DNA from: Thermosynechococcus sichuanensis E542
GTDB lineage: Bacteria > Cyanobacteriota > Cyanobacteriia > Thermosynechococcales > Thermosynechococcaceae
Length of the DNA: 64,000 nucleotides
Direction: 5' to 3'
Assembly: GCF_003555505.1 (NCBI RefSeq)
Contig: NZ_CP032152.1
Location: forward strand, 1,783,001-1,847,000
Part shown: one piece after another, positions 1 to 64,000 of the stretch
Numbering within the stretch: position 1 is the stretch's first letter
Layout of the letters: every line of letters starts with the position of its first letter
Program-made: the position numbers and the translations under genes
Notes under the pieces: generated by a model
Database searches by the model: none
Told to the model about the DNA's origin: nothing
The model's input: the letters and a program-made list of their open reading frames with translations, nothing else

Positions 1-242
1 TTGTATTTTTGTTTTATTTAACTAAAAAATTAACAGTAAAAAACTGAAAAACAAGTTTTCAGCTAACCACTAGCTTCCTGAGAAACTTCCGAAAGTTGAA
101 AAAGTTTTTGCTAATTCTCAAATAAGCTGAAATTTTATTACAAAAAAATAATTTTATTGACCGCTGCGCCTTCTGGCGATCGCTGGCCGAGAATAGCAGT
201 TAGGTCATCGTGTCGCTCCCTTACTTAGGAGGCAAGGTCAAC

Positions 243-1088
243 GTGAAACTCGCAGTGTACGGTAAAGGCGGAATTGGCAAATCCACCACCAGTTGCAATA
301 TCTCAGTGGCGCTAGCGCGGCGGGGCAAAAAAGTCCTGCAAATTGGCTGTGACCCCAAGCACGACAGCACATTTACCCTGACGGGCTTTTTGATTCCTAC
401 CATCATTGACACGCTCCAAGCCAAGGACTACCACTACGAGGATGTCTGGCCAGAGGATGTCATCTACAAAGGCTATGGCGGTGTGGATTGTGTCGAAGCG
501 GGTGGCCCCCCGGCCGGGGCAGGTTGTGGTGGCTATGTTGTCGGTGAAACGGTCAAGCTCCTCAAGGAACTCAATGCCTTTGATGAATACGATGTTATTC
601 TCTTTGACGTTCTGGGGGATGTGGTCTGTGGTGGCTTTGCTGCCCCCCTTAACTATGCCGATTATTGCCTGATTGTTACCGATAATGGCTTTGATGCCCT
701 CTTTGCGGCTAATCGCATTGCCGCCTCCGTCCGCGAAAAAGCGCGCACGCACCCCCTGCGCCTCGCGGGTCTCATTGGCAATCGCACCAGTAAGCGGGAT
801 CTCATTGACAAGTATGTGGAAGCCGTTCCCATGCCAGTCCTTGAGGTGTTGCCGCTAGTTGAGGATATTCGCGTGTCACGGGTCAAGGGCAAAACCCTCT
901 TTGAGATGGCCGAAAGTGATCCCAGTCTTAACTATGTCTGTGACTACTACCTAAACATTGCCGATCAAATTTTGGCTCGGCCTGAGGGGGTGGTGCCCAA
1001 GGACGCCCCCGATCGCGATCTCTTTGCCTTGCTCTCCGACTTCTACTTAAACCCACAGGCGGCAGAACGGCCACTCGCAGCAGTCTAA
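243..1088 (+). CDS. chlL: Light-independent protochlorophyllide reductase, iron protein ChlL
   Basis: ATP-dependent iron protein that passes electrons to the ChlN-ChlB catalytic component, reducing protochlorophyllide to chlorophyllide without light. The predicted protein is 281 aa and NifH-like. The P-loop GKGGIGKST lies at residues 7-15, and two cysteines in GAGCGG and DVVCGG contexts (near residues 95 and 129) should hold the intersubunit 4Fe-4S cluster. I chose the GTG at 243 because the family begins with (M/V)KLAVYGKGG and AGGAGG lies at 227-232, 10 bases upstream; an in-frame GTG at 210 would add 11 residues. First gene of chlL-DUF5331-chlN. The 240 bases upstream are AT-rich and probably hold the promoter, but I could not assign boxes. 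No chlB is present in the window. Confidence 0.97.
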
Positions 1089-1132
1089 AACTCCCCTAGA
1101 ATACTCCACGGAACCCCCTCGCTGGAGTGAGT

Positions 1133-1513
1133 ATGAACCCTGAGCAACTACGGCAAAGCGCACGCAGTAAGTGGCTGGCCTACTACCAAGAAAACCGTCA
1201 TTGGATTGTTCGCTTGGCGATTTGGAGTACCTATCGCGGTCAACGGCGCCCCTCCTCCAGTTTTATTTTGGGGGTGCTTACCGCCCTAGAGCCACGCCTC
1301 CTAGATGCCCTGCCCGTGATTGTCGAACTCAGCAACGATCCCGATCGCATTATTTCTGCCCTCGGTTTGAACTTCAACCCCGACGAAGAACTGGCCAATC
1401 GCGATAACCCTGCGCAACTGCCCCCAGAACCTCGCTTACTACCCCCCAAGCCCTTTGTCAGTAATCGGGCTGAGGAACATCGTGAGGAGACTGCTCAAAG
1501 TCATCAAACCTAG
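1133..1513 (+). CDS. DUF5331-type protein between chlL and chlN
   Basis: Predicted 126-aa soluble protein without signal peptide or membrane segment. It resembles the cyanobacterial DUF5331 family, which is commonly found between chlL and chlN; its function is not known to me. The N-terminal half is rich in aromatic and basic residues (WLAYYQENRHW, then an RGQRRPSS stretch) and could be helical. The C-terminal 40 residues are proline- and glutamate-rich and probably disordered. The ATG at 1133 has GGAG at 1124-1127; a GTG at 1127 would add two residues. It starts 44 bases after chlL and ends 33 bases before chlN, so it is probably cotranscribed and may have an accessory role in dark protochlorophyllide reduction. 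That role is inferred from context only. Confidence 0.75.
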   Translation: MNPEQLRQSARSKWLAYYQENRHWIVRLAIWSTYRGQRRPSSSFILGVLTALEPRLLDALPVIVELSNDPDRIISALGLNFNPDEELANRDNPAQLPPEPRLLPPKPFVSNRAEEHREETAQSHQT

Positions 1514-2929
<1,416 letters not shown>

Positions 2930-2961
2930 AAAAATACCCCCTCTGAGTGGGTTCAGGGGGG
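2930..2961 (-). terminator. Rho-independent terminator of the pil operon, possibly bidirectional
   Basis: On the minus strand an inverted repeat with arms CCCCCT (2955-2960) and AGGGGG (2937-2942) and a 12-base loop is followed by TATTTTTTT. It lies just after the pilQ stop. On the plus strand the same hairpin follows chlN but lacks a U-tract, so it is a better terminator for pilQ. Confidence 0.75.
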
Positions 2962-2971
2962 CAAGCCAAAC

Positions 2972-5137
2972 TTAGAAGCGTTGTTGGGGCGGTTGCAAAA
3001 TCCGATTTTGGATATTCGGCGGCATACTACCCGGTGTCGGCGAGTACTGGTAGCCAAAACCCGCATTCTGCGTATCATCAATGATTTTCGGTGTCACCAT
3101 TACCACCAGTTCATTCCGTTGACGCTGGTTTGCCTCCCGCCGGAACAACCGCCCCAATAGGGGAATGTCACCGAGAATTGGAATCTTGGTCACCAGTGAG
3201 CGATCCTGATCTTGGATAATGCCCGCCAGCATCAACGTTTGGCCATCCCGCAGGCGAATCCGCCCCGACTCCATCCGCCGCTGTGAGAGGAGTGTTCCTG
3301 TAGAGGGAGTCGTGACTCCTGGAAAGACAACTGAATAAGTGTCGCTGGGAGCACTCACTTCTGGAGAGAGTTGCAGGGTAATGAAGCCGTTGTCATCAAT
3401 TTGATCCACTGTGACATTAAAAATTACCCCCGCTGGTCGAATGATTGGACGAATTGTCTGAGACTGGAGTGCAGCTCCACCACCAGTTGCTTGAGAATCA
3501 ACTGTAGATTCAATGCCTGAAAAAATTTCTTGAGTCAAGTTGACTTGAGCTGCGCTCCCCTCTTGAATCACCAGCGTTGGATTGCTCAGAATTGTAGCGT
3601 TGTTATTTTGAATGGAAAGTTGAAGTTGAGCAAAAAAGTTACTGAGTAGATTGCCAACTGGCTCACCGGGAATAGGTGGCAAAGGAGGAGGAGTTAAGCC
3701 ACCAACATTGGGTGTTGTACCACGGATAACAGTTAATCCATCAGGATTAAAGATTGCGCCCCACAGACTACTGCCAAAGTTCGTGATCAAATCCGCGTTG
3801 GCGTTACGACCACGCAACAGGTTCACATCAATAAACTTGACATTCACCAGCACCTGTCGCTTACGGATGTCAAATTGCTGAATCAGTTGGGTAGCAATTT
3901 CCACTTTGCGTGGGGTACCAATCAATGTCACTGTGTTGGTGCGTGGGTCACCAACGACCTCCAGCCCCCGTAGGAGCGAGCTACGGCAAATTTGACCGAC
4001 AACACCGCCAGCCGCTGCTGGTACTTGAAGCTGCTCACAACCCGTTGCAGCCTCTGGCCGACCGGTATCTGGTAAGTTGGCACCATACATTTCCAAGAGT
4101 TGTACCGCCCCCAACTGCAAATCACCCTCACGGGTACGGGTTTCACGGTTAAGTGCCGTTTGAGCTGTTGTTGAGGCTTGTGCACCCCCACCCGTGCCCC
4201 CAGAGCCAATGGTACCCCCTGTCTGAGCAAGGGAGCTAATTTCCCGTGTGGTTGAGCCAGCGCCAAAAACGCGCATTTGATTGAGGCGGATGGTGCGGAC
4301 AATGCGGTTTTGGGCATCAGGAGGTAGAGCTTGGCCGACAAAGATGGTGCGGCCTTGACGATTGGCTTTGAGGTTGGTTACCCGCAGTACATAGTTAAAT
4401 ACGTCTTGAACGGATTCATTCTCGATATCGAGGGAGATGGTGACACCCCCCGCTTCGCCATTCCCTTCGGGAAAGACAACGTTCATATTAGCGGCACGAG
4501 CCAGTAGGGAAAGAACCTCCCGCACTGGAGCCTCCCGCAGCAGTAGGCGGGGAATGCGTTGATTGGTGCCCAGTTCAATCACATCGGGATCGGCATTAAG
4601 AGGGCTAATGAGCATATCACCAACAGAGGGTGGCACAGGGCGCGGCAGAAAAGGCGGCACCGCACTAGGCCCTGGGGGCATGGCCATGGGTTGACCACTG
4701 GGAGGAACTTGAGGACCAGCGGGGGCTTGAGCCGTAATGAAGTTAATTTGCAGGCCATCGCGTCCTTCGCGGATGACTTCACCAATGGGAGCAGCACTAA
4801 TGCCATTCACGGTAACGCGGATGGTTTTGGCGTCCAGTTGCACCACCTCGACGGAGGAGATGCCGGGCGCAGGGTTGTCTTGGCGGAAGGCACCCCCTTG
4901 GGGTAGGCGCAGTTGACTATTGGCAATGTCTGCAATGGAGGCATTGCCACGATTGACCGTGAAAACCGCTGGCCGTAAATTCCCCTGCACGTTGAAGAGG
5001 AGTTGAATACCATTGGGGGCTGTTACAAGGCGAATGCCCGTAATTTCAGTTGTGGTTGCCCAAGTGGGCGTTTGACTTGCAGCAATGAGGGCTGTTGTGG
5101 CCACCCCTAAGCCGAGACGATGTAAAAGCTGACTCAC
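2972..5137 (-). CDS. pilQ: Type IV pilus secretin PilQ with AMIN domain
   Basis: Outer-membrane secretin channel through which type IV pili leave the cell. The 721-aa protein has a signal peptide (hydrophobic to about residue 27), an AMIN domain at about 30-130 (GIRLVTAPNGIQLLF), a proline-rich linker near 140-170, and a secretin/TonB short N-terminal domain starting near 190 (PRLLLREAPVREVLSLLARAA). An N1-type domain follows, then the C-terminal secretin core, which includes a VVMVTPKII strand typical of the family. A glycine/serine/threonine-rich insert lies near residues 300-325. Last gene of pilM-N-O-Q, 94 bases after pilO. No separate pilP is seen, as is usual in cyanobacteria. Pili serve motility and natural transformation in relatives. 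Confidence 0.93.
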   Translation of the reverse strand: MSQLLHRLGLGVATTALIAASQTPTWATTTEITGIRLVTAPNGIQLLFNVQGNLRPAVFTVNRGNASIADIANSQLRLPQGGAFRQDNPAPGISSVEVVQLDAKTIRVTVNGISAAPIGEVIREGRDGLQINFITAQAPAGPQVPPSGQPMAMPPGPSAVPPFLPRPVPPSVGDMLISPLNADPDVIELGTNQRIPRLLLREAPVREVLSLLARAANMNVVFPEGNGEAGGVTISLDIENESVQDVFNYVLRVTNLKANRQGRTIFVGQALPPDAQNRIVRTIRLNQMRVFGAGSTTREISSLAQTGGTIGSGGTGGGAQASTTAQTALNRETRTREGDLQLGAVQLLEMYGANLPDTGRPEAATGCEQLQVPAAAGGVVGQICRSSLLRGLEVVGDPRTNTVTLIGTPRKVEIATQLIQQFDIRKRQVLVNVKFIDVNLLRGRNANADLITNFGSSLWGAIFNPDGLTVIRGTTPNVGGLTPPPLPPIPGEPVGNLLSNFFAQLQLSIQNNNATILSNPTLVIQEGSAAQVNLTQEIFSGIESTVDSQATGGGAALQSQTIRPIIRPAGVIFNVTVDQIDDNGFITLQLSPEVSAPSDTYSVVFPGVTTPSTGTLLSQRRMESGRIRLRDGQTLMLAGIIQDQDRSLVTKIPILGDIPLLGRLFRREANQRQRNELVVMVTPKIIDDTQNAGFGYQYSPTPGSMPPNIQNRILQPPQQRF

Positions 5138-5231
5138 GATGCTTGACTCCTCACAAATGCCACCAAACCTACGAAAAGAGAATGCAACTCAGTCCCAAAA
5201 CTATCTACGCTGCTTCTTTGATTGCCATGCG

Positions 5232-5969
5232 CTATTGCTGTTGTGGTTGCTGCGGTTGTCCTTGCTGCTCACCTCCTTGGGGCTGTCCCTCTTGGGGTGG
5301 TGGTGCCAGTGCGGCAATTTCCTCAGGGGTTAGGGGCACATAGGCCATGAGCTTAAATGTGGTAATCACTTCGCCGGGCTTATCAGCAACGAGTTCCATC
5401 GTCAGATTGTTAATAACGAGGAAGTTCTGCTGCTGATCAATTTTCTGCATGATCTGCAAAATACTGGGAAATGGCCCTTGAATCGTAACATTGGTTACCT
5501 GTTGTTTTAGTTTGGCATTTAACTCTGGGCCAAGGGAGCCGTCTTGGACAATTCCTGAAGCTGCACTATCGGGTTCAAAGGTATTCAATTGGGCACCGCT
5601 GGTCAGGATTAGGCGGTTAATGTCAAGGAGAAGGGTGTCTAGGGCTTCCTGTGTCGCAAAGAGCGATCGCACGTCACGATTTTCCTGCTTGGCGCGCTCT
5701 AACCCTGCTACCACATCATTGAGTTGCTTCAGGATCACTTCCCGTTGGGAGAGATCATTTTCCTGTTGGCTAATTTCTTCCTGTAGCTTGGCGGCTTCCT
5801 CGAGCTTGGGGGCAATGAGAAGACTCCCTAGATAGACTGCTGCTCCCAAACCGACGAGGGCAATCAGTACTCCACTAACCACAGGGGTTAGGGTAATGCC
5901 AAAGACCGTCGGATAATTGGGTGCGGGTTCCTCAATCGGGGGGCCGCCAAAATCGCCAGTTAGGGTCAT
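5232..5969 (-). CDS. pilO: Type IV pilus inner-membrane protein PilO
   Basis: Predicted 245-aa bitopic membrane protein of the PilM-N-O alignment complex linking the cytoplasmic motor to the secretin. One membrane segment lies near residues 28-50 (VVSGVLIALVGLGAAVYLG), followed by a periplasmic coiled coil (about 55-115, with KLQEEISQQENDLSQRE) and a ferredoxin-like periplasmic domain. The tail is glutamine/proline/glycine-rich (about 225-245), as in some cyanobacterial PilO proteins. Its ATG overlaps the pilN stop by 4 bases, suggesting translational coupling. Confidence 0.88.
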   Translation of the reverse strand: MTLTGDFGGPPIEEPAPNYPTVFGITLTPVVSGVLIALVGLGAAVYLGSLLIAPKLEEAAKLQEEISQQENDLSQREVILKQLNDVVAGLERAKQENRDVRSLFATQEALDTLLLDINRLILTSGAQLNTFEPDSAASGIVQDGSLGPELNAKLKQQVTNVTIQGPFPSILQIMQKIDQQQNFLVINNLTMELVADKPGEVITTFKLMAYVPLTPEEIAALAPPPQEGQPQGGEQQGQPQQPQQQ

Positions 5970-6667
5970 TGCTGTACCACTCCTTTTTCTTTGAGAAATT
6001 GAATGCGCGCCACCAGTCCTTCAACGCCATTGGCGGCAAGTTCCTCAAGGAGTTCTGATGCTGGCACGCTGGCGATCGCCGTCTTGATATTGAAGGAAAC
6101 CCTTGCGGTTGTCTCTTCTTCACCCTGTTGATTTGTCCGTTCCGCCTTCACCAACTGAGTCGCCTTGCCATCAAAGAAGGGAGAGCGATTTTGCAAGAGC
6201 AATAGAAAGTCACTGACGGCATCAAAGGACACGGCCGTGCCTTCAATTGTTAGCTCTTGGCCGGTTTGTCCGCCTTGGGTAATTCGCCGAATTTGCACCC
6301 CTGCTGGCGTTTGAATGGCCATATTGCGCATCACCGCCGCCCAAGGCTTGACCTGATTAAATACAGTGGCCAGCGCTTTGGTTTCCGCTGATATTTGCTC
6401 CTGCTCTTTTTTGATTTCATCCATGCGTTGTAGGTCTGGAGAAATAGCTGCAAGGCGATCTTGAATCGTTTTTTGCTTAGCCGCCAGTTGTTGCAGCCAG
6501 AGGTTGGCACCTATTGAACCAAGGAGGGCAAGACCAACAAAGAAAAGGGCAGCCACGCCCCCAATGATAATCGGTACATTACTCATCCCTTGGACTGGCG
6601 TTGTTGAACCCGCCATGCCCCCCACTTCAGGACGTTCTTTAAGGAGGTTAATCTCAATTGAGTACAT
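5966..6667 (-). CDS. pilN: Type IV pilus inner-membrane protein PilN
   Basis: Predicted 233-aa bitopic protein. The short cytoplasmic N-terminus (MYSIEINLLKERPE) matches the conserved PilN motif that docks in the PilM groove. A membrane segment lies at about 30-55, followed by a periplasmic coiled coil and a PilN-type domain. It starts 11 bases after pilM and overlaps pilO by 4 bases. Confidence 0.9.
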   Translation of the reverse strand: MYSIEINLLKERPEVGGMAGSTTPVQGMSNVPIIIGGVAALFFVGLALLGSIGANLWLQQLAAKQKTIQDRLAAISPDLQRMDEIKKEQEQISAETKALATVFNQVKPWAAVMRNMAIQTPAGVQIRRITQGGQTGQELTIEGTAVSFDAVSDFLLLLQNRSPFFDGKATQLVKAERTNQQGEEETTARVSFNIKTAIASVPASELLEELAANGVEGLVARIQFLKEKGVVQQ

Positions 6668-6678
6668 CGGGGATGCTC

Positions 6679-7770
6679 CTAAGCGCCACGCAGACCAAGA
6701 CCAATCACCGTGCCGAGGGCAGGGCGTTTTTCAAAGGGAATTTCTTCAGGGGTTTGCAGTCCCAGCAAACTAATCGGATCCACCAAAGTGGTGGCATAGT
6801 TGAGCCGCTGACTAAAAAATTCATCCACTTGACCAATGCTGGCACCCGGACCTGCAAGCAGCAACTGCGAGACCTCTAGACTCTCCCCTTGGTTGAGGTA
6901 AAAGTCAATGGAGCGGCGGATTTCGTCTGCGAGATCGGAGAGCACTCGCAAAATAGCGGCACCACTGGGGTTGAGTGCTCCGGTCACATCCATCGGCTCT
7001 AGGGGAACCGTCAGATTCTCAATCAGGTCAACGCCCATCGAAGGCGGCAAGTTCATGGCGCGGCTAATGGCTTCTTGCATCCGTTCTTTGCCAATGGGCA
7101 CTTTGCGGTTGAACTGGGGAATGCCATCCTTGACGATGCTGATTTCTGTGCCCTCGTCGCCTATATCAATAATCGCTGCTGCTTCCCCCACAAACTGCTG
7201 TAGCGAATCCCGCAGGGTACGCATCAGGGCAAAATTGGTCACTTCAAGGGCTGTGAGTTGTAAACCCGCTTGGGTAAAGGCGTTGATGTAGGCATCGGTG
7301 ACTTCGCGGGGCGTGCCCACAAGCAAAATTTCCACTCGCTCAATACCATCTTCATCAAGGGAGGTTCCCAGTTTTTGATAGTCAACATCGGCCTCTTCGC
7401 GGGGAAAGGGGAGGTACAGCGGGGCTTCCTGCATGAGAACCACTTCCCGTAATTCGTAGTCGGGTAATTCCGCAGGCAGGCGAATCAGGCGAATCACAGC
7501 TTCGTTCATGGGAATGGCACTGATCACCTCTTTTTGTTTGATGCGCTTATCCTCAATCCCTTGACGGATGGCATCAGCAACGGCGGTAGTGTCAATGATG
7601 CGACCTTCTTCAATGGCGCCTTCGCTGAGGGGCACTGAGGCCATAGCCGTCATTTTCAGACCCTGCTTTTGCCGCTGAAGCTGCACGATATTGACGCGCT
7701 CTGGGGTGAGTTCAATCCCCAAGCCCTGCTTTGGTTTTGCAAATAGATTTCCCAGCACAGTATCACCCAC
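6679..7770 (-). CDS. pilM: Type IV pilus assembly ATPase-like protein PilM
   Basis: Actin-like cytoplasmic component of the pilus alignment complex; it binds ATP and the PilN N-terminus. The 363-aa protein has the FtsA/actin fold signature: an N-terminal GLGIELTPERVNIVQL strand pair, a phosphate-binding AAIIDIGDEGTEISIV near residue 195, and a C-terminal adenosine motif LLAGPGASI near 310. First gene of a four-gene minus-strand operon. The 250 bases upstream (7771-8020) should carry the promoter, but no clear boxes were recognised. Confidence 0.93.
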   Translation of the reverse strand: MGDTVLGNLFAKPKQGLGIELTPERVNIVQLQRQKQGLKMTAMASVPLSEGAIEEGRIIDTTAVADAIRQGIEDKRIKQKEVISAIPMNEAVIRLIRLPAELPDYELREVVLMQEAPLYLPFPREEADVDYQKLGTSLDEDGIERVEILLVGTPREVTDAYINAFTQAGLQLTALEVTNFALMRTLRDSLQQFVGEAAAIIDIGDEGTEISIVKDGIPQFNRKVPIGKERMQEAISRAMNLPPSMGVDLIENLTVPLEPMDVTGALNPSGAAILRVLSDLADEIRRSIDFYLNQGESLEVSQLLLAGPGASIGQVDEFFSQRLNYATTLVDPISLLGLQTPEEIPFEKRPALGTVIGLGLRGA

Positions 7771-8020
7771 CAGTGAACGGTCAAGTTGGCATTAGCGAGA
7801 TGGTGTGAAGAGTGAATTTTAGAACAAGGCTGCACCCTACCCCACAGGGCTATGCACACACCTCGGCTGCTAAGGCGATCATAACCAATGGGCATCGGTT
7901 CTTTCCAATGCATTGGTATGGTTTGCAAAGTGGCTTTATGCAAAACTTGAGTGATCGCTCTTGGGGAAAGTTACCGACGATCGCTAAATGATGGTATCAG
8001 TTTTTCTTGATTGGCATTAA

Positions 8021-8602
8021 TTAGGGCTGAACAATCACCCTTGTGCCCACCTCAATTTTTTCAAAGAGGGCGCGAATATCATTGTTGCGCATCCGCACAC
8101 AGCCATGGGAAACCGCTTGGCCAATCAAAGATTCATTGGTTGTCCCGTGGAAGCCAGCGTAGTTGTTATTTCCCATGGGGGCAAAGACAATCAGGCGATC
8201 GCCCAAAGGATTGCGAGGACCAGGGGGAACAATTGTGCCTGTAAAGGGATTTTGCCACTTCGGGTTAACGACTTTGTGCAGCACTCGAAAGTTACCTTGG
8301 GGCGTTTCCCAGCCCGGCTTGCCCACGGCCACGGGATAGCTGGCTAATACTTGATCGCCTTCATAGAGAAAGACGCGGCGCTCCCGCAAGCGCAGGACAA
8401 TTTTGCGTTCCAAAGTGGGTAGAAACGGAGTTGCCTCACCCAGTGGGGGAAGTACCAAGGGCGCTAAGGCGGTTGGCAAGTACGGCGCTGACTCAGAGGC
8501 ACGGCTCACCTTGAGTTCTTCAGCACCCACGGCAGCCATGGGCAGGGTGGCGATCGCCCCCAGTGCTAATCCCAATGGCATACCTTTGACCCAACCCAAC
8601 AT
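8021..8602 (-). CDS. L,D-transpeptidase (YkuD domain), exported
   Basis: Predicted 193-aa periplasmic enzyme of the YkuD family, which makes 3-3 peptidoglycan crosslinks or attaches proteins to peptidoglycan. The N-terminus is a signal peptide (about 1-27, ending AVGA). The YkuD domain covers about 65-192. The catalytic motif SHGCVRM is present, with cysteine near residue 168, as is the upstream histidine in GFHGT. A proline-rich linker (about 40-60) follows the signal. It is 29 bases downstream of another exported protein on the same strand and may be cotranscribed. The precise crosslinking role is not determined. Confidence 0.9.
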   Translation of the reverse strand: MLGWVKGMPLGLALGAIATLPMAAVGAEELKVSRASESAPYLPTALAPLVLPPLGEATPFLPTLERKIVLRLRERRVFLYEGDQVLASYPVAVGKPGWETPQGNFRVLHKVVNPKWQNPFTGTIVPPGPRNPLGDRLIVFAPMGNNNYAGFHGTTNESLIGQAVSHGCVRMRNNDIRALFEKIEVGTRVIVQP

Positions 8603-8631
8603 GAGAACAACTCCGATCTCTCTCAGGACGC

Positions 8632-9063
8632 TTAGAACAGAATTTGCGTTGGCGGTGCTGGGGGTGGTGCTGCAGGGGGAATGGCAGCCGGACGCGGCGC
8701 TGGTGCTGAGCCACCCACTTGAGGGACTTGGATAGGTGTTACGGCCACAAACTCAGGTGCGGGGACAATCCGAGCACAAATAATTTTGGCGGTGGGCACG
8801 CTGGCATTTGGATCCAAAATCACCGCCACATCGAGACCTTCAACGATTTCTTGACGGAAGGGGCGCTGACGGTGCTTGCGATCAAACACCACCACAATCT
8901 CTTCACCCCAAGGTTGGCGCAGGGTGACATTATCCCCGTCAATGTTGGTGACAACTCCCCGCACAGCCTTCACCTGCTTGGCTTCGGCAGGGGAAAGTAA
9001 AACAGTGGTACAGGTTGCCATTGCGGCCAAGGCAACAAGAGCGGTACGACGCAGATTCAACAC
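8632..9063 (-). CDS. Small exported protein of unknown function
   Basis: I do not recognise a named family. The 143-aa product has a signal peptide (about 1-28, ending SPAEA), a compact beta-rich segment (about 30-110: VVTNIDGDNVTLRQPWGEEIVVV) suggestive of a small barrel, and a 30-residue alanine/proline tail. It ends 29 bases before the L,D-transpeptidase gene, so a shared envelope role is possible. That is inference from position only. Confidence 0.7.
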   Translation of the reverse strand: MLNLRRTALVALAAMATCTTVLLSPAEAKQVKAVRGVVTNIDGDNVTLRQPWGEEIVVVFDRKHRQRPFRQEIVEGLDVAVILDPNASVPTAKIICARIVPAPEFVAVTPIQVPQVGGSAPAPRPAAIPPAAPPPAPPTQILF

Positions 9064-9231
9064 AGTTCAACTCCTGATATCTTTTATCTTTGGACGATCT
9101 AAAGATTGAATACTGAAAACTGAATACTGAGGAGTGAATAATTACCCGCATTCTACGTAGGCCGCCCTTGAGGCGTCAAGGTTAGGGCATAAATCTTGAT
9201 GTTTTCTTATGTTTTCTTCAGCAAATTCAGC

Positions 9232-10461
9232 CTATAGAAGCTGTATGCAGGCGCGAGCGATCGCCCAATCTTCTTGGGTCTGAATCACTAGAACCCGCAC
9301 GGCAGCAGTTGGCAGCGCAATATCGCGATCGCCTTTACCCTTTTCATTTGCTGCGCTATCTAACTCAATTCCCAACCAACCTAGCCCTCGGCAGACATCG
9401 CGGCGCACACCGGCAGCATTTTCACCAATTCCTGCTGTGAATACCAACGCATCGAGGCTGCCCAGAGCCGGCAAGAGGCTTGCAATCCCCCGTTGCAGGG
9501 AATAGATAAAACAGTCATAGGCCAACTGCGCTTGGGCATTTCCTTGATCAATGGCTGCCAAAATCTGTCGCAAATCATTACTTACCCCAGAGACCCCCAA
9601 TAGACCCGATTGGCGATTCACCAGCCGATCCAGTTCTTCAACTGTCTTGCCCCGCCGCAGGAGATAAAGCAAAATGCCCGGATCAATGTCGCCACAGCGC
9701 GTCCCCATCATCACTCCCGCCGTGGGTGTAAAGCCCATCGTGGTTTCCACAGAAACGCCCCCCTTAACCGCAGTGAGGGAACAGCCATTGCCGAGGTGGC
9801 AGGTAATCAGGCGCAACGCTACTAAGGGACGCTGCAAGAGGGTGGCTGCCCGTTCACTGACGTATTGATGGCTAATGCCATGGAAGCCATAGCGTTGAAT
9901 ACCGGCGGTGGTCAGTTCATAGGGAATGGCATAGGTGCGTGCCACTGCTGGCAATTGGGCATGAAACGCGGTATCAAACACGGCCACTTGGGGCGTTTGG
10001 GGACAAATCTCTGCCATTAATTCCATTCCCAGCAGGTTGGCTGGATTATGGAGGGGGGCATATTCACTAAATTCGGTAATCGCTGCTTTCACCTGCGCAT
10101 CTACGCGCACCGCTGCTTGGTAGCGGCTGCCGCCATGGACAACCCGATGGCCAATCATCGTAATCTCTGCAAGGCTTTTCAGGATCGTTGTTGGGTTGCT
10201 GGTGAGGGTGTCTAGAAGAGTTTTGAGCCAGTCCTGGAGGGCTGCGATCCCGCCCTTTGGATGGGTTAGGTTGGCTTCGTAGCGTTGATTGGCAGTGGTC
10301 ACCTTGAGACGCGCCACCGTCGGGTTTTGTCCCCAATCGAGGAGGCCTTGCCAAAGGGGAGCGGGGGGGGTAGCAGCCGTTGCCGCCATTTCAGGCGCTA
10401 ACCGATACAAACAGGCTTTCAGGCTACTAGAGCCAGCATTTAACACCAGCACCGTGATCAT
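9232..10461 (-). CDS. ackA: Acetate kinase
   Basis: Cytoplasmic kinase interconverting acetate + ATP and acetyl phosphate + ADP; in cyanobacteria it supports fermentation and overflow metabolism. The 409-aa protein begins with the ASKHA signature VLVLNAGSSSLK. Family motifs include VVHGG near residue 109, TAFHAQLP near 165, YGFHGISH near 190, GNGCS near 224 and GDIDPG near 257. Length is normal. No pta phosphotransacetylase is adjacent. It stands alone on the minus strand, divergent from the phospholipase D-like gene. Confidence 0.96.
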   Translation of the reverse strand: MITVLVLNAGSSSLKACLYRLAPEMAATAATPPAPLWQGLLDWGQNPTVARLKVTTANQRYEANLTHPKGGIAALQDWLKTLLDTLTSNPTTILKSLAEITMIGHRVVHGGSRYQAAVRVDAQVKAAITEFSEYAPLHNPANLLGMELMAEICPQTPQVAVFDTAFHAQLPAVARTYAIPYELTTAGIQRYGFHGISHQYVSERAATLLQRPLVALRLITCHLGNGCSLTAVKGGVSVETTMGFTPTAGVMMGTRCGDIDPGILLYLLRRGKTVEELDRLVNRQSGLLGVSGVSNDLRQILAAIDQGNAQAQLAYDCFIYSLQRGIASLLPALGSLDALVFTAGIGENAAGVRRDVCRGLGWLGIELDSAANEKGKGDRDIALPTAAVRVLVIQTQEDWAIARACIQLL

Positions 10462-10582
10462 GGCAGGCCCGCAAAAGCATCGCCTCTATCCTACCCAAGC
10501 CCCTGGGGAACCGATGCAGTGCAGAACACCTTGACGCGAAAAAGATAGCCCTAGAATTGGGACAGACATTGAGGAAGTCAGG

Positions 10583-12280
10583 GTGTTTTGGCAAAGGCTT
10601 AAATGGCGGCGCCACGGTGGGTATCTACTCTTGTTTCTGCTGGGGCTGTTGATTGCGGCTGTGGTGCTCACCCAATGGCGATCGCACCCGCTTATCCGCC
10701 CTGCCCTAGAGCCGCTGCCTCAGTATCCGCAAATTGCGGTGCATATGAATCATTCCCAAGCCCACCGTTACCAAGAACCCTATCGCCCCTATACCCGTGA
10801 AGGGGAAGACCTTGAGGCAATCATGATTGCCCAGATTGCCAAAGCCCAAAAGACCATTGATGTGGCGGTGCAGGAGTTTCGCCTACCGAATCTGGCCAAG
10901 GCTCTAGCAGCACGGCAGCAGGCAGGGGTACGGGTACGGGTGGTGATGGAGAATACCTACACTGCCCCTTGGGCAACCTACAGTGCTGCGCAAGTGAGTG
11001 CCATGGATGCAAGAATGCGGGAGCGCTATAACGACTGGAAAGCGCTGGTGGATACCAACGGTGATGGCCAACTCAGTGCCGCCGAACTGCGCGATCGCGA
11101 TGTGCAGACAATTCTCAATGAGGCGAAGATTCCTTGGATTGATGACACTGCTGATGGCTCCAAAGGCAGTCTGCTCATGCACCACAAGTTCATTGTGATT
11201 GACGATCGCCAAGTGATTGCGACGACGGCCAACTTTACCCTCAGTGATGTCCACGGTGACTTGGGACGACCCGATACCCGTGGTAATGCCAACTCCCTCT
11301 TGGTGATTGATAGCCCCGCGGTGGCACGCCTATTTACTGAGGAATTTAACATTATGTGGGGCGATGGTCCCGGTGGTCAGCCCAATAGTCGCTTTGGGGT
11401 CAAAAAGCCAGTGCGACCCCCTCAACGGGTGGCGGTGGGTGATGCCATGGTGACGGTGCGCTTTTCACCAACCCCGCGATCGCAACCTTGGGCGGTCTCT
11501 ACCAACGGCCTCATTGGTCAAACCCTCAGCCGCAGTCGCCAAAGCATTGATCTCGCGCTCTTTGTTTTCTCCGATCAGGAGTTGTCCAACGTGCTTGAGG
11601 AACGCCACAACCAAGGGGTGAGCATCCGCGCCCTCATTGACTCAGGATTTATCTACCGTGACTTTAGCGAAGCCCTCGATATGATGGGCGTGGCGATGGC
11701 CAATACGGCCCAAGCCCGTCAAGGCAACTGTTACTACGAAGCCGGCAACCGCCCGTGGCAAAACCCGATTCAAACGGTGGGCACTCCCCTATTGCCGGAG
11801 GGGGATAAGCTGCACCATAAGTACGGCGTTGTGGACGATCGCACCGTGATTGTGGGTTCCCACAACTGGTCAGAGGCGGCCAATCGTGGTAACGATGAAT
11901 TCTTGCTGGTGATTGAGCATCCCACCGTAGCGGCTCACTACAAACGGGAGTTTGAGCGCCTGTATAGCAATAGTCGTCTAGGTCTGCCGCAGCACATTCG
12001 CGATCGCATTCAGCAGCAGTTGATCGCCTGTGGCGGTAAGATTGCCACTCGACCTGCCCCTGCTTCAGGAAATCGTGCCAGCACGCCTACCGCACGGGTA
12101 AATTTGAACACGGCCACTGCCGCTGAACTGCAAACCTTACCGGGCGTCGGACCAAAGCTAGCGGCTGAAATTATCCGTGCCCGCGAGCAGAAGCCCTTTC
12201 AATCCTTGGCGGATTTAGATGCCGTCCCCGGTGTCGGGCCGAAGCTCCTCGAACGCTTGCGCGATCGCGTGACGTGGTAA
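10583..12280 (+). CDS. Phospholipase D-like protein with EF-hand loop and C-terminal HhH domain
   Basis: The 565-aa product combines domains not often seen together. It has an N-terminal membrane anchor or uncleaved signal (about 13-32). Two PLD catalytic motifs (HxKxxxxD) are present: HHKFIVIDD near residue 199 and HHKYGVVDD near 411, each followed by a TTANFT or GSHNWS motif. A canonical EF-hand loop (DTNGDGQLSAAE, near 155-166) is inserted in the first PLD lobe. A helix-hairpin-helix pair resembling ComEA occupies about 507-563 (LNTATAAEL, GVGPKLAAEI, GVGPKLLERL). PLD-fold proteins of this kind may hydrolyse phospholipids or DNA; the HhH unit suggests nucleic-acid binding and the EF-hand suggests calcium dependence. 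Both are inferences. GTG start at 10583 with GAGG at 10571-10574. Confidence 0.85.
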   Translation: MFWQRLKWRRHGGYLLLFLLGLLIAAVVLTQWRSHPLIRPALEPLPQYPQIAVHMNHSQAHRYQEPYRPYTREGEDLEAIMIAQIAKAQKTIDVAVQEFRLPNLAKALAARQQAGVRVRVVMENTYTAPWATYSAAQVSAMDARMRERYNDWKALVDTNGDGQLSAAELRDRDVQTILNEAKIPWIDDTADGSKGSLLMHHKFIVIDDRQVIATTANFTLSDVHGDLGRPDTRGNANSLLVIDSPAVARLFTEEFNIMWGDGPGGQPNSRFGVKKPVRPPQRVAVGDAMVTVRFSPTPRSQPWAVSTNGLIGQTLSRSRQSIDLALFVFSDQELSNVLEERHNQGVSIRALIDSGFIYRDFSEALDMMGVAMANTAQARQGNCYYEAGNRPWQNPIQTVGTPLLPEGDKLHHKYGVVDDRTVIVGSHNWSEAANRGNDEFLLVIEHPTVAAHYKREFERLYSNSRLGLPQHIRDRIQQQLIACGGKIATRPAPASGNRASTPTARVNLNTATAAELQTLPGVGPKLAAEIIRAREQKPFQSLADLDAVPGVGPKLLERLRDRVTW

Positions 12281-12310
12281 CGTCCTAAATTAAGTCACAC
12301 TTAAATAAAC

Positions 12311-12823
12311 TTAATAAGTTACAAGGGTGGTAATTGGCACATCGGGAAGCTTTTGCCGTCCTCCCAAGTCCGTCAGCTCGACGATAAAGGCAAAGCCATG
12401 AAGTTCAGCTTGCGCTTGTTGAATGAGACCTGCCGCTGCTGCCGCTGTGCCCCCTGTGGCAATCAAATCATCAACAATTAACACCCGCCGCCCCGGTTCG
12501 ATGGCATCTTGGTGCATTTCCAAGCGATCGCGCCCATACTCTAGCTCATACTCCACCGCATAGACCGGTGCACAGAGTTTGCCCGGTTTGCGCAAAGGGA
12601 TAAAGCCTGCCCCCAAGCGATAGGCCAAGGGAGCACCAAAAATAAATCCCCGTGACTCGATGCCGGCCACATAATGAATGCCATCGTTGGCGTGTTTTTC
12701 CACCAATTGGTCAATAACGTAGCGCAGCCCGGCCTGATTTTGCAGCAGCGTTGTTAAATCCCGAAACAAAATGCCCGGCTTAGGGAAGTCTGGGACATCG
12801 CGAATCAGGGATTTGAGATCCAT
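12311..12823 (-). CDS. apt: Adenine phosphoribosyltransferase
   Basis: Cytoplasmic salvage enzyme converting adenine + PRPP to AMP + pyrophosphate. The predicted protein is 170 aa, normal length. It has the N-terminal [16 protein letters not shown] hood motif, an adenine-pocket [15 protein letters not shown] segment and the PRPP-binding loop [14 protein letters not shown]. It lies 49 bases downstream of a purine-permease gene on the same strand, which fits uptake followed by salvage. Confidence 0.96.
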
Positions 12824-12872
12824 AGGTAGTGTGTTTCCAATCAGTTCAGAAGCATCCTATCTTAGATCCTGT

Positions 12873-14219
12873 CTAACGCCAAAAGTAGTGGGCAATAAAA
12901 ATAACCGCCAATGCCCAGAGGGCAGGATGCACTTCTCTCCCTTTGCCTGCGGCCAGTTTCACAATTGGATAGCTAATAAATCCCACCGCTAGCCCCTCAC
13001 TGATGGAGTAGCTCAAGGGCATCACCAACACCACCAAAAAAGCAGGAATCGCTTCCGTGAGATCAGACCAAGGAATGTCTGGGAGCGATCGCGCCATAAA
13101 AACACCGACCAGCACCAAAGCCGGTGCCGTGGCAAAACTGGGAATGGCGGTCGTAACCGGCAAAAACAGCAGTGAGAGCAAAAACAAGCCCCCCACCATC
13201 AGCGCCGTCAGCCCCGTCCGTCCCCCCACGGCAATGCCTGCTGCCGATTCAATATAGGTGGTCACTGTCGAAGTGCCAAAGAGGGCGCCAACTATTGTCC
13301 CGACTGCATCCGCCATAAAGGCTCCCAAGGCGCGGGGGAAATGTCCCTGCTGATTGAGAAACCCTGCCTGTACCCCCACCGCCGAAAGGGTGCCGACAGT
13401 GTCAAACATATCGGTAAAAAGCAGTACCAAGGTTACCAAGAGAAAAGACCCCAACTGCTGCGGTTGCAATTGTCCAAAACCCACTAAGGCTTGACCAAAG
13501 AGATGGGACGGCCATTGCGGCCATTGGATCAAAGCCGTCGGCCAAGGGGCAGCCCCCACGAGCCATGCAGCTAAGGCAGTAATCATCACCCCCCAAAAAA
13601 TCGCCCCCCGCACCCCCTTAGCACAGAGAAATGCCGTCAAAAGAATCCCAAGGGCAGCGAGGATGGGTGGCCATGTGTCAAAGGTGGTGAGTTTTGTTTT
13701 CGTAGCGGCATCAGCGATGATAATTCCCGCATTGCCAAGGCCAATGTAGGCAATAAATAGCCCTACCCCAGCCGCGATCGCCACCTTCAAAGACATGGGA
13801 ATCATATTTACAATCAGCGATCGCATCCCCGTTAGGGTCAGCAGCACAAACACAATGCCCTCGAGGAGTACCGCACTCAACGCCAATGGCCAAGGCAGCC
13901 CCATCTGCCCCACCACCGCAAAAGCAAAAAAGGCATTGATGCCCATGCCGGGGGCTAATGCAATCGGGTAATTCGCCCAAATTCCCATCAGAATACTACC
14001 CACTGCCGCCGATACTGCGGTTGCAATCACCAACTCCGCCTGTAAATCCTGTGGTTGCTCGAGAAAAATGGCATTGGAAAGAATTTGCGCATTGACGGGC
14101 AAGATGTAGGACATCGTTAGAAATGTCGTCAGTGCCGCCAGTGCCTCGGTGGAGAGCGAGGTGTGTGCCTGCTGCAAATTGAACCAAGCCCTAAAGCGTG
14201 AGTACCTATGTCCCCTCAA
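12873..14219 (-). CDS. NCS2/AzgA-type purine permease
   Basis: Predicted 448-aa inner-membrane transporter with about 12-14 hydrophobic segments. It resembles the AzgA branch (guanine/hypoxanthine/adenine:H+ symporters) of the NCS2 superfamily, with family signatures ALTTFLTMSYI near residue 32, GMGINAFFAF near 95 and TDMFDTVGTL near 270. The start is TTG at 14219, supported by AAGGAG about 8 bases upstream on the minus strand and by the lack of a better-placed ATG. It precedes apt by 49 bases; the two likely form a purine-salvage operon. Exact substrate is not determined. Confidence 0.88.
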   Translation of the reverse strand: MRGHRYSRFRAWFNLQQAHTSLSTEALAALTTFLTMSYILPVNAQILSNAIFLEQPQDLQAELVIATAVSAAVGSILMGIWANYPIALAPGMGINAFFAFAVVGQMGLPWPLALSAVLLEGIVFVLLTLTGMRSLIVNMIPMSLKVAIAAGVGLFIAYIGLGNAGIIIADAATKTKLTTFDTWPPILAALGILLTAFLCAKGVRGAIFWGVMITALAAWLVGAAPWPTALIQWPQWPSHLFGQALVGFGQLQPQQLGSFLLVTLVLLFTDMFDTVGTLSAVGVQAGFLNQQGHFPRALGAFMADAVGTIVGALFGTSTVTTYIESAAGIAVGGRTGLTALMVGGLFLLSLLFLPVTTAIPSFATAPALVLVGVFMARSLPDIPWSDLTEAIPAFLVVLVMPLSYSISEGLAVGFISYPIVKLAAGKGREVHPALWALAVIFIAHYFWR

Positions 14220-14552
14220 GAAGTTACTCCTTTGTGCGAGAGTTATTCAAGTTTATTTACACTGAAACCAAGTATCAGTGAATTTGATAAGGCTTGGGCT
14301 TGTGCCTAAAGCAAGATTGGCTATTTCATACTGGAATACTCTTGAGATACGGCCTTCTGGGCAAAAGCTATAATAGGAAGCAGGACATGGATGTGAGGGA
14401 GATTACATCACTTCTCTCAAGTTTGCGGTTAAATTATATCAACCGTGTATAAAGGCATATTCAACTCAGCATCAGCAGCAACTCAGTTCTTGTGGTCAAG
14501 ATATTATTGATTTATTGATAGAGCAAAGGTTGGGGCAATAGAGGATAAGCCA
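14220..14552 (+). promoter_or_regulatory. Divergent intergenic region with candidate promoter for the minor-pilin operon
   Basis: A 333-base gene-free stretch between the purine permease (minus) and the pilin operon (plus). It contains a perfect TATAAT at 14369-14374. A possible -35 (TTGAGA, 14342-14347) is 21 bases upstream, too far for a standard sigma-70 site, so the -10 may be of the extended or activator-dependent kind. The permease ribosome-binding site lies at its left edge. If the TATAAT is used, the leader to 14553 is about 170 bases. No other structure recognised. Confidence 0.4.
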
Positions 14553-16274
14553 ATGATGAAGAAACTGGTGCGATCGCTGAAACGTCGCTATCCCCGTCCG
14601 GGGTATCGGCATCGGCAGCAGGGGTTTACACTCCCCTTGGTCTTGGGTATGGGGTTGATCATGATCGTGGTTGCCCTCACCCTGCTCTCGCGATCGCAAC
14701 TGGATGTGAGTACTGCTAGCTTGCAAAAACAAACCCAGCAGGCCTTTGCAGTGGCGGAAGGGGGTATGGCACGTACCCTTGGCTTACTCAATGGCAACTA
14801 CCAGATTCTGCTGCGCCGCACCTACAACCCCGCCACGAATACAAACTTTAATCCTCCCCGCCCCTATCTGATCAGCCGCGCAGCGGATGCAACAAAAGTG
14901 GGTCAGCCCAATACCACGGGTCTGAATGTGCCCCCTGTGAATGAGTGGACAGCGGAGAGCTTGGGGTCTGATGCGCCCCCCTGCTTTACCCTCGACAACC
15001 TAAATACGATTGTCCTCAACGGCACCATTGGCAGCCCTGTGCAGGGCAATTACCGTATTCTCTCCTATCTCTACGATGCGCCAACCCAAACAGGACACCT
15101 GTTGATTGAAGGTCGCTTGCCCAATAACTCGCCAGCCAATGCCTTCATCTTGCAAAAGATGGTGATTACGGATCGCCGCGTGCCCTCCAACTTCCCGGGA
15201 CTCTTGGCACAAAGCATTAACCTCGGCAACAATGATGTCTTTGGTACCATTAACGGCAACGTGATCTGCACCAATCCTGCAAACTGTGTGGTTCCCCAAA
15301 GCCAGTGTGTGAATGGCCAACCGACCCAACAGGGACTGCGCAGTGCCGTGGGAGCGCTCAATAATGCGACGATTGAGGGGACGATCGCCATCAACAACAT
15401 TGACCTACCCCCCTTTCCTGAAGCCCCCGCCCCAGTGGGAGGTTCTGTACTGGGTAATCTTCCCCTGACCCCACCCCCCAGTTGGTTGCCCACCAGTCAA
15501 GTCACTGACTTTCAGCAAGCACTGCAAGCAGCAGGGGGCTATAGTCAGGGTGCTTATGCCAACTTTCCAGTACCAGGCAGAGGTAATAATCCCCCTCAGG
15601 ATAGCCCTGATATTACCGGTAATACAATCAACCTCACTTTTCCACGACCCGGCGATCGCCCCTACGTTGACCCTGACCCCAACATTCCCTTCTTTATCCC
15701 TGATCCCCTACGACCCGGGGAACAAATTGTGAATCCAGAGAAAGTCTATTACGCCTATCGGATTAACAACATTAACCTCAGGGGCAATGAGAGAGTAGCA
15801 TTCAATACCAGTAAGTACGCCGTCCGACTCTACGTCAGTGGTAACATCTCCCTCAGCGGTAATGCAGGGATTGACAACACCTGTAGCCCAGAGAGTTCCA
15901 CCTGCGGTACTGGGGCTAATATGGGACTGCCTAAGGGTGTCGGTACGCCCGATCGCCTACGCATCTATGGTAATCCCCCAGACCCAAATAATATGAGAAC
16001 TGACCAAGAATTTACCCTTAGCGGCGGTTCCACCGCAGGGAGTGTCTTTGTCTATGCCCCTGATGCGAAGGTAGGCATCAATGGTGGCAGTCGCGAGCCA
16101 GATATTTTCGGAGCGGTTTGGGCAAAAACGTGGAATGGTTCCAGCTCTAACAATGCTGAAATCAAGGTGCCCGATCGCCTGCCGGAAGCTTTGGGAGGTA
16201 ACTACGCTCAAGCCTCCATTGTTGTGGCACGCACCACCGAAGCGAGCAACTGGAACCGTCTAGCCCAGTACTAA
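14553..16274 (+). CDS. PilX-like minor pilin, HpsA-like
   Basis: Predicted 573-aa protein with a type III/IV-pilin N-terminus: a long basic leader (about 1-23) ending in QQGFTLP, then a hydrophobic helix (about 24-45). The peptidase site is G/F. Glutamate at +5 is replaced (FTLPLVLG), as in many PilX-type minor pilins. The rest is a large asparagine/proline/glycine-rich domain with beta-rich repeats (INLRGN, ISLSGNAGI) like the C-terminal part of HpsA proteins. First of four pilin-like genes; GAGG at 14541 supports the ATG. It probably caps or primes a pilus or a polysaccharide-secretion pseudopilus. HpsA assignment is by resemblance and gene order. Confidence 0.75.
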   Translation: MMKKLVRSLKRRYPRPGYRHRQQGFTLPLVLGMGLIMIVVALTLLSRSQLDVSTASLQKQTQQAFAVAEGGMARTLGLLNGNYQILLRRTYNPATNTNFNPPRPYLISRAADATKVGQPNTTGLNVPPVNEWTAESLGSDAPPCFTLDNLNTIVLNGTIGSPVQGNYRILSYLYDAPTQTGHLLIEGRLPNNSPANAFILQKMVITDRRVPSNFPGLLAQSINLGNNDVFGTINGNVICTNPANCVVPQSQCVNGQPTQQGLRSAVGALNNATIEGTIAINNIDLPPFPEAPAPVGGSVLGNLPLTPPPSWLPTSQVTDFQQALQAAGGYSQGAYANFPVPGRGNNPPQDSPDITGNTINLTFPRPGDRPYVDPDPNIPFFIPDPLRPGEQIVNPEKVYYAYRINNINLRGNERVAFNTSKYAVRLYVSGNISLSGNAGIDNTCSPESSTCGTGANMGLPKGVGTPDRLRIYGNPPDPNNMRTDQEFTLSGGSTAGSVFVYAPDAKVGINGGSREPDIFGAVWAKTWNGSSSNNAEIKVPDRLPEALGGNYAQASIVVARTTEASNWNRLAQY

Positions 16275-16291
16275 ATTCGGAGGCAATGTTG

Positions 16292-17083
16292 ATGACTCGT
16301 AGTAAGTTCTATTTCCACTGGCTGGTGCAGCAACGTTCCCAAGGCTTTACCCTGGCGGAGGTCTTGGCTTCCATTCTGGTGATTAGCCTATTTACCCTAG
16401 CGGCGATGCAGGCCATTGTCATCGCTGCCTTTTTCCAAGCGGATGCCCGTAAATTTGCTGAGGCTAGCAACTGGATCCAAGATGATCTGGAAAATATCAA
16501 AATTGTTGCCTACGACCTCTGCCAAACCAAGTTTGCCCAACGCAAGCTGGCAGCACCTGCTCAAGGGAATGACACGACGCTGACCCTAGCACTCATTCAA
16601 GCCGGTGAAAGTGACTACGATCAAGCCATGCCCCCAGAGTATCGCGCCGGGGGAGCCTGTCCGGTAACTTCACCCACGGATGGGTTTCGAGTGGGCGATC
16701 GCGTTCTTATTGGTTCCGACTCAGGCACACGCCGTATTGTCTCCATATCGGGCAATACGATTACCTTGGACTCACCAGTAGGGGGCTATCGGGGGGCAGG
16801 TACTCGTGTCTATGCCCGCTGTCGGATTCAAGCCAATGAAACCGATGGCATTGATGGTGGCTTTGGTGCCTACCTGCAAACCTTGATTCCGCCGATGAAC
16901 AGCAGCAATAATAGTCGCCCCATTGTCAATGACACGTTTACGATGACGCGCACACCCACTACCCGTGCTGAGGCACCTTTCCAAACCTTAGAACTGGCCT
17001 ATGCTGTGCGCAATAGTAACAACCGCGTCGTTGCTCAACTCTCAACCGAGGTGGTGCCCAATGCGTTTTTCCGCTGTCCGTGA
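16292..17083 (+). CDS. PilV/HpsB-like pseudopilin
   Basis: Predicted 263-aa minor pseudopilin. The leader ends in QGFTLAEVLAS, a canonical prepilin-peptidase site with glutamate at +5, followed by a hydrophobic helix (about 28-48 from the upstream ATG). The later part is mixed alpha/beta with several cysteines. I prefer the ATG at 16292 because GGAGG lies at 16279-16283; the ATG at 16286 would leave only two bases of spacing. It starts 17 bases after the PilX-like gene and overlaps the next gene by 23 bases. Confidence 0.8.
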   Translation: MTRSKFYFHWLVQQRSQGFTLAEVLASILVISLFTLAAMQAIVIAAFFQADARKFAEASNWIQDDLENIKIVAYDLCQTKFAQRKLAAPAQGNDTTLTLALIQAGESDYDQAMPPEYRAGGACPVTSPTDGFRVGDRVLIGSDSGTRRIVSISGNTITLDSPVGGYRGAGTRVYARCRIQANETDGIDGGFGAYLQTLIPPMNSSNNSRPIVNDTFTMTRTPTTRAEAPFQTLELAYAVRNSNNRVVAQLSTEVVPNAFFRCP

Positions 17084-17567
17084 GCAGGGTATGACCCTGA
17101 TTGAAATCCTGATTGTTTTAACGGTGGCAGCTATTTTAGCCGTGGCTGTCACTCCGAGCTTTCTGTATTGGCTGGAAACGCAGCGGGTCAACCAAGCCCT
17201 TGAAAGCCTAGAGGGGGCACTGCGGGAAGCGCAGCGGGAGGCAATGCGCCGCAACCAAGCCTGTCGAGTGACAATTAACACAGGCACCAATCCTACTATC
17301 GTCGGCGATCCACCCCAATGTTTGCCCAATGGCTCCCGCCGACTGGAAAACGTAACCCTGCGTCGAGAAACAGGTACTGCATCTATACGGTTTGGCTTTC
17401 AGGGGCGCACCAGTAGTACCGGTACCATTGTGATTGCTGCCACCAATAATCCGACCCTTCAGCGCTGTTTGGTGATCTCCTTAGGATTGGGCATCATGCG
17501 CACCGGCAATTACCTTGAAACCGACACCACGGGTACAACTGCCAATAACTGTCAAGCGCGCAATTAA
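17061..17567 (+). CDS. GspH/FimT-family pseudopilin
   Basis: Predicted 168-aa pseudopilin. A short leader ends in EQGMTLIEILIV (cleavage G/M, glutamate +5), followed by a hydrophobic helix and a GspH/FimT-type domain with ALREAQREAMRRNQ near residues 53-66. The ATG at 17061 lies inside the end of the previous gene (23-base overlap), with GAGG just upstream; earlier in-frame codons are inside the previous reading frame and lack a leader. In other bacteria FimT-type proteins can act as DNA receptors on pili, but I cannot say whether this one does. Confidence 0.82.
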   Translation: MRFSAVREQGMTLIEILIVLTVAAILAVAVTPSFLYWLETQRVNQALESLEGALREAQREAMRRNQACRVTINTGTNPTIVGDPPQCLPNGSRRLENVTLRRETGTASIRFGFQGRTSSTGTIVIAATNNPTLQRCLVISLGLGIMRTGNYLETDTTGTTANNCQARN

Positions 17568-17578
17568 GGAGCAGGAAG

Positions 17579-18226
17579 ATGCAGGACTGGCGCAGAGGCA
17601 ATCGCGGCTTTACATTGACGGAGTTACTGGTGGCGGCTGCCGTTGGCAGTATTGTGGTGGCCATGAGTGGTTGGGCAATGGTGGCCATTCTGCAAAATAA
17701 TCGCCGTGTTGAAGAGCAGGCAATTACCCGCATGAACTTGAGCCGTGCCCTCGACTTTATCTCCGATGATATTCGCTCAGCAATCCGTATTTCAACAACG
17801 GCACCCGCCGATTGGACAATTCCCAGTGGTGGCTACCGGTTGGTGATGTTTATCGAAAAACCAGCGGATAACCTCGAGGAGCAGGACAACGGCACGCTGG
17901 CTAGCACAACCCGTGTGGCCTATTACACCCGCCCCAAAACCAGCAATGTTGTGTGGCGCGGCCCGATGATTCTCTATCGCCAAAAAATTGGTGACTCTAC
18001 TCCCAATGCCTTGATTGATGGCATTGCCAACACCAGTCCCAACTGCACCAATAACTTGGCTGGCGCAACGGATAGTGGCACCGATAAGGGAGGATTTCGC
18101 GTTTTTGTGCAGCACAACCGCAACGTCAAGCTGTGCATTGCCGGTTTGGTGAAGTCAACAGGAACAATCTACCAAGCGGAAACCCTTGCAGCGGTGCGTT
18201 CTGGATCTGCCACCCCTACTCCTTAG
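17579..18226 (+). CDS. PilW/HpsC-like pseudopilin
   Basis: Predicted 215-aa minor pilin. The leader ends in NRGFTLTELLVAA (cleavage G/F, glutamate +5), followed by a hydrophobic helix (about 12-35) and a PilW-like domain. Last gene of the four-gene cluster; AAGGAG just upstream supports the ATG. Its stop codon (18224-18226) lies inside the left copy of a 62-bp direct repeat, suggesting the region immediately after it was rearranged. Confidence 0.8.
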   Translation: MQDWRRGNRGFTLTELLVAAAVGSIVVAMSGWAMVAILQNNRRVEEQAITRMNLSRALDFISDDIRSAIRISTTAPADWTIPSGGYRLVMFIEKPADNLEEQDNGTLASTTRVAYYTRPKTSNVVWRGPMILYRQKIGDSTPNALIDGIANTSPNCTNNLAGATDSGTDKGGFRVFVQHNRNVKLCIAGLVKSTGTIYQAETLAAVRSGSATPTP

Positions 18227-18282
18227 AGACAGCGCAGATCCTTAAGACTGGCTTTTTGGGGCGATCGCGCAAACCAAAAGGC
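18221..18282 (+). repeat. Left copy of a 62-bp direct repeat flanking speD-speE
   Basis: Matches 20005-20066 at 56 of 62 positions by hand alignment. Both contain the invariant core CTGGCTTTTTGGGGCGATCG, including a HIP1 site. It begins at the tail of the PilW-like gene and includes its stop codon. The repeat has no obvious long stem. Confidence 0.85.
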
Positions 18283-18325
18283 CCTCAGCCATAAGCCATT
18301 AGGTTACTGACAATGCTCAATACGC

Positions 18326-18355
18326 TTGACCTAGATTCCAAAAAATGAATAGACT
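18326..18355 (+). promoter_or_regulatory. Candidate sigma-70 promoter of speD
   Basis: TTGACC (18326-18331) and TAGACT (18350-18355) are separated by 18 bases, a reasonable -35/-10 pair. Transcription would start near 18362, giving a leader of about 175 bases before speD. Confidence 0.5.
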
Positions 18356-18361
18356 GTCTTT

Positions 18362-18537
18362 GTACAGATGAAAAAACATGGCTCAAGAGGCAAAAGGTTG
18401 TCCTCAGCAAGCCACTTTCAACCTCCGTAAGGAGGGGGATTATACGTTTTGGCAATGAGGGTTACGCGCTTCATTGCTGGGGTAATACGCGCTGTAAAGT
18501 GCGTGTTGCTATCGTGATTGTTTTAGGAGGAGCAGCG
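18362..18537 (+). other. Long structured 5' leader of speD
   Basis: About 175 bases without a convincing gene. It contains a strong small hairpin CCTCC-GTAA-GGAGG (about 18422-18435), whose right arm resembles a ribosome-binding site, and GCGC-rich segments further down. The true speD ribosome-binding site AGGAGG is at 18525-18530. Two Shine-Dalgarno-like sites plus a sequestering CCTCC would suit translational control, perhaps by polyamines. This is inference; no known riboswitch class was recognised. Confidence 0.35.
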
Positions 18538-18936
18538 ATGATGTATAGTCCTGTGGCTGCGATGCAGCCTGTCAAGCCTCGCTTGGGGATTCACCTGATT
18601 GGTGACTTGTATCAGTGTCGTGGAGACATTCGTTACTTTGTAGATCGTAATTGCCTTAGGACGCTATGCCTCGAGGCAGTACACGAGGCCGGCCTAATAG
18701 CCTTGGGGGATTTATTTCACCAATTTGGACAAGCAGGTGGTGTCACCGGTGCAGTTGTGCTCGCAGAGTCCCACCTCACAATTCACACATGGCCTGAAAA
18801 GCGGTATGTCACCTTGGATGTGTACGTTTGCAACTATAGCCAAGATAATCGTCACAAAGCGCAAAAGTTGTTTGATCAGCTTGTTGTTGTTTTTGATCCA
18901 GCATTGCCCCGCACTCAGTGTGTTGAGCGAGAATAA
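18538..18936 (+). CDS. speD: S-adenosylmethionine decarboxylase proenzyme
   Basis: Pyruvoyl enzyme that decarboxylates S-adenosylmethionine to supply the aminopropyl donor for spermidine. The predicted 132-aa bacterial-type proenzyme carries the self-cleavage site AESHLTIHTWPE: cleavage between Glu and Ser makes the pyruvoyl group. I chose the ATG at 18538 because AGGAGG is 7 bases upstream; a second ATG follows directly. speE is 49 bases downstream, so the two make a polyamine operon. The pair is bracketed by 62-bp direct repeats. Confidence 0.93.
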   Translation: MMYSPVAAMQPVKPRLGIHLIGDLYQCRGDIRYFVDRNCLRTLCLEAVHEAGLIALGDLFHQFGQAGGVTGAVVLAESHLTIHTWPEKRYVTLDVYVCNYSQDNRHKAQKLFDQLVVVFDPALPRTQCVERE

Positions 18937-18985
18937 TTTTTCGCATTAAGATTGCATTTAGCGTTGTCAAGGTTGTTTGCAAAAG

Positions 18986-19927
18986 ATGACAAGTCATGGT
19001 CTTTATCTCCTTGAGCAGCTTAATTCGGGCTGTGGTTACTTTATCCAAGCCGATCGTTGCTTATTGGCAAAACGCACTCGTTACCAAGACCTTGCTCTAT
19101 ATGAGTCTGCCCATTTTGGCAAGTTTCTCTGCCTAGATAACCTATTTATGACCTCAGAGGCAGATGAATTTTTTTACCATGAAAATCTTATTCATCCAGC
19201 AGCAATGACTCATCCAGCTCCTCGGTCAGCCCTCATCATTGGGGGGGGAGATGGTGGCGCTGCTGAGGAAGTACTTAAACACCCCACTATCGAACACGCT
19301 GTATTGGCTGAGTTGGATGCAGAAGTGGTTGATGTCTGTCGTGAACAATTGGGAACTATCCATCGCGGTGTTTTTGAGGATCCTCGCCTACAACTGATGA
19401 TTGGGGACGGGCGCACTTATCTTGAAAATGTGACTACTACCTTTGATCTCATCATTTTGGATTTAACCGATCCCCAAGGTCCTTCTTTGGGACTTTATAC
19501 TCAAGAGTTTTACCATCTCTGTAAGACTCGCCTATCGGGGGCAGGATTGCTAGCGCTTCATGTGGAATCTCCCATTTCACGCCCTAAGACTTATGCCCGT
19601 ATTATCACCACGCTCCGTCAAGTCTTTCCAATTGTGCGCCCCTATTTAGTTTATATTCCCCTCTACGGAACTTGGTGGGGAATGGCAACGGCCTCAGAAA
19701 GTAGTGATCCCTGCGCCTTAACCCCTTCAGAAGTAGAGCACCAAATTGCCACAAGGGGAATTGAACACTTGCGCTTTTACAATGGGGACACCCACCGCAG
19801 TGTATTTGCCCTGCCCAATTTTATTCGTGAGTTGCTGAGGCAACCCGTGTCTCCTCTGACTGATGGGAATGTTGATCTGGACGAAGCGCCACTGCCCTAT
19901 CGTTTGAAGGTGGTGTCTGAAGCATAA
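18986..19927 (+). CDS. speE: Spermidine synthase (polyamine aminopropyltransferase)
   Basis: Transfers aminopropyl from decarboxylated S-adenosylmethionine to putrescine or a related amine. The 313-aa product has an N-terminal beta domain and a Rossmann methyltransferase-like domain with the nucleotide motif GGGDGG near residue 90, ALIIGGGDG and ILDLTDP near 160. Start ATG 18986 is chosen; TTG 18977 would add three residues. The acceptor could be an amine other than putrescine, since thermophiles make unusual polyamines; sequence alone does not decide. Confidence 0.9.
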   Translation: MTSHGLYLLEQLNSGCGYFIQADRCLLAKRTRYQDLALYESAHFGKFLCLDNLFMTSEADEFFYHENLIHPAAMTHPAPRSALIIGGGDGGAAEEVLKHPTIEHAVLAELDAEVVDVCREQLGTIHRGVFEDPRLQLMIGDGRTYLENVTTTFDLIILDLTDPQGPSLGLYTQEFYHLCKTRLSGAGLLALHVESPISRPKTYARIITTLRQVFPIVRPYLVYIPLYGTWWGMATASESSDPCALTPSEVEHQIATRGIEHLRFYNGDTHRSVFALPNFIRELLRQPVSPLTDGNVDLDEAPLPYRLKVVSEA

Positions 19928-20004
19928 ACTCTATCAACTGTGTTGGTAGCATTCTCCAGCACCTTGCAGAATGTGTGGTGCATTCTGAATCTGTAACACC
20001 CATG

Positions 20005-20066
20005 CCCTAGAGACAGCGCGGATCCTTCAGGCTGGCTTTTTGGGGCGATCGCGGAAACTAAAAGGC
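20005..20066 (+). repeat. Right copy of the 62-bp direct repeat flanking speD-speE
   Basis: Counterpart of 18221-18282 (six mismatches by hand). It includes the stop codon (20058-20060, minus strand) of the arsenite-transporter remnant, just as the left copy includes the stop of the PilW-like gene. Confidence 0.85.
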
Positions 20067-20611
20067 GGTGTGCTGGCAAATCCTAACAAGCATAAGCATG
20101 ACCGGCACCTCGATGAGCACACCCACAACCGTTGCTAAGGCGGCACCCGAATTGAGGCCAAAGAGGGTAATTGCTGTGGCGATCGCCACCTCAAAGTGAT
20201 TACTGGCACCAATCATTGCCGCTGGTGCTGCATCTTCATAGTCCAATCGCAGTTGCCGTGCCGCCAAATAGCCCAGCCAAAAGATGACATTGGTTTGTAC
20301 AAATAGGGGAATCGCAATCAGTAGGATATGAAAGGGAGACTCAATAATCAGGTCAGTAACACGGGTTTAGGGGTGCGGAACGCCCGATCAATCTGGGTGA
20401 AGTCGATTTTGACCATGATCGGGTACATCATAAAAAATAAACAGAGGGCGATCGGGATGGATACTTGGTGAAAACTCAACCGATCCAACGTTGTGGCAAC
20501 CTCTGGAAACAGTCGCCCCATCAAGATACCTGCCATAATGCAGAGAATCACCCACAACGTCAGGTAACGTTGAAATAGACTCAGGCGTACACAGGATTTA
20601 TCTGACATCAA
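20058..20611 (-). pseudogene. ACR3-type arsenite efflux transporter, internally deleted remnant
   Basis: Two pieces of one gene remain. The N-terminal piece (20611 down to 20348, 87 codons) has LSLFQRYLTLWV and the conserved IPIALCLFFMMYPIM and RTPKPVLLT segments of ACR3 antiporters. The C-terminal piece (about 20350 down to 20058, another frame) has [34 protein letters not shown] and [15 protein letters not shown], the family's last membrane helices. The middle, roughly 180 residues by comparison with a full ACR3 of about 350-390, is missing, and the join at about 20350 shifts the frame to TGA. It cannot make a working transporter. No arsR or arsC partner is adjacent. Confidence 0.88.
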
Positions 20612-20862
20612 AACTCCGCCCAGATAGAATTGCTACAACTCTTTTCACAGAAATGGAACACCCCCAAAACTGTGAAAGCCACTGAAGAATGAACGCATCC
20701 CCTCTATGTATCCCATATTTTAGAAATGTGAGTAAACCCTAACACCAATTGCCCCAAAGGCTTCCTAGGCAGTCATTCTTGACAGGGGAAGACAGGCGCG
20801 ATCGCAAGCAGGAGTGTAGGATAGGGAAGGCGTCATTCAAACTATTTGGCTGCGTTGTCCCT

Positions 20863-23800
20863 ATGCCTCGTCGTACCGATATTTCAAAGATTCTCATTAT
20901 TGGTTCGGGTCCCATTGTCATTGGTCAGGCCTGTGAATTTGACTATTCGGGAACCCAAGCCTGTAAGGCCTTGCGCGAGGAAGGGTACGAGGTGATCCTG
21001 ATTAACTCCAACCCCGCCACAATCATGACGGATCCCGAGACCGCCGATCGCACCTACATTGAACCCCTCACCCCGGAAATGGTGGAAAAGGTAATTGCCG
21101 CCGAACACCCCGATGCCCTACTGCCGACAATGGGGGGACAAACTGCCCTGAACTTAGCGGTGGCACTGTCAAAATCAGGGATTCTCGATCGCTATGGGGT
21201 GGAGCTGATTGGGGCTAAGTTGCCAGCCATTGAAATGGCCGAGGATCGCAAACTCTTTAAGGAGGCAATGCAGCGCATTGGTGTGGGGGTCTGCCCCTCT
21301 GGCTTGGCCAATACCCTTGAAGAGGCACGGGCGATCGCCCAAGAGATTGGGGTTTATCCCCTGATTATTCGCCCCGCCTTTACCCTAGGGGGCACCGGTG
21401 GCGGCATTGCCTACAACCAAGAGGAATTTGAAGAGATTGCCGCTGCGGGTCTCGATGCCAGTCCTGTCTCGCAAATTCTCATTGAGCAGTCCCTGATTGG
21501 CTGGAAAGAATACGAGCTGGAAGTGATGCGGGACATGGCCGATAACGTGGTCATCATCTGCTCCATTGAGAACCTTGATCCCATGGGCATCCACACCGGG
21601 GACTCGATCACCGTTGCCCCCGCTCAAACCCTGACAGACAAAGAATACCAGCGACTGCGGGATGCTGCTATCAAAATCATTCGGGAAATTGGTGTGGAAA
21701 CCGGCGGCTCGAACATTCAGTTTGCCGTGAACCCGGCAACGGGGGAAGTGATTGTCATTGAAATGAATCCCCGCGTCTCCCGCTCCTCAGCACTTGCTTC
21801 TAAGGCCACGGGCTTCCCCATTGCCAAAATGGCGGCAAAATTGGCCGTGGGCTACACGCTACCGGAAATCCCCAATGACATTACCAAGAAAACACCCGCC
21901 AGCTTTGAACCCACCATTGACTATGTGGTCACCAAAATTCCCCGCTTTGCCTTTGAGAAGTTTCCCGGCTCGCAGCCGGTGCTGACCACGCAAATGAAGT
22001 CCGTGGGGGAAGCCATGGCCATTGGCCGCACCTTCCAAGAGTCCCTGCAAAAGGCCCTGCGATCGCTGGAGACAGGACGCGCCGGCTGGGGGTGCGATCG
22101 CCCCGAAAAACTGCCGAGCCTTGAGCAACTGCGGGGAAAACTGCGCACACCCAATCCCGATCGCATCTTTGCCATTCGCCACGCCTTCCTTTTGGGGATG
22201 ACCGTTGAGGAGGTTTACGAACTGACGGCCATTGATCCGTGGTTTTTGCGCCAGATGCAGGGACTCCTAGAAACGGAAAAATTCCTCAAGCGCAGCAAAC
22301 TGGAGCACCTCACGGCTGATGATCTCTGGCGGGTGAAACAACAGGGCTTCAGCGACGCCCAGATTGCCTATGCGACTAAAACCACCGATGATCAGGTGCG
22401 TGCCTATCGTCAATCCCTCGGTGTGGTTCCGGTCTATAAAACGGTGGATACCTGTGCCGCCGAGTTTGAGGCCTACACGCCGTACTATTACTCCACCTAC
22501 GAACGGCCAGTGGAGCAGATTAACCCCGATACTGGCGATGTCGAATTGTTGCCACCCCAATCAGAAGTGCTGCCCCCCCGCAAGCCTCGGGTCATGATTC
22601 TCGGATCAGGTCCCAACCGCATTGGCCAAGGGATTGAATTTGATTACTGCTGCTGCCATGCTTCCTATGCTTTGCGGGCTGACGACTATGAAACCATCAT
22701 GGTCAACTCTAACCCTGAAACGGTTTCCACTGACTACGACACCAGCGATCGCCTCTACTTTGAACCCCTGACCAAGGAGGATGTCCTTAACATTATTGAA
22801 GTAGAGCGCCCCGTCGGCATCATTATTCAATTTGGTGGTCAAACGCCCCTGAAACTCGCCTTACCCCTTCAGCAGTACCTCGAACGCCATGGCGATCGCC
22901 TAGGAACAAAAATTTGGGGCACGTCTCCGGACTCCATTGATATTGCCGAAGACCGCGAACGCTTCGAGAAAATTTTGCGGGAGTTAAACATTCCTCAACC
23001 CCCCAATGGCACGGCTCGCAGTTATGCCGAAGCCCTGAGTATTGCCCAGCGCATTAGCTACCCCGTGGTGGTGCGCCCCAGTTATGTGCTCGGCGGTCGC
23101 GCCATGGAAATTGTCTATTCCGATGCCGAACTGGAACGCTATATGAACGAAGCAGTTCAAGTGGAGCCAGAGCGTCCCATTCTCATTGATAAATATCTAG
23201 AAAATGCGATTGAAGTGGATGTGGATGCCATTGCCGATGCCACCGGTACCGTGGTGATTGGCGGGATTATGGAACACATCGAACAAGCGGGAATTCACTC
23301 CGGGGATTCTGCCTGTAGCTTGCCCACCCAATCCCTCTCTCCCACTGTGTTAGAGACCATCCGCACATGGAGCATTGCCTTGGCCAAGGCGCTAAAAGTG
23401 GTGGGACTGATGAACCTACAACTAGCGGTACAAGGGGAGCAGGTCTATATTTTGGAAGCCAACCCGCGGGCCTCCCGTACCGTGCCCTTTGTCTCCAAGG
23501 CGATCGGCATTCCCCTTGCTAAAATTGCTGCCCGCCTGATGTCCGGCAAAACCCTTGCAGAACTCAATTTCCTGAGCGAAAAAATTCCCAACCATGTCGC
23601 CGTCAAGGAAGCTGTCTTGCCCTTTGAAAAATTTGCCGGTACCGATACGGTGCTGGGGCCAGAAATGCGCTCCACGGGTGAGGCGATGGGGATTGACATG
23701 ACCTTTGGTGCTGCCTATGCCAAGTCTCAACTGGCGGCCAATCAAAGGCTACCTTTGAAGGGAACAGTTTTTGTGTCGATGAGCGATCGCGATAAAGCCG

Positions 23801-24165
23801 CCATTGTGCCCGTGGTACAGGAGTTGCAGTCCCTTGGCTTTCGGATTATCGCCACGGAAGGCACACGGAATGCCTTACTTGAGGCGGGTCTGAGCAATAT
23901 TGAACTCATCCTCAAGCTCCATGAAGGGCGTCCCCATGTCCTCGATGCCATTAAAAATGAGCAGATTCACCTGATTCTGAATACCCCCTCAGGTCAGGAA
24001 GCCCGTACCGATGCCCAATTGATTCGTCGCACTGCCCTTGCCTACAAGATTCCGATTGTGACGACGATCGCTGGTGCTAAGGCGACGGCTGCCGCCATTA
24101 AAACCCTGCAAACCTCAACCCTCGGGGTACGGGCACTTCAGGACTACCATCAGGCAGAATGCTAA
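20863..24165 (+). CDS. carB: Carbamoyl-phosphate synthase large subunit
   Basis: Makes carbamoyl phosphate from bicarbonate, ammonia (from CarA-bound glutamine) and two ATP for arginine and pyrimidine synthesis. The 1100-aa protein has two homologous ATP-grasp halves (about 1-400 and 560-940), each starting with an ILGSGP/IIGSGP nucleotide strand. The C-terminal MGS allosteric domain (from about 960) starts after [13 protein letters not shown]. The start is ATG 20863 ([17 protein letters not shown]); upstream codons lack family similarity. carA is not adjacent. A RemA-like gene overlaps its 3' end by 7 bases. Confidence 0.97.
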
Positions 24166-24392
24166 ACATTGGTTTTGGCAACTATGTCTCGCCGCAGCGA
24201 CTGCTGGCGATCGTCAGCCCTGATTCTGCGCCAATCAAACGTCTGATTCTGGAAGCACGGGAGCACCATCACCTCATTGATGCTACCCATGGGCGGCGGA
24301 CTCGTGCTGTACTGGTGTTGGATGGGGAGATTGTCGTCCTCTCAGCCTTACATCCTGAAACATTAGTGGCACGGCTGAATCCACCTGCCTAA
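24159..24392 (+). CDS. RemA/DUF370-family DNA-binding regulator
   Basis: Predicted 77-aa protein very close to the RemA (DUF370) consensus: [27 protein letters not shown], then [13 protein letters not shown] and [11 protein letters not shown]. In Bacillus RemA is a ring-shaped DNA-binding activator of biofilm matrix genes; the cyanobacterial role is not known to me. The ATG overlaps the carB stop region by 7 bases, so it is probably translated from the carB transcript. Confidence 0.88.
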
Positions 24393-24407
24393 CGACCATG
24401 GGAAACA

Positions 24408-24611
24408 ATGAAGATTCTGGTTGTTGAAGATGATAAAACAATTGCGAATCTAATTGCTGAGGCGTTGACGCAGCAACGGTACACCGTTGAAGTTGTGCAC
24501 GATGGGGTCTCTGGTCTTGAGTATTTAGAAGCCCGTGTCTTCGACTTACTGATTTTGGATTTAGGCTTACCGCAGATGGATGGCATCACCCTTTGTCAAA
24601 ATAAATGCTAG
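24408..24611 (+). pseudogene. Truncated OmpR-type response regulator, receiver fragment
   Basis: The first 63 or so residues match a receiver domain well: MKILVVEDDKTIANLI (acidic pair), VVHDGVSGLEYL and LLILDLGLPQMDGITLCQ with the phosphoacceptor aspartate. After LCQ the frame runs NKC and stops, so beta-4, beta-5 with the conserved lysine, and any output domain are absent. No continuation was found downstream in other frames before the convergent gene at 24681. It starts 15 bases after the RemA-like gene. Likely a decayed gene; a functional mini-receiver seems improbable because half the fold is missing. Confidence 0.85.
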
Positions 24612-24680
24612 CCCAGACAAAGCGGAGAGTTAAAACCGCGGTCTAGCTATACCTTATTTGTGGTTTTTCCAAAACCAAAG

Positions 24681-25172
24681 TTAAAAGAGAATAGTGATTT
24701 GCAGGGAGTCGGTGTACAGGCCGGGGGCAACCCACTGCTGGGCAGGAATGCGACCGTAGATCGTCAGGGTATTGAGGACATTGTTGCCGGGAATAAAAGG
24801 CCCCCGTTGCTGTGTGCCCCCTGTGCCATCGCCCCAAATAATACTGCGGTTGGCATCGAGGTAAAGGTTATAGTTCAGGCGATCGCTCCCACTGCTCATT
24901 TGTCGCGGTGTAAAACTGTTGCTGCCTCCTTGGCTGAGTTGCACTGTAACAGGGCGATTATTAAAGCTACCAGCTCCCCCACCGACACAGACAAACTGAA
25001 CTTGACCAGTCGTATCTAGGGGAATGGGCGAAAAAGGATCATAGCTACCAAAGTTCAAGCCGGTCACCCCCTGAAACTGACAGCCCGTCCTCTGAGCCTG
25101 TGCGGCTGCCCAACACCCAAGGCAACTAAGGCCAGTGATAAATCCTATCGTCGCAAGTCGGGCAATGAACAT
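24681..25172 (-). CDS. Spore coat U domain (SCPU) pilin-like protein
   Basis: Predicted 163-aa secreted protein: signal peptide (about 1-27, ending AQAQ) and an SCPU domain with GLNFGSYDPFSP, RLNYNLYLDANRS, IYGRIPAQQ and the C-terminal donor-strand-like GLYTDSLQITILF. SCPU proteins are structural or tip subunits of archaic chaperone-usher pili. Its start overlaps the usher's 3' end by 28 bases. Terminal gene of the SCPU-chaperone-usher-SCPU operon. A hairpin (TGGTTTT-TCC-AAAACCA, 24661-24677) lies just beyond its stop and may end transcription. Confidence 0.88.
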   Translation of the reverse strand: MFIARLATIGFITGLSCLGCWAAAQAQRTGCQFQGVTGLNFGSYDPFSPIPLDTTGQVQFVCVGGGAGSFNNRPVTVQLSQGGSNSFTPRQMSSGSDRLNYNLYLDANRSIIWGDGTGGTQQRGPFIPGNNVLNTLTIYGRIPAQQWVAPGLYTDSLQITILF

Positions 25173-27568
25173 GAGACTTCCCCTACATCGGTAAAGAGAT
25201 CGTTACTGGGTGGCAGTGTCAGTTGAAACGTACAGCGCAGTTGCTCATAGGCCACCTCAGCAGTGTAGGTTCCTGCTTCTAGGGTATCAAAGTAAAACTC
25301 TCCCCTTGGTGAGAGGGGCGATACGATTTTTTCTTTATCCCGTTCTAGGGTCAGTTGTCCCAAATTGGGGATGATCCGCTCACTGCCCCGCAAAATCACC
25401 ACCCGACCGACATAGTTGCGACTGGGGCGGACATCAAAGCGGGCGATCGCTCCCCCACGAAAGGGCGGTGCAATCAGTAGCTCGGTGCGGCCAATGGCAA
25501 AATCAATGGGAATATCCTGATCCTCAATCCGCAGTGCATTGCCGTAGTAGGGCAGCAAGTCTGGAATCAAAATTTTACCGCGACGATTTGTGCGCCCAAT
25601 TTCCTGATTGCTTAAGTAGGTGCGCACGCCCGCCACATTGGGCACATCCACTAGGGCAAAACTTCCCTGCACGGGTCGGGTGGCAAAGACCTCACCGCCA
25701 ATTGTGACGAGTCCTCCTTCCACCACCACTTGTGCCTGTCCCGTATCCCCTGCCTGCGCGTAACTAATTTGGTAGCGACTCCAAGGGGCGTTGTACAAGA
25801 ACCTGCCACTGACAAAGGCCTGCTCATTGGCCTGAAGTACCTGTCCTTGGTAGCCATAGCCGACCCCCGCTGGGAGCGATCGCGAGACGTTGAGGAAAGG
25901 AACCCCTTGATTTCCCTGTTGCAGCCAGCCAGTATTAATTGTCACCGCATTGTTCAGGAAGTAGTTAAACGTGACACTGACTTGATCCACCGGTTGCTCA
26001 CTGCCAGAAAGGAAGCGGGAGCCTTGGAGGTATAGACTCAGATTGCGGCGGAGTTGTACTTGAGCGAGAATCGTTGCCTGTTGCCGCGCCACTTGATCGC
26101 GAGGATTGGTAAAGAAATACTGGCCACTAATTGTTACCCGCGACCCCAGACTCAGGGTGGCATTGGCAAAACCCTCCAACTGCGGGCGATCGTCCCCCAA
26201 AGCCAAGCCAGTATTGACATAGTTGTCACTGAGCAGGCGCACCCCACCGCCAAAGGCCAGCCGTCGTCCCGGATAGTTGTAGCTCACAGCAAGCCCACTG
26301 CCCAATTTTCCCTCCGTAGTGCTCACCGCCGCTGCCAAATCTAGCGTGCCAATGGGAATCGCCGTACTTAGGTTCAAGCCGGCATTCAAGAGATCACCGC
26401 TGCCTTCGAGGCGTGCCCCCAGTGTCAAGTTATTCAAAATACCCTGCCGATAGGCCGCCAAAAATTGCACCTGATCCCCGTAGCTGAAATTCTCCGTGCT
26501 AAAATTTTTCCGCTCGGCACCGGCAGCCACAATAAACTCCGATAGTCTAGGCCGCAATAACGTAAACGATTGGACAAAATTGCGGCTAAAGACCCGTTGA
26601 TTGCCGTCAGCATCCGTTACCACAATCCGCAAGCGATTAAAGCCCCCAGAGGCGGGTAAGTTCTTGAGAATAAAAGGCCCCGGTGGTAACGTCACCCGCC
26701 GAATGAGCAGATTATTCAAGTAAACCTCTGCGCTGCTGGGGGTGGTTACCTCACCCCGAAAGTCAAAGGCGGGTTGGCGAATCAGGTAAGGGCTAAGACC
26801 AAAGTTGCGTTCCCAAACAATGCCCCCCCAAAGGCCACCCCCGCCCAACAGGTCACTGCTGATAAACGCATCCCCCAAGGTCAAAGTGGTGAGATGGCGC
26901 CGATTATCCAATGTAAAGGCGGTAAGTCCCCGTTGCAGGTTGCCATCGGCAGTCAACCCCAGGGTTGAGGTGAGGGCATTGCCGCCAAAGCTAATCGCCA
27001 CTTCACTGGCAGCCGTCAACTGTTCAAAGTTATCCCAAAAAACGCTGTAGTTGAGGTAAGCACTCAAGGGTTGGCTGTAGCGAATCCCCGGTGGTTCATT
27101 ATTTGGGTTAAAGTCAATGACCGTTGGTGGCAGTTGGGCTGCTCCCACCTGTAACCGTAGCACTAAGTTGGCATCATCCCGCTGGAATGTAATCTGCGGT
27201 GCCAACGACTGCAAGGAGACATGCTCAAGGCCTTGGATGATTTCGCGGCGACCGCCAATCTCCCTCAAACCGGCATTCACTAGATCCTGCAAGGGGATGA
27301 GCACATCGTCGCCACGCACCAAAACAATCACATCCCCTTTGGTAACGCGATTCACCTCAAGGGTATAAATGGCAGAGACTTCTGCTTGGGCAGAGACCGG
27401 AGCAGCCATCAGGAGGCTACTAAGTGCAAACGCCGTTGGGAGTAGGAATTTCAGTCGTAAGGGAGGGGTTGGTGCCCACAGACTGTAATTTGACTTGGCG
27501 CACTTGGGCACAGTTGCTTTGCGGTAGGGGAATATTCCTAAAGGGGCGATCGCGCTCGGCCAAAACAT
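25145..27568 (-). CDS. Fimbrial outer-membrane usher protein
   Basis: Outer-membrane channel of a chaperone-usher pilus; it accepts chaperone-subunit complexes and assembles them. The 807-aa frame has an N-terminal domain after a signal peptide (hydrophobic FLLPTAFALSSLLMAAPVSAQA near 40-62), a long beta barrel with repeated aromatic strands, a plug/middle domain with PPGPFILKNLP, and C-terminal PapC-like domains. The start is uncertain. The ATG at 27568 lacks a ribosome-binding site and would overlap the chaperone gene by 149 bases; an in-frame GTG at 27511 is an alternative, and a still later start would place the signal peptide at the true N-terminus. Members of the archaic (SCPU-type) system are of this size. 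Confidence 0.9.
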   Translation of the reverse strand: MFWPSAIAPLGIFPYRKATVPKCAKSNYSLWAPTPPLRLKFLLPTAFALSSLLMAAPVSAQAEVSAIYTLEVNRVTKGDVIVLVRGDDVLIPLQDLVNAGLREIGGRREIIQGLEHVSLQSLAPQITFQRDDANLVLRLQVGAAQLPPTVIDFNPNNEPPGIRYSQPLSAYLNYSVFWDNFEQLTAASEVAISFGGNALTSTLGLTADGNLQRGLTAFTLDNRRHLTTLTLGDAFISSDLLGGGGLWGGIVWERNFGLSPYLIRQPAFDFRGEVTTPSSAEVYLNNLLIRRVTLPPGPFILKNLPASGGFNRLRIVVTDADGNQRVFSRNFVQSFTLLRPRLSEFIVAAGAERKNFSTENFSYGDQVQFLAAYRQGILNNLTLGARLEGSGDLLNAGLNLSTAIPIGTLDLAAAVSTTEGKLGSGLAVSYNYPGRRLAFGGGVRLLSDNYVNTGLALGDDRPQLEGFANATLSLGSRVTISGQYFFTNPRDQVARQQATILAQVQLRRNLSLYLQGSRFLSGSEQPVDQVSVTFNYFLNNAVTINTGWLQQGNQGVPFLNVSRSLPAGVGYGYQGQVLQANEQAFVSGRFLYNAPWSRYQISYAQAGDTGQAQVVVEGGLVTIGGEVFATRPVQGSFALVDVPNVAGVRTYLSNQEIGRTNRRGKILIPDLLPYYGNALRIEDQDIPIDFAIGRTELLIAPPFRGGAIARFDVRPSRNYVGRVVILRGSERIIPNLGQLTLERDKEKIVSPLSPRGEFYFDTLEAGTYTAEVAYEQLRCTFQLTLPPSNDLFTDVGEVSCSLPDLRR

Positions 27569-28190
27569 ACACAGAATCTAGTGTCCGCTCGAAAACAACC
27601 GTCCCCCGCTCATTCAGCCCTTGTACGGTGATGCCAAGGGTTTGAATGTGAACATTGCCACGATTGCGCACTACGAAACTTAATTTGCCCTTTTCAACGC
27701 GACCATTCACAATTTCGCCTTGTCGCTGGATATTGACGGGTTGGACAAAAACGGGCAGACTCAGAGTCTTGATAATGCGAATGGCTGCTCCCTGGGTTTC
27801 TGGCACATTAGCCGGCGGCAATTCTGTCACCAAGAGGCGATAGGTTTGCTCTTCGGTTGTGGCGGGTTGCCGTACCCCAACTCGTAAAGTCCGCTGTTCT
27901 CCCGGCGGTACCGACAGCAAGATGGGGAAAGCCACGACATTGCCATCGCTTTCCGTTAGCTCCTCTTGGCCATCGGCGGTTTGCTGCCAGCGGCGCACAC
28001 TAACCTCAAAGTTAATTGGCACCTGCCCTGTATTGGTCAGGGTCAGTAATGCCGTTCGCTGCCGCGGTGAGAGAAATACCTGCACCGCATTAAGATAAAA
28101 CTCCGAGGACTGCGCCCCCACCCTTGAAACCATGCCAAGGGCAATGGCCGTAGCCAGCAGAGCAAACCGCCACCCCAATCGAAAGCGCAC
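27420..28190 (-). CDS. Periplasmic pilus-assembly chaperone (PapD-like)
   Basis: Predicted 256-aa periplasmic chaperone that caps pilin subunits for the usher. Signal peptide about 1-26 (ending RVGAQ). The first immunoglobulin-like domain has the donor strand region QRTALLTLTNTGQVPINFEV, then RWQQ, FPILLSVPPGEQRTLRVG and YRLLVTELPP; the second domain runs from about 145 to 230. It starts one base after the upstream SCPU gene's stop and overlaps the usher frame, so the genes are tightly coupled. Confidence 0.9.
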   Translation of the reverse strand: MRFRLGWRFALLATAIALGMVSRVGAQSSEFYLNAVQVFLSPRQRTALLTLTNTGQVPINFEVSVRRWQQTADGQEELTESDGNVVAFPILLSVPPGEQRTLRVGVRQPATTEEQTYRLLVTELPPANVPETQGAAIRIIKTLSLPVFVQPVNIQRQGEIVNGRVEKGKLSFVVRNRGNVHIQTLGITVQGLNERGTVVFERTLDSVYVLAERDRPFRNIPLPQSNCAQVRQVKLQSVGTNPSLTTEIPTPNGVCT

Positions 28191-28191
28191 G

Positions 28192-28773
28192 CTAGAACGA
28201 GACAGTGACTTGAACGCTATCAGTATAAGCTCCGGGTTGTAGTTGGTCTAGAGTACCGGACGGTAAGGTATCTCCTGCGGGAATCCGACCGTAGATGGTG
28301 AAGGCTTTCGGAGATGCATTCGATGCCGTGTACTCGACATCATTACTGGTATCACAGCCCCAAACTTGACTTCTCGCAGAATCTTGGTATAACCCATAGG
28401 GAAGACGCGCAGTGTTATTGGCCATCTGGCGCAGGGGACTGGTACAAGAAGAACCTGTTGCAGGATTGGCTCCTTGCTCAAGCTTAATAGTCGCTTGGGT
28501 ACTGGGTAAACACTTGACAATTACTTGGCCTTGGGCATCTAGCGCTGTCGTTGCATGGGCACCCAATGGGTCATAGGTACCAAAGTTGATGTCTTGGGTA
28601 CTCGTAATTTTGCAGGCTGCGTTGACGTTTGCTTGAATTTGGATATTTGCTGTTTGGGGCGAAGTTTGGGCTTTAGCAGCCTGTGCCATTAACAGAGGCA
28701 GTACGCCCCCCGCAGCAGTAAGAAATACACCAAGAATCAATCGTTTGAGAATCAATGAGAAGGTCATAGCCAA
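28192..28773 (-). CDS. Spore coat U domain (SCPU) pilin-like protein, first gene of operon
   Basis: Predicted 193-aa secreted subunit. Signal peptide about 1-36 (ending AAKAQT). SCPU features: ACKITSTQDINFGTYDPLGA, LPYGLYQDSARS, FTIYGRIPAGD and C-terminal PGAYTDSVQVTVSF. Cysteines suggest disulfides. It is probably the major subunit, being first in the operon, with the 163-aa SCPU protein as a minor or tip subunit; this is inference. A third SCPU tail lies at 28971-29042. Confidence 0.9.
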   Translation of the reverse strand: MAMTFSLILKRLILGVFLTAAGGVLPLLMAQAAKAQTSPQTANIQIQANVNAACKITSTQDINFGTYDPLGAHATTALDAQGQVIVKCLPSTQATIKLEQGANPATGSSCTSPLRQMANNTARLPYGLYQDSARSQVWGCDTSNDVEYTASNASPKAFTIYGRIPAGDTLPSGTLDQLQPGAYTDSVQVTVSF

Positions 28774-28970
28774 ATCTCCCTACGAGAACAACAGAAAGGT
28801 AATACATCAATTTCTGATGTTAACTGAATATCGAAGCTAGCAGACCTTTGAAAATGACTCACTTGCAATATGAGCTTGCGGCGCACTTTAGCGACCACAT
28901 CACTATAAATATACTATCCATAGTATGCCTGCCCTGCCTACCGTGATCTTACGGAGGCTTTATCCTTCCT
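28774..28970 (-). promoter_or_regulatory. Upstream region of the chaperone-usher operon with a 16-bp palindrome
   Basis: AT-rich 197-base gap. An inverted repeat ATACTAT-CC-ATAGTAT occupies 28911-28926. Similar AT-rich palindromes can serve as repressor operators or contain -10 elements, and this one lies about 140 bases upstream of the operon's first ATG. No regulator gene is next to it. The GGGAGA at about 28777-28782 (minus-strand reading) is the likely ribosome-binding site. Confidence 0.4.
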
Positions 28971-29042
28971 TTAGAAGGAAACAACAACCTGCACAGTATC
29001 AGTATAAGTACCGGGTGTCAGTTGATTAAGAGTCCCTAAACT
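28971..29042 (-). pseudogene. C-terminal remnant of an additional SCPU gene, joined to the end of ileS
   Basis: The frame SLGTLNQLTPGTYTDTVQVVVSF then stop matches the C-terminus of the neighbouring SCPU protein (SGTLDQLQPGAYTDSVQVTVSF) at most positions. Nothing upstream in this frame resembles SCPU; instead ileS coding sequence is found. The ileS stop TAA falls inside this remnant. It has no start of its own. Confidence 0.85.
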
Positions 29043-31896
29043 TTCGAGGCAGGGCGGCTTGACAGCGATCGCACAACTGGGGATGCAAGGGCGATTGGCC
29101 AACAGTCTCAGAATAGTTCCAGCAGCGGACGCATTTCTCACCCTCGGCATGACCCACACCAATCCATCGTCCTTCTGCCTCAAGGACATAGGGCACGTCC
29201 ACCGCTTCCCGTTCCGGCATCAGCTCCACTTGGGACACTAAAAAGAGATAGCGCAGTTCATCCACCCCGTTGCCACTGAGGGCATCACTGGGATTCATGT
29301 CTGCAAGGCGATCGCGCCACTCTGGATCGGCAACATAGAGCCACACTTTGGCTTCCAAAGAGGAGCCAATGAGCTTTTCGGTACGAGCCTGTTCGAGTAC
29401 CTTGTTGACCTCTAGACGCAGTTGCCGCAGGCGTTGCCACTCACTTGCTAGGGTTGGCTCGTACCACTGGGCGCAAAGCTCTACCCAGCCGCTTTGAAAG
29501 ACTGAAAGGTAGGGGGTTTTGAAGGGTAAATGTTGCCAAATATCCTCGGCTAGATGCGGAAGCACTGGGGCAATGGCACGGGCGAGGTTTTGAACCGCAA
29601 TGGCAAGCACGGTTTGACAACTACGACGGCGATCGCTATCGGGGGCACTGATGTATAGCCGATCTTTTGCGATGTCCAGATAAAAGTTTGACAAGTCAAC
29701 AACACACAGATTTTGAATGGTTTGGAAAAAGCGATAGAACTGAAAGCTATCAAAAGCCGCCGTTACTTCACTGAAGACTTCGTGCAGCCGATGTAGCATA
29801 TAGCGATCCAACGCGGGCAGTTGGGCATAGGGAATCGCATCCTGATCGGGGTTAAAGTCGTGGAGATTTCCGAGGAGAAAGCGGGCTGTATTGCGAATCT
29901 TGCGATAGACATCCGCCAACTGCTTGAGGATATTTTTGCCAATGGGCACGTCATTGGCGTAGTCCACGGAGGAAACCCACAGGCGCAGCACGTCAGCACC
30001 GTAGGGAGGGTCTTGCTTTTGGTTTTTGCCCCCTTCAATCACTTCGCGGGGATCGGTGACATTGCCGAGGGACTTACTCATTTTCCGCCCCTGCTCATCG
30101 AGGACAAAACCATGGGTGAGGACAGCCTTGTAGGGGGCTTGGCCTTTCACGGCCACCCGTGTCAGCAAGGAGGATTGAAACCAGCCCCGGTGTTGGTCAG
30201 AGCCTTCAAGGTAGAGGTCTGCCTGCTGATCGCCGAGAACCGCCGCCCAAGAGGATCCCGAATCAAACCAGACATCCATCGTGTCGGTGCCTTTTTCGTA
30301 GCGATCGGCCTGATCTCGTAGCGATTCAGGGAGTAATTCCGCAACAGAGAGTTCCCACCACGCATCGGAGCCGCGATCGCGAATAATGGTTTGCACATGG
30401 GCAATAGTTTCTGCCGTCAGCAGCGGTTCCCCCGTTTCTTTGTCATAAAAGACGGGAATCGGCACGCCCCAACTGCGCTGCCGCGAAATACACCAGTCGG
30501 AACGCTCGGCCACCATTGCCGTAATGCGGTTTTCCCCTTGGGCAGGAATCCACTTCACCTCGGCGATCGCCCTGAGTGCCGCATCGCGAAAGCCCTCAAC
30601 GGACGCAAACCACTGCTCCGTAGCACGGAAGATCGTTGGTTTTTTCGTGCGCCAGTCGTAGGGATACTTGTGGACATAGGGTTCTTCCTTGAGGAGGGAA
30701 CCACACGCTTGCAGGGCTGCGATGACCGCTTCATTCCCTTCCTTGAGCACATTGAGACCGGCAAATGGCCCCGCTTCCGCTGTAAAGCAGCCATTCTCAT
30801 CCACCGGCGACAGAATCGGCAGGCCATAGCGCTGACCCACGGCATAGTCCTCTAAGCCATGACCGGGGGCGGTATGTACCAATCCCGTTCCCGATTCCGT
30901 GGTCACATAGTCGCCACCAATAACAATTTTGCTCTCGCGCTCAAAGAGGGGATGGCGATAGCGGCCATGTTCCAAGTCAGCTCCTTTGGCGGTGGCAACG
31001 ACCTTAAGGGTGCAACCAAGGGTGTCACTGAGGCGCTCTACAAGATCCTTGGCAACAATCAAGTACTGGTAGCGGCCACTAGGCGTGATCTCCACAAGGG
31101 CATAGGTGAGATCGGGATTGACACTGACGGCCAAGTTGGCGGGAATCGTCCAAGGGGTTGTTGTCCAGATGGCCACCCCCAATTTCCCTAGGGCTTTGTA
31201 CCAAGACTTATCTAAGCCTGCGGGTAACTCGATCACTTCAAAGGCAGCATAGAGACTACGGGAGGTGTGGCCTTCGGGGTATTCCAATTCGGCTTCGGCA
31301 AGGGCAGTTTTAGAGCTAGGACTCCAGTGGACGGGTTTTAGCCCCCGATAGATATAGCCCCGCAGCACCATTTCGCCAAAGACACCGATTTGGGCGGCCT
31401 CATAGTCGGGGGTGAGGGTCAAGTAAGGATGCTCCCAGTCACCCCAGACCCCATAGCGTTGGAAACTCTGCTTTTGCTCCGCCACGGTTTTGAGGGCAAA
31501 TTCCTTGGCCTGTTGGCGGAGAGTAAGGGGGGTAAGCTGGGCACGCTGTTCGGGTTTCAGGTTTTGCAGGACTTTGAGTTCAATGGGCAGGCCGTGGCAG
31601 TCCCACCCCGGACGGTAGTGAACTTTGCGTCCCCGCAGGAGTTGGTACTTATTGATGATGTCCTTGAGAATTTTATTAAGGGCATGGCCAATGTGGAGAG
31701 CACCATTGGCGTAGGGGGGGCCATCGTGGAGAATAAAGACCTCACCCGGATTGGTTTGCTGAAGGGTTTCATAAATTTGGTGCTGTGCCCAAAAGGCCTG
31801 TAATTGGGGTTCCCGTGTTGCGGCATTTGCCCGCATTTCAAACGTCGTTTGGGGCAGGTTGACAGTGTCTTTGTAGTCGGCGGTCGCGTCAGTCAT
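29026..31896 (-). CDS. ileS: Isoleucyl-tRNA synthetase
   Basis: Charges tRNA-Ile with isoleucine. The 956-aa class I synthetase has the HIGH motif in NGALHIGHALNK near residue 70, the CP1 editing domain (about 180-400, with a TGLVHTAPGHGLEDY motif), KMSKS in RKMSKSLGNV near 605, an anticodon-binding helical region and a C-terminal zinc finger (CVRCWNYS...LCDRCQ). The last few residues (PRKFRDS) are encoded across the junction with the SCPU remnant, so the native C-terminus may have been slightly altered. The zinc-finger cysteines are intact, so the enzyme should work. Confidence 0.97.
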   Translation of the reverse strand: MTDATADYKDTVNLPQTTFEMRANAATREPQLQAFWAQHQIYETLQQTNPGEVFILHDGPPYANGALHIGHALNKILKDIINKYQLLRGRKVHYRPGWDCHGLPIELKVLQNLKPEQRAQLTPLTLRQQAKEFALKTVAEQKQSFQRYGVWGDWEHPYLTLTPDYEAAQIGVFGEMVLRGYIYRGLKPVHWSPSSKTALAEAELEYPEGHTSRSLYAAFEVIELPAGLDKSWYKALGKLGVAIWTTTPWTIPANLAVSVNPDLTYALVEITPSGRYQYLIVAKDLVERLSDTLGCTLKVVATAKGADLEHGRYRHPLFERESKIVIGGDYVTTESGTGLVHTAPGHGLEDYAVGQRYGLPILSPVDENGCFTAEAGPFAGLNVLKEGNEAVIAALQACGSLLKEEPYVHKYPYDWRTKKPTIFRATEQWFASVEGFRDAALRAIAEVKWIPAQGENRITAMVAERSDWCISRQRSWGVPIPVFYDKETGEPLLTAETIAHVQTIIRDRGSDAWWELSVAELLPESLRDQADRYEKGTDTMDVWFDSGSSWAAVLGDQQADLYLEGSDQHRGWFQSSLLTRVAVKGQAPYKAVLTHGFVLDEQGRKMSKSLGNVTDPREVIEGGKNQKQDPPYGADVLRLWVSSVDYANDVPIGKNILKQLADVYRKIRNTARFLLGNLHDFNPDQDAIPYAQLPALDRYMLHRLHEVFSEVTAAFDSFQFYRFFQTIQNLCVVDLSNFYLDIAKDRLYISAPDSDRRRSCQTVLAIAVQNLARAIAPVLPHLAEDIWQHLPFKTPYLSVFQSGWVELCAQWYEPTLASEWQRLRQLRLEVNKVLEQARTEKLIGSSLEAKVWLYVADPEWRDRLADMNPSDALSGNGVDELRYLFLVSQVELMPEREAVDVPYVLEAEGRWIGVGHAEGEKCVRCWNYSETVGQSPLHPQLCDRCQAALPRKFRDS

Positions 31897-31985
31897 GGGT
31901 GGGTACAGCGGGGTATGATGTTTTAGAGCAAGAAAAAATCAGGAATGGATTCAATTGTAGGGGAACTGTTCTTGCGGACTCAAGG

Positions 31986-32447
31986 ATGATTTCCGTTCTC
32001 GGTTTAGATCTGGGGCGCAAGCGCATTGGCGTAGCGGGGTGCGATCGCTTGGGGCAGTTGGCCACGGGCATTACCACGATTCAGCGGCGGAATTTTGCCA
32101 GTGATGTGGCACAGCTTCGTCAGATTTGCCAAGAACGAGGGGTAGAAAAACTAATTGTCGGCTTGCCCTACACCCTCGATGGTCAACTGGGTTCCCAAGC
32201 GCGGCAAGTGCAACATCTGGCGGAAAAAATTGGCGCGGCCTTGAACTTGCCCGTGGAATATATGGATGAGCGACTTACCTCATTTCAGGCGGAGGAGATT
32301 CTCAAACAGCGACGGCGATCGCCGCGGCACCATAAGGACTTAGTGGATCAAATTGCTGCTGCCCTAATTTTGCAACAATGGCTCGATGCCCGTTCTCAAG
32401 CCCTAAAATCAACATCGGCAGCCGTTGACCCCCCCTCCAAGGCATGA
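31986..32447 (+). CDS. ruvX: RuvX/YqgF-family nuclease (putative Holliday junction resolvase)
   Basis: Predicted 153-aa RNase H-fold protein. Motifs: VLGLDLGRKRIGVA (catalytic aspartate), LIVGLPYTLDGQLGSQA, VEYMDERLTS and a late KDLVDQIAAALILQQW. YqgF proteins are implicated in 16S rRNA 3'-end processing and annotated as Holliday junction resolvases. Start ATG 31986 is where family similarity begins; the frame is open further upstream without similarity. It ends one base before the convergent DUF3782-type array. Confidence 0.92.
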   Translation: MISVLGLDLGRKRIGVAGCDRLGQLATGITTIQRRNFASDVAQLRQICQERGVEKLIVGLPYTLDGQLGSQARQVQHLAEKIGAALNLPVEYMDERLTSFQAEEILKQRRRSPRHHKDLVDQIAAALILQQWLDARSQALKSTSAAVDPPSKA

Positions 32448-32448
32448 A

Positions 32449-33174
32449 CTACCACCTGCGGGGCTGAAACTGCGGGTCATTGAGAATCGTCACGCCATCT
32501 CCTGACTGCGCCAATACAAATAGCCCTTGCCGATAGGCATAGCGCGCTACTTCAGGGGGCACAACCATCCCTGCCACGGCGCCCAAAAGCTGGGTGTCTC
32601 GATACTGGTGCGCCAAGCGACGAAATTTGGCAATCCGCTCTAAATGCTCATCCACATCCCCTTGACTGAGTTTGGTTTTCACCTCAACCAGAACCGCCTC
32701 ATGCGTATTGACGACCAGCAGATCAATTTCTAAACTCTCGTTCCCATCTTGGAGAATGACATCGCTGTGAAGTTGAGAGACAGCAATGCCTCGACTCCGA
32801 AATAAACGGAGTACCGCTGGTCGTACCTGCCATTCCACAAATTCGCCAAGGCGATTGCCGAGTTTGCCCAGTTGCTGGTTGAGTTGGCGCGCTTCTTCGC
32901 GCAGTAAGCGCTCTGTTTCCCGAAAACGTTGGTCAGTTTCCTGAAAGCGCCGATCCGTCTCTTGGAAGCGACGATCCGTTTCTTGGAAGCGTTGGTTTGT
33001 TTCTTGGAAGCGCCGATCCGTCTCCTGAAAGCGTTGGTTTGTTTCTTGGAATTGGCGCTCTGTTTCTTGAAAGCGGCGTTCTGTCTCTTGAAAGCGGCGC
33101 TCTGTTTCCTTTTGAGCTTCTAGTAGCTCTGCCAGTAGTCGCCAAACATCGTCGGGAGTGTATGCTTGGGTCAT
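32449..33174 (-). CDS. Coiled-coil PD-(D/E)XK-like protein, copy 1 (DUF3782 type)
   Basis: Predicted 241-aa cytoplasmic protein. A short N-terminal helix (DDVWRLLAELLEAQKE) leads into nine heptads of the form RRFQET(E/N/D), a long coiled coil. A C-terminal domain (about 110-241) has a restriction-endonuclease-like core: EIDLLVV, then LVEVKTK (D...ExK), and VVPPEVARYAYRQGLFVLAQSG. This resembles the DUF3782 family, predicted nuclease-fold proteins of unknown role. The ATG at 33174 (MTQAYTP) is shared by all four copies; a TTG 12 bases upstream is possible. Its protein is identical to copy 2 although the DNA differs. Confidence 0.82.
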   Translation of the reverse strand: MTQAYTPDDVWRLLAELLEAQKETERRFQETERRFQETERQFQETNQRFQETDRRFQETNQRFQETDRRFQETDRRFQETDQRFRETERLLREEARQLNQQLGKLGNRLGEFVEWQVRPAVLRLFRSRGIAVSQLHSDVILQDGNESLEIDLLVVNTHEAVLVEVKTKLSQGDVDEHLERIAKFRRLAHQYRDTQLLGAVAGMVVPPEVARYAYRQGLFVLAQSGDGVTILNDPQFQPRRW

Positions 33175-33236
33175 TGCTAAACACAAAACTGTCTATTCAC
33201 GGCTGCCTCTGCCTTACCCCATCCTAGCCTAGGAAG

Positions 33237-33962
33237 CTACCACCTGCGGGGCTGAAACTGCGGGTCATTGAGAATCGTCACGCCATCTCCTGACTGCGCC
33301 AATACAAATAGCCCTTGCCGATAGGCATAGCGCGCTACCTCAGGGGGCACAACCATCCCTGCCACGGCACCCAAAAGCTGGGTGTCTCGATACTGGTGCG
33401 CCAAGCGACGAAATTTGGCAATCCGCTCTAAATGCTCATCCACATCCCCTTGACTGAGTTTGGTTTTCACCTCAACCAGAACCGCTTCATGCGTATTGAC
33501 GACCAGCAGATCAATTTCTAAACTCTCGTTCCCATCTTGGAGAATGACATCGCTATGAAGTTGAGAGACAGCAATGCCTCGGCTCCGAAATAAACGGAGT
33601 ACCGCTGGTCGTACCTGCCATTCCACAAATTCGCCAAGGCGATTGCCGAGTTTGCCCAGTTGCTGGTTGAGTTGGCGCGCTTCTTCGCGCAGTAAGCGCT
33701 CTGTTTCCCGAAAACGTTGGTCAGTTTCCTGAAAGCGCCGATCCGTCTCTTGGAAGCGACGATCCGTCTCTTGGAAGCGTTGGTTTGTTTCTTGGAAGCG
33801 GCGATCCGTCTCTTGGAAGCGTTGGTTTGTTTCTTGGAATTGGCGCTCTGTTTCTTGAAAGCGGCGTTCTGTCTCTTGAAAGCGGCGCTCTGTTTCCTTT
33901 TGAGCTTCTAGCAGCTCTGCCAGTAGTCGCCAAACATCGTCGGGAGTGTATGCTTGGGTCAT
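33237..33962 (-). CDS. Coiled-coil PD-(D/E)XK-like protein, copy 2 (DUF3782 type)
   Basis: The 241-aa product is residue-for-residue identical to copy 1 with the same nine heptads. The DNA differs at about a dozen positions that I could see, all synonymous (for example at 33340, 33368 and 33486). The whole 788-base unit, including the intergenic stretch, is a tandem duplicate of 32449-33236. Retained identity under synonymous divergence suggests selection on the protein. Confidence 0.82.
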   Translation of the reverse strand: MTQAYTPDDVWRLLAELLEAQKETERRFQETERRFQETERQFQETNQRFQETDRRFQETNQRFQETDRRFQETDRRFQETDQRFRETERLLREEARQLNQQLGKLGNRLGEFVEWQVRPAVLRLFRSRGIAVSQLHSDVILQDGNESLEIDLLVVNTHEAVLVEVKTKLSQGDVDEHLERIAKFRRLAHQYRDTQLLGAVAGMVVPPEVARYAYRQGLFVLAQSGDGVTILNDPQFQPRRW

Positions 33963-34024
33963 TGCTAAACACAAAACTGTCTATTCACGGCTGCCTCTGC
34001 CTTACCCCATCCTAGCCTAGGAAG

Positions 34025-34687
34025 CTACCACCTGCGGGGCTGAAACTGCGGGTCATTGAGAATCGTCACGCCATCTCCTGACTGCGCCAATACAAATAGC
34101 CCTTGCCGATAGGCATAGCGCGCTACCTCAGGGGGCACAACCATCCCTGCCACGGCGCCCAAAAGCTGGGTGTCTCGATACTGGTGCGCTAAACGGCGAA
34201 ATTTGGCAATCCGCTCCAGATGCTCATCCACATCCCCTTGGCTGAGTTTGGTTTTCACCTCAACCAGAACCGCCTCATGCGTATTGACGACCAGCAGATC
34301 AATTTCTAAACTCTCGTTCCCATCTTGGAGAATGACATCGCTGTGAAGTTGAGAGACAGCAATGCCTCGATTCCGAAATAAACGGAGTACCGCTGGTCGT
34401 ACCTGCCATTCCACAAATTCGCCAAGGCGATTGCCGAGTTTGCCCAGTTGCTGGTTGAGTTGGCGCGCTTCTTCGCGCAGTAAGCGCTCTGTTTCCCGGA
34501 AACGTTGGTCAGTTTCCTGAAAGCGCCGATCCGTCTCTTGGAAGCGGCGATCCGTCTCTTGGAAGCGTTGGTTTGTTTCTTGGAATTGGCGCTCTGTCTC
34601 CTGAAAGCGGCGCTCTGTTTCCTTTTGAGCTTCTAGTAGCTCTGCCAGTAGTCGCCAAACATCGTCGGGAGTGTATGCTTGGGTCAT
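34025..34687 (-). CDS. Coiled-coil PD-(D/E)XK-like protein, copy 3 (DUF3782 type)
   Basis: Predicted 220-aa paralogue, same architecture as copies 1 and 2 but with six heptads. The C-terminal nuclease-like domain is almost identical (RNRG in place of RSRG). Its upstream sequence (34688-34834) is different from that of copies 1 and 2, so this copy marks the outer edge of the tandem array and may carry the original promoter for a readthrough transcript of copies 3-2-1. Confidence 0.82.
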   Translation of the reverse strand: MTQAYTPDDVWRLLAELLEAQKETERRFQETERQFQETNQRFQETDRRFQETDRRFQETDQRFRETERLLREEARQLNQQLGKLGNRLGEFVEWQVRPAVLRLFRNRGIAVSQLHSDVILQDGNESLEIDLLVVNTHEAVLVEVKTKLSQGDVDEHLERIAKFRRLAHQYRDTQLLGAVAGMVVPPEVARYAYRQGLFVLAQSGDGVTILNDPQFQPRRW

Positions 34688-34834
34688 TGCTTGATTGACG
34701 GGATTAATTCACTGAGTCTTGCTTGAAAGCTCTGCTCCTTGAGTGGAGGAATGCAAAGGATACCTGCTACATACCTTTATCTTAAATCCTTTGCGGTAGC
34801 ATCTATCTATCGCTCTCCCTTGCAATAACTATCA

Positions 34835-36010
34835 ATGCACCTAGAGACCCTGCGCGCCTACCACGACACCTACCCCGCCTTGCTCAATAAGACCTACCTC
34901 AACTATGGGGGTCAAGGGCCGCTGCACCAAGATACTTGGCAGGCCATTCTCCAGAGCGATCGCCACATCCAAGCGGAAGGCCCCTTTGCTAATCGCGTGT
35001 TTCCGTGGCTCAGCCAACAACTGCAAACCCTGCGGCAAGAACTGGCACAGCTTTTGGGGACAACGGCAGACACCATCGCCCTCACGGATTCAGTCACCAC
35101 AGGCTGCAACATTGTCCTTTGGGGCATCAACTGGCAAGCGGGCGATCGCCTGCTGATTTCCAACTGTGAGCATCCGGGGGTGGTGGCGATTACGGAGCAA
35201 TTGGCGCGGCGGTTGGGGGTGGTCGTGGATCGGGTGGCCTTTTGGCCCTGGTGTGACGATGAGGTGGCCGCCATTGAAGCCCAACTCCATCCCCGCACTC
35301 GCTTGGTCGTCCTCAGCCATTTGCTGTGGAATAGCGGGAAACTTTTGCCGCTGGACAAGATTGTTGACCTTTGCCACCGTCGCGGTATCCAAGTTTTGGC
35401 GGATGGTGCCCAAAGTGTGGGCATGGTGCCCCTGAATTTACCCGCCTTGGGGGTGGATTACTATGCCTTTACCGGACACAAGTGGTGCTGTGGACCTGCG
35501 GGACTAGGTGGGCTGTACATTCGGCGCGATCGCCTAGCCACATTGGAACCCACCTTTATTGGCTGGCGCGGCATTCACCAAACCCGTGAGGCTCAACCGG
35601 CGGGCTGGAAGGAGGATGCCAGTCGCTTTGAGGTGGCCACAACCGCGTTTTCCTTGGTACCGGGGCTAACCACTGCCCTGCAGGTGCATGATCAGTGGGG
35701 GACTGCCCAGGCGCGATACGAACGCATTTGTGAGCTGAGTCATTACCTTTGGCAACAGTTACAGGGCATAGCGGGTTTGACCTGTCTGAGTCCTGTGCCG
35801 CCGCCGTCGGGCTTGGTGGCCTTTCAGTTGGCCAATGGTCAGCATCGCCAATTGGTGCAAGACCTTGAGGCAGAGCATATCTTGGTGCGGGAATTGCTCT
35901 ATCCTGCCTCGGTGCGTGCCTGTGTCCATTACTTTACGCTGCCACAGGAGTGCGATCGCTTTGTTGCTGCCCTCAAACAATGGCTCCAGAATCATCCTGA
36001 GGAAGCTTGA
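34835..36010 (+). CDS. Class V aminotransferase, cysteine/cystine C-S lyase-like
   Basis: Predicted 391-aa PLP enzyme of the NifS/CsdB superfamily. The PLP-lysine site is FTGHKWCCGPAG near residue 212; other family contacts include SNCEHPGV near 107 and LADGAQSVG near 188. Overall it resembles the cyanobacterial cysteine/cystine C-S lyase (C-DES) more than IscS/SufS: it has no clear mobile-loop active-site cysteine near 320-350. The likely reaction is sulfur release from cysteine or cystine, possibly for Fe-S clusters. It sits between copies 3 and 4 of the coiled-coil nuclease-like family, in the opposite orientation, with no evident functional link. Confidence 0.78.
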   Translation: MHLETLRAYHDTYPALLNKTYLNYGGQGPLHQDTWQAILQSDRHIQAEGPFANRVFPWLSQQLQTLRQELAQLLGTTADTIALTDSVTTGCNIVLWGINWQAGDRLLISNCEHPGVVAITEQLARRLGVVVDRVAFWPWCDDEVAAIEAQLHPRTRLVVLSHLLWNSGKLLPLDKIVDLCHRRGIQVLADGAQSVGMVPLNLPALGVDYYAFTGHKWCCGPAGLGGLYIRRDRLATLEPTFIGWRGIHQTREAQPAGWKEDASRFEVATTAFSLVPGLTTALQVHDQWGTAQARYERICELSHYLWQQLQGIAGLTCLSPVPPPSGLVAFQLANGQHRQLVQDLEAEHILVRELLYPASVRACVHYFTLPQECDRFVAALKQWLQNHPEEA

Positions 36011-36022
36011 GAATTGAGTGAC

Positions 36023-36643
36023 CTACCACCTGCGGGGCTGAAACTGGGCATCATTGAGAATCGTCACGCCATCTCCCGACTGCGCCAATACAAATAGCCC
36101 CTGCCGATAGGCATAGCGCGCTACCTCAGGGGGCACAACCATCCCTGCCACGGCGCCCAAAAGCTGGGTGTCTCGATACTGGTGCGCTAAACGGCGAAAT
36201 TTGGCGATTCGCTCTAAATGCTCATCCACATCCCCTTGGCTGAGTTTGGTTTTCACCTCAACCAGAACCGCCTCATTCGCATTGACGACCAGCAGATCAA
36301 TTTCTAAACTCTCGTTCCCATCTTGGAGAATGACATCGCTGTAAAGCTGCGAGACGGCAATGCCTCGGTTCTGAAAGAGGCGCAGTACGGCGGGGCGCAC
36401 CTGCCATTCCACAAATTCGCCAAGGCGATTGCCCAGTTTGCCCAGTTGCTGGTTAAGTTGGCGCGCTTCTTCCCGCAGCAAGCGTTCCGTTTCTTGAAAT
36501 CGCCGATCCGTCTCCTGAAAGCGGCGCTCTGTTTCTTGAAAGCGGCGCTCTGTTTCTTGGAAGCGGCGTTCTGTTTCCTTCTGAGCCTCTAATAGCTCCC
36601 CCAATAACCGCCAAACATCTTCAGGGGTGTATGCCTGCGTCAT
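36023..36643 (-). CDS. Coiled-coil PD-(D/E)XK-like protein, copy 4 (DUF3782 type)
   Basis: Predicted 206-aa paralogue with only four heptads (three ERRFQET, one DRRFQET). Start ATG 36643 corresponds to MTQAYTP of the others; an ATG at 36667 would add eight residues. It keeps the EIDLLVVNANEAVLVEVKTK core. It is the most diverged copy (ELLGELL, LFQNRG, NANEA) and is separated from the array by the PLP-enzyme gene, so it may be the ancestral copy or an older duplicate. Confidence 0.82.
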   Translation of the reverse strand: MTQAYTPEDVWRLLGELLEAQKETERRFQETERRFQETERRFQETDRRFQETERLLREEARQLNQQLGKLGNRLGEFVEWQVRPAVLRLFQNRGIAVSQLYSDVILQDGNESLEIDLLVVNANEAVLVEVKTKLSQGDVDEHLERIAKFRRLAHQYRDTQLLGAVAGMVVPPEVARYAYRQGLFVLAQSGDGVTILNDAQFQPRRW

Positions 36644-36737
36644 GACTGGATTGACAGTTACCCACACATGAATACATGTCTCATCCTAACGCGCATCAAT
36701 GCTGCTCACTTGGGTGATCTTTACTATTAGCCTAGGA

Positions 36738-37388
36738 TCAGCAGGAAGCTTGCGCCTGCCGCGCAGCAATGTCGGCGATCGCCTGCTTGAGAATGCGATG
36801 CTCTTGCACTTGAATGCGAGCATGGAGGGTTGCAGGCGTATCATCGGGGAGAACGGGCACCGCTGCTTGAACTAAAATCGGGCCACTATCCACTTCCTCT
36901 GCCACCAGATGGACGGTACACCCCGTAATCTTCACCCCCGCCGCCAAGGCTTGCTCAACGGCACGCAATCCGCGAAAACTCGGCAGCAAACTGGGATGCA
37001 GGTTAATGACCCGCTGGGGGTAGGCATTGAGGAGTACAGGCGTCACAATCCGCATCCAGCCCGCCATCACCACCCACTCGACCCCATAGGCTTTCAGGGT
37101 TTCGACAATGGCGGCATCGAGGCTTTCCCGGCTGGGATAGTGGCGATGGTTGAGGAGGACACTGGGAATCTGCCACTGTTTTGCCCGCTGGGCCACAAAG
37201 GCATCGGGATTGTTGTAGATCAGAACTTGAATCTGGGCGGCCAATTCCCCTTGGGCGATCGCCTCCGCAAGGGCAGCAAAATTGGAGCCACTCCCAGAAG
37301 CCAATACCCCCAATCGCAAGGGGCGAGGAGTAGGGGCGGTTGCCGGCGCAGAGGGGACAACAAGGGCCTCACTGGACATGACGGGCAT
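36738..37388 (-). CDS. purN: Phosphoribosylglycinamide formyltransferase
   Basis: Transfers formyl from 10-formyl-tetrahydrofolate to GAR in purine synthesis. The 216-aa protein has RLGVLASGSGSNF near residue 25, VMAGWMRIVTP near 107, the catalytic region VINLHPSLLPSF (His) and CTVHLVAEEVDSGPI (Asp). The N-terminal 24 residues are an extension; the alternative ATG at 37379 removes three. It overlaps the 3' end of the ctpA-type gene by 20 bases, implying coupled translation. Confidence 0.94.
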   Translation of the reverse strand: MPVMSSEALVVPSAPATAPTPRPLRLGVLASGSGSNFAALAEAIAQGELAAQIQVLIYNNPDAFVAQRAKQWQIPSVLLNHRHYPSRESLDAAIVETLKAYGVEWVVMAGWMRIVTPVLLNAYPQRVINLHPSLLPSFRGLRAVEQALAAGVKITGCTVHLVAEEVDSGPILVQAAVPVLPDDTPATLHARIQVQEHRILKQAIADIAARQAQASC

Positions 37389-38604
37389 TACTGATTTTAG
37401 TGCTCAATAATTCTAAGGCCTTAGCCACCATTGGATCTGTGGGGCGTGCCACCAAGTTGGGATTGAGGCGCAATTCGAGATCAGTACTGGGATCGACCGT
37501 CACCAGCACATCGGGAGTGATGCCCCCCGCCGCAAGATCCCGACCCTTAGGTGTCAAATAGCGAGCTACCGTCACAACAAGGGCAGAGCCATCCCCCAAT
37601 TCATGAACCGCTTGAACCCGCACCTTGCCAAAGGTTGGTGTCCCCACCACTGTGGCCCGCCCTTGATCCTGTAGAGCAGCGGCCAAAATTTCACTGGCAC
37701 TGGCGGAGGCCTGATTCACTAAGACCACAAGGGGCAACTGACTCAAGGCGCGTTGGCGGGCACGAATCGTCTCTTCTCGCTGGTTTTGTTGAATGCGCAC
37801 GATCACGCCAGAATCGAGCCATTGGCGGCTAATTTCAATACCGGCTTCTAGAAGTCCCCCCGGATTGTGGCGCAAATCCAGAATGAAGCCTTGAACCTTC
37901 TCTCGTTGCAGGATTTCGATCGCCTCTTGCATCTGTTGTTGAGAGCGGCTATTAAACCCACTGAGGCGAATGTAACCCACCCGCGGATGATTCAGGACTT
38001 GAAAATTCACTGTACGCGGAATTTCACCGGCGCGGGTGAGTTCGACACTAAAGGGTTGGGGTTTGCCCTCACGGCGCACTAGTAGGCGCAGTTTACTGCC
38101 CGCTGGCCCTCGCAATGCCAGATTAGCTCGCTCTAGGGTCAGGCGATCGCTCCCACGCCCGTTGATGGCCAGAATTTCATCTCCCACCTGCAGATCCGCC
38201 TTAGCGGCCACCGACCCCGCTTGGATTGCCTGAATGCGAAAGTGTTCCCCCGACTCCACGAGGGTGAGACCCACATCCACTTGCTGGCCTTGGGTTTGCA
38301 GGAGCAGTTGACGGTACTCTTGGGGCGGCAGAAAGCGGGTATAGGGATCATTGAGGCGGACAAGGGTTTGCTGAATTACCCGATAGGCACTCTCGCGATC
38401 GCCATAGGGTTGGGAGAGCAACTCCTGACGAATAGCCTGCCAATCAAGGCGATTGAAGCTGCGATCCAGATAGCTCCTGTAGATAATTTGCCACGCCTCA
38501 TCCACCAAGGCCTTGGGAGCATCCTTGAGCGTACTGGTGCCCCCTAGGGCTGGCGGCATTCCCAATAGCGCAACACCGACTCCGAGAATTGCCCAGTGTT
38601 TCAC
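37369..38604 (-). CDS. S41-family C-terminal processing peptidase (CtpA-like)
   Basis: Predicted 411-aa exported serine protease. A signal peptide (HWAILGVGVALLGMPPALG) follows directly if the GTG at 38604 is the start. An upstream GTG at 38670 would place the first codons inside the porin's terminator hairpin, so I reject it. PDZ domain about 95-175 (HFRIQAIQAG, DEILAINGRG) and S41 catalytic domain with NQASASASEIL (nucleophile serine) and TFGKVRVQ (lysine). In cyanobacteria CtpA trims the D1 precursor of photosystem II; paralogues exist, so which this is cannot be settled here. Confidence 0.87.
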   Translation of the reverse strand: MKHWAILGVGVALLGMPPALGGTSTLKDAPKALVDEAWQIIYRSYLDRSFNRLDWQAIRQELLSQPYGDRESAYRVIQQTLVRLNDPYTRFLPPQEYRQLLLQTQGQQVDVGLTLVESGEHFRIQAIQAGSVAAKADLQVGDEILAINGRGSDRLTLERANLALRGPAGSKLRLLVRREGKPQPFSVELTRAGEIPRTVNFQVLNHPRVGYIRLSGFNSRSQQQMQEAIEILQREKVQGFILDLRHNPGGLLEAGIEISRQWLDSGVIVRIQQNQREETIRARQRALSQLPLVVLVNQASASASEILAAALQDQGRATVVGTPTFGKVRVQAVHELGDGSALVVTVARYLTPKGRDLAAGGITPDVLVTVDPSTDLELRLNPNLVARPTDPMVAKALELLSTKISNARHVQ

Positions 38605-38652
38605 CCGACAAATCCATGTACGACGCCTCGCCCCTATTCTATCGTCCCCCCA

Positions 38653-38681
38653 TAAAAAAATCCCCCTCACGGGGAGGGGGA
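38653..38681 (-). terminator. Rho-independent terminator after the porin gene
   Basis: On the minus strand TCCCCCT and AGGGGGA arms (38675-38681 and 38661-38667) flank a 7-base loop and are followed by a run of T (complement of 38654-38660). It separates the porin from the downstream protease gene. Confidence 0.85.
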
Positions 38682-38693
38682 GAGGGGAGGGCG

Positions 38694-40547
38694 CTAGAAG
38701 CTAAAGGTTGTCCGCACAGCACCCACGACGATGGGATCGTTGTTGGAGTTGCTGTTGGGATTAAAGATCGCAATCACACCGGGAGTAATCGAGATGTTGC
38801 GATTCACCGCAAAGCGGTAGAAGCCCTCTAGATGGTAAGAATTAAAGCGAGTATAACTTCCGTCGCCAGCCCTACCTGGTACATTCCTGATGCTAACCAA
38901 CTGAGGAGGCTGACCAAAGATCAAGCCCAACAGATCACCCTTCCGCCAGAGATCGGGAGAAGCAAAGGTGATGGCCCAGTTGACAATCTCAGCTTCCCGA
39001 CGACCACCGGCCAAAGCATTGCCTCGAACGCCATAGACATTGGCATAGCCTGCCCAACCTGCAATATTAAGTTGCTTAATGGGGCGGTAGGTAAATTGGA
39101 AGCCTATAGCATCAGAAGCTTGATTAGGAACATTGCTCGCTTGGATCTGTGGGGGCGGTGGTGATGGGTTCGGTACTGTAAAGCTGCCCAGTGGCTGTGC
39201 AGCAGAGGGCCGCGCCGGATTAGGAGACCGCGGAAGCGAAGAACTACTACCCGTACTGCCAAATGGATCAAGCCCATAGGAGTGGGTGTAGGTCACCCCC
39301 AAGGCCAAGTTCTTGACCGGGCGGACATCCACTTGGGCGAGGGCGGCATAGGCACCATTGAAGAAGCCATTGAGGCCATTTCTACCGGTTCTATCAGGAT
39401 CATTCGCGTTGGGCGCCAAATAACCGATGTTGAGGGTCACGCCAGTGCCGCGCTCTTTGTTTTGCACAATATCGTACTTGAAGCTCACCCCCGCAGCGTT
39501 TTGAGCATTTCCTGCACGGTAGATGGGGTTGAAGCGCCCAAAGCGGGAGAGGGCACCCGTGTCACTCGATTGGAGGAAGGGGTTAAAGTTGTTAAAGTTG
39601 TCGTTGAACTCACCCCCCACAAAGTCAAGGATCATTTGCCCCCGACTGGTGACAGGGAAGCTGTAGAAGGCTTTTTGTAGTTCAAATTGATTGTCATTAG
39701 TGCCATCATAGCCAAGACGCCCCATATTGGTCCTTGTTAATCCACTGTAGGAAGTGATATTAGCCGCTTGCAGACGCAACCTTAGGCGATCCTTGCCGTA
39801 GAAGCTCGTGTCAAAGTTCAGACGTACGCGTGAGTTAGCAACCGTGTTGTCATCAATTTTTGGTCGAGGAACCTGCAGAGGGGCACCCGGTTCTAATGCG
39901 CGATCGTTCGTCAGAATATCGGAAATGTTGAAGATAACGGTGGCGTTGAGTTTGGTGAGGGTAGCAAATTGGGTGGCTTCGAGGTTAGCAACGCGGCCTT
40001 CAAGGTTGGTGACGCGGCCTTTGATGACGGCGAGTTCGTTGGCAAATTCCTGCATCAGGCGGCGCAGGGTTTCAAGGTCTTCCTTGGTGGCAAAGCGATC
40101 GCTAATCACATCGAGGCAGGCGTTCAAGGCCGCAGCCATTTCAAAACGTGTCGCTGCTCGATTGCCGCGGAAGGTGCCATCGGGATAACCCGCAATACAG
40201 CCGTATTTTTCCACCAGTGACGCTAAGGCTTGGTAGGCCCAGTCGGTGGGGCGCACATCCGACAGTTGGCTGACCGAGGTCACTTGACCCATGCTCGTCG
40301 TTGTCGCGGCACTACCAGCCTCTAGTTCTGCAACTGAAGGGACAGATAAGTTTCTGCGACGGTTTTGGGCAACAAGCGTTGTGCTGGTTGGCAGGGTGGT
40401 TAAGGATTCAGCACCAGCAGTAGGGGTTTGAAACTGAGTGGCACTAAAGTTGGTCAAAGAGGTATCGGCTGCTGTAGCTGCACCTGCCAGCACACCTAAA
40501 AATAAAATAGGCGAGGTCAATACCAAGCCCGGAAAGATACGGGACAT
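38694..40547 (-). CDS. SLH-domain outer-membrane porin (iron-uptake porin family)
   Basis: Predicted 617-aa outer-membrane protein. Signal peptide about 1-26 (ending AGAATA). SLH domain about 95-150 (VRPTDWAYQALASLVEKYGCIAGYPDGTF) anchors to peptidoglycan-linked polymer. A coiled coil follows (about 155-195), then an OprB-like beta barrel ending in TTFSF. A proline/serine loop lies near residues 440-475. Family members mediate iron and small-solute uptake in cyanobacteria. Start ATG 40547 has AAGGAG 8 bases upstream; an earlier codon at 40589 would delete that site's function. Its own terminator follows. Confidence 0.9.
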   Translation of the reverse strand: MSRIFPGLVLTSPILFLGVLAGAATAADTSLTNFSATQFQTPTAGAESLTTLPTSTTLVAQNRRRNLSVPSVAELEAGSAATTTSMGQVTSVSQLSDVRPTDWAYQALASLVEKYGCIAGYPDGTFRGNRAATRFEMAAALNACLDVISDRFATKEDLETLRRLMQEFANELAVIKGRVTNLEGRVANLEATQFATLTKLNATVIFNISDILTNDRALEPGAPLQVPRPKIDDNTVANSRVRLNFDTSFYGKDRLRLRLQAANITSYSGLTRTNMGRLGYDGTNDNQFELQKAFYSFPVTSRGQMILDFVGGEFNDNFNNFNPFLQSSDTGALSRFGRFNPIYRAGNAQNAAGVSFKYDIVQNKERGTGVTLNIGYLAPNANDPDRTGRNGLNGFFNGAYAALAQVDVRPVKNLALGVTYTHSYGLDPFGSTGSSSSLPRSPNPARPSAAQPLGSFTVPNPSPPPPQIQASNVPNQASDAIGFQFTYRPIKQLNIAGWAGYANVYGVRGNALAGGRREAEIVNWAITFASPDLWRKGDLLGLIFGQPPQLVSIRNVPGRAGDGSYTRFNSYHLEGFYRFAVNRNISITPGVIAIFNPNSNSNNDPIVVGAVRTTFSF

Positions 40548-40712
40548 ACGTTTTACTCCTTCACTCCTCAATGATTTCCATTTGCTCAATCTCTTACTAG
40601 AAGAGACCAGTAAATGGCGAGCTTATACTGTAACCTGTCCAAAACTTAGCACAGAATCTACTACTCAAGGTTATGCCAAGGTTAGGAGCCGTTTAAGACT
40701 CTGTAGGCCACT

Positions 40713-42395
40713 TTAAGGTTTGGATGAGGTCTTTTGGGCTTCAGAGCGACTCCAGCCACCGCTTACCGATTGGCCAATCCCCTGCAAAATGCCGCGGCCA
40801 ATGAGTCCCAAACCGCGCCCAATCAACTGCGTCAGCAGATACACTACCCCCTTGCCGACCCAAGCCACTATTGCCCGTACGGGGGGTGCCAAGGCATCGC
40901 GAGCCTCAAGAGCCAAGGTCAGAGCGTAGGGAATGCCCTCCAGTTGCATTAACTCCTTTTGACGGGGGACGGTCAGCGCCAGTTCCTGAATCCCGCGCTC
41001 TGTCAGCCGCAGTAAGACCAAGCGACTTTCAAAGATGTTTTGCGGTTCCTTGACCCAACGCTGCCAGCGGTAATGCCAGGAGAGGGCGTTGCGAAAGCGT
41101 TCCATTTCCCGCGTTGAGGTGTATTGCGGCTGAAAAAAGGTGTGTTGAATCACCTCGCTATAGGGACACTGATTCAGGAGCGGATAGACAATGCCATTGG
41201 CGACAGTGAGCAGCCAGTGATCAAGGAGGGCATCGAGGATCTCCAAGGCGGCAGCCGTGCCATAGCGATAGGTCTGCTGATGGATCCTGAGGGGGTGTTG
41301 AGTTAATACATGAGCGAGCATTTCGGCTACAAAGGGCACCGCCTGAAGATAGACGGTGGTCACGGTTTCCCTTTCGGTGAGCAGCAGTTCAATCAGGTCG
41401 GCGTCGCTGCCGAGGGCAAAACGATAGGGACGAAAAAACTCCCGCAGGCTCTGTTCCCAGAGGTCTTGTAGTAAGGTGTTGCCCCGCTGGTGCAGAAACT
41501 CAATACTGGGGGGTGTGGCTTGCAAGGTGCGCACAAGGAGATCCCACTGCCGCAGGATGGTATAGAGCAGTTCCCGCCGCTGTTGGAGGGTGAGCACCTC
41601 TAACTCCAAAGGCCGCGCCGTGAGGTTCAATAGATCCGACTGCAGCCGTTGCAAGCAGCGATCCACCAGTTGGGAAATAATCTCAATCTGCGGACGCAGC
41701 GGCGACACCAGGGGCGCAGGGGGTGCTTGACTTGGCTGTGGCAAGAAACGGGAGACCAACCAGCGGGCAGCGCGAATTTCCCGATGGCGACCTTCACCCA
41801 CGAGCCGTTCAAGAGCGGAGAGGCGCGATCGCCCCAAGTATTGATCCAAAGCCTGTAACCACGCATCCATTTCCGCCAGTCCCTGCTGGAGAACCTGATA
41901 CCGCCACCGATCCCACCGCTTGGGAAAGAGCACACTTAAGGGCGGCTTGGGGGGCGTTACTGTGTGAACGATTTCCCCTTGGGCAATGGCCAGAATGCCT
42001 GCTAGGAGATCACTCAGGGCTGTATTGCGATGGTAAATGCCTTCAACACCCGCCTGTTGGGCAAGGGAGACTAATTCAAGGGCAGCGGGTCGGACGGTGA
42101 GAATCACCCGCAGGGTAGGATAGTGCTGCTTCAACCACTGCCACAGCCAAGGGGTGGCGGCATCATTGACTGTGAGTTGGGCATCGCAGAGCACAATCCA
42201 AGGATTGCGTTCCTGATCGAGAGACGTGTTTTCCAGATAAGTGATCAGACCATGGCCATCGTGAAAGACCAGTGGCTCAATCCCCAACTGCTGCTGAATG
42301 CCGGTCCAAAGGCCAAGGCGCACCACATCCTCGCCCTCAACAATGATGAGACCAAAGTTGGGGGAGGCATCAGCAGTGATAGGGGACATCGACAT
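40713..42395 (-). CDS. DUF3685-type protein with receiver-like N-terminus
   Basis: Predicted 560-aa protein resembling the cyanobacterial DUF3685 family. The N-terminal ~130 residues are receiver-like (FGLIIVEGEDVVRLGL, IVLCDAQL, GVEGIYHRNTALSDLL), but the acidic pair is altered to EGED and the phosphoacceptor region is weak, so it may not be phosphorylated. The remainder is alpha-helical, ending in two hydrophobic glycine-rich helices (about 505-545), which may associate with membranes. Function unknown to me. Confidence 0.72.
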   Translation of the reverse strand: MSMSPITADASPNFGLIIVEGEDVVRLGLWTGIQQQLGIEPLVFHDGHGLITYLENTSLDQERNPWIVLCDAQLTVNDAATPWLWQWLKQHYPTLRVILTVRPAALELVSLAQQAGVEGIYHRNTALSDLLAGILAIAQGEIVHTVTPPKPPLSVLFPKRWDRWRYQVLQQGLAEMDAWLQALDQYLGRSRLSALERLVGEGRHREIRAARWLVSRFLPQPSQAPPAPLVSPLRPQIEIISQLVDRCLQRLQSDLLNLTARPLELEVLTLQQRRELLYTILRQWDLLVRTLQATPPSIEFLHQRGNTLLQDLWEQSLREFFRPYRFALGSDADLIELLLTERETVTTVYLQAVPFVAEMLAHVLTQHPLRIHQQTYRYGTAAALEILDALLDHWLLTVANGIVYPLLNQCPYSEVIQHTFFQPQYTSTREMERFRNALSWHYRWQRWVKEPQNIFESRLVLLRLTERGIQELALTVPRQKELMQLEGIPYALTLALEARDALAPPVRAIVAWVGKGVVYLLTQLIGRGLGLIGRGILQGIGQSVSGGWSRSEAQKTSSKP

Positions 42396-42549
42396 TTGCG
42401 CAAGACTGAGTTGGGGTTGGGACTATTAGGATTGCAGGTATGGCATCATGAACCATTGTGGGGACTAGCAGCAGCAAAATTTGCGCCACCAGCAATTGGG
42501 TGTACTTGTTTTCCCGCAAAATGCAGTGGGTGAGGCAGGGCATAGGGGG

Positions 42550-43152
42550 TCAAGGGATTTTGTTTTGGGACTCACCTAACTCAACCTCTGCATAGAGATC
42601 ACTGAGTTTTAAGGAAGTCTGTAACGAGGGGAGCAGTAGTTCCTGCGTCATATCTTGCCAAATAGTGAGCAGCCATTGATGTTCAGCTTGCCGCAAATAT
42701 TGTTCAACATAGGGGCGATCTTGGCTCATCAGCAGATATTCCTGCAGGGTCGCTATCTGACGATAGTCGAAAAACTTTGTCCCGCGATCGCGATCCTCTG
42801 TGGAAGGGGATAAAACCTCGGCAATGAAGATCGGCTGCATCACCACATCGTTGCGTCCTTCCATCAAGGGCACGGGCTTTGGCGTCACCATGACATCGGG
42901 GTAGTAGTACGCTTGGGTTGCCGGAATCCAGAGGCGTTGATCCGTGACAAAGACGCGGTAGGGCTGTCCCTTGAGTGCCAAGCTCAATAGCACAGTTAGG
43001 GAACGAACCAGTTCATTATGATTAACGCTGCCCCCCGGCATAGTGTAAAGTTCTCCTTGACGATACTCGTGGCGCTCCGTTGCCACCACTTCTTGAGCAA
43101 GGTAAGCCTCTGGAGTTAAGTACGTTACCGCTGGTGCCAATAGTGTGGTCAT
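42550..43152 (-). CDS. Uma2-family (DUF820) putative endonuclease-fold protein
   Basis: Predicted 200-aa protein with Uma2/DUF820 features: YLAQEVVATERHEYRQGELY near the N-terminus, AYYYPDVMVTPKPVP and FIAEVLSPSTEDRDRGTK (D...ExxxxxT motif). These PD-(D/E)XK-like proteins are extremely numerous in cyanobacteria and of unknown biological role. The ATG at 43152 is preferred (MTTLLAPAV); an in-frame start at 43167 adds five residues. Confidence 0.9.
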   Translation of the reverse strand: MTTLLAPAVTYLTPEAYLAQEVVATERHEYRQGELYTMPGGSVNHNELVRSLTVLLSLALKGQPYRVFVTDQRLWIPATQAYYYPDVMVTPKPVPLMEGRNDVVMQPIFIAEVLSPSTEDRDRGTKFFDYRQIATLQEYLLMSQDRPYVEQYLRQAEHQWLLTIWQDMTQELLLPSLQTSLKLSDLYAEVELGESQNKIP

Positions 43153-43260
43153 GACGCTTCCCGTCAACGCAGTAATTCAATCCTAAACGCTGCCAACCCG
43201 CCCATGAGCTGAAATCTTTGGCCTAGGCTATACTGCTGAAGCTGTCATTTTTCCAAAGCG

Positions 43261-44262
43261 ATGGAGCCAACGCCAGACTTTGTTTTGCCCATTCCGGCTG
43301 CGGATACCCCCCTCTCTGAGGAGGAATTTCTGCAACAGGTGCGCCAAGCATGGCAGGTGTGCGAACGTTTTGATCTCCAAACGGAGATTTGGCGGGGGCA
43401 AATTCTACGGACGGTGCGCGATCGCTATCGCCATCAAGGGGATGAGCGGGGTATTGGTTTTCAGCAGTGGCTACAGGAACAGGAGATTAGTAAACGCCGT
43501 GCCTATGATTTAATTCAGTTGGCCGATCGCGCCGATGAATTACTAAAAGAACGTCCCCTACCGCCGGAGGCCATTTCTCGCTTCAGTAAACGCGCCTTTT
43601 TGGAAACGGCCGCAGCGGATCCGCAAGTGCAGGCTCTGATTACCCAAGCAGCCGCAGCGGGCGATCGCATTACCCACCGCGAAGTGCGTCAACTACAAGA
43701 AGAATGGACGGCTCTGCACTCCGATCTTTTACCGCCAGTGGTGCGCCAAAAGGCCAGCGATCGCACCCTTGCCCCCCGCTACGTTGCTCCCTTGGTCAAA
43801 GAATTGGAGAAACTCCCGCCGCAGCAACAGCAGGAACTCTGCCAAGAACTGGCCAGTGATCCCAGTGTGGAAACCGTCAAGGAAATCACGGCGACGGCTC
43901 GTCAACTCCGCCGCTATCTGGAGGCCGCTCCCCAAATTCAAGCCCTCAACGCCCACCCTGTGGATTTGGAACAGGTTCTCATTGAAGCCCAGCGCCTCGA
44001 ACAACTGCAAACCGTTGTCGATCTCCTGCAGCAGGCCGCACAACTAGAAAGCACCATTGCTCGGCTTTATACCACATGGCAGCGCCTCAGTCAGTTGAGC
44101 GATCGCCTCTACCAAGAATCGGGTGCCAGTACGCCACAATTACAGGCGCTCTTAGAGGCCTTGGATTTTCTCTCTGGCGATATTGTGCAAATTGATTTGG
44201 CGGGACAAACCGTTAAGTTACATATCTTTTCTGAGAGTGGAACTCGCGCCCGCGAATTCTAA
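43261..44262 (+). CDS. Helical protein of unknown function
   Basis: Not recognised. The 333-aa product is predicted almost entirely helical and glutamine/leucine-rich, without signal or membrane segment. An N-terminal segment (residues 40-110, with WLQEQEISKRRAYDLIQLADRADEL) looks like a helix-turn-helix reminiscent of ParB/KfrA-type DNA-binding regions. The middle is proline-containing (KELEKLPPQQQQELCQEL) and the C-terminal part is coiled-coil-like. The TATACT at about 43227-43232 may be its -10. A DNA-binding role is speculative. Confidence 0.6.
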   Translation: MEPTPDFVLPIPAADTPLSEEEFLQQVRQAWQVCERFDLQTEIWRGQILRTVRDRYRHQGDERGIGFQQWLQEQEISKRRAYDLIQLADRADELLKERPLPPEAISRFSKRAFLETAAADPQVQALITQAAAAGDRITHREVRQLQEEWTALHSDLLPPVVRQKASDRTLAPRYVAPLVKELEKLPPQQQQELCQELASDPSVETVKEITATARQLRRYLEAAPQIQALNAHPVDLEQVLIEAQRLEQLQTVVDLLQQAAQLESTIARLYTTWQRLSQLSDRLYQESGASTPQLQALLEALDFLSGDIVQIDLAGQTVKLHIFSESGTRAREF

Positions 44263-44316
44263 CCCCATGGATCAACGGCGTCCCCATTACTGGTAACGTG
44301 GTATGGAAGCCACTGA

Positions 44317-45507
<1,191 letters not shown>

Positions 45508-45514
45508 ACTCTCT

Positions 45515-46351
45515 ATGACCCCCTATGCCGTAACGGCGTCTTGGTTGGCTGAGCATTTGGCAGATCCAACGGTCGTGATTGTGGACTGCCGCTTTGACCT
45601 CATGGACACGACGCGCGGGCAGCGGGAGTATGCCCAAGGGCATCTGCCGGGCGCTTATTATCTCGACCTAGAGCAGGATCTCTCTAGCCCCCGGCAAAAA
45701 CATGGCGGGCGTCATCCCTTACCTGATCCCGAGAAACTCGCAGCACGCCTCAACCAAATGGGGGTTACCCCGGAAACGCTGGTGGTGGCCTATGATGACT
45801 CGCGGTTTGCCTATGCGGCTCGTTGCTGGTGGCTGTTGCGCTGGTTGGGGCACGATCGCGTGGCGGTGCTTGACGGTGGCTATCGCGCCTATCGGGCAGC
45901 GGGGCATCCGATCACTAGTGTTGTGCCACCGCCTCGGCCGGGAAATTTCAAGCCTCATCCGCATCCGGAGTGGGTGGTGGATCGGGCGGCTGTGATTGCT
46001 GCTCAAGCGGATCCCCAGACGGTGATTGTAGATGCCCGTGAACCCCGTCGCTATCGCGGTGAAATGGAACCCATTGATCCGATCGCGGGTCATATTCCCG
46101 GCGCAGTGAATTATCCCTGGCAGGCCATCGCCGATGAACAGGGACGCCTCAAATCGGTTGCGGAACTGCAAGCCCACTGGCAGCCTTTGGCGAAGGCCGC
46201 GCAAATCATTGTCTATTGCGGATCGGGGGTGACGGCCTGTGTGGACATTTTGGGGCTGGCGATCGCTGGCCTGCATCAAACCAAGCTCTATGCGGGCAGT
46301 TGGAGTGATTGGTGTTCCTATTTGGCGGCACCTAATGACTGTTCGCTATGA
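45515..46351 (+). CDS. Thiosulfate/3-mercaptopyruvate sulfurtransferase (double rhodanese)
   Basis: Predicted 278-aa enzyme with two rhodanese domains. The first (about 1-130) lacks a catalytic cysteine; the second carries VYCGSGVTAC near residue 232, the CG(S)GVTA loop seen in mercaptopyruvate and thiosulfate sulfurtransferases. It starts 7 bases after sqdB, and the two may be cotranscribed; a link between sulfur transfer and sulfolipid synthesis is attractive but unproven. Confidence 0.93.
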   Translation: MTPYAVTASWLAEHLADPTVVIVDCRFDLMDTTRGQREYAQGHLPGAYYLDLEQDLSSPRQKHGGRHPLPDPEKLAARLNQMGVTPETLVVAYDDSRFAYAARCWWLLRWLGHDRVAVLDGGYRAYRAAGHPITSVVPPPRPGNFKPHPHPEWVVDRAAVIAAQADPQTVIVDAREPRRYRGEMEPIDPIAGHIPGAVNYPWQAIADEQGRLKSVAELQAHWQPLAKAAQIIVYCGSGVTACVDILGLAIAGLHQTKLYAGSWSDWCSYLAAPNDCSL

Positions 46352-46381
46352 TCAAGCCTAAGCCCTCTTCCTCCCCCGACC

Positions 46382-46978
46382 ATGGAACGTCTTCCCGGTA
46401 ATGCCCCCCCGCCCTCCCATCGAGGGACTACCCAACCTCTCCACCGTCTTGGCCGTGAACTGCAACGCTTTGGTTGGATTGGCTTTTGGACACAGGTCGT
46501 CCTTGGCTTTGTCTCGCTGTTAATTATTATCATCGTTATTTTTAGTCGCCAATTTAATATCAATCGTCCGCAAAATGGCATGAATAGTCCCACACTAGGC
46601 TTGGTACTGGCGATTATTGGTCTAGTGTTTTTGGGCGTCAGTATTTACTGCTGCTATCGCTATCCGCAACTGGGGCGACGCTTGGATCAACCGCAAAAAC
46701 GCCCGACCAAGGAGCACGTCATCCGCAGCTTGAATATTGGTCTCTGGGTCAATATCGCTGGCATGATTTTTACGGTGGCAGCCGCCGAGTGGAATGTGGG
46801 AATGTTGTTGCTCAAGGTGCTGTCGATTCCGCAAGGGGCGGCTGTCTATGCGACCAATGTCTTGATTGAGCCGTTGGAAATTTTTGTGATTCAGGCGAAG
46901 GTGAATACGATTGCCGCTCAGTTGACGGGTATTATTGTGGCGCTGTGGTTGTTGCGCTGTGTGCGCCGCCCAATCTGA
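46382..46978 (+). CDS. DUF3611-family membrane protein
   Basis: Predicted 198-aa inner-membrane protein with four hydrophobic segments (near residues 33-56, 73-96, 118-140 and 170-192). It matches the DUF3611 family, cyanobacterial homologues of the chloroplast inner-envelope protein Tic21/PIC1, implicated in import or iron transport in plants. The N-terminal 30 residues are proline-rich. The cyanobacterial function is not settled. Confidence 0.85.
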   Translation: MERLPGNAPPPSHRGTTQPLHRLGRELQRFGWIGFWTQVVLGFVSLLIIIIVIFSRQFNINRPQNGMNSPTLGLVLAIIGLVFLGVSIYCCYRYPQLGRRLDQPQKRPTKEHVIRSLNIGLWVNIAGMIFTVAAAEWNVGMLLLKVLSIPQGAAVYATNVLIEPLEIFVIQAKVNTIAAQLTGIIVALWLLRCVRRPI

Positions 46979-47001
46979 ATTTGTGAGGAGAGCCAAGAGA
47001 C

Positions 47002-47706
47002 TTGTTTAATTCGCAAGAGGCTGTTGCCAGCAAAATTATTGTGGCCTTGGATGTGCCCAATCTGGAGGTGGCGATCGCCACCATTCATACGCTGCCCCAA
47101 GTGCAATTTTGGAAAGTGGGGCTAGAACTCTTTTGTGCCAGTGGGCCAATTATTCTCGATGTGCTCAAGGATCAGGGGAAGCGCATCTTTCTTGATTTGA
47201 AGCTTCACGATATTCCCAATACGGTGGCCGCCGCTGCCCGGGCGATCGCCCCCTATGGCGTGGACTTTGTAACCATCCATACCGCCACTGGCTTAGCCGG
47301 TCTAAAAACCGCTCAGACGGCTCTAGGGGAGAGTAGCACCCAACTCATCGGCGTCACATTGCTCACCAGCATTGACGCAAACACCCTGCAGCAGGAACTG
47401 CAAATTCCCCTTGATCCGGCCACCTATGTCGAGCGCATGGCTGATCTGGCTCACCAAGCGGGACTAGCGGGTATTGTCTGCTCCCCGCAGGAGGCCGCAC
47501 GGGTAAAACAACGCTGCGGAGAGGCGTTCTTGAGAATTTGTCCGGGGATTCGCCCCCTTGGTACTGCCACAGGGGATCAAGCGCGATCGCTGACACCCAA
47601 TGCCGCCTTTGCTGCCGGTGCCTCTTACCTTGTGATTGGCCGTCCGATTTTACAAGCAGCGGATCCCGCTAAGGCCTTTGATGACATTTGCCGCAGCCTT
47701 ATTTGA
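47002..47706 (+). CDS. pyrF: Orotidine 5'-phosphate decarboxylase
   Basis: Last step of UMP synthesis. The 234-aa TIM barrel has IIVALDVPNL, the catalytic tetrad loop FLDLKLHDIPNTV and the phosphate-binding RPILQAADP. Start is TTG at 47002, with GAGGAG at 46985-46990; no ATG lies between it and the conserved N-terminus. It ends 67 bases before tRNA-Val. Confidence 0.95.
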   Translation: MFNSQEAVASKIIVALDVPNLEVAIATIHTLPQVQFWKVGLELFCASGPIILDVLKDQGKRIFLDLKLHDIPNTVAAAARAIAPYGVDFVTIHTATGLAGLKTAQTALGESSTQLIGVTLLTSIDANTLQQELQIPLDPATYVERMADLAHQAGLAGIVCSPQEAARVKQRCGEAFLRICPGIRPLGTATGDQARSLTPNAAFAAGASYLVIGRPILQAADPAKAFDDICRSLI

Positions 47707-47773
47707 GAAAAGGGTTGAGTGGCGATTTACAAAAAATGGCCATCCAAGATATGATTGTAAATTGTCTGAACTA

Positions 47774-47845
<72 letters not shown>

Positions 47846-47899
47846 TTGCTTACTGCAAGTTATAAGATGAACTTAACCAGAGGAGTTTAGGACTCTGCC

Positions 47900-48232
47900 A
47901 TGAGTACCCCCATTTCGCCGATTCAGCTTCCCCCCTGTGGTGACTGCACTGCGGATGCGGCATGGTTGGAGCAAGCCCTTCTCAATTGGCTCAATACCGA
48001 GTATGTACCGGAAGCCGTCAATCGGGCGATCGCCCAGCAAGCCGCCCAAGTGTACCGCCGTCAGCGCCTAGAAGGGGAGCATGATCTTGGGGGGATCCTC
48101 TTGGCGCTGGTCACGGAACTGCAAGAGTTTGATTTTTCCCAAAGCTTCTATAGTGAGTTTGCGGTTGCCAATGCAGTGAGTGATCTGCTCCTGCGGCGGC
48201 TGGGCATTGAACCCTGCTGTGGGGCAGGCTAG
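47900..48232 (+). CDS. Conserved-looking hypothetical protein
   Basis: Not recognised by name. The 110-aa product is probably all-helical and soluble. It has cysteines near both ends ([14 protein letters not shown]) that might bind metal or form disulfides. Its last codon overlaps the end of convergent glmU by 4 bases. The core [31 protein letters not shown] suggests a real small protein. Confidence 0.6.
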
Positions 48233-49578
48233 GCCTTGGGTTGCCAGTTGGGCTTGACCACCTGACGACAGCGGGCAATGACAAGGGCATGATCCGGTAC
48301 ATCTTCTGTGACCGTTGAACCTGCTGCCACCGTGACATTTTCACCGAGGGTTACCGGCGCCACGAGAACACTGTTGGCACCTGTTTTCGTACCACTACCG
48401 ATATGGGTGGGGTGCTTGCGCACACCGTCGTAGTTGGCGGTAATCGTTCCTGCCCCGATATTGACGCGATCGCCCAAGGTGGCATCACCTAAGTAGGACA
48501 GATGGGAGGCCTTGGTGTCCCTGCCCAACTGCGCTTTTTTTAGCTCGACAAAGTTACCAATGCGGCAGTGATCGGCAACCACACTTTGCTGGCGGATGTG
48601 GGCAAAAGGCCCCACTTGGGTATCATTGCCAATCTCACTATCACTAATCACGGCATAGCGAGCCGTCACCCGTTCCCCAATCACACTGTTTTCAATCAGA
48701 GTGCCGGGGCCAATGATGCTACCACTACCAATACGGGTTTGGCCGCGCAGGTGAGTTTGGGGTTCAATCACCACATCGGGTGCCAATTCCACCGTATCCT
48801 CAATGGTGGTACTAGCTGGATCAATGAGGGTTACCCCTACCTGCATCCAAGCTTTTTTGATGCGATTTTGGAGCACTTGGTAGGCGGCTGCCAACTGTAC
48901 GCGATCGTTGACGCCCAAAATCTCCTCATAGTCTTCCACATCCACCGCCATGACTGGACTAAGGGCATTGACGGCATCGGTGAGATAGTACTCCTGCTGA
49001 TCATTATTGGACTGAAGATGGGGCAACACAGCAGCGAGTTGCGGCCAATGGAAACAATAGACGCCAGCATTAATGCGGCGGTTTTGCTTTTGGGCTGTAG
49101 TGCAGTCACGGTCTTCAATAATTTGCTTCAACATATTCTGACTGTCACAAATCACGCGGCCATAGCCTTGGGGATTGGGAATCTGTGCTGTTAAAATTGT
49201 GGCCGCGTTGTTGTGTTTCTGGTGAACTTCGAGCAACTTCGCCAACGTCTCCCCACGCAAGAGGGGCACATCGCCATTGAGCACCAAAAGATGGCCTTCA
49301 TAGTCTTTGAGGTGGGGCAAAAGCTGCTGCACAGCATGACCTGTTCCCAATTGTTCCCGCTGCTCGACAAATTCCACATGGGGTTGATCAGCTAACGCGG
49401 CACGGACAGCGTCTCCCCCATAACCAATGATTACAAACTGCCGTTGCGGTTGCAGAGATTGAACTTGGTGCAAAACCCAGCCCACCAGCGATCGCCCACC
49501 TAGGGGATGGAGAACTTTTGGCAGGGAGGATTTCATCCGTGTGCCTCGGCCTGCCGCTAAGACTGCCACAATGACCAT
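48229..49578 (-). CDS. glmU: Bifunctional UDP-GlcNAc pyrophosphorylase / glucosamine-1-phosphate acetyltransferase
   Basis: Makes UDP-N-acetylglucosamine for peptidoglycan and other glycans. The 449-aa protein has an N-terminal uridyltransferase domain ([34 protein letters not shown]) and a C-terminal left-handed beta-helix acetyltransferase with hexapeptide repeats ([31 protein letters not shown]). ATG 49578 gives the family N-terminus; the frame is open 28 codons further upstream without similarity. Confidence 0.96.
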
Positions 49579-49771
49579 GGATTTGTTGTGCCTCAATGCG
49601 CAAAGGGATGGCGAACTAGCAATACTGGGGAGAAGCAGCCCAGCAGCATCAACGCCATGCACAATTGGAGTATACCAAGGTTGCGGTAGCCAAAGATAGC
49701 AGCGCTACAGGCGAGTCAATGCGCCCAAGATGAATTAACGGCACCAAAATCCAGTAAGGTTGATGCAGTAG

Positions 49772-50521
49772 TTGACGAGTCACTCACCGTCCATGACCGC
49801 TTCAAAATCAACCAAGCGACCTGTCCCCTTGGCGGCTCAGTTCCTAAAACTGGTGGGAATCATCCTACTCCTCACCTTTTTGGTTGAGTGGGGCATTCTC
49901 TTTATTACTCCCCAGTTCAATAACAGCCAGTGGCAACTGACGGTCGTTAACCAATTCATTGAGCGTGGTGCCACTCCCTTGATTGGGTTTGTTTTTATCT
50001 ACACTGGCTTTTGGATTCAAGCGGTCTCTGGAAGTGCGACGCAGCCGGAGCCGGGGGAACCTGCCCTCAAGGATTGGCGATTTTGGGTCTTTGTCCTCTC
50101 CAGTTTGCTGGGATTACTCTGCCTACTGGGGATTCCTCTTTACTTGTCGATTACGGGGCAAATTACGGAACAGGCGGTCAACCAAATCAATCAAGAGGCG
50201 GCTCAGGCAGAAATTCGGGTTGAGCAAGAACAACAGCAAATCAAACAACTGGCCAGCACTGGCCAACTGGAGCAACTCCTGAAAAGCAATCAACTGCCCC
50301 CTGATCAACGAGCCATTCTCGAGCAGTTGCAGAAAGACCCCCAAGCCCTCGATAAACAAGCGGGTCAGGCGCGGGAGCGCATCCGCAGCCAACAACAGGA
50401 AGCCCTTAATCGGACGCAACAGGAAGCCTTTGTGAATCGTCTCAGGGTAGGCATTCGTAGTTTTCTATTGGCAGTGGGCTTTATTACCATTGGTTGGAGT
50501 GGTCTGCGGGAGCACCGCTAG
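49772..50521 (+). CDS. HpsJ-like membrane protein
   Basis: Predicted 249-aa inner-membrane protein: two N-terminal membrane segments (about 22-45 and 70-90), a third near 103-127, a glutamine/glutamate-rich coiled coil (about 130-220) and a final hydrophobic segment (about 225-243). This arrangement resembles HpsJ, linked to hormogonium polysaccharide and pilus-associated secretion in filamentous cyanobacteria. Here the organism seems unicellular, so the role may be pilus-linked polysaccharide export. It is far from the minor-pilin cluster at 14.5-18.2 kb. Family call is by resemblance. Confidence 0.68.
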   Translation: MTSHSPSMTASKSTKRPVPLAAQFLKLVGIILLLTFLVEWGILFITPQFNNSQWQLTVVNQFIERGATPLIGFVFIYTGFWIQAVSGSATQPEPGEPALKDWRFWVFVLSSLLGLLCLLGIPLYLSITGQITEQAVNQINQEAAQAEIRVEQEQQQIKQLASTGQLEQLLKSNQLPPDQRAILEQLQKDPQALDKQAGQARERIRSQQQEALNRTQQEAFVNRLRVGIRSFLLAVGFITIGWSGLREHR

Positions 50522-50558
50522 ACATCGTCACCATTGCCGCCTACCTGAGGAGTAAACC

Positions 50559-51728
50559 ATGCTTTACCTCATTGTGCGTTGGCGTCTTCTGTCGCAGTCG
50601 GTGGGTCTGGGCTGCTTGATCAGCCTGCTTCTGCAACTGACGGCTGCTGCAGTGGAATTGCGGGTCGCGGTTTTGGATCGGGTACGTCAAGTAACAATCA
50701 GTAGCTCCACCCCAGCCCAATTACGGGATGAGACGGGTCGGGTGCTGACAGTGGCACCGCAGCAGAATATTACGGCGGTTCTGACGGGGGCGGGGGTACA
50801 AGCAGGGGGTGTGCGGGGGCGGCAAGTTTTCCTCGAACCTCGCGACAACGGCCTCGTGCGGGTGGGCGATCGCTGGTATCGCGGGCGGTTGCAACTGGTG
50901 AGTACCAGTGAGGGGATTATCGCCATCAACCTAGTGGATTTGGAGGCGTATCTGCCCAGTGTCGTGGGCAAGGAAATGTATCCCTCTTGGCCACTGGAAG
51001 CCCTCAAAGCCCAAGCCGTGGCCTCCCGTTCTTTTGTCCTCTTCCGGCGCGATCGCGAGCGCCGTCGTCCCGGTAGTCTCTTTGATGTGGGTGCCACCGT
51101 CACCCATCAGGTGTATCCGGGGGTGAGTTCAGAAACCGCCAGTACTCTAGCTGCCGTTGCCGCCACACGCGGTCAAGTGCTTACCTATAATGGCCGCATT
51201 ATTGAAGCGGTCTTTCATGCCTCCTCAGGGGGGCACACCGAAGATTCAGAGTACGTTTGGCAAAATGCGGTTCCCTACTTGCGGGGTACCCCTGACTTTG
51301 ACCAAGTCTCCCCAAACTTTCAGTGGACGGTTCGTTTCACCGCAGCCCAATTGCAACAACGCCTCCCTGGTATCGGTACCATCGTTGGCTTTCGCCCCTT
51401 GCAATTGACCCCCCAAGGGCGAGTCATGGCAGTACAAGTGGTGGGCACAGCCGGTAGCCGCACGATTTCAGGGAGTGAATTGCGTCGTGTGTTGGGACTG
51501 CGCAGTACCCTACTGACGATTACGCCAGAGTATGGCAATGTGGCCAGTCAAACGGGACAAAGTGTGCCAGTGGCCTTTACGATTACCGGTCGGGGTCATG
51601 GTCATGGCCTAGGCATGAGTCAATGGGGGGCTTACGGTATGGCATTGCAGGGCTACACCTACGACCAAATTTTGGGGCATTATTACCGAGGCGTTACATT
51701 GAGTGTATTGGATGCTACGCAGCATTGA
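50559..51728 (+). CDS. SpoIID/LytB-domain exported protein
   Basis: Predicted 389-aa protein: signal peptide about 1-30 (ending TAAA), a beta-rich N-terminal region, and a SpoIID/LytB domain (about 115-385) with YLPSVVGKEMYPSWPLEALKAQAVASRSF, SSGGHTEDSEYVW, then GRGHGHGLGMSQWGAYGMA. SpoIID proteins are lytic transglycosylases acting on peptidoglycan; cyanobacterial members are presumed cell-wall remodelling enzymes. It begins 37 bases after the HpsJ-like gene. Confidence 0.9.
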   Translation: MLYLIVRWRLLSQSVGLGCLISLLLQLTAAAVELRVAVLDRVRQVTISSSTPAQLRDETGRVLTVAPQQNITAVLTGAGVQAGGVRGRQVFLEPRDNGLVRVGDRWYRGRLQLVSTSEGIIAINLVDLEAYLPSVVGKEMYPSWPLEALKAQAVASRSFVLFRRDRERRRPGSLFDVGATVTHQVYPGVSSETASTLAAVAATRGQVLTYNGRIIEAVFHASSGGHTEDSEYVWQNAVPYLRGTPDFDQVSPNFQWTVRFTAAQLQQRLPGIGTIVGFRPLQLTPQGRVMAVQVVGTAGSRTISGSELRRVLGLRSTLLTITPEYGNVASQTGQSVPVAFTITGRGHGHGLGMSQWGAYGMALQGYTYDQILGHYYRGVTLSVLDATQH

Positions 51729-51771
51729 CGCCCCTTGTCTCCCTCAACTATGCTGCCCCTAGCGGTATGGG

Positions 51772-52419
51772 GTGACGGTTGTGGTCTTAACACTTTATTT
51801 CTTGCGCCACGGGCAAACCAGTTTTAGTCGCGCCAATGCCTACTGCGGAGAACTGGATCCACCCTTGACAAATGCAGGTCTAGCGATGGCTGAAGCCTTT
51901 GCCGCACATTATGCCCAGTTGCCGTGGCAAGCCGTCTTTGTCAGTCCAATGTTGCGCACTCGAACCACAGCACAACCCCTGTGCGATCGCGTGGGTCTGC
52001 AAATGCAAATCCGCGATGGTCTGCGGGAAATTTACTATGGGCAGTGGGAAGGCCTCTCCCCAGAGGAGGTCAATGCCAAGTTCCACGATGACTATGTGCG
52101 CTGGTTAGCGGATCCGGGCTGGAATGCCCCCACGGGGGGTGAGCGGGGGATTGACATCTACCACCGCAGTAATGCCGTTCTCTTAGAAATTGAACGGGAG
52201 TATCCCGACGGCAATATCTTGATTGTCTCCCACAAGGCCACAATTCGGATTATGCTCTGTGGTCTTCTTGGTATTGATGTGGGACGATTTCGCGATCGCA
52301 TTGCTGCGCCGGTGGCCAGTGTCAGTATTGTGGAATATACCTCCCGTGGGCCATTACTCCTTGCCCTTGCGGAGCGATCGCACCTCAGTCCAGAACTGCG
52401 ACAGTTGCCGGGCACCTAG
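51772..52419 (+). CDS. Histidine phosphatase family protein (phosphoglycerate mutase-like)
   Basis: Predicted 215-aa cytoplasmic phosphatase with LYFLRHGQTSFS (phospho-histidine), FVSPMLRTRTTAQP, DGLREIYYGQWEG (acid residue) and VSHKATIRIML (second histidine). These cofactor-independent-sized enzymes may act on sugar phosphates or other metabolites; the substrate is not predictable. Start GTG at 51772. Confidence 0.9.
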   Translation: MTVVVLTLYFLRHGQTSFSRANAYCGELDPPLTNAGLAMAEAFAAHYAQLPWQAVFVSPMLRTRTTAQPLCDRVGLQMQIRDGLREIYYGQWEGLSPEEVNAKFHDDYVRWLADPGWNAPTGGERGIDIYHRSNAVLLEIEREYPDGNILIVSHKATIRIMLCGLLGIDVGRFRDRIAAPVASVSIVEYTSRGPLLLALAERSHLSPELRQLPGT

Positions 52420-52420
52420 C

Positions 52421-52969
52421 CTATACTGTCATGATGTCTTTTTCTTTCTCGGCGAAGAGCGCCTCAATTTTGCCGATGTATTTGTCGGTGAGCTTTTGCA
52501 CTTTCTCCTGTAAGTCCTTCACTTCATCTTCGGTGAGTTCCCCGGCCTTGCCCTCCTTTTTGATGTGATCGATGGCATCGCGGCGGATATTGCGAATGGC
52601 CACCTTGCCCCCTTCGGCAATTTTGGCGGCGGTTTTCACCAGTTCTTTGCGTCGCTCTGTGGTTAAGGGGGGAATATTGAGGCGGATGCTAGAGCCATCG
52701 TTGTTGGGCGTCAAACCTAAGTCAGAGAGTTGAATGGCTTTTTCAATACTCGCCAATGTGGAGCGATCGTAGGGCTGAATCAAAATCGTGGTTGCATCGG
52801 GCGTGGAGATATTGGCCAAGGAGCGCAGGGGGGTTTCGGTGCCGTAGTAGTCCACCATCACCCGGTCTAATAACGCCGCGTTGGCGCGACCTGTACGAAT
52901 ACTATTAAAGTCATGCTGGGTTGCTTCGACTGACTTTTGCATCCGCTCTTCGACATCAGCTAATTTCAC
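52421..52969 (-). CDS. frr: Ribosome recycling factor
   Basis: Splits post-termination ribosomes with EF-G. The 182-aa protein, normal family length, starts (V)[20 protein letters not shown] with GTG at 52969, 5 bases after GGAGG. Contains [13 protein letters not shown] and [13 protein letters not shown]. The GTG overlaps the end of pyrH by 14 bases, the common pyrH-frr arrangement. Confidence 0.97.
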
Positions 52970-53684
52970 AGGAGCCTCCAACCATCGTACCAATGGGTTC
53001 CCCAGTCAAGGCGCGGTAGATGTTACCGGCGGTTTCTAAACTAAACACAATGATGGGGATATCATTATCTTTACACAGGGCGATCGCGGTACTGTCCATC
53101 ACCGCTAAGTTGTGGGTGAGGGCATGGGTATAGGTGAGACTGCGGTAGCGACGCGCGTTAGGATTTTTGTGCGGATCCGCATCATAGACCCCATCCACCT
53201 TAGTGGCTTTGAAGATGACTTCGGCATCAATTTCGGCAGCTCGCAGGGCGGCTGTTGTGTCAGTGGTAAAAAAGGGATTCCCTGATCCTGCCCCAAAGAT
53301 CACGACCCGTCCCTTTTCCAGATGACGAATGGCACGGCGACGAATATAGGGTTCGGCCACCTCCTGCATGGCGATCGCCGTCTGTACCCGTGTGGGCACA
53401 TTCATTTGTTCGAGGGCATCCTGCAGGGTCATGGCATTCATCACAGTGGCAATCATACCAATGTAGTCTGCGGTTGCTCGATCCATACCCGCAGCCGCTC
53501 CTTTCATACCGCGAAAGATATTGCCACCCCCCACCACAATGGCGGTTTGAACTCCTGCCTGCACCACCTGAGCAATTTCGCTAGCAAATGCCTGCACTAC
53601 TTTTGGATCAATGCCGTAGTTCTGGTTGCCCATGAGGGCTTCACCACTCAATTTGAGCAACACGCGGCGATATTTGGGACTCAT
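52956..53684 (-). CDS. pyrH: UMP kinase
   Basis: Phosphorylates UMP to UDP. The 242-aa amino-acid-kinase-family protein has [25 protein letters not shown], and [16 protein letters not shown]. Located just upstream of frr, so nucleotide supply and ribosome recycling are coupled on one transcript. Confidence 0.97.
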
Positions 53685-53736
53685 TGCGAGGATTCTTGCA
53701 CTCCAATACGCTCCCCATCAACGATAGCAGGTTAGA

Positions 53737-53810
53737 CGCGCCCGGTTGGACTCGAACCAACGACCAATCGCTTAGAAGGCGAGTGCTCTATTCCGCTGAG
53801 CTACGGGCGC
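53737..53810 (-). tRNA. tRNA-Arg (anticodon TCT)
   Basis: Folds on the minus strand: acceptor GCGCCCG/CGGGCGC, D arm beginning GCTCAGCGG, anticodon stem CTCGC/GCGAT (one wobble/mismatch) with loop CTTCTAA (anticodon TCT), T arm GTTGG-TTCGAGT-CCAAC, discriminator G (position 53737). Reads AGA/AGG codons. CCA not encoded. Confidence 0.93.
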
Positions 53811-53875
53811 ATTTTTCAACATTTTCCCACAAGGCATAAGCTGAAGATAAGATCTGGCTAGTCAGGACGATTGAG

Positions 53876-54565
53876 ATGGAGCTAAATTCTCCCCCTTCAC
53901 GTTTGCTTTTAGTCTGTGCTGACAACCACTTGTCGCAGCGCATGGGGCAAGACCTCCAAGCAGCAGGCTACGACCCCGTGATTGCTACAACGGAAAAGGA
54001 ATGTCACCTCGCCTGTGCAGAATGGCAGCCTGCCCTGATCATCATGGATCGCTATTTGGGACGGCTCAACAGTATGGAGTTGTGCCAGCGGTTGCGTCAG
54101 CAGGGGATTAGTTTGCCAATTCTACTGATGCTGGAGAGCGATCGCCTAGAGGATCGGGTGGCGGTGCTGGAGTCAGGTGCCGATGATTATCTACTGCTGC
54201 CCTATAGTCCCAAGCCCTTTTTGCAGATGATTCAGCTTTATCTGAAGCCGCCAGTCAGCAAAAGTGAGGTGCTACGATTTGATGATTTAACCCTTGATCT
54301 TTTGACGCGGCGGGCAGAGCGCAATGGGCGCACGATCGACCTGACGATGAAGGAGTATGAACTGCTGAAGTTTCTCATGGAGCATCCCCGCGAAGTCCTC
54401 ACCCGTGAGCAAATTTTGGAAAATGTCTGGGGCTATGACTTTTTGGGAGAATCCAACGTCATTGAAGTGTATATTCGCTATCTGCGGTTGAAGATTGAAC
54501 CCGATGGCGAAAAACGGTTGATTCACACAGTGCGAGGAGTGGGGTATGTTCTCCGTGAAGCCTAA
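53876..54565 (+). CDS. Atypical OmpR-family response regulator, NblR-like
   Basis: Predicted 229-aa regulator: receiver domain (about 8-122) and winged-helix DNA-binding domain (about 132-228, YELLKFLMEHPREVLTREQILENVWGYD). The receiver is atypical: the usual acidic pair is CADN, and the conserved lysine before Pro in beta-5 is leucine (DYLLLPYSP). The phosphoacceptor-position aspartate is kept (IIMDRYLG). This pattern and length recall NblR, which drives phycobilisome breakdown under nutrient stress and can act without phosphorylation. No histidine kinase is adjacent. NblR identity is a resemblance, not proven. Confidence 0.75.
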   Translation: MELNSPPSRLLLVCADNHLSQRMGQDLQAAGYDPVIATTEKECHLACAEWQPALIIMDRYLGRLNSMELCQRLRQQGISLPILLMLESDRLEDRVAVLESGADDYLLLPYSPKPFLQMIQLYLKPPVSKSEVLRFDDLTLDLLTRRAERNGRTIDLTMKEYELLKFLMEHPREVLTREQILENVWGYDFLGESNVIEVYIRYLRLKIEPDGEKRLIHTVRGVGYVLREA

Positions 54566-55052
54566 GTTACGTTGGTTGATTCTGGGATTAGTCACCTTGG
54601 GGTTATTGCTGGGTTGTCAAAGTCTGAGTCAAGGAGACCCGGCAGCGCCGCCTCAGATGGTGCGCGGCATTCCGCAATATCTACCCATTACGGCCAAAGC
54701 GCGCATTCACGATACATGGATTCAGTTAGAAGTGGCACGCACGCCAGCCCAGCAGCAGTTGGGCTTGATGTTTCGTCCTGAATTGCCGCGAGATCGCGGG
54801 ATGTTGTTTCCCATCTCTCCACCCCAAGTGGCTAGCTTCTGGATGAAAAACTGCCTGATTCCCCTTGACTTGATTTTTCTAAGGGAGGGTAAAGTGGTGG
54901 CGATCGCCCCCCAAGCCCCCCCCTGTCAAACACTCCCTTGCCCCACCTATGAATCCGGAGTCCCCGTGGATGCCGTTTTAGAACTGGCGGGTGGCCGCGC
55001 CGCTGAATTGGGGCTACAAGTAGGAGATACGGTCAAGATTGTCAAGCTCTAA
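54546..55052 (+). CDS. DUF192-family lipoprotein
   Basis: Predicted 168-aa lipoprotein: hydrophobic N-terminus with lipobox LLLGC (cysteine near residue 24), then a DUF192 domain (about 48-167) with VARTPAQQQLGLMFRPELPRD, FWMKNCLIPLDLIFL and GVPVDAVLELAGG. Family function is unknown. The start overlaps the 3' end of the upstream regulator by 20 bases, so the two are coupled. Confidence 0.88.
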   Translation: MFSVKPKLRWLILGLVTLGLLLGCQSLSQGDPAAPPQMVRGIPQYLPITAKARIHDTWIQLEVARTPAQQQLGLMFRPELPRDRGMLFPISPPQVASFWMKNCLIPLDLIFLREGKVVAIAPQAPPCQTLPCPTYESGVPVDAVLELAGGRAAELGLQVGDTVKIVKL

Positions 55053-55651
55053 TTTTAGTTACTAATTTCTTCTTCTCAAAAAAGTTATTGGTGATTAGGT
55101 GATATCTTCAAATAGCTTGAAGTGATCCTCTAGCTTAGGGCATCGCTCAAGATTTAGAGGAATACCTATCAGGTTTAATGCTTTATAAAATAAGTGGGGG
55201 TTGTCTAATTCACTACAGGATGCAGAGACTACAGGAGACCATCTTGATCTGAAGTTTGGATGAAATTCTACTCTAGATAAAGACATCATGCCAATCCTTG
55301 AAATATCAAAAAATTCTTTGAGAGATAAACAAAAGTAGAATTGTTTTGTCTGCGGAATACTAGAAACTTATTATCTAATTATATAGTCCTTTTCTATATG
55401 GAGTACATCGCTGAAAGACTGCTCTACACTAGCTTCCACAATGCTGAGTATTTTATACGCCAAAAAATACTGTACAAAAGTATTTGATCCTGAATATATC
55501 TGCCCTCACGCCGATACAGCCTGATGTCAGTCTTGGTGGAGGGTGCTAAAACTTACTTCATCCACAATTGAGGTTGCCCTTTGCTTATTATTTGACTATA
55601 TGGCAATATAAGAAAACATAATCAGCTATCACCATCGCGAGGGAGCAACCC
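55053..55651. other. Low-GC gap with an unrecognised coding remnant
   Basis: About 600 bases markedly lower in GC than most neighbours. On the minus strand a frame stays open from 55367 to 55095 (91 codons), with ATG at 55289 for a 64-aa product. The reading frame includes IPQTKQFYFCLSLKEFF and FHPNFRSRWSPVV and looks protein-like even before the first ATG, suggesting the N-terminal part of a longer gene has been lost. I do not recognise the family. The stretch 55370-55651 holds nothing I can assign apart from the upstream region of chrA. Confidence 0.45.
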
Positions 55652-56884
55652 ATGCTGGAGCCTGAGATCGAAGAGTCATCGTCCCCCCTGCCTCTGAATC
55701 TCTGGGAAATGACCGCTGTATTTCTGAAACTGGGCAGTATTGGCTTTGGCGGTGGAATTGCCATGATCGCCCTCATGGAAAATGAGTTTGTTAAGCGACG
55801 GCGGCTCTTGGCCATCGATGAATTCCTACACGGGGTTGCCCTCAGCCAAATCCTAGGATCGTTCCCAGTCAATACGGCGCTCTTTATTGGCTATCGTCTC
55901 CATGGATTTTGGGGCGGTCTCTTGGGTAGTTTGATCTTTCTGCTGCCGTCCGTTGTGGCGGTGATGTTACTGTCTTGGCTTTATTTTGGGTTTCATACCA
56001 TTCCCTCATTGCAAAGTGCCCTCGCGGGGCTAACGCCAGTGGTCATTGGCATTATCTTGGCGGCAGTCTGGTCAATGGGGCAAAAGTCCGTGCGCTCGAC
56101 GGTAACGATCGCGATCGCCATTGCGGCCTGTCTCGGCAGTTTGACCCACATTAATCCCTTGCTCATCCTTGGCAGTGGCGGCATCATTGGTCTCATTCTC
56201 CAACTCAGCCCACCCACAAAAACCACGAAACCCCAACCTTCCCAAAAATCTGCCCTCGTTGGCTTACCCCTAGCAATCCAAACCCTACCCCACCACGCCG
56301 CCCAAATGGCAACTGCCTCTTCTCAACCCGTTCAGTGGCTGACCCTAGTTTTTACCTTCCTCAAAGTGGGCATTGTTTTCTTTGGTGGTGGCTTTGTGCT
56401 CATCCCGGTGCTAAAACAACTGTTGATCGATCAATTGCATTGGCTGACGCAGCAAGAATTCATTGATGGCGTAGCGATTAGTCAATTGACACCGGGACCG
56501 ATCGCGGTCATTGCTACCTTTGCAGGATTTCGAGTTGCTGGTATTGGTGGTGCCCTTTTGGCAACTGTGGCCTTATTTTTGCCCTCCCTATTATTGATGT
56601 TTGCTCTTGCCCACTACTATCAGGTGGTGAAGCATCTCCAACGGGTGAAGCAATTTTTGGCGGGCGTGAATCCTGCCGTGGTCGGTATGGTGTTGTCAGC
56701 AGCGATTAACCTTGCACCTGCAATTATCCACCTCGATCAGCCCGTCAGTCTTGCTCTCAATAGCTTGCTCTTAGTCTTTTCCCTTGTGGCGATTACACGC
56801 CTCAAATGGCACCCAGCGATCGCCCTTGCTGTGGGAGCAACAGTTGGATTATTCGCTGGCCAATGGTTAACTGGCACCGCCTAG
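55652..56884 (+). CDS. chrA: Chromate-type ion transporter ChrA (CHR family)
   Basis: Predicted 410-aa membrane protein with about ten hydrophobic segments in two homologous CHR domains. The first (about 15-190) has FLKLGSIGFGGGIAMIALM and GFWGGLLGSLIFLLPS; the second (about 225-405) has FLKVGIVFFGGGFVLIPVL, ISQLTPGPIAVIATFAGF and GGALLATVALFLPS. CHR proteins expel chromate; some members may move sulfate or other oxyanions. It lies next to low-GC, probably mobile DNA. Its stop overlaps the end of the convergent ParB-like gene by 4 bases. Confidence 0.9.
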   Translation: MLEPEIEESSSPLPLNLWEMTAVFLKLGSIGFGGGIAMIALMENEFVKRRRLLAIDEFLHGVALSQILGSFPVNTALFIGYRLHGFWGGLLGSLIFLLPSVVAVMLLSWLYFGFHTIPSLQSALAGLTPVVIGIILAAVWSMGQKSVRSTVTIAIAIAACLGSLTHINPLLILGSGGIIGLILQLSPPTKTTKPQPSQKSALVGLPLAIQTLPHHAAQMATASSQPVQWLTLVFTFLKVGIVFFGGGFVLIPVLKQLLIDQLHWLTQQEFIDGVAISQLTPGPIAVIATFAGFRVAGIGGALLATVALFLPSLLLMFALAHYYQVVKHLQRVKQFLAGVNPAVVGMVLSAAINLAPAIIHLDQPVSLALNSLLLVFSLVAITRLKWHPAIALAVGATVGLFAGQWLTGTA

Positions 56885-57972
56885 GGAGAAAAACTTGGGG
56901 GGATAGGACAGCTTTTAAGTTTTTCCAAGCTTCCGGGCTTTATGTTCAAACAGCTGGTCAGATCCTCAAGGGATTTGAAGGGATTCTGACGGCGATAGTT
57001 CAGGATTTTTTTGAGATGACTTTCTCTAGTTTTCTTATGGACTCTTGCCTTCTTAAACCATTCTTCAATCTGCGCCTCTGTTCCTTCGTTCAGCAAGCGC
57101 ACTTTTAACTCAAGCTGATTCTGATCTTCGGAGAAGGTTGATGGCGTTGCTGTGGGTGTGGGCAGTGAAACTTGTGAAGGCGGTAAGCTATTCTTATCCT
57201 TATTGACTTTTGCCTTCTTGAACCGTTCTTCAATCTGCGCCTCTGTTCCTTCGTTCAGCAAGCGCACTTTTAACTCAAGCTGATTCTGATCTTCGGAGAA
57301 GGTTGATGGCGTTGCTGTGGGTGTGGGCAGTGAAACTTGTGAAGGCGGTAAGCTATTCTTATCCTTATTGACTTTTGCCTTCTTGAACCATTCTTCAATC
57401 TGCGCCTCTGTTCCTTCGTTCAGCAAGCGCACTTTTAACTCAAGCTGATTCTGATCTTGTGAAGGCGGTAAGCTATCTATCCTATCATTTATCTTTGCCA
57501 AGGCTGTCTTCATTTCCTCAAGAGACTGGCAAATGATTTTATGTTGCTCTAAAATCTGCTGATTTTGCTCAAGCAGTATCTTGATAATGTCTGCGTTGGC
57601 GTTGCTCGCTGGTGAGTCAAAAGCTGAAGACCCTGTAGTTTGTTCTTCTGTCACCTCAGAAATTGGAGAGTTAGACTGAATTTGATTGAGAATGGCAGTT
57701 TCTATTTCTAGCGTGTCATTTTCCTCAAGAATCAGAGCATTGATTCTATCAAGTTTAGCTTTTTGAGCAGCGCAGTACTGCTGGTAACCTTGGAGAAGCT
57801 CGTATGTATGGCATGATAACCGAGAACCTAATCGCCTAACGACCAAAGGTGGAAAAGCAGTTCTAGATATTGATAAATACTCAGTGATGCGTTCAATCTC
57901 ACTCTCCTTAAGGGTTAGAGCTGGATTCTTAACTTGAATGTCTGAAACTGAAACTTGTTTGTAACTAATCAT
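56881..57972 (-). CDS. ParB-like protein with 55-residue tandem repeats
   Basis: The 363-aa product has a ParB/Sulfiredoxin-type N-terminus (about 5-90: VSVSDIQVKNPALTL, FPPLVVRRLG, YELLQGYQQYCAAQKA), though the usual central HTH is not evident. A coiled coil follows (about 125-165). Then come three copies of a 55-residue unit containing DQNQLELKVRLLNEGTEAQI with a serine/threonine/proline linker, the first copy lacking most of the linker. The C-terminal 45 residues (YRRQNPFKSLEDLTSCL) look like a half helix-hairpin-helix motif. It is 37 bases downstream of a ParA-like gene, so the pair probably works as a partition or positioning module. Centromere sites were not found. No HIP1 sites occur in the pair. 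Confidence 0.7.
   Translation of the reverse strand: MISYKQVSVSDIQVKNPALTLKESEIERITEYLSISRTAFPPLVVRRLGSRLSCHTYELLQGYQQYCAAQKAKLDRINALILEENDTLEIETAILNQIQSNSPISEVTEEQTTGSSAFDSPASNANADIIKILLEQNQQILEQHKIICQSLEEMKTALAKINDRIDSLPPSQDQNQLELKVRLLNEGTEAQIEEWFKKAKVNKDKNSLPPSQVSLPTPTATPSTFSEDQNQLELKVRLLNEGTEAQIEERFKKAKVNKDKNSLPPSQVSLPTPTATPSTFSEDQNQLELKVRLLNEGTEAQIEEWFKKARVHKKTRESHLKKILNYRRQNPFKSLEDLTSCLNIKPGSLEKLKSCPIPPSFSP
57047..57475. repeat. 165-bp tandem coding repeat in the ParB-like gene
   Basis: Successive units begin at 57047, 57212 and 57377, exactly 165 bases (55 codons) apart. Units 1 and 2 are nearly identical (differences visible around 57055-57061 and 57220-57226); unit 3 is cut short after about 85 bases, losing the linker. 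The frame is preserved. Confidence 0.93.
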
Positions 57973-58009
57973 CTTTAACCCGTATTTATGATTTACAATC
58001 TAAGTCGGA

Positions 58010-58876
58010 TCACTTCATCGTCAACCATATTAGCTCTTCTGCTAAATTCTTAAACTGCCTTGCAGAATCAGAGTTTCGGTCGTATTTGAAGATTGACTGG
58101 GGTTCGGGTATTTCGTCACCATCAATGGTGACTACGCGATGTAAGCTGTGCGCCAAATCTGCGTTCTCTTTGATAATTGTTTCCATAATTCTAAGATCAT
58201 ATTTGTTGGCAATCTTTTCCTGTAAATTTCTAAAACCCAAGGAATTGCAAGTTCGCCCATGAATTTTTGAAGGCAGAACCCCCACAATTTGCAACTGATT
58301 TTTCCCAAACTTTGCTCTGATTCCTGAAAATTCTTGATTAATAAAATCAACAAATGCTTTTACATATTTTAGGCCTTGGTTAGCAAAGGGGCGAAAATCT
58401 GAAGGAATCATCAAGTAATCTGAAGCAATTAAGGCAATTTGTGCATAGGTATCTAGAGCGGGAGGTGCATCAATAATCACAAGATCATAATTATCTCTTG
58501 CTTCTTGTAGCTTTTTCAGTAAGCTAGTATGAATAAGATCGATTCCTCGCAATTCTTCTGCTACGTCTATATCTACTAGATCGATATGGGCAGGAATAAC
58601 GTCGATCTCTGGATCATTAAAGGAATCTGACCGGCGAACTACTTCCCGAATGGAGTATTCATCCTTGAGAATATGAAGGATATTAGCATCCCGTAGCGTA
58701 TCATCTTCCTCAGAGAAGAACTTCATTAAACCAACAGCAAACGTGGTATTCGCCTGAGAATCAATGTCAATCAGCAAAACTCGCTGTCTTTGCCGGCGAA
58801 GGGCAGCAGCCAAATTGACGGCTACAGTGGTTTTCCCTACACCCCCCTTGTTGTGATAAATGGTGATAACTTTCAC
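58010..58876 (-). CDS. ParA-family ATPase
   Basis: Predicted 288-aa Walker-type ATPase that positions DNA or protein cargo by cycling on the nucleoid. Deviant Walker A HNKGGVGKTTVAVNLA near residue 8; Walker A' VLLIDIDSQANTT near 34; Walker B LVIIDAPPALD near 136. It lacks the N-terminal HTH of plasmid SopA types, resembling chromosomal or small-plasmid ParA/MinD relatives. Start ATG 58876. Lower GC and absence of GCGATCGC in 56881-58876 suggest recent acquisition, perhaps plasmid- or mobile-element-derived. Confidence 0.88.
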   Translation of the reverse strand: MKVITIYHNKGGVGKTTVAVNLAAALRRQRQRVLLIDIDSQANTTFAVGLMKFFSEEDDTLRDANILHILKDEYSIREVVRRSDSFNDPEIDVIPAHIDLVDIDVAEELRGIDLIHTSLLKKLQEARDNYDLVIIDAPPALDTYAQIALIASDYLMIPSDFRPFANQGLKYVKAFVDFINQEFSGIRAKFGKNQLQIVGVLPSKIHGRTCNSLGFRNLQEKIANKYDLRIMETIIKENADLAHSLHRVVTIDGDEIPEPQSIFKYDRNSDSARQFKNLAEELIWLTMK

Positions 58877-58909
58877 GCTTCTTTTCCTGTCAAGTGGGTT
58901 ACTGAAGGC

Positions 58910-61573
58910 TTAGGAGGCGGTGACAGTATCGCGATCGCCTGCCCCTGCGCGGTTTACAGCGCTAAAGGTCAGCTCACCATCCACTAAATCTACCAAAATT
59001 GTATCACCAGGTGCAAAGACCTCTTCAAGGAGCTTCACGGCGAGGGGATTCTCCAATTCCCGTTGAATGGCGCGCTTCAGAGGACGTGCCCCATAGACTG
59101 GATCAAAGCCCACCGCCACCAAATGATCTAGCGCTGCCGGGGTGAGGTGCAGGCGAATTTTTTGATCCGCAAGGAGGTTCTCCACCCGTCGCAGTTGAAT
59201 TTGGGCAATCTGTGCCAGTTCAGTTCGCCCTAGGCCATGGAAGAGGATCAGATCATCAATGCGGTTGAGGAATTCGGGGCGAAAATACTTTTGCGCACTT
59301 TGGAGTACCCGTTGGCGCATTTCCTCATAGCGGCTGTCATCCCCGGCCAAATCTAAAATATGCTCGCTGCCCAAGTTGCTGGTCATAATGATCACGGTAT
59401 TACGGAAGTCCACTGTCCGCCCTTGGGAATCCGTGACGCGGCCATCATCGAGCACCTGTAAGAGCACATTAAAGACTTCTGGATGGGCTTTTTCCACCTC
59501 ATCGAACAGCACTACGGCATAGGGACGCCGGCGAATCGCTTCTGTCAGTTGCCCGCCACTGTCAAAGCCCACATACCCCGGTGGAGCACCAATCATGCGG
59601 GAGACGGCGTGTTTTTCCATGTACTCCGACATGTCAATGCGCACAAGGGCATTTTCATCGTCAAAGAGGGCTTCAGCAAGGGCACGGGCTAGTTCTGTTT
59701 TACCAACCCCCGTCGGCCCCATAAAGAGAAAGGAACCAATGGGACGGGCAGGGTCTTTCATACCGGCTCGCGCTCGGCGAATCGCTGCGGCCACGGCTGT
59801 GACGGCATCGGCTTGACCAATCACCCGCTGATGGAGGACTTGTTCCAGTTGCAGGAGTTTTTGCCGTTCTGAGGCCATCAGTTTTTGCAGCGGAATGCCT
59901 GTCCACTTGGCAACAATTTCGGCAATGTCGGCTTCGGTCACTTGATCGCGCAAAAAGGTGCCACCTTCGGCCTGAAGTTCCAAAAGTTGTGCTTCGGTGC
60001 TTTCCAGTTCCCGTTGCAGTGTCTCGAGGCGACCATATTTGAGTTGAGCAGCTTTATTGAGGTTGTAGTCGCGCTCCGCTTGCTCAATTTGCAGCTTGAC
60101 TTGGTCTTCCTCTTCCTTGAGGCTGTTGATCCGCTCTAGGAGATTTTTTTCTGCTTGCCAGCGGGCTTGCATTGCCTGTTGTCGCGGTTGTAGTTGAGCA
60201 ATTTCCTCTTCGATGCGCTGTAGGCGATCGCGGGTGGCTTGCAGGGGTACTTGGCTCAGGGGCAGACTTTCCTCCTGCTTGAGGGAGAGTTTTTCCATCT
60301 CCAGTTGGCGCAGTCGCCGTTCAAGGGCTTCCAGTTCAGCGGGCTTGGTGGTGATTTCCATTTTCAGTTTGGCCGCCGCTTCATCCACAAGGTCAATGGC
60401 CTTGTCGGGCAAAAAGCGATCGCTAATATACCGATCCGAGAGCACCGCCGCTGCCACCAATGCCGAGTCAGTAATTTTGACATTGTGGTGAATTTCGTAG
60501 CGATCCTTCAGACCCCGCAAAATTGAGATCGTATCCTCCACGCTGGGCTGGCCGATATACACCTGCTGGAAGCGACGCTCAAGAGCGGCATCCTTCTCAA
60601 TATACCTGCGGTACTCGTCTAGGGTGGTAGCACCAATACAGCGCAATTCTCCCCGTGCCAACATCGGCTTCAGGAGGTTGCTGGCATCCATCGAGGAGTT
60701 TTGATTGGCACCGGCACCTACCACGGTATGGAGTTCATCAATAAAGAGGACAATTTGGCCGTCGGAATGGGTCACTTCGTGGAGAACGGCCTTGAGGCGA
60801 TCTTCAAAGTCGCCGCGAAACTTGGCACCCGCCACCAAACTCCCCAGATCAAGGGAGATCAACCGCCGATTTTTCAGGGATTCTGGCACATCTCCATTGA
60901 TAATCCGCTGGGCAAGGCCTTCAGCAATGGCGGTTTTACCCACACCGGGTTCACCAATGAGCACGGGATTATTTTTGGTGCGGCGGGAGAGGACTTGAAT
61001 CACGCGGCGAATTTCTTCATCACGGCCAATGACGGGATCCAGTTTGCCTTGGCGAGCGGCGGCGGTGAGATCACGACCGTACTTTTCAAGGGCCGCGTAC
61101 TTATTTTCGGGGTTTTGGTCTAAAACTTTTTGGGCACCGCGAATCGCTTTGACGGTGGCTGCCAACTGCTCGCGATCGCAATTCAAAGCGCGGAAAAGAC
61201 GTTGACCAATGCGGCGATCGCCCACAAAGGCGAGCAAAAGATGCTCAACAGAAATAAACTGATCCTCTTGCTCTTGGCGCAGACGATTGGCCTCATCAAG
61301 GAGAGCATCCAAACTGCGGCCACAGTACAGTTCACTCCCCGTCGGCACGCGAGGTTGCTGCTTGGCAAAGTCCATCAGCCGCTTGAGGATCCACTCGGTG
61401 TCAATATCGGCTCGTTCAAGGATTAGTTGCCCTAGGCCTTCTTCCCGCAGGAGAGCAATCATCAGGTGCTCTGTTTCCAGATATTGGCTGCGATATTCCC
61501 GCGCTACATCTTGGGACTTAACAATGGCTTCCCATGCTTTATCAGTAAACTTTGTTGGATCCGTTGGTTGCAT
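58910..61573 (-). CDS. clpB: ClpB disaggregase chaperone
   Basis: Hexameric AAA+ chaperone that reactivates aggregated proteins with DnaK. The 887-aa protein has the N-domain (about 1-150), NBD1 ([15 protein letters not shown] near 205), the M-domain coiled coil (about 405-530) and NBD2 ([19 protein letters not shown] near 607), plus [17 protein letters not shown]. The start ATG 61573 (MQPTDPTKF) fits the family. Cyanobacteria often have two clpB genes; this may be either. It is downstream of, and possibly unrelated to, the membrane-protein operon. Confidence 0.96.
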
Positions 61574-61664
61574 AGCGATAATTGAGGGCAATACCCCACC
61601 GACTGTGACTGCATTATGCCACTCTCAGTTTAATAGACAGCTCGCCTCCGTACCCGCAGGAGGA

Positions 61665-62464
61665 TTACAGAGGTGGTAGATACAGAAACTGCCTCAGGAG
61701 ATTGGCCAGTTCTTTTTTATCGTCATAACCGCTACTATCGCTACTGTAGGACTGCTCCAGGGGAACTGTTTCCCCAGAGAAGAGGCGCACCACGACGTAA
61801 TACACGGGATCGTTGTCGTAATCAGACCTTGGGTAGCTTTCAATCGCAATATCACTAATCTCGCGCAAGCACAATTCCTTGCGAGTTCGGCGGAAAAATT
61901 TCCCATAGCAAATTGTGAAAGTACCACTGCTGCGGTCTAAATCCAGCGTTAGAACTGGTGGTAAAATAGAATAAGAAAAACTTGTCCCTACAAAAAAGAA
62001 CACTCCCGCCATGATCCACATCCCCACGTCCTCGCGATCCTCCACATGTGCCGAAAGTTCGGTTTGATTGGGATTGGCTAAGAACTGGTTAATTTGTTGC
62101 ACTATGGCGGCGGGTCTGCTCGCCTGCGAGGAAGCAGTGCCTAATATGATTGAATTGCCCGCTACTTCAAGGACGACGCGGTACATGCGATCGCCTTCGC
62201 TGTCATCGTAGTCCTCCAACTTGGCCTGTCGCAGCAAAGAAAGGGGAATTTTACCCGCTCTTGGCTCACCAAAGAGGTTGTCGTGGCGATGCACTCATAG
62301 GGCAGGGTTTGGCGTTGGCAGCGAATTGCTGTAACTGGAGAGAAGCTGAGCATCAATATAGAAACAGCAACAGGTAGAGCAAACAACACCCCAGCCATCG
62401 ACCACATCCCCCAAGGGCGTTCCCGCAAGCGCAAGCGATAGTCTGTTTGCTCCAAGATTTTCAT
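61665..62464 (-). pseudogene. Internally duplicated membrane protein, frameshifted
   Basis: Two overlapping frames form one gene of about 266 codons. Frame A (ATG 62464) encodes TDYRLRLRERPWGMWSMAGVLF and then AIRCQRQTLPYECIATTTSLV. Frame B (from about 62294) continues KIPLSLLRQAKLEDYDDSEGD, then EDVGMWIMAGVFFF and the second domain, ending LRQFLYLPPL. A single missing A in the AAAA run complementary to 62249-62252 would rejoin them (K then IPLSLL). The two halves, each membrane segment + TLDLDR/AIRCQR + L.LREIS/L.LLRQA + E.Y..SD.D...YYVV/MYRVV, resemble each other, so the fold is an internal duplication broken at the first copy. Could be a sequencing error, a true pseudogene or programmed frameshifting. 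Function unknown. Confidence 0.75.
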
Positions 62465-62473
62465 TGCTGATCG

Positions 62474-62998
62474 TCATCCTTCAGCACGCAAAAATGCTGC
62501 CACACTGGCTGCCAACTGCTGAAAATTGGGTTCAATGCGTTGGCCGAGATACTCCTCCACAGCACGGGCAATCATGCCAGCTAAGAATGAGGGTACTCCG
62601 GGAATCCGTTTTGGATCAATACGTAGATGACCTCGGCTGGTAATAATTGTTGAATCGCCCGCCGCAATGAATTGATTTTCCCCTTGACAGTCAATGGCCT
62701 CGGTAAAGGCATGGGGGGCAATCCGCCAGCGGGTGAGATAGTCGCGATCGTCCCAATGGGTATAGTCTGTCCACGAGAGCATCGCCTCACTCAGGAGTGC
62801 CCGGGCTGCTGCTGGAATTTCGCCGCCACCATGCCAGACCAAAACCATCTCTAGGGCTTGAGGATGCTCCTTGCGCTCCTGCACTTCAATTTCACGGACA
62901 TTGGGCATCCAGTTCACTAGTTCCGGCAGGCGATCGCGATAGGTGCGATAGACGTGCTCACGGGGAAAGGGCAACTGTACTTGCGAGGAAATTTCCAT
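62474..62998 (-). CDS. SRPBCC-family protein (polyketide-cyclase-like fold)
   Basis: Predicted 174-aa soluble protein starting MEISSQVQLPFPREHVYRTYRDRLPEL (typical SRPBCC/START-like beginning), then RSRWDD-like WDDRDYLTRWRI, and a final amphipathic helix (EEYLGQRIEPNFQQLAASVAAFL). Such proteins bind lipids or other hydrophobic ligands. Start ATG 62998; an upstream ATG at 63031 lies inside the channel gene's end. It is 9 bases before the frameshifted membrane-protein gene. Confidence 0.78.
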   Translation of the reverse strand: MEISSQVQLPFPREHVYRTYRDRLPELVNWMPNVREIEVQERKEHPQALEMVLVWHGGGEIPAAARALLSEAMLSWTDYTHWDDRDYLTRWRIAPHAFTEAIDCQGENQFIAAGDSTIITSRGHLRIDPKRIPGVPSFLAGMIARAVEEYLGQRIEPNFQQLAASVAAFLRAEG

Positions 62999-63002
62999 GA
63001 CC

Positions 63003-64000
63003 CTATCCCCACTGTGGACACTGCCGTGCAATGACCACTACATAGTCTCCTACCTGCAACTCATAGTTCATTGGTGGATTAATATCCGTCTGGCGGCGTC
63101 CCCCAATGCGACGTTCCACTGCTACCAAGAGGGCATCGTACTGCTCCTTGAGGTGGTGTTGCGCATACCAAAAGGTTTTGCCAGCCAGCGTTGCGGGCAA
63201 AGGGAGCCGATAAAACTGGTTTCCCACCTGTACCGTCAGCAGTTCGGCAAAGACATCCATCGCCCCTTGATTGCGTACTGCATTGCCAATAAGGTGACCC
63301 GCCATTTCATCAGCCACTACCACATCTTCTACCCCTGCCGCCTGAAGTTGCACATTATTGTTGCGATCCAAAAGCTGGGCACAGGTGTAAATCGTCGGAT
63401 TTAGTTTTTCCATGGTTAGTGCAGCAAGAACAGTTCGGGCATCGCGGTCTTGATCACTGCGGGGTCGGCTGGTATCCGCCAAGAGAATAGCGCGGGAAGC
63501 ATGGTAAATTTGCACCTTCTCTAAAACGTCAATGCGGGTGTAGTCTCCCGAATAAAAGTAAAGCCGATTTTGATCCACCCCCCGCAACTCACTCAAGGGC
63601 AACTGTTCAAGTTCAGCAACAATGACAATCGGCGCATGGCGGGTTTGGGGATCGGTTTGCAACTCCTGCAACACAAGGGGGGCACTGCGATTCCAGCCAC
63701 AGAGAATAATGTGGTTGCGCAACTCATCCAAGTCAAAGTTCTTAATGCTCATGACCGACTGCAACCGCTGCACCATAAAGGCAGACACCACCCCTGTAAA
63801 CACCGCAAACAAGGTCAGTCCCGCCAAGACCACAACAAGGGTAATGATCCGCCCGGCATGGGTTTTGGGATAGGCACCAATCGGCTCGGCAGAAACCAAG
63901 GAAAAGAAACTGTACCACAGGGCATCCCCAAGGTTTTCGATGTCTGGGTTTGAGGTTCCTTCGATAATATAAAAAGCCAGTCCCCCAAAGAGCATGATCA
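63003..64000 (-). CDS. RCK/TrkA-N ion channel, 5' end beyond the window
   Basis: Partial. The visible 330 codons start in or near the first membrane segment (GGLAFYIIEG); the frame remains open to the window edge. The pore region reads SLVSAEPIGAYPKTHAGR instead of the usual TxGYGD filter, so ion selectivity is uncertain. A second membrane helix (IITLVVVLAGLTLFAVFTGVV) follows, then a TrkA-N/RCK domain with a Rossmann start (NHIILCGWNRSAPLVLQEL) and further regulatory regions to residue 330. Similar bacterial channels control K+ or other cation flux. First of the minus-strand cluster channel-SRPBCC-membrane protein. Confidence 0.8.
   Translation of the reverse strand, partial: IMLFGGLAFYIIEGTSNPDIENLGDALWYSFFSLVSAEPIGAYPKTHAGRIITLVVVLAGLTLFAVFTGVVSAFMVQRLQSVMSIKNFDLDELRNHIILCGWNRSAPLVLQELQTDPQTRHAPIVIVAELEQLPLSELRGVDQNRLYFYSGDYTRIDVLEKVQIYHASRAILLADTSRPRSDQDRDARTVLAALTMEKLNPTIYTCAQLLDRNNNVQLQAAGVEDVVVADEMAGHLIGNAVRNQGAMDVFAELLTVQVGNQFYRLPLPATLAGKTFWYAQHHLKEQYDALLVAVERRIGGRRQTDINPPMNYELQVGDYVVVIARQCPQWG

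Follow-up and report, generated by a model that had tools for sequence, protein, structure and literature searches.

Four genes in a 64,000-nucleotide stretch of the Thermosynechococcus sichuanensis E542 genome (contig NZ_CP032152.1, positions 1,783,001 to 1,847,000; hereafter the window) encode a predicted PD-(D/E)XK nuclease domain preceded by a heptad-repeat stalk. We consider it somewhat better than an even bet (probability about 0.55) that these are stand-alone accessory nucleases, as predicted, that oligomerise through their stalks, and that stalk length drifts in steps compatible with a coiled coil.

Four stalked nuclease-like genes in the window

T. sichuanensis E542 is a hot-spring cyanobacterium. 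Its open reading frames and their translations include, within the window, four stalked PD-(D/E)XK genes, all on the minus strand, which we call c1 to c4 (Table 1). The lower ends of c1, c2 and c3 are spaced by 788 and again 788 bases, and c4 lies 1998 bases beyond c3. This is the layout that an earlier reading of the same DNA (hereafter the original prediction) had described; its heptad counts of 9, 9, 6 and 4 were returned by our recount, and its 21-bp minisatellite by Tandem Repeats Finder, which gave that period in all four copies. The stalks read as plain heptads whose e/f positions vary (D-R, N-Q, E-R). The probable start of all four genes is ATG (MTQAYTP...); the TTG starts listed for c1 and c2 and the GTG start listed for c4 simply belong to the longest frames. 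The 62-bp spacer has a full-length match at two places in the genome only, upstream of c1 and of c2. A scan found 5 promoter-like sites against 2.4 expected, four of the five being one motif that recurs within the genes, and 5 terminator-like sites against 5.8 expected. The adjoining genes are presumably ruvX/yqgF-like, class V aminotransferase-like and purN-like.

Table 1. Features of the window, in window coordinates; names of neighbouring genes are our assumption
Feature	Position	Strand	Description
c1	32449..33174	-	241 aa, 9 ETxxxFx heptads + ETERLLR; AlphaFold model made
c2	33237..33962	-	241 aa, protein identical to c1, 9 heptads + ETERLLR
c3	34025..34687	-	220 aa, 6 heptads + ETERLLR
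c4	36023..36643	-	206 aa, 4 heptads + ETERLLR; past aminotransferase-like gene; AlphaFold model made
c1 nine 21-bp units	32920..33108	-	unit list; Tandem Repeats Finder period 21 at 32936-33108
c2 nine 21-bp units	33708..33896	-	unit list; Tandem Repeats Finder period 21 at 33733-33893
c3 six 21-bp units	34496..34621	-	unit list; Tandem Repeats Finder period 21 at 34515-34623
c4 four 21-bp units	36494..36577	-	unit list; Tandem Repeats Finder period 21 at 36482-36577
62-bp spacer upstream of c1	33175..33236	-	identical to spacer upstream of c2
62-bp spacer upstream of c2	33963..34024	-	identical to spacer upstream of c1
presumed ruvX/yqgF-like gene	31899..32447	+	convergent with c1, stops one base apart; synteny in relatives
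presumed class V aminotransferase-like gene	34835..36010	+	between c3 and c4; synteny in relatives
presumed purN-like gene	36738..37388	-	neighbour; synteny in relatives

Selection and concerted evolution within Thermosynechococcus

The 788-bp units of c1 and c2 differ at ten sites, all third codon positions and all synonymous, in agreement with the synonymous-only divergence first noticed between these copies. With 23.2% of single changes in the gene being synonymous, the chance of ten out of ten is 4.5e-7, or 2.8e-5 when transitions alone are counted. Relative to c1, c3 carries one amino acid change, in the C-domain, and c4 carries six there and two in the N-terminal cap. Between the nuclease domain of c3 and six orthologues, dN/dS was 0.039-0.063, compared with 0.045-0.054 for ileS. 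Judging from these substitution rates, selection acts on the domain as strongly as on ileS across seven Thermosynechococcus genomes.

In a phylogenetic tree, the copies flanking the aminotransferase-like gene clustered within the window genome (support 100/100), and clades by site were rejected (p-AU 0.00015 for site A, beside ruvX, and 0.0011 for site B). We conclude, on sequence grounds, that paralogues are homogenised within the genome by DNA-level concerted evolution between copies. Of the two explanations offered originally for the c1/c2 identity, purifying selection thus stands, and protein-level homogenisation is better replaced by concerted evolution at the DNA level acting together with that selection.

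Among the seven Thermosynechococcus genomes, the triplication was seen in the window genome only. Decay of copies in relatives, which the original prediction had named as a sign against it, does occur at three other sites, where several copies are broken, while 7 of 11 genus genomes retain an unbroken ruvX-side copy. One genus genome (G009) has no copy at site A, and another, near-complete one (G003) has no family match. Heptad number in other strains, a comparison suggested at the outset, spans 4 to 8 among site-A orthologues, with few other changes. Of 17 distinct Thermosynechococcus proteins, 16 have an N-terminal part whose length is 5 modulo 7 residues, evidence that we apply within this genus only.

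That these are non-functional repetitive ORFs maintained by slippage and duplication is hardly credible: copy number and length vary, and several relatives' copies are broken, but the all-synonymous c1/c2 differences, dN/dS near 0.05 and catalytic residues that never vary among the 62 aligned proteins argue otherwise. For intact copies, the first two of these led us to reject a pseudogene or junk repeat.

Predicted fold and catalytic site

AlphaFold models of c1 and c4 were made as monomers. In c4 (mean pLDDT 88.8), an unbroken helix of 86 residues is followed by an alpha/beta core, in the order H7-92, E99-108, E111-120, E124-133, H136-152 and E160-169; in c1 (pLDDT 86.5), the unbroken helix has 121 residues (7-127) and the core is the same, displaced by exactly 35 residues. 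Before and at the neck, pLDDT drops to about 65-77. Predicted helix and heptads agree with the proposed coiled coil, and the predicted core, together with the catalytic residues, agrees with the proposed PD-(D/E)XK-like C-terminal domain. D...ExK is complete in all four window copies, and D116, E129 and K131 (c4 numbering) are the residues invariant in the 62 aligned proteins, three of which come from the window; loss of this motif, the other sign originally named as adverse, was not seen.

The closest structure was the NucS-type repair endonuclease 2vld_A (Z 10.8), followed by Can2 (7bdv_A, Z 10.4) and Card1 (6wxw_A, Z 9.6), each over residues about 70-196. The best twenty matches listed are confined to the core that PD-(D/E)XK proteins share, with identities of 9-17% (9-14% for the listed NucS/EndoMS, Can2 and Card1 matches). 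These scores indicate that the modelled domain has the core fold of the superfamily, and its D...(D/E)xK residues are present in the sequences. Unlike the matched proteins, the c1 and c4 models contain neither a CARF or other sensor domain nor the NucS N-terminal domain; a single helix precedes the core, and the NucS matches fall within residues 74-192. A sequence search of solved structures gave a weak best match, VC1899 (E 0.0036), and a single-sequence search gave nothing below E 0.06.

Spread, neighbours and mobility

The family was found in at least 37 of 386 cyanobacterial genomes and at least 17 of 142 genera (E <= 0.001). Across 77 loci with 429 neighbour ORFs, no neighbour cluster occurred in more than 6 loci, and the largest consisted of ABC ATPases, a common kind; we therefore rejected a function encoded by a conserved operon. 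One alignment (A2) covers 59 of the 77 loci, truncated or duplicate loci being omitted, and one set of relatives comprises the best 80 of 226.

A housekeeping-type nuclease of DNA repair or replication would account for NucS/EndoMS being the best structural match, for dN/dS as low as that of ileS and for the adjoining ruvX-like gene in the genus. However, up to 349 of the 386 cyanobacterial genomes have no family match among the matches listed, nor does G003; the 77 loci show no ruvX neighbour beyond the genus, and site A is empty in G009. We regard this role as quite improbable.

Five of the 77 loci, of which one genome contributes three, have a neighbour cluster in common; the three members of it that were scanned match type IIG restriction-modification models in PADLOC. 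A short AAA-ATPase-like frame lies in one array (L060), and a helicase-like gene with PADLOC matches nearby in another (L059). CARF_PDDEXK is the best PADLOC match of both c1 and c4 (20.4 bits, E 5.7e-5), the c1 matches being mostly coiled-coil proteins and those of c4 mostly weak nuclease-domain ones. All this, and a fold nearest to NucS, Can2/Card1 and restriction enzymes, would suit a restriction nuclease of defence or mobile-element type. Apart from the five-locus cluster, however, no defence-like neighbour cluster stood out in the 77 loci, two of the seven neighbours scanned had no PADLOC match, and the models lack a sensor domain, so that we consider a defence role unlikely.

No family match appeared in the phage records, plasmid records or viral contigs searched; 43 stretches of the viral contigs fit a pattern, none of them a relative. 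Phage or plasmid cargo was rejected on this basis. Around the window copies, only scattered, imperfect inverted pairs of 14-22 nt were present, none bracketing a copy, and a transposon with terminal repeats was rejected for these copies.

Arrays and stalk lengths beyond the genus

Tandem arrays are found among proteobacteria as well as in several genera of cyanobacteria. In a rough control for tandem enrichment, 7 of 324 neighbour ORFs of at least 150 aa had a paralogue within their own locus; family genes sit at the centre of their loci and the neighbours do not, which limits the comparison. Within 12 hand-picked, mutually related arrays, stalk length differs in 24 of 28 adjacent pairs, whereas the nuclease domain is 87-100% identical between adjacent copies and the final 125 residues are free of indels in all 28 pairs. 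Two of these arrays represent a single locus sampled in two species, and two more represent a single subfamily, likewise from two species. A wider count, which adds two arrays and two widely separated pairs (genes some 2 kb apart), has total length differing in 28 of 32 pairs, partly through start-codon choice. The 28-pair count also excludes L063 and L064 (frames masked or truncated), L088 (interrupted by the end of its contig), L093 (the counterpart to L092) and L124 (broken).

A clear stalk period was present in 44 of all 117 proteins, which are mutually related, at a threshold of 0.35 chosen by the analyst; the other 73 lacked one. All 44 periods (7, 11, 14, 18, 21, 25, 28 and 29) can be built by adding 7s and 11s, as can 9 of the 26 lengths tested, and such periods are what coiled coils need. 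A stalk length constant modulo 7 throughout the family was rejected: of 87 proteins, 57 could be measured, and among these classes 2, 6, 0 and 3 dominate (20, 15, 11 and 7). Stalk length is non-uniform modulo 7 (p 2e-7, a value that ignores kinship) and modulo 11 (p 2e-4).

These data bear on whether length itself is selected. The original prediction had suggested that stalk length could tune reach or partner choice. Stalks that differ in length and charge order on the same catalytic domain could sort themselves into homo-oligomers or differ in the reach they confer, with diversification of length under selection. The variable stalks on near-constant domains fit this reading, as do the seven genes of the L059 array, all of different length (238, 255, 273, 248, 302, 262 and 280 aa), the differing e/f positions, and three Microcystis genes whose lengths of 200, 186 and 179 are preserved between two species with 98% identical DNA. 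But minisatellite slippage alone yields length differences, c1 and c2 are equal in length, as are all three copies of the L083 array, and heptad number among site-A orthologues runs from 4 to 8 with little else altered. We find selected lengths improbable, and marginally more doubtful is the broader proposal that bacteria repeatedly build nuclease arrays in which 7/11-sum steps and gene conversion give self-sorting oligomers of different reach. The lengths kept in Microcystis and the difference in most array pairs are also what a tuned length predicts, and so tell against drift.

Relationship to described families

The coiled-coil plus PD-(D/E)XK architecture of the original prediction is not new, having been published since 2007 (PMC1913061, PMC4786415). 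PDDEXK_10 (PF07788, formerly DUF1626, COG5493) was described in that year as an N-terminal coiled coil with a C-terminal PD-(D/E)XK domain (PMC1913061), the arrangement also seen in the window proteins, which differ in retaining the motif III Lys. They match profile positions 2-45 of 74 only, around the gathering score of 21.2 bits: 21.3-21.4 bits for c4, 20.6 for c1/c2 and 20.9 for c3 as whole proteins, and 22.2-22.3 for all four copies as genome frames. The same genome has another gene that matches over positions 2-74, with 74.8 bits.

DUF3782 (PF12644) is the coiled-coil part of the PDDEXK_10 proteins, and shares with the window proteins the stalk and neck. Its architecture was in print in 2016, bacterial stalks being without the nonads of crenarchaeal ones (PMC4786415), with which the plain heptads of the window agree. 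It is matched by 56 of the 62 aligned proteins at E <= 0.01. In the suggested HMM comparison the window proteins do match, but at 13.6 (c1/c2), 17.0 (c3) and 17.1-20.0 bits (c4), all under the gathering score of 24.4, and we therefore do not class them as members; their stalk is also distinguished by its 21-bp minisatellite. NCBIfam matches, mostly coiled coils, were all far under cut-offs.

Proteins of COG4636 are often called Uma2 or DUF820. A family of this type was absent among the Pfam matches at E up to 1 (for c3 and c4; the best 25 for c1 and c2). In cyanobacteria, COG4636 comprises proliferating stand-alone PD-(D/E)XK genes with tandem duplications (rare in general) and no conserved neighbours, proposed to be selfish and recombination-stimulating (PMC551604). 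The window family is likewise stand-alone, multicopy, tandem and without conserved neighbours, but the COG4636 active site has a migrated Lys, and the word 'coiled' is absent from PMC551604. The same proposal here would have the nuclease nick or break DNA so that repair drives its own duplication. The patchy spread, the tandem multicopy genes without a widely conserved neighbour, the decaying copies in relatives and the precedent of another PD-(D/E)XK family speak for it; the lack of terminal inverted repeats around window copies, the absence of matches from the searched collections of phages, plasmids and viral contigs, and a strongly selected site-A copy intact in 7 of 11 genus genomes speak against it. 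We judge it unlikely.

The NeuO O-acetyltransferase offers a further comparison: VNTR-coded heptads of variable number on a constant enzyme, with catalytic efficiency increasing linearly with heptad number (PMC3046976). It is an unrelated enzyme whose heptads are disordered in the crystal, and its 7-bp unit causes phase variation, whereas in the window genes the frame survives when a whole 21-bp unit is added or lost. The literature searched contained no experimental function for the family.

A model for the stalked nucleases

In our preferred reading, that of oligomerised accessory nucleases with drifting stalks, each gene would encode a stand-alone PD-(D/E)XK nuclease carried by a stalk that forms a parallel coiled coil. 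The N-terminal cap (P-D/E-DVWRLL...AQKE) would open one continuous helix, whose RFQET heptads may link several chains into an oligomer through a core of one Phe and one Thr per heptad, flanked by Arg and Glu/Asp; oligomerisation is not certain because such a Phe/Thr core is unusual. From the helix the predicted fold passes to the nuclease core, whose D116, E129 and K131 would form a metal-dependent cleavage site, and the stalk could place two or more active sites on DNA, the presumed substrate. As accessory multicopy genes, these would arise in tandem by local duplication, undergo gene conversion between copies and later be lost. Purifying selection would hold the nuclease domain as repeat number shifts, presumably by slippage, with the coiled-coil register kept; stalk length would therefore be mostly tolerated rather than tuned.

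What is added here is the evolutionary behaviour of the family: a catalytic domain constrained as tightly as a tRNA synthetase, stalks free to change in length yet by coiled-coil periods, concerted evolution, and arrays across genera. Two questions thereby become testable, namely whether stalks of varying length govern how far the nucleases reach or how they pair, and what makes tandem arrays of them form again and again.

Predicted fold of c1-c4 and relation to known families

The four window genes c1-c4, each encoding a heptad stalk (an N-terminal repeat helix) followed by a predicted PD-(D/E)XK nuclease domain, are flanked by genes that we take to be ruvX-like and purN-like, and a plus-strand gene, presumably aminotransferase-like, separates c3 from c4. 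We modelled c4 and c1 with AlphaFold, using 62 and 37 aligned proteins as input, respectively. The c4 model (mean pLDDT 88.8) comprises a helix (residues 7-92; c4 numbering), strands at 99-108, 111-120 and 124-133, a helix at 136-152 and a strand at 160-169; in the c1 model (pLDDT 86.5) the first helix spans 7-127 and the core is as in c4 but 35 residues further on. D116 lies on the second strand of the c4 model, and E129 and K131 on the third; a D on the second strand with E/K on the third is the usual PD-(D/E)XK placement. All three residues are invariant in the 62 aligned proteins (three of these rows being from the window), and E79, on the helix ahead of the core, is kept in 87%. VIA structure matches near the top include NucS (2vld_A; Z 10.8, 106 aligned, 3.0 Å), EndoMS (5gke_A; Z 10.5), Can2 (7bdv_A; 10.4) and Card1 (6wxw_A; 9.6). 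Foldseek ranks 1y88, AF1548, first (E 4.3e-5) and an R2 retrotransposon protein next. The mean share of the commonest residue is 0.72 in the nuclease, 0.60 in the N-terminal cap (7-24), 0.49 in the heptads and 0.47 in the neck, which joins stalk and nuclease. Given that conservation peaks in the nuclease, then the cap, and is lowest in heptads and neck, we reasoned that a variable spacer links a fairly conserved tip to a conserved nuclease.

In the passages cited here, DUF1626 (PF07788) is placed in PD-(D/E)XK with a coiled-coil N-terminus (PMC1913061), such coiled coils are grouped by Pfam as DUF3782, the bacterial ones being without nonads (PMC4786415), and DUF1626 is listed among genes near archaeal HEPN genes (PMC3710099). 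Passages on other systems describe COG4636, another PD-(D/E)XK family, as proliferating in cyanobacteria, with selfish behaviour suggested (PMC551604), and the enzyme NeuO as tunable by heptad number (PMC3046976). Since the window proteins score around the PF07788 cut-off and below that of DUF3782, we call them a divergent subfamily rather than plain members. Among the literature matches listed, which exclude subscription papers and preprints, we found no paper on stalked-nuclease arrays or stalk-length variation.

Coordinates of the genes, repeats and arrays (window positions for the first eight rows, positions within the fetched stretch for the others)
Feature	Position	Strand	Content
c1	32449-33174	-	241 aa from MTQAYTP; 9 ETxxxFx heptads + final ETERLLR
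c2	33237-33962	-	241 aa from MTQAYTP; 9 ETxxxFx heptads + final ETERLLR
c3	34025-34687	-	220 aa from MTQAYTP; 6 ETxxxFx heptads + final ETERLLR
c4	36023-36643	-	206 aa from MTQAYTP; 4 ETxxxFx heptads + final ETERLLR
Spacer	33175-33236		62 bp
Spacer	33963-34024		62 bp
Repeat	39977-40021		two copies of 21-bp repeat within large porin-like gene
Tandem repeat	57034-57458		165 bp, 2.6 copies, matches 98%
L059	2049-9223		seven tandem stalked nucleases
L060	2034-5869		four tandem stalked nucleases
L066 (G000:C1:1019500-1033500)	5021-5800, 8001-8765, 8902-9624		260, 255, 241 aa
L067 (G000:C1:999000-1004500)	2242-3123		294 aa
L116	3144-6931		family gene beside presumed hisG-like and hisD-like genes

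Stalk length in tandem arrays

At E <= 0.001, 37 of the 386 cyanobacterial genomes in an even draw, representing 17 of 142 genera, matched the nuclease-domain profile, frequently more than once per genome. A scan of named genomes yielded 77 loci (from the best 80 of 226 stretches encoding a relative) in cyanobacteria, gamma- and betaproteobacteria and one Desulfonatronum. Within this best-80 set, multiple matches occur in the fetched stretch of 12 of the 77 loci; in four of these (L069, L088, L124, L132) the count exceeds one only through fragments, a disrupted frame or a truncated copy. Arrays comprise six plus three genes in two neighbouring stretches of Arthrospira, three in Microcystis, four in Candidatus Contendobacter and, among the matches listed, three in the cyanobacterial genome G284; others lie in Halochromatium and Methylococcaceae. 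Sister subfamilies, with other stalk repeats, form arrays of seven genes in G103 and four in G276, and others too. In 12 hand-picked, phylogenetically dependent arrays, stalk length differs in 24 of 28 adjacent pairs, and the last 125 residues carry an indel in none of the 28 (identity 87-100%). One G103 pair is identical in DNA over the last 140 codons, with stalks 54 residues apart in length. L059 and L060, from two species within one genus group, look like counterparts of a single locus, and lengths differ inside each array.

Other genes of the window's own genome match c1-c4 in design. Stretch L066 holds three with an AQKRTEERVEE stalk repeat, two of them adjacent and the third beyond a presumably porin-like gene; L067 holds one that has a W-containing repeat (RRWEEQ) and, in contrast to the window copies, matches PF07788 in full (74.8 bits). 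A similar gene set to that of L066 occurs in a relative, G005 (L068).

Stalk periods were sought in 117 proteins, of which the 77 loci (best 80 of 226 stretches) supplied 87, the window 4 and sister arrays 26. A clear period (self-identity 0.35 or more) was present in 44 and absent from 73; the lengths were 7 (n = 19), 14 (10), 18 (6), 11 (3), 25 (3) and 21, 28 and 29 (one each). Every one of these periods is a sum of 7s and 11s, although this holds for only 9 of the 26 lengths tested, the counts being dependent through kinship; 7 and 11 are coiled-coil lengths. A repeat unit accounts for in-frame length steps, which does not imply that the units are coiled-coil periods. Their coiled-coil size is our best evidence that the proteins need the coiled coil. 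In 16 of 17 distinct intact proteins of the genus, the N-terminal part has a residue count of 5 modulo 7.

Occupancy, selection and concerted evolution within the genus

We surveyed 11 Thermosynechococcus genomes, one per species (G000-G010, G000 being that of the window, which covers positions 1783001-1847000 of its single contig, C1, of 2,650,294 bases). Site A, between ruvX and the aminotransferase gene, is filled in seven, with three copies in G000 (c1-c3; from one assembly) and one each in G001, G002, G004, G005, G006 and G008, where the proteins are 206, 206, 220, 234, 220 and 213 aa, respectively; heptad number thus varies among species. In G009 the site is empty, the flanking matches lying 36 bases apart with no stalked nuclease gene between; in G003 and G010 the 1.5 kb retrieved next to the aminotransferase contained no ruvX match, and G007 has distant aminotransferase matches only. 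Site B, between the aminotransferase and purN genes, carries an intact gene in G000 (c4) and G005 and a broken one in G001 and G008, and is empty in G002, G004 and G006; a few bases resembling the gene end remain at the G002 junction, which we read as a putative deletion scar. Site C has one intact copy in G000 and a tandem pair in G005, with a broken copy in G008; site D is intact in G005, a fragment in G000 and broken in G001 and G006. The G003 genome has no family match.

Between ruvX and the site-A gene, the six relatives carry a CCCAAAT...TGGGC-type palindrome (varied in G005); the window lacks it, and a single base separates the ruvX and c1 stops. The spacer preceding c1 and c2 has no full match elsewhere in the G000 genome and is distinct from the sequence upstream of c3 and c4. 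Two further repeats occur in the window (see table).

C-domain (nuclease part) dN/dS between c3 and the six site-A orthologues is 0.039-0.063, compared with 0.045-0.054 for ileS, 0.033-0.072 for purN (five pairs) and 0.077-0.126 for the aminotransferase. All 10 sites that differ between c1 and c2 are synonymous (chance 4.5e-7; 2.8e-5 with transitions only). Because the site table shows four of their five C-domain differences as confined to c1 or c2, they look like selection-filtered new mutations, not conversion tracts only.

Site A versus B dS within one genome is 0.24-0.30 in G000 and 0.175 in G005; between these genomes, site A gives 0.65-0.67 and site B 0.49. In a DNA tree of 19 C-domains the four window copies group at 100/100 and the G005 A and B copies at 91/90. 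With groups assigned by site in advance of viewing the tree, forcing together the site-A copies (p-AU 0.00015) or the site-B copies (p-AU 0.0011) was rejected. These comparisons show that the paralogues undergo concerted evolution, via conversion or repeated local duplication.

Genomic neighbours and possible function

No neighbour cluster occurs in more than 6 of the 77 loci (best 80 of 226 stretches). One is common to five loci of that set (three Anabaenopsis, one Geminocystis, one gammaproteobacterium), and the three members scanned all match type IIG restriction-modification models; these cases are too few to claim a link to stalked nucleases. Phage, plasmid and viral-contig collections gave no family match. 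In Chromatiaceae (L116, in part L113, L120 and L130) the gene adjoins what we take to be hisG-like and hisD-like genes, apparently within a his operon.

We consider it somewhat better than an even bet (about 0.55) that the c1-c4 family is a stalk-oligomerised DNA nuclease in which stalk length is tolerated. Nothing points to a single pathway for the family; its patchy distribution and the strong selection acting in carriers fit an accessory role.
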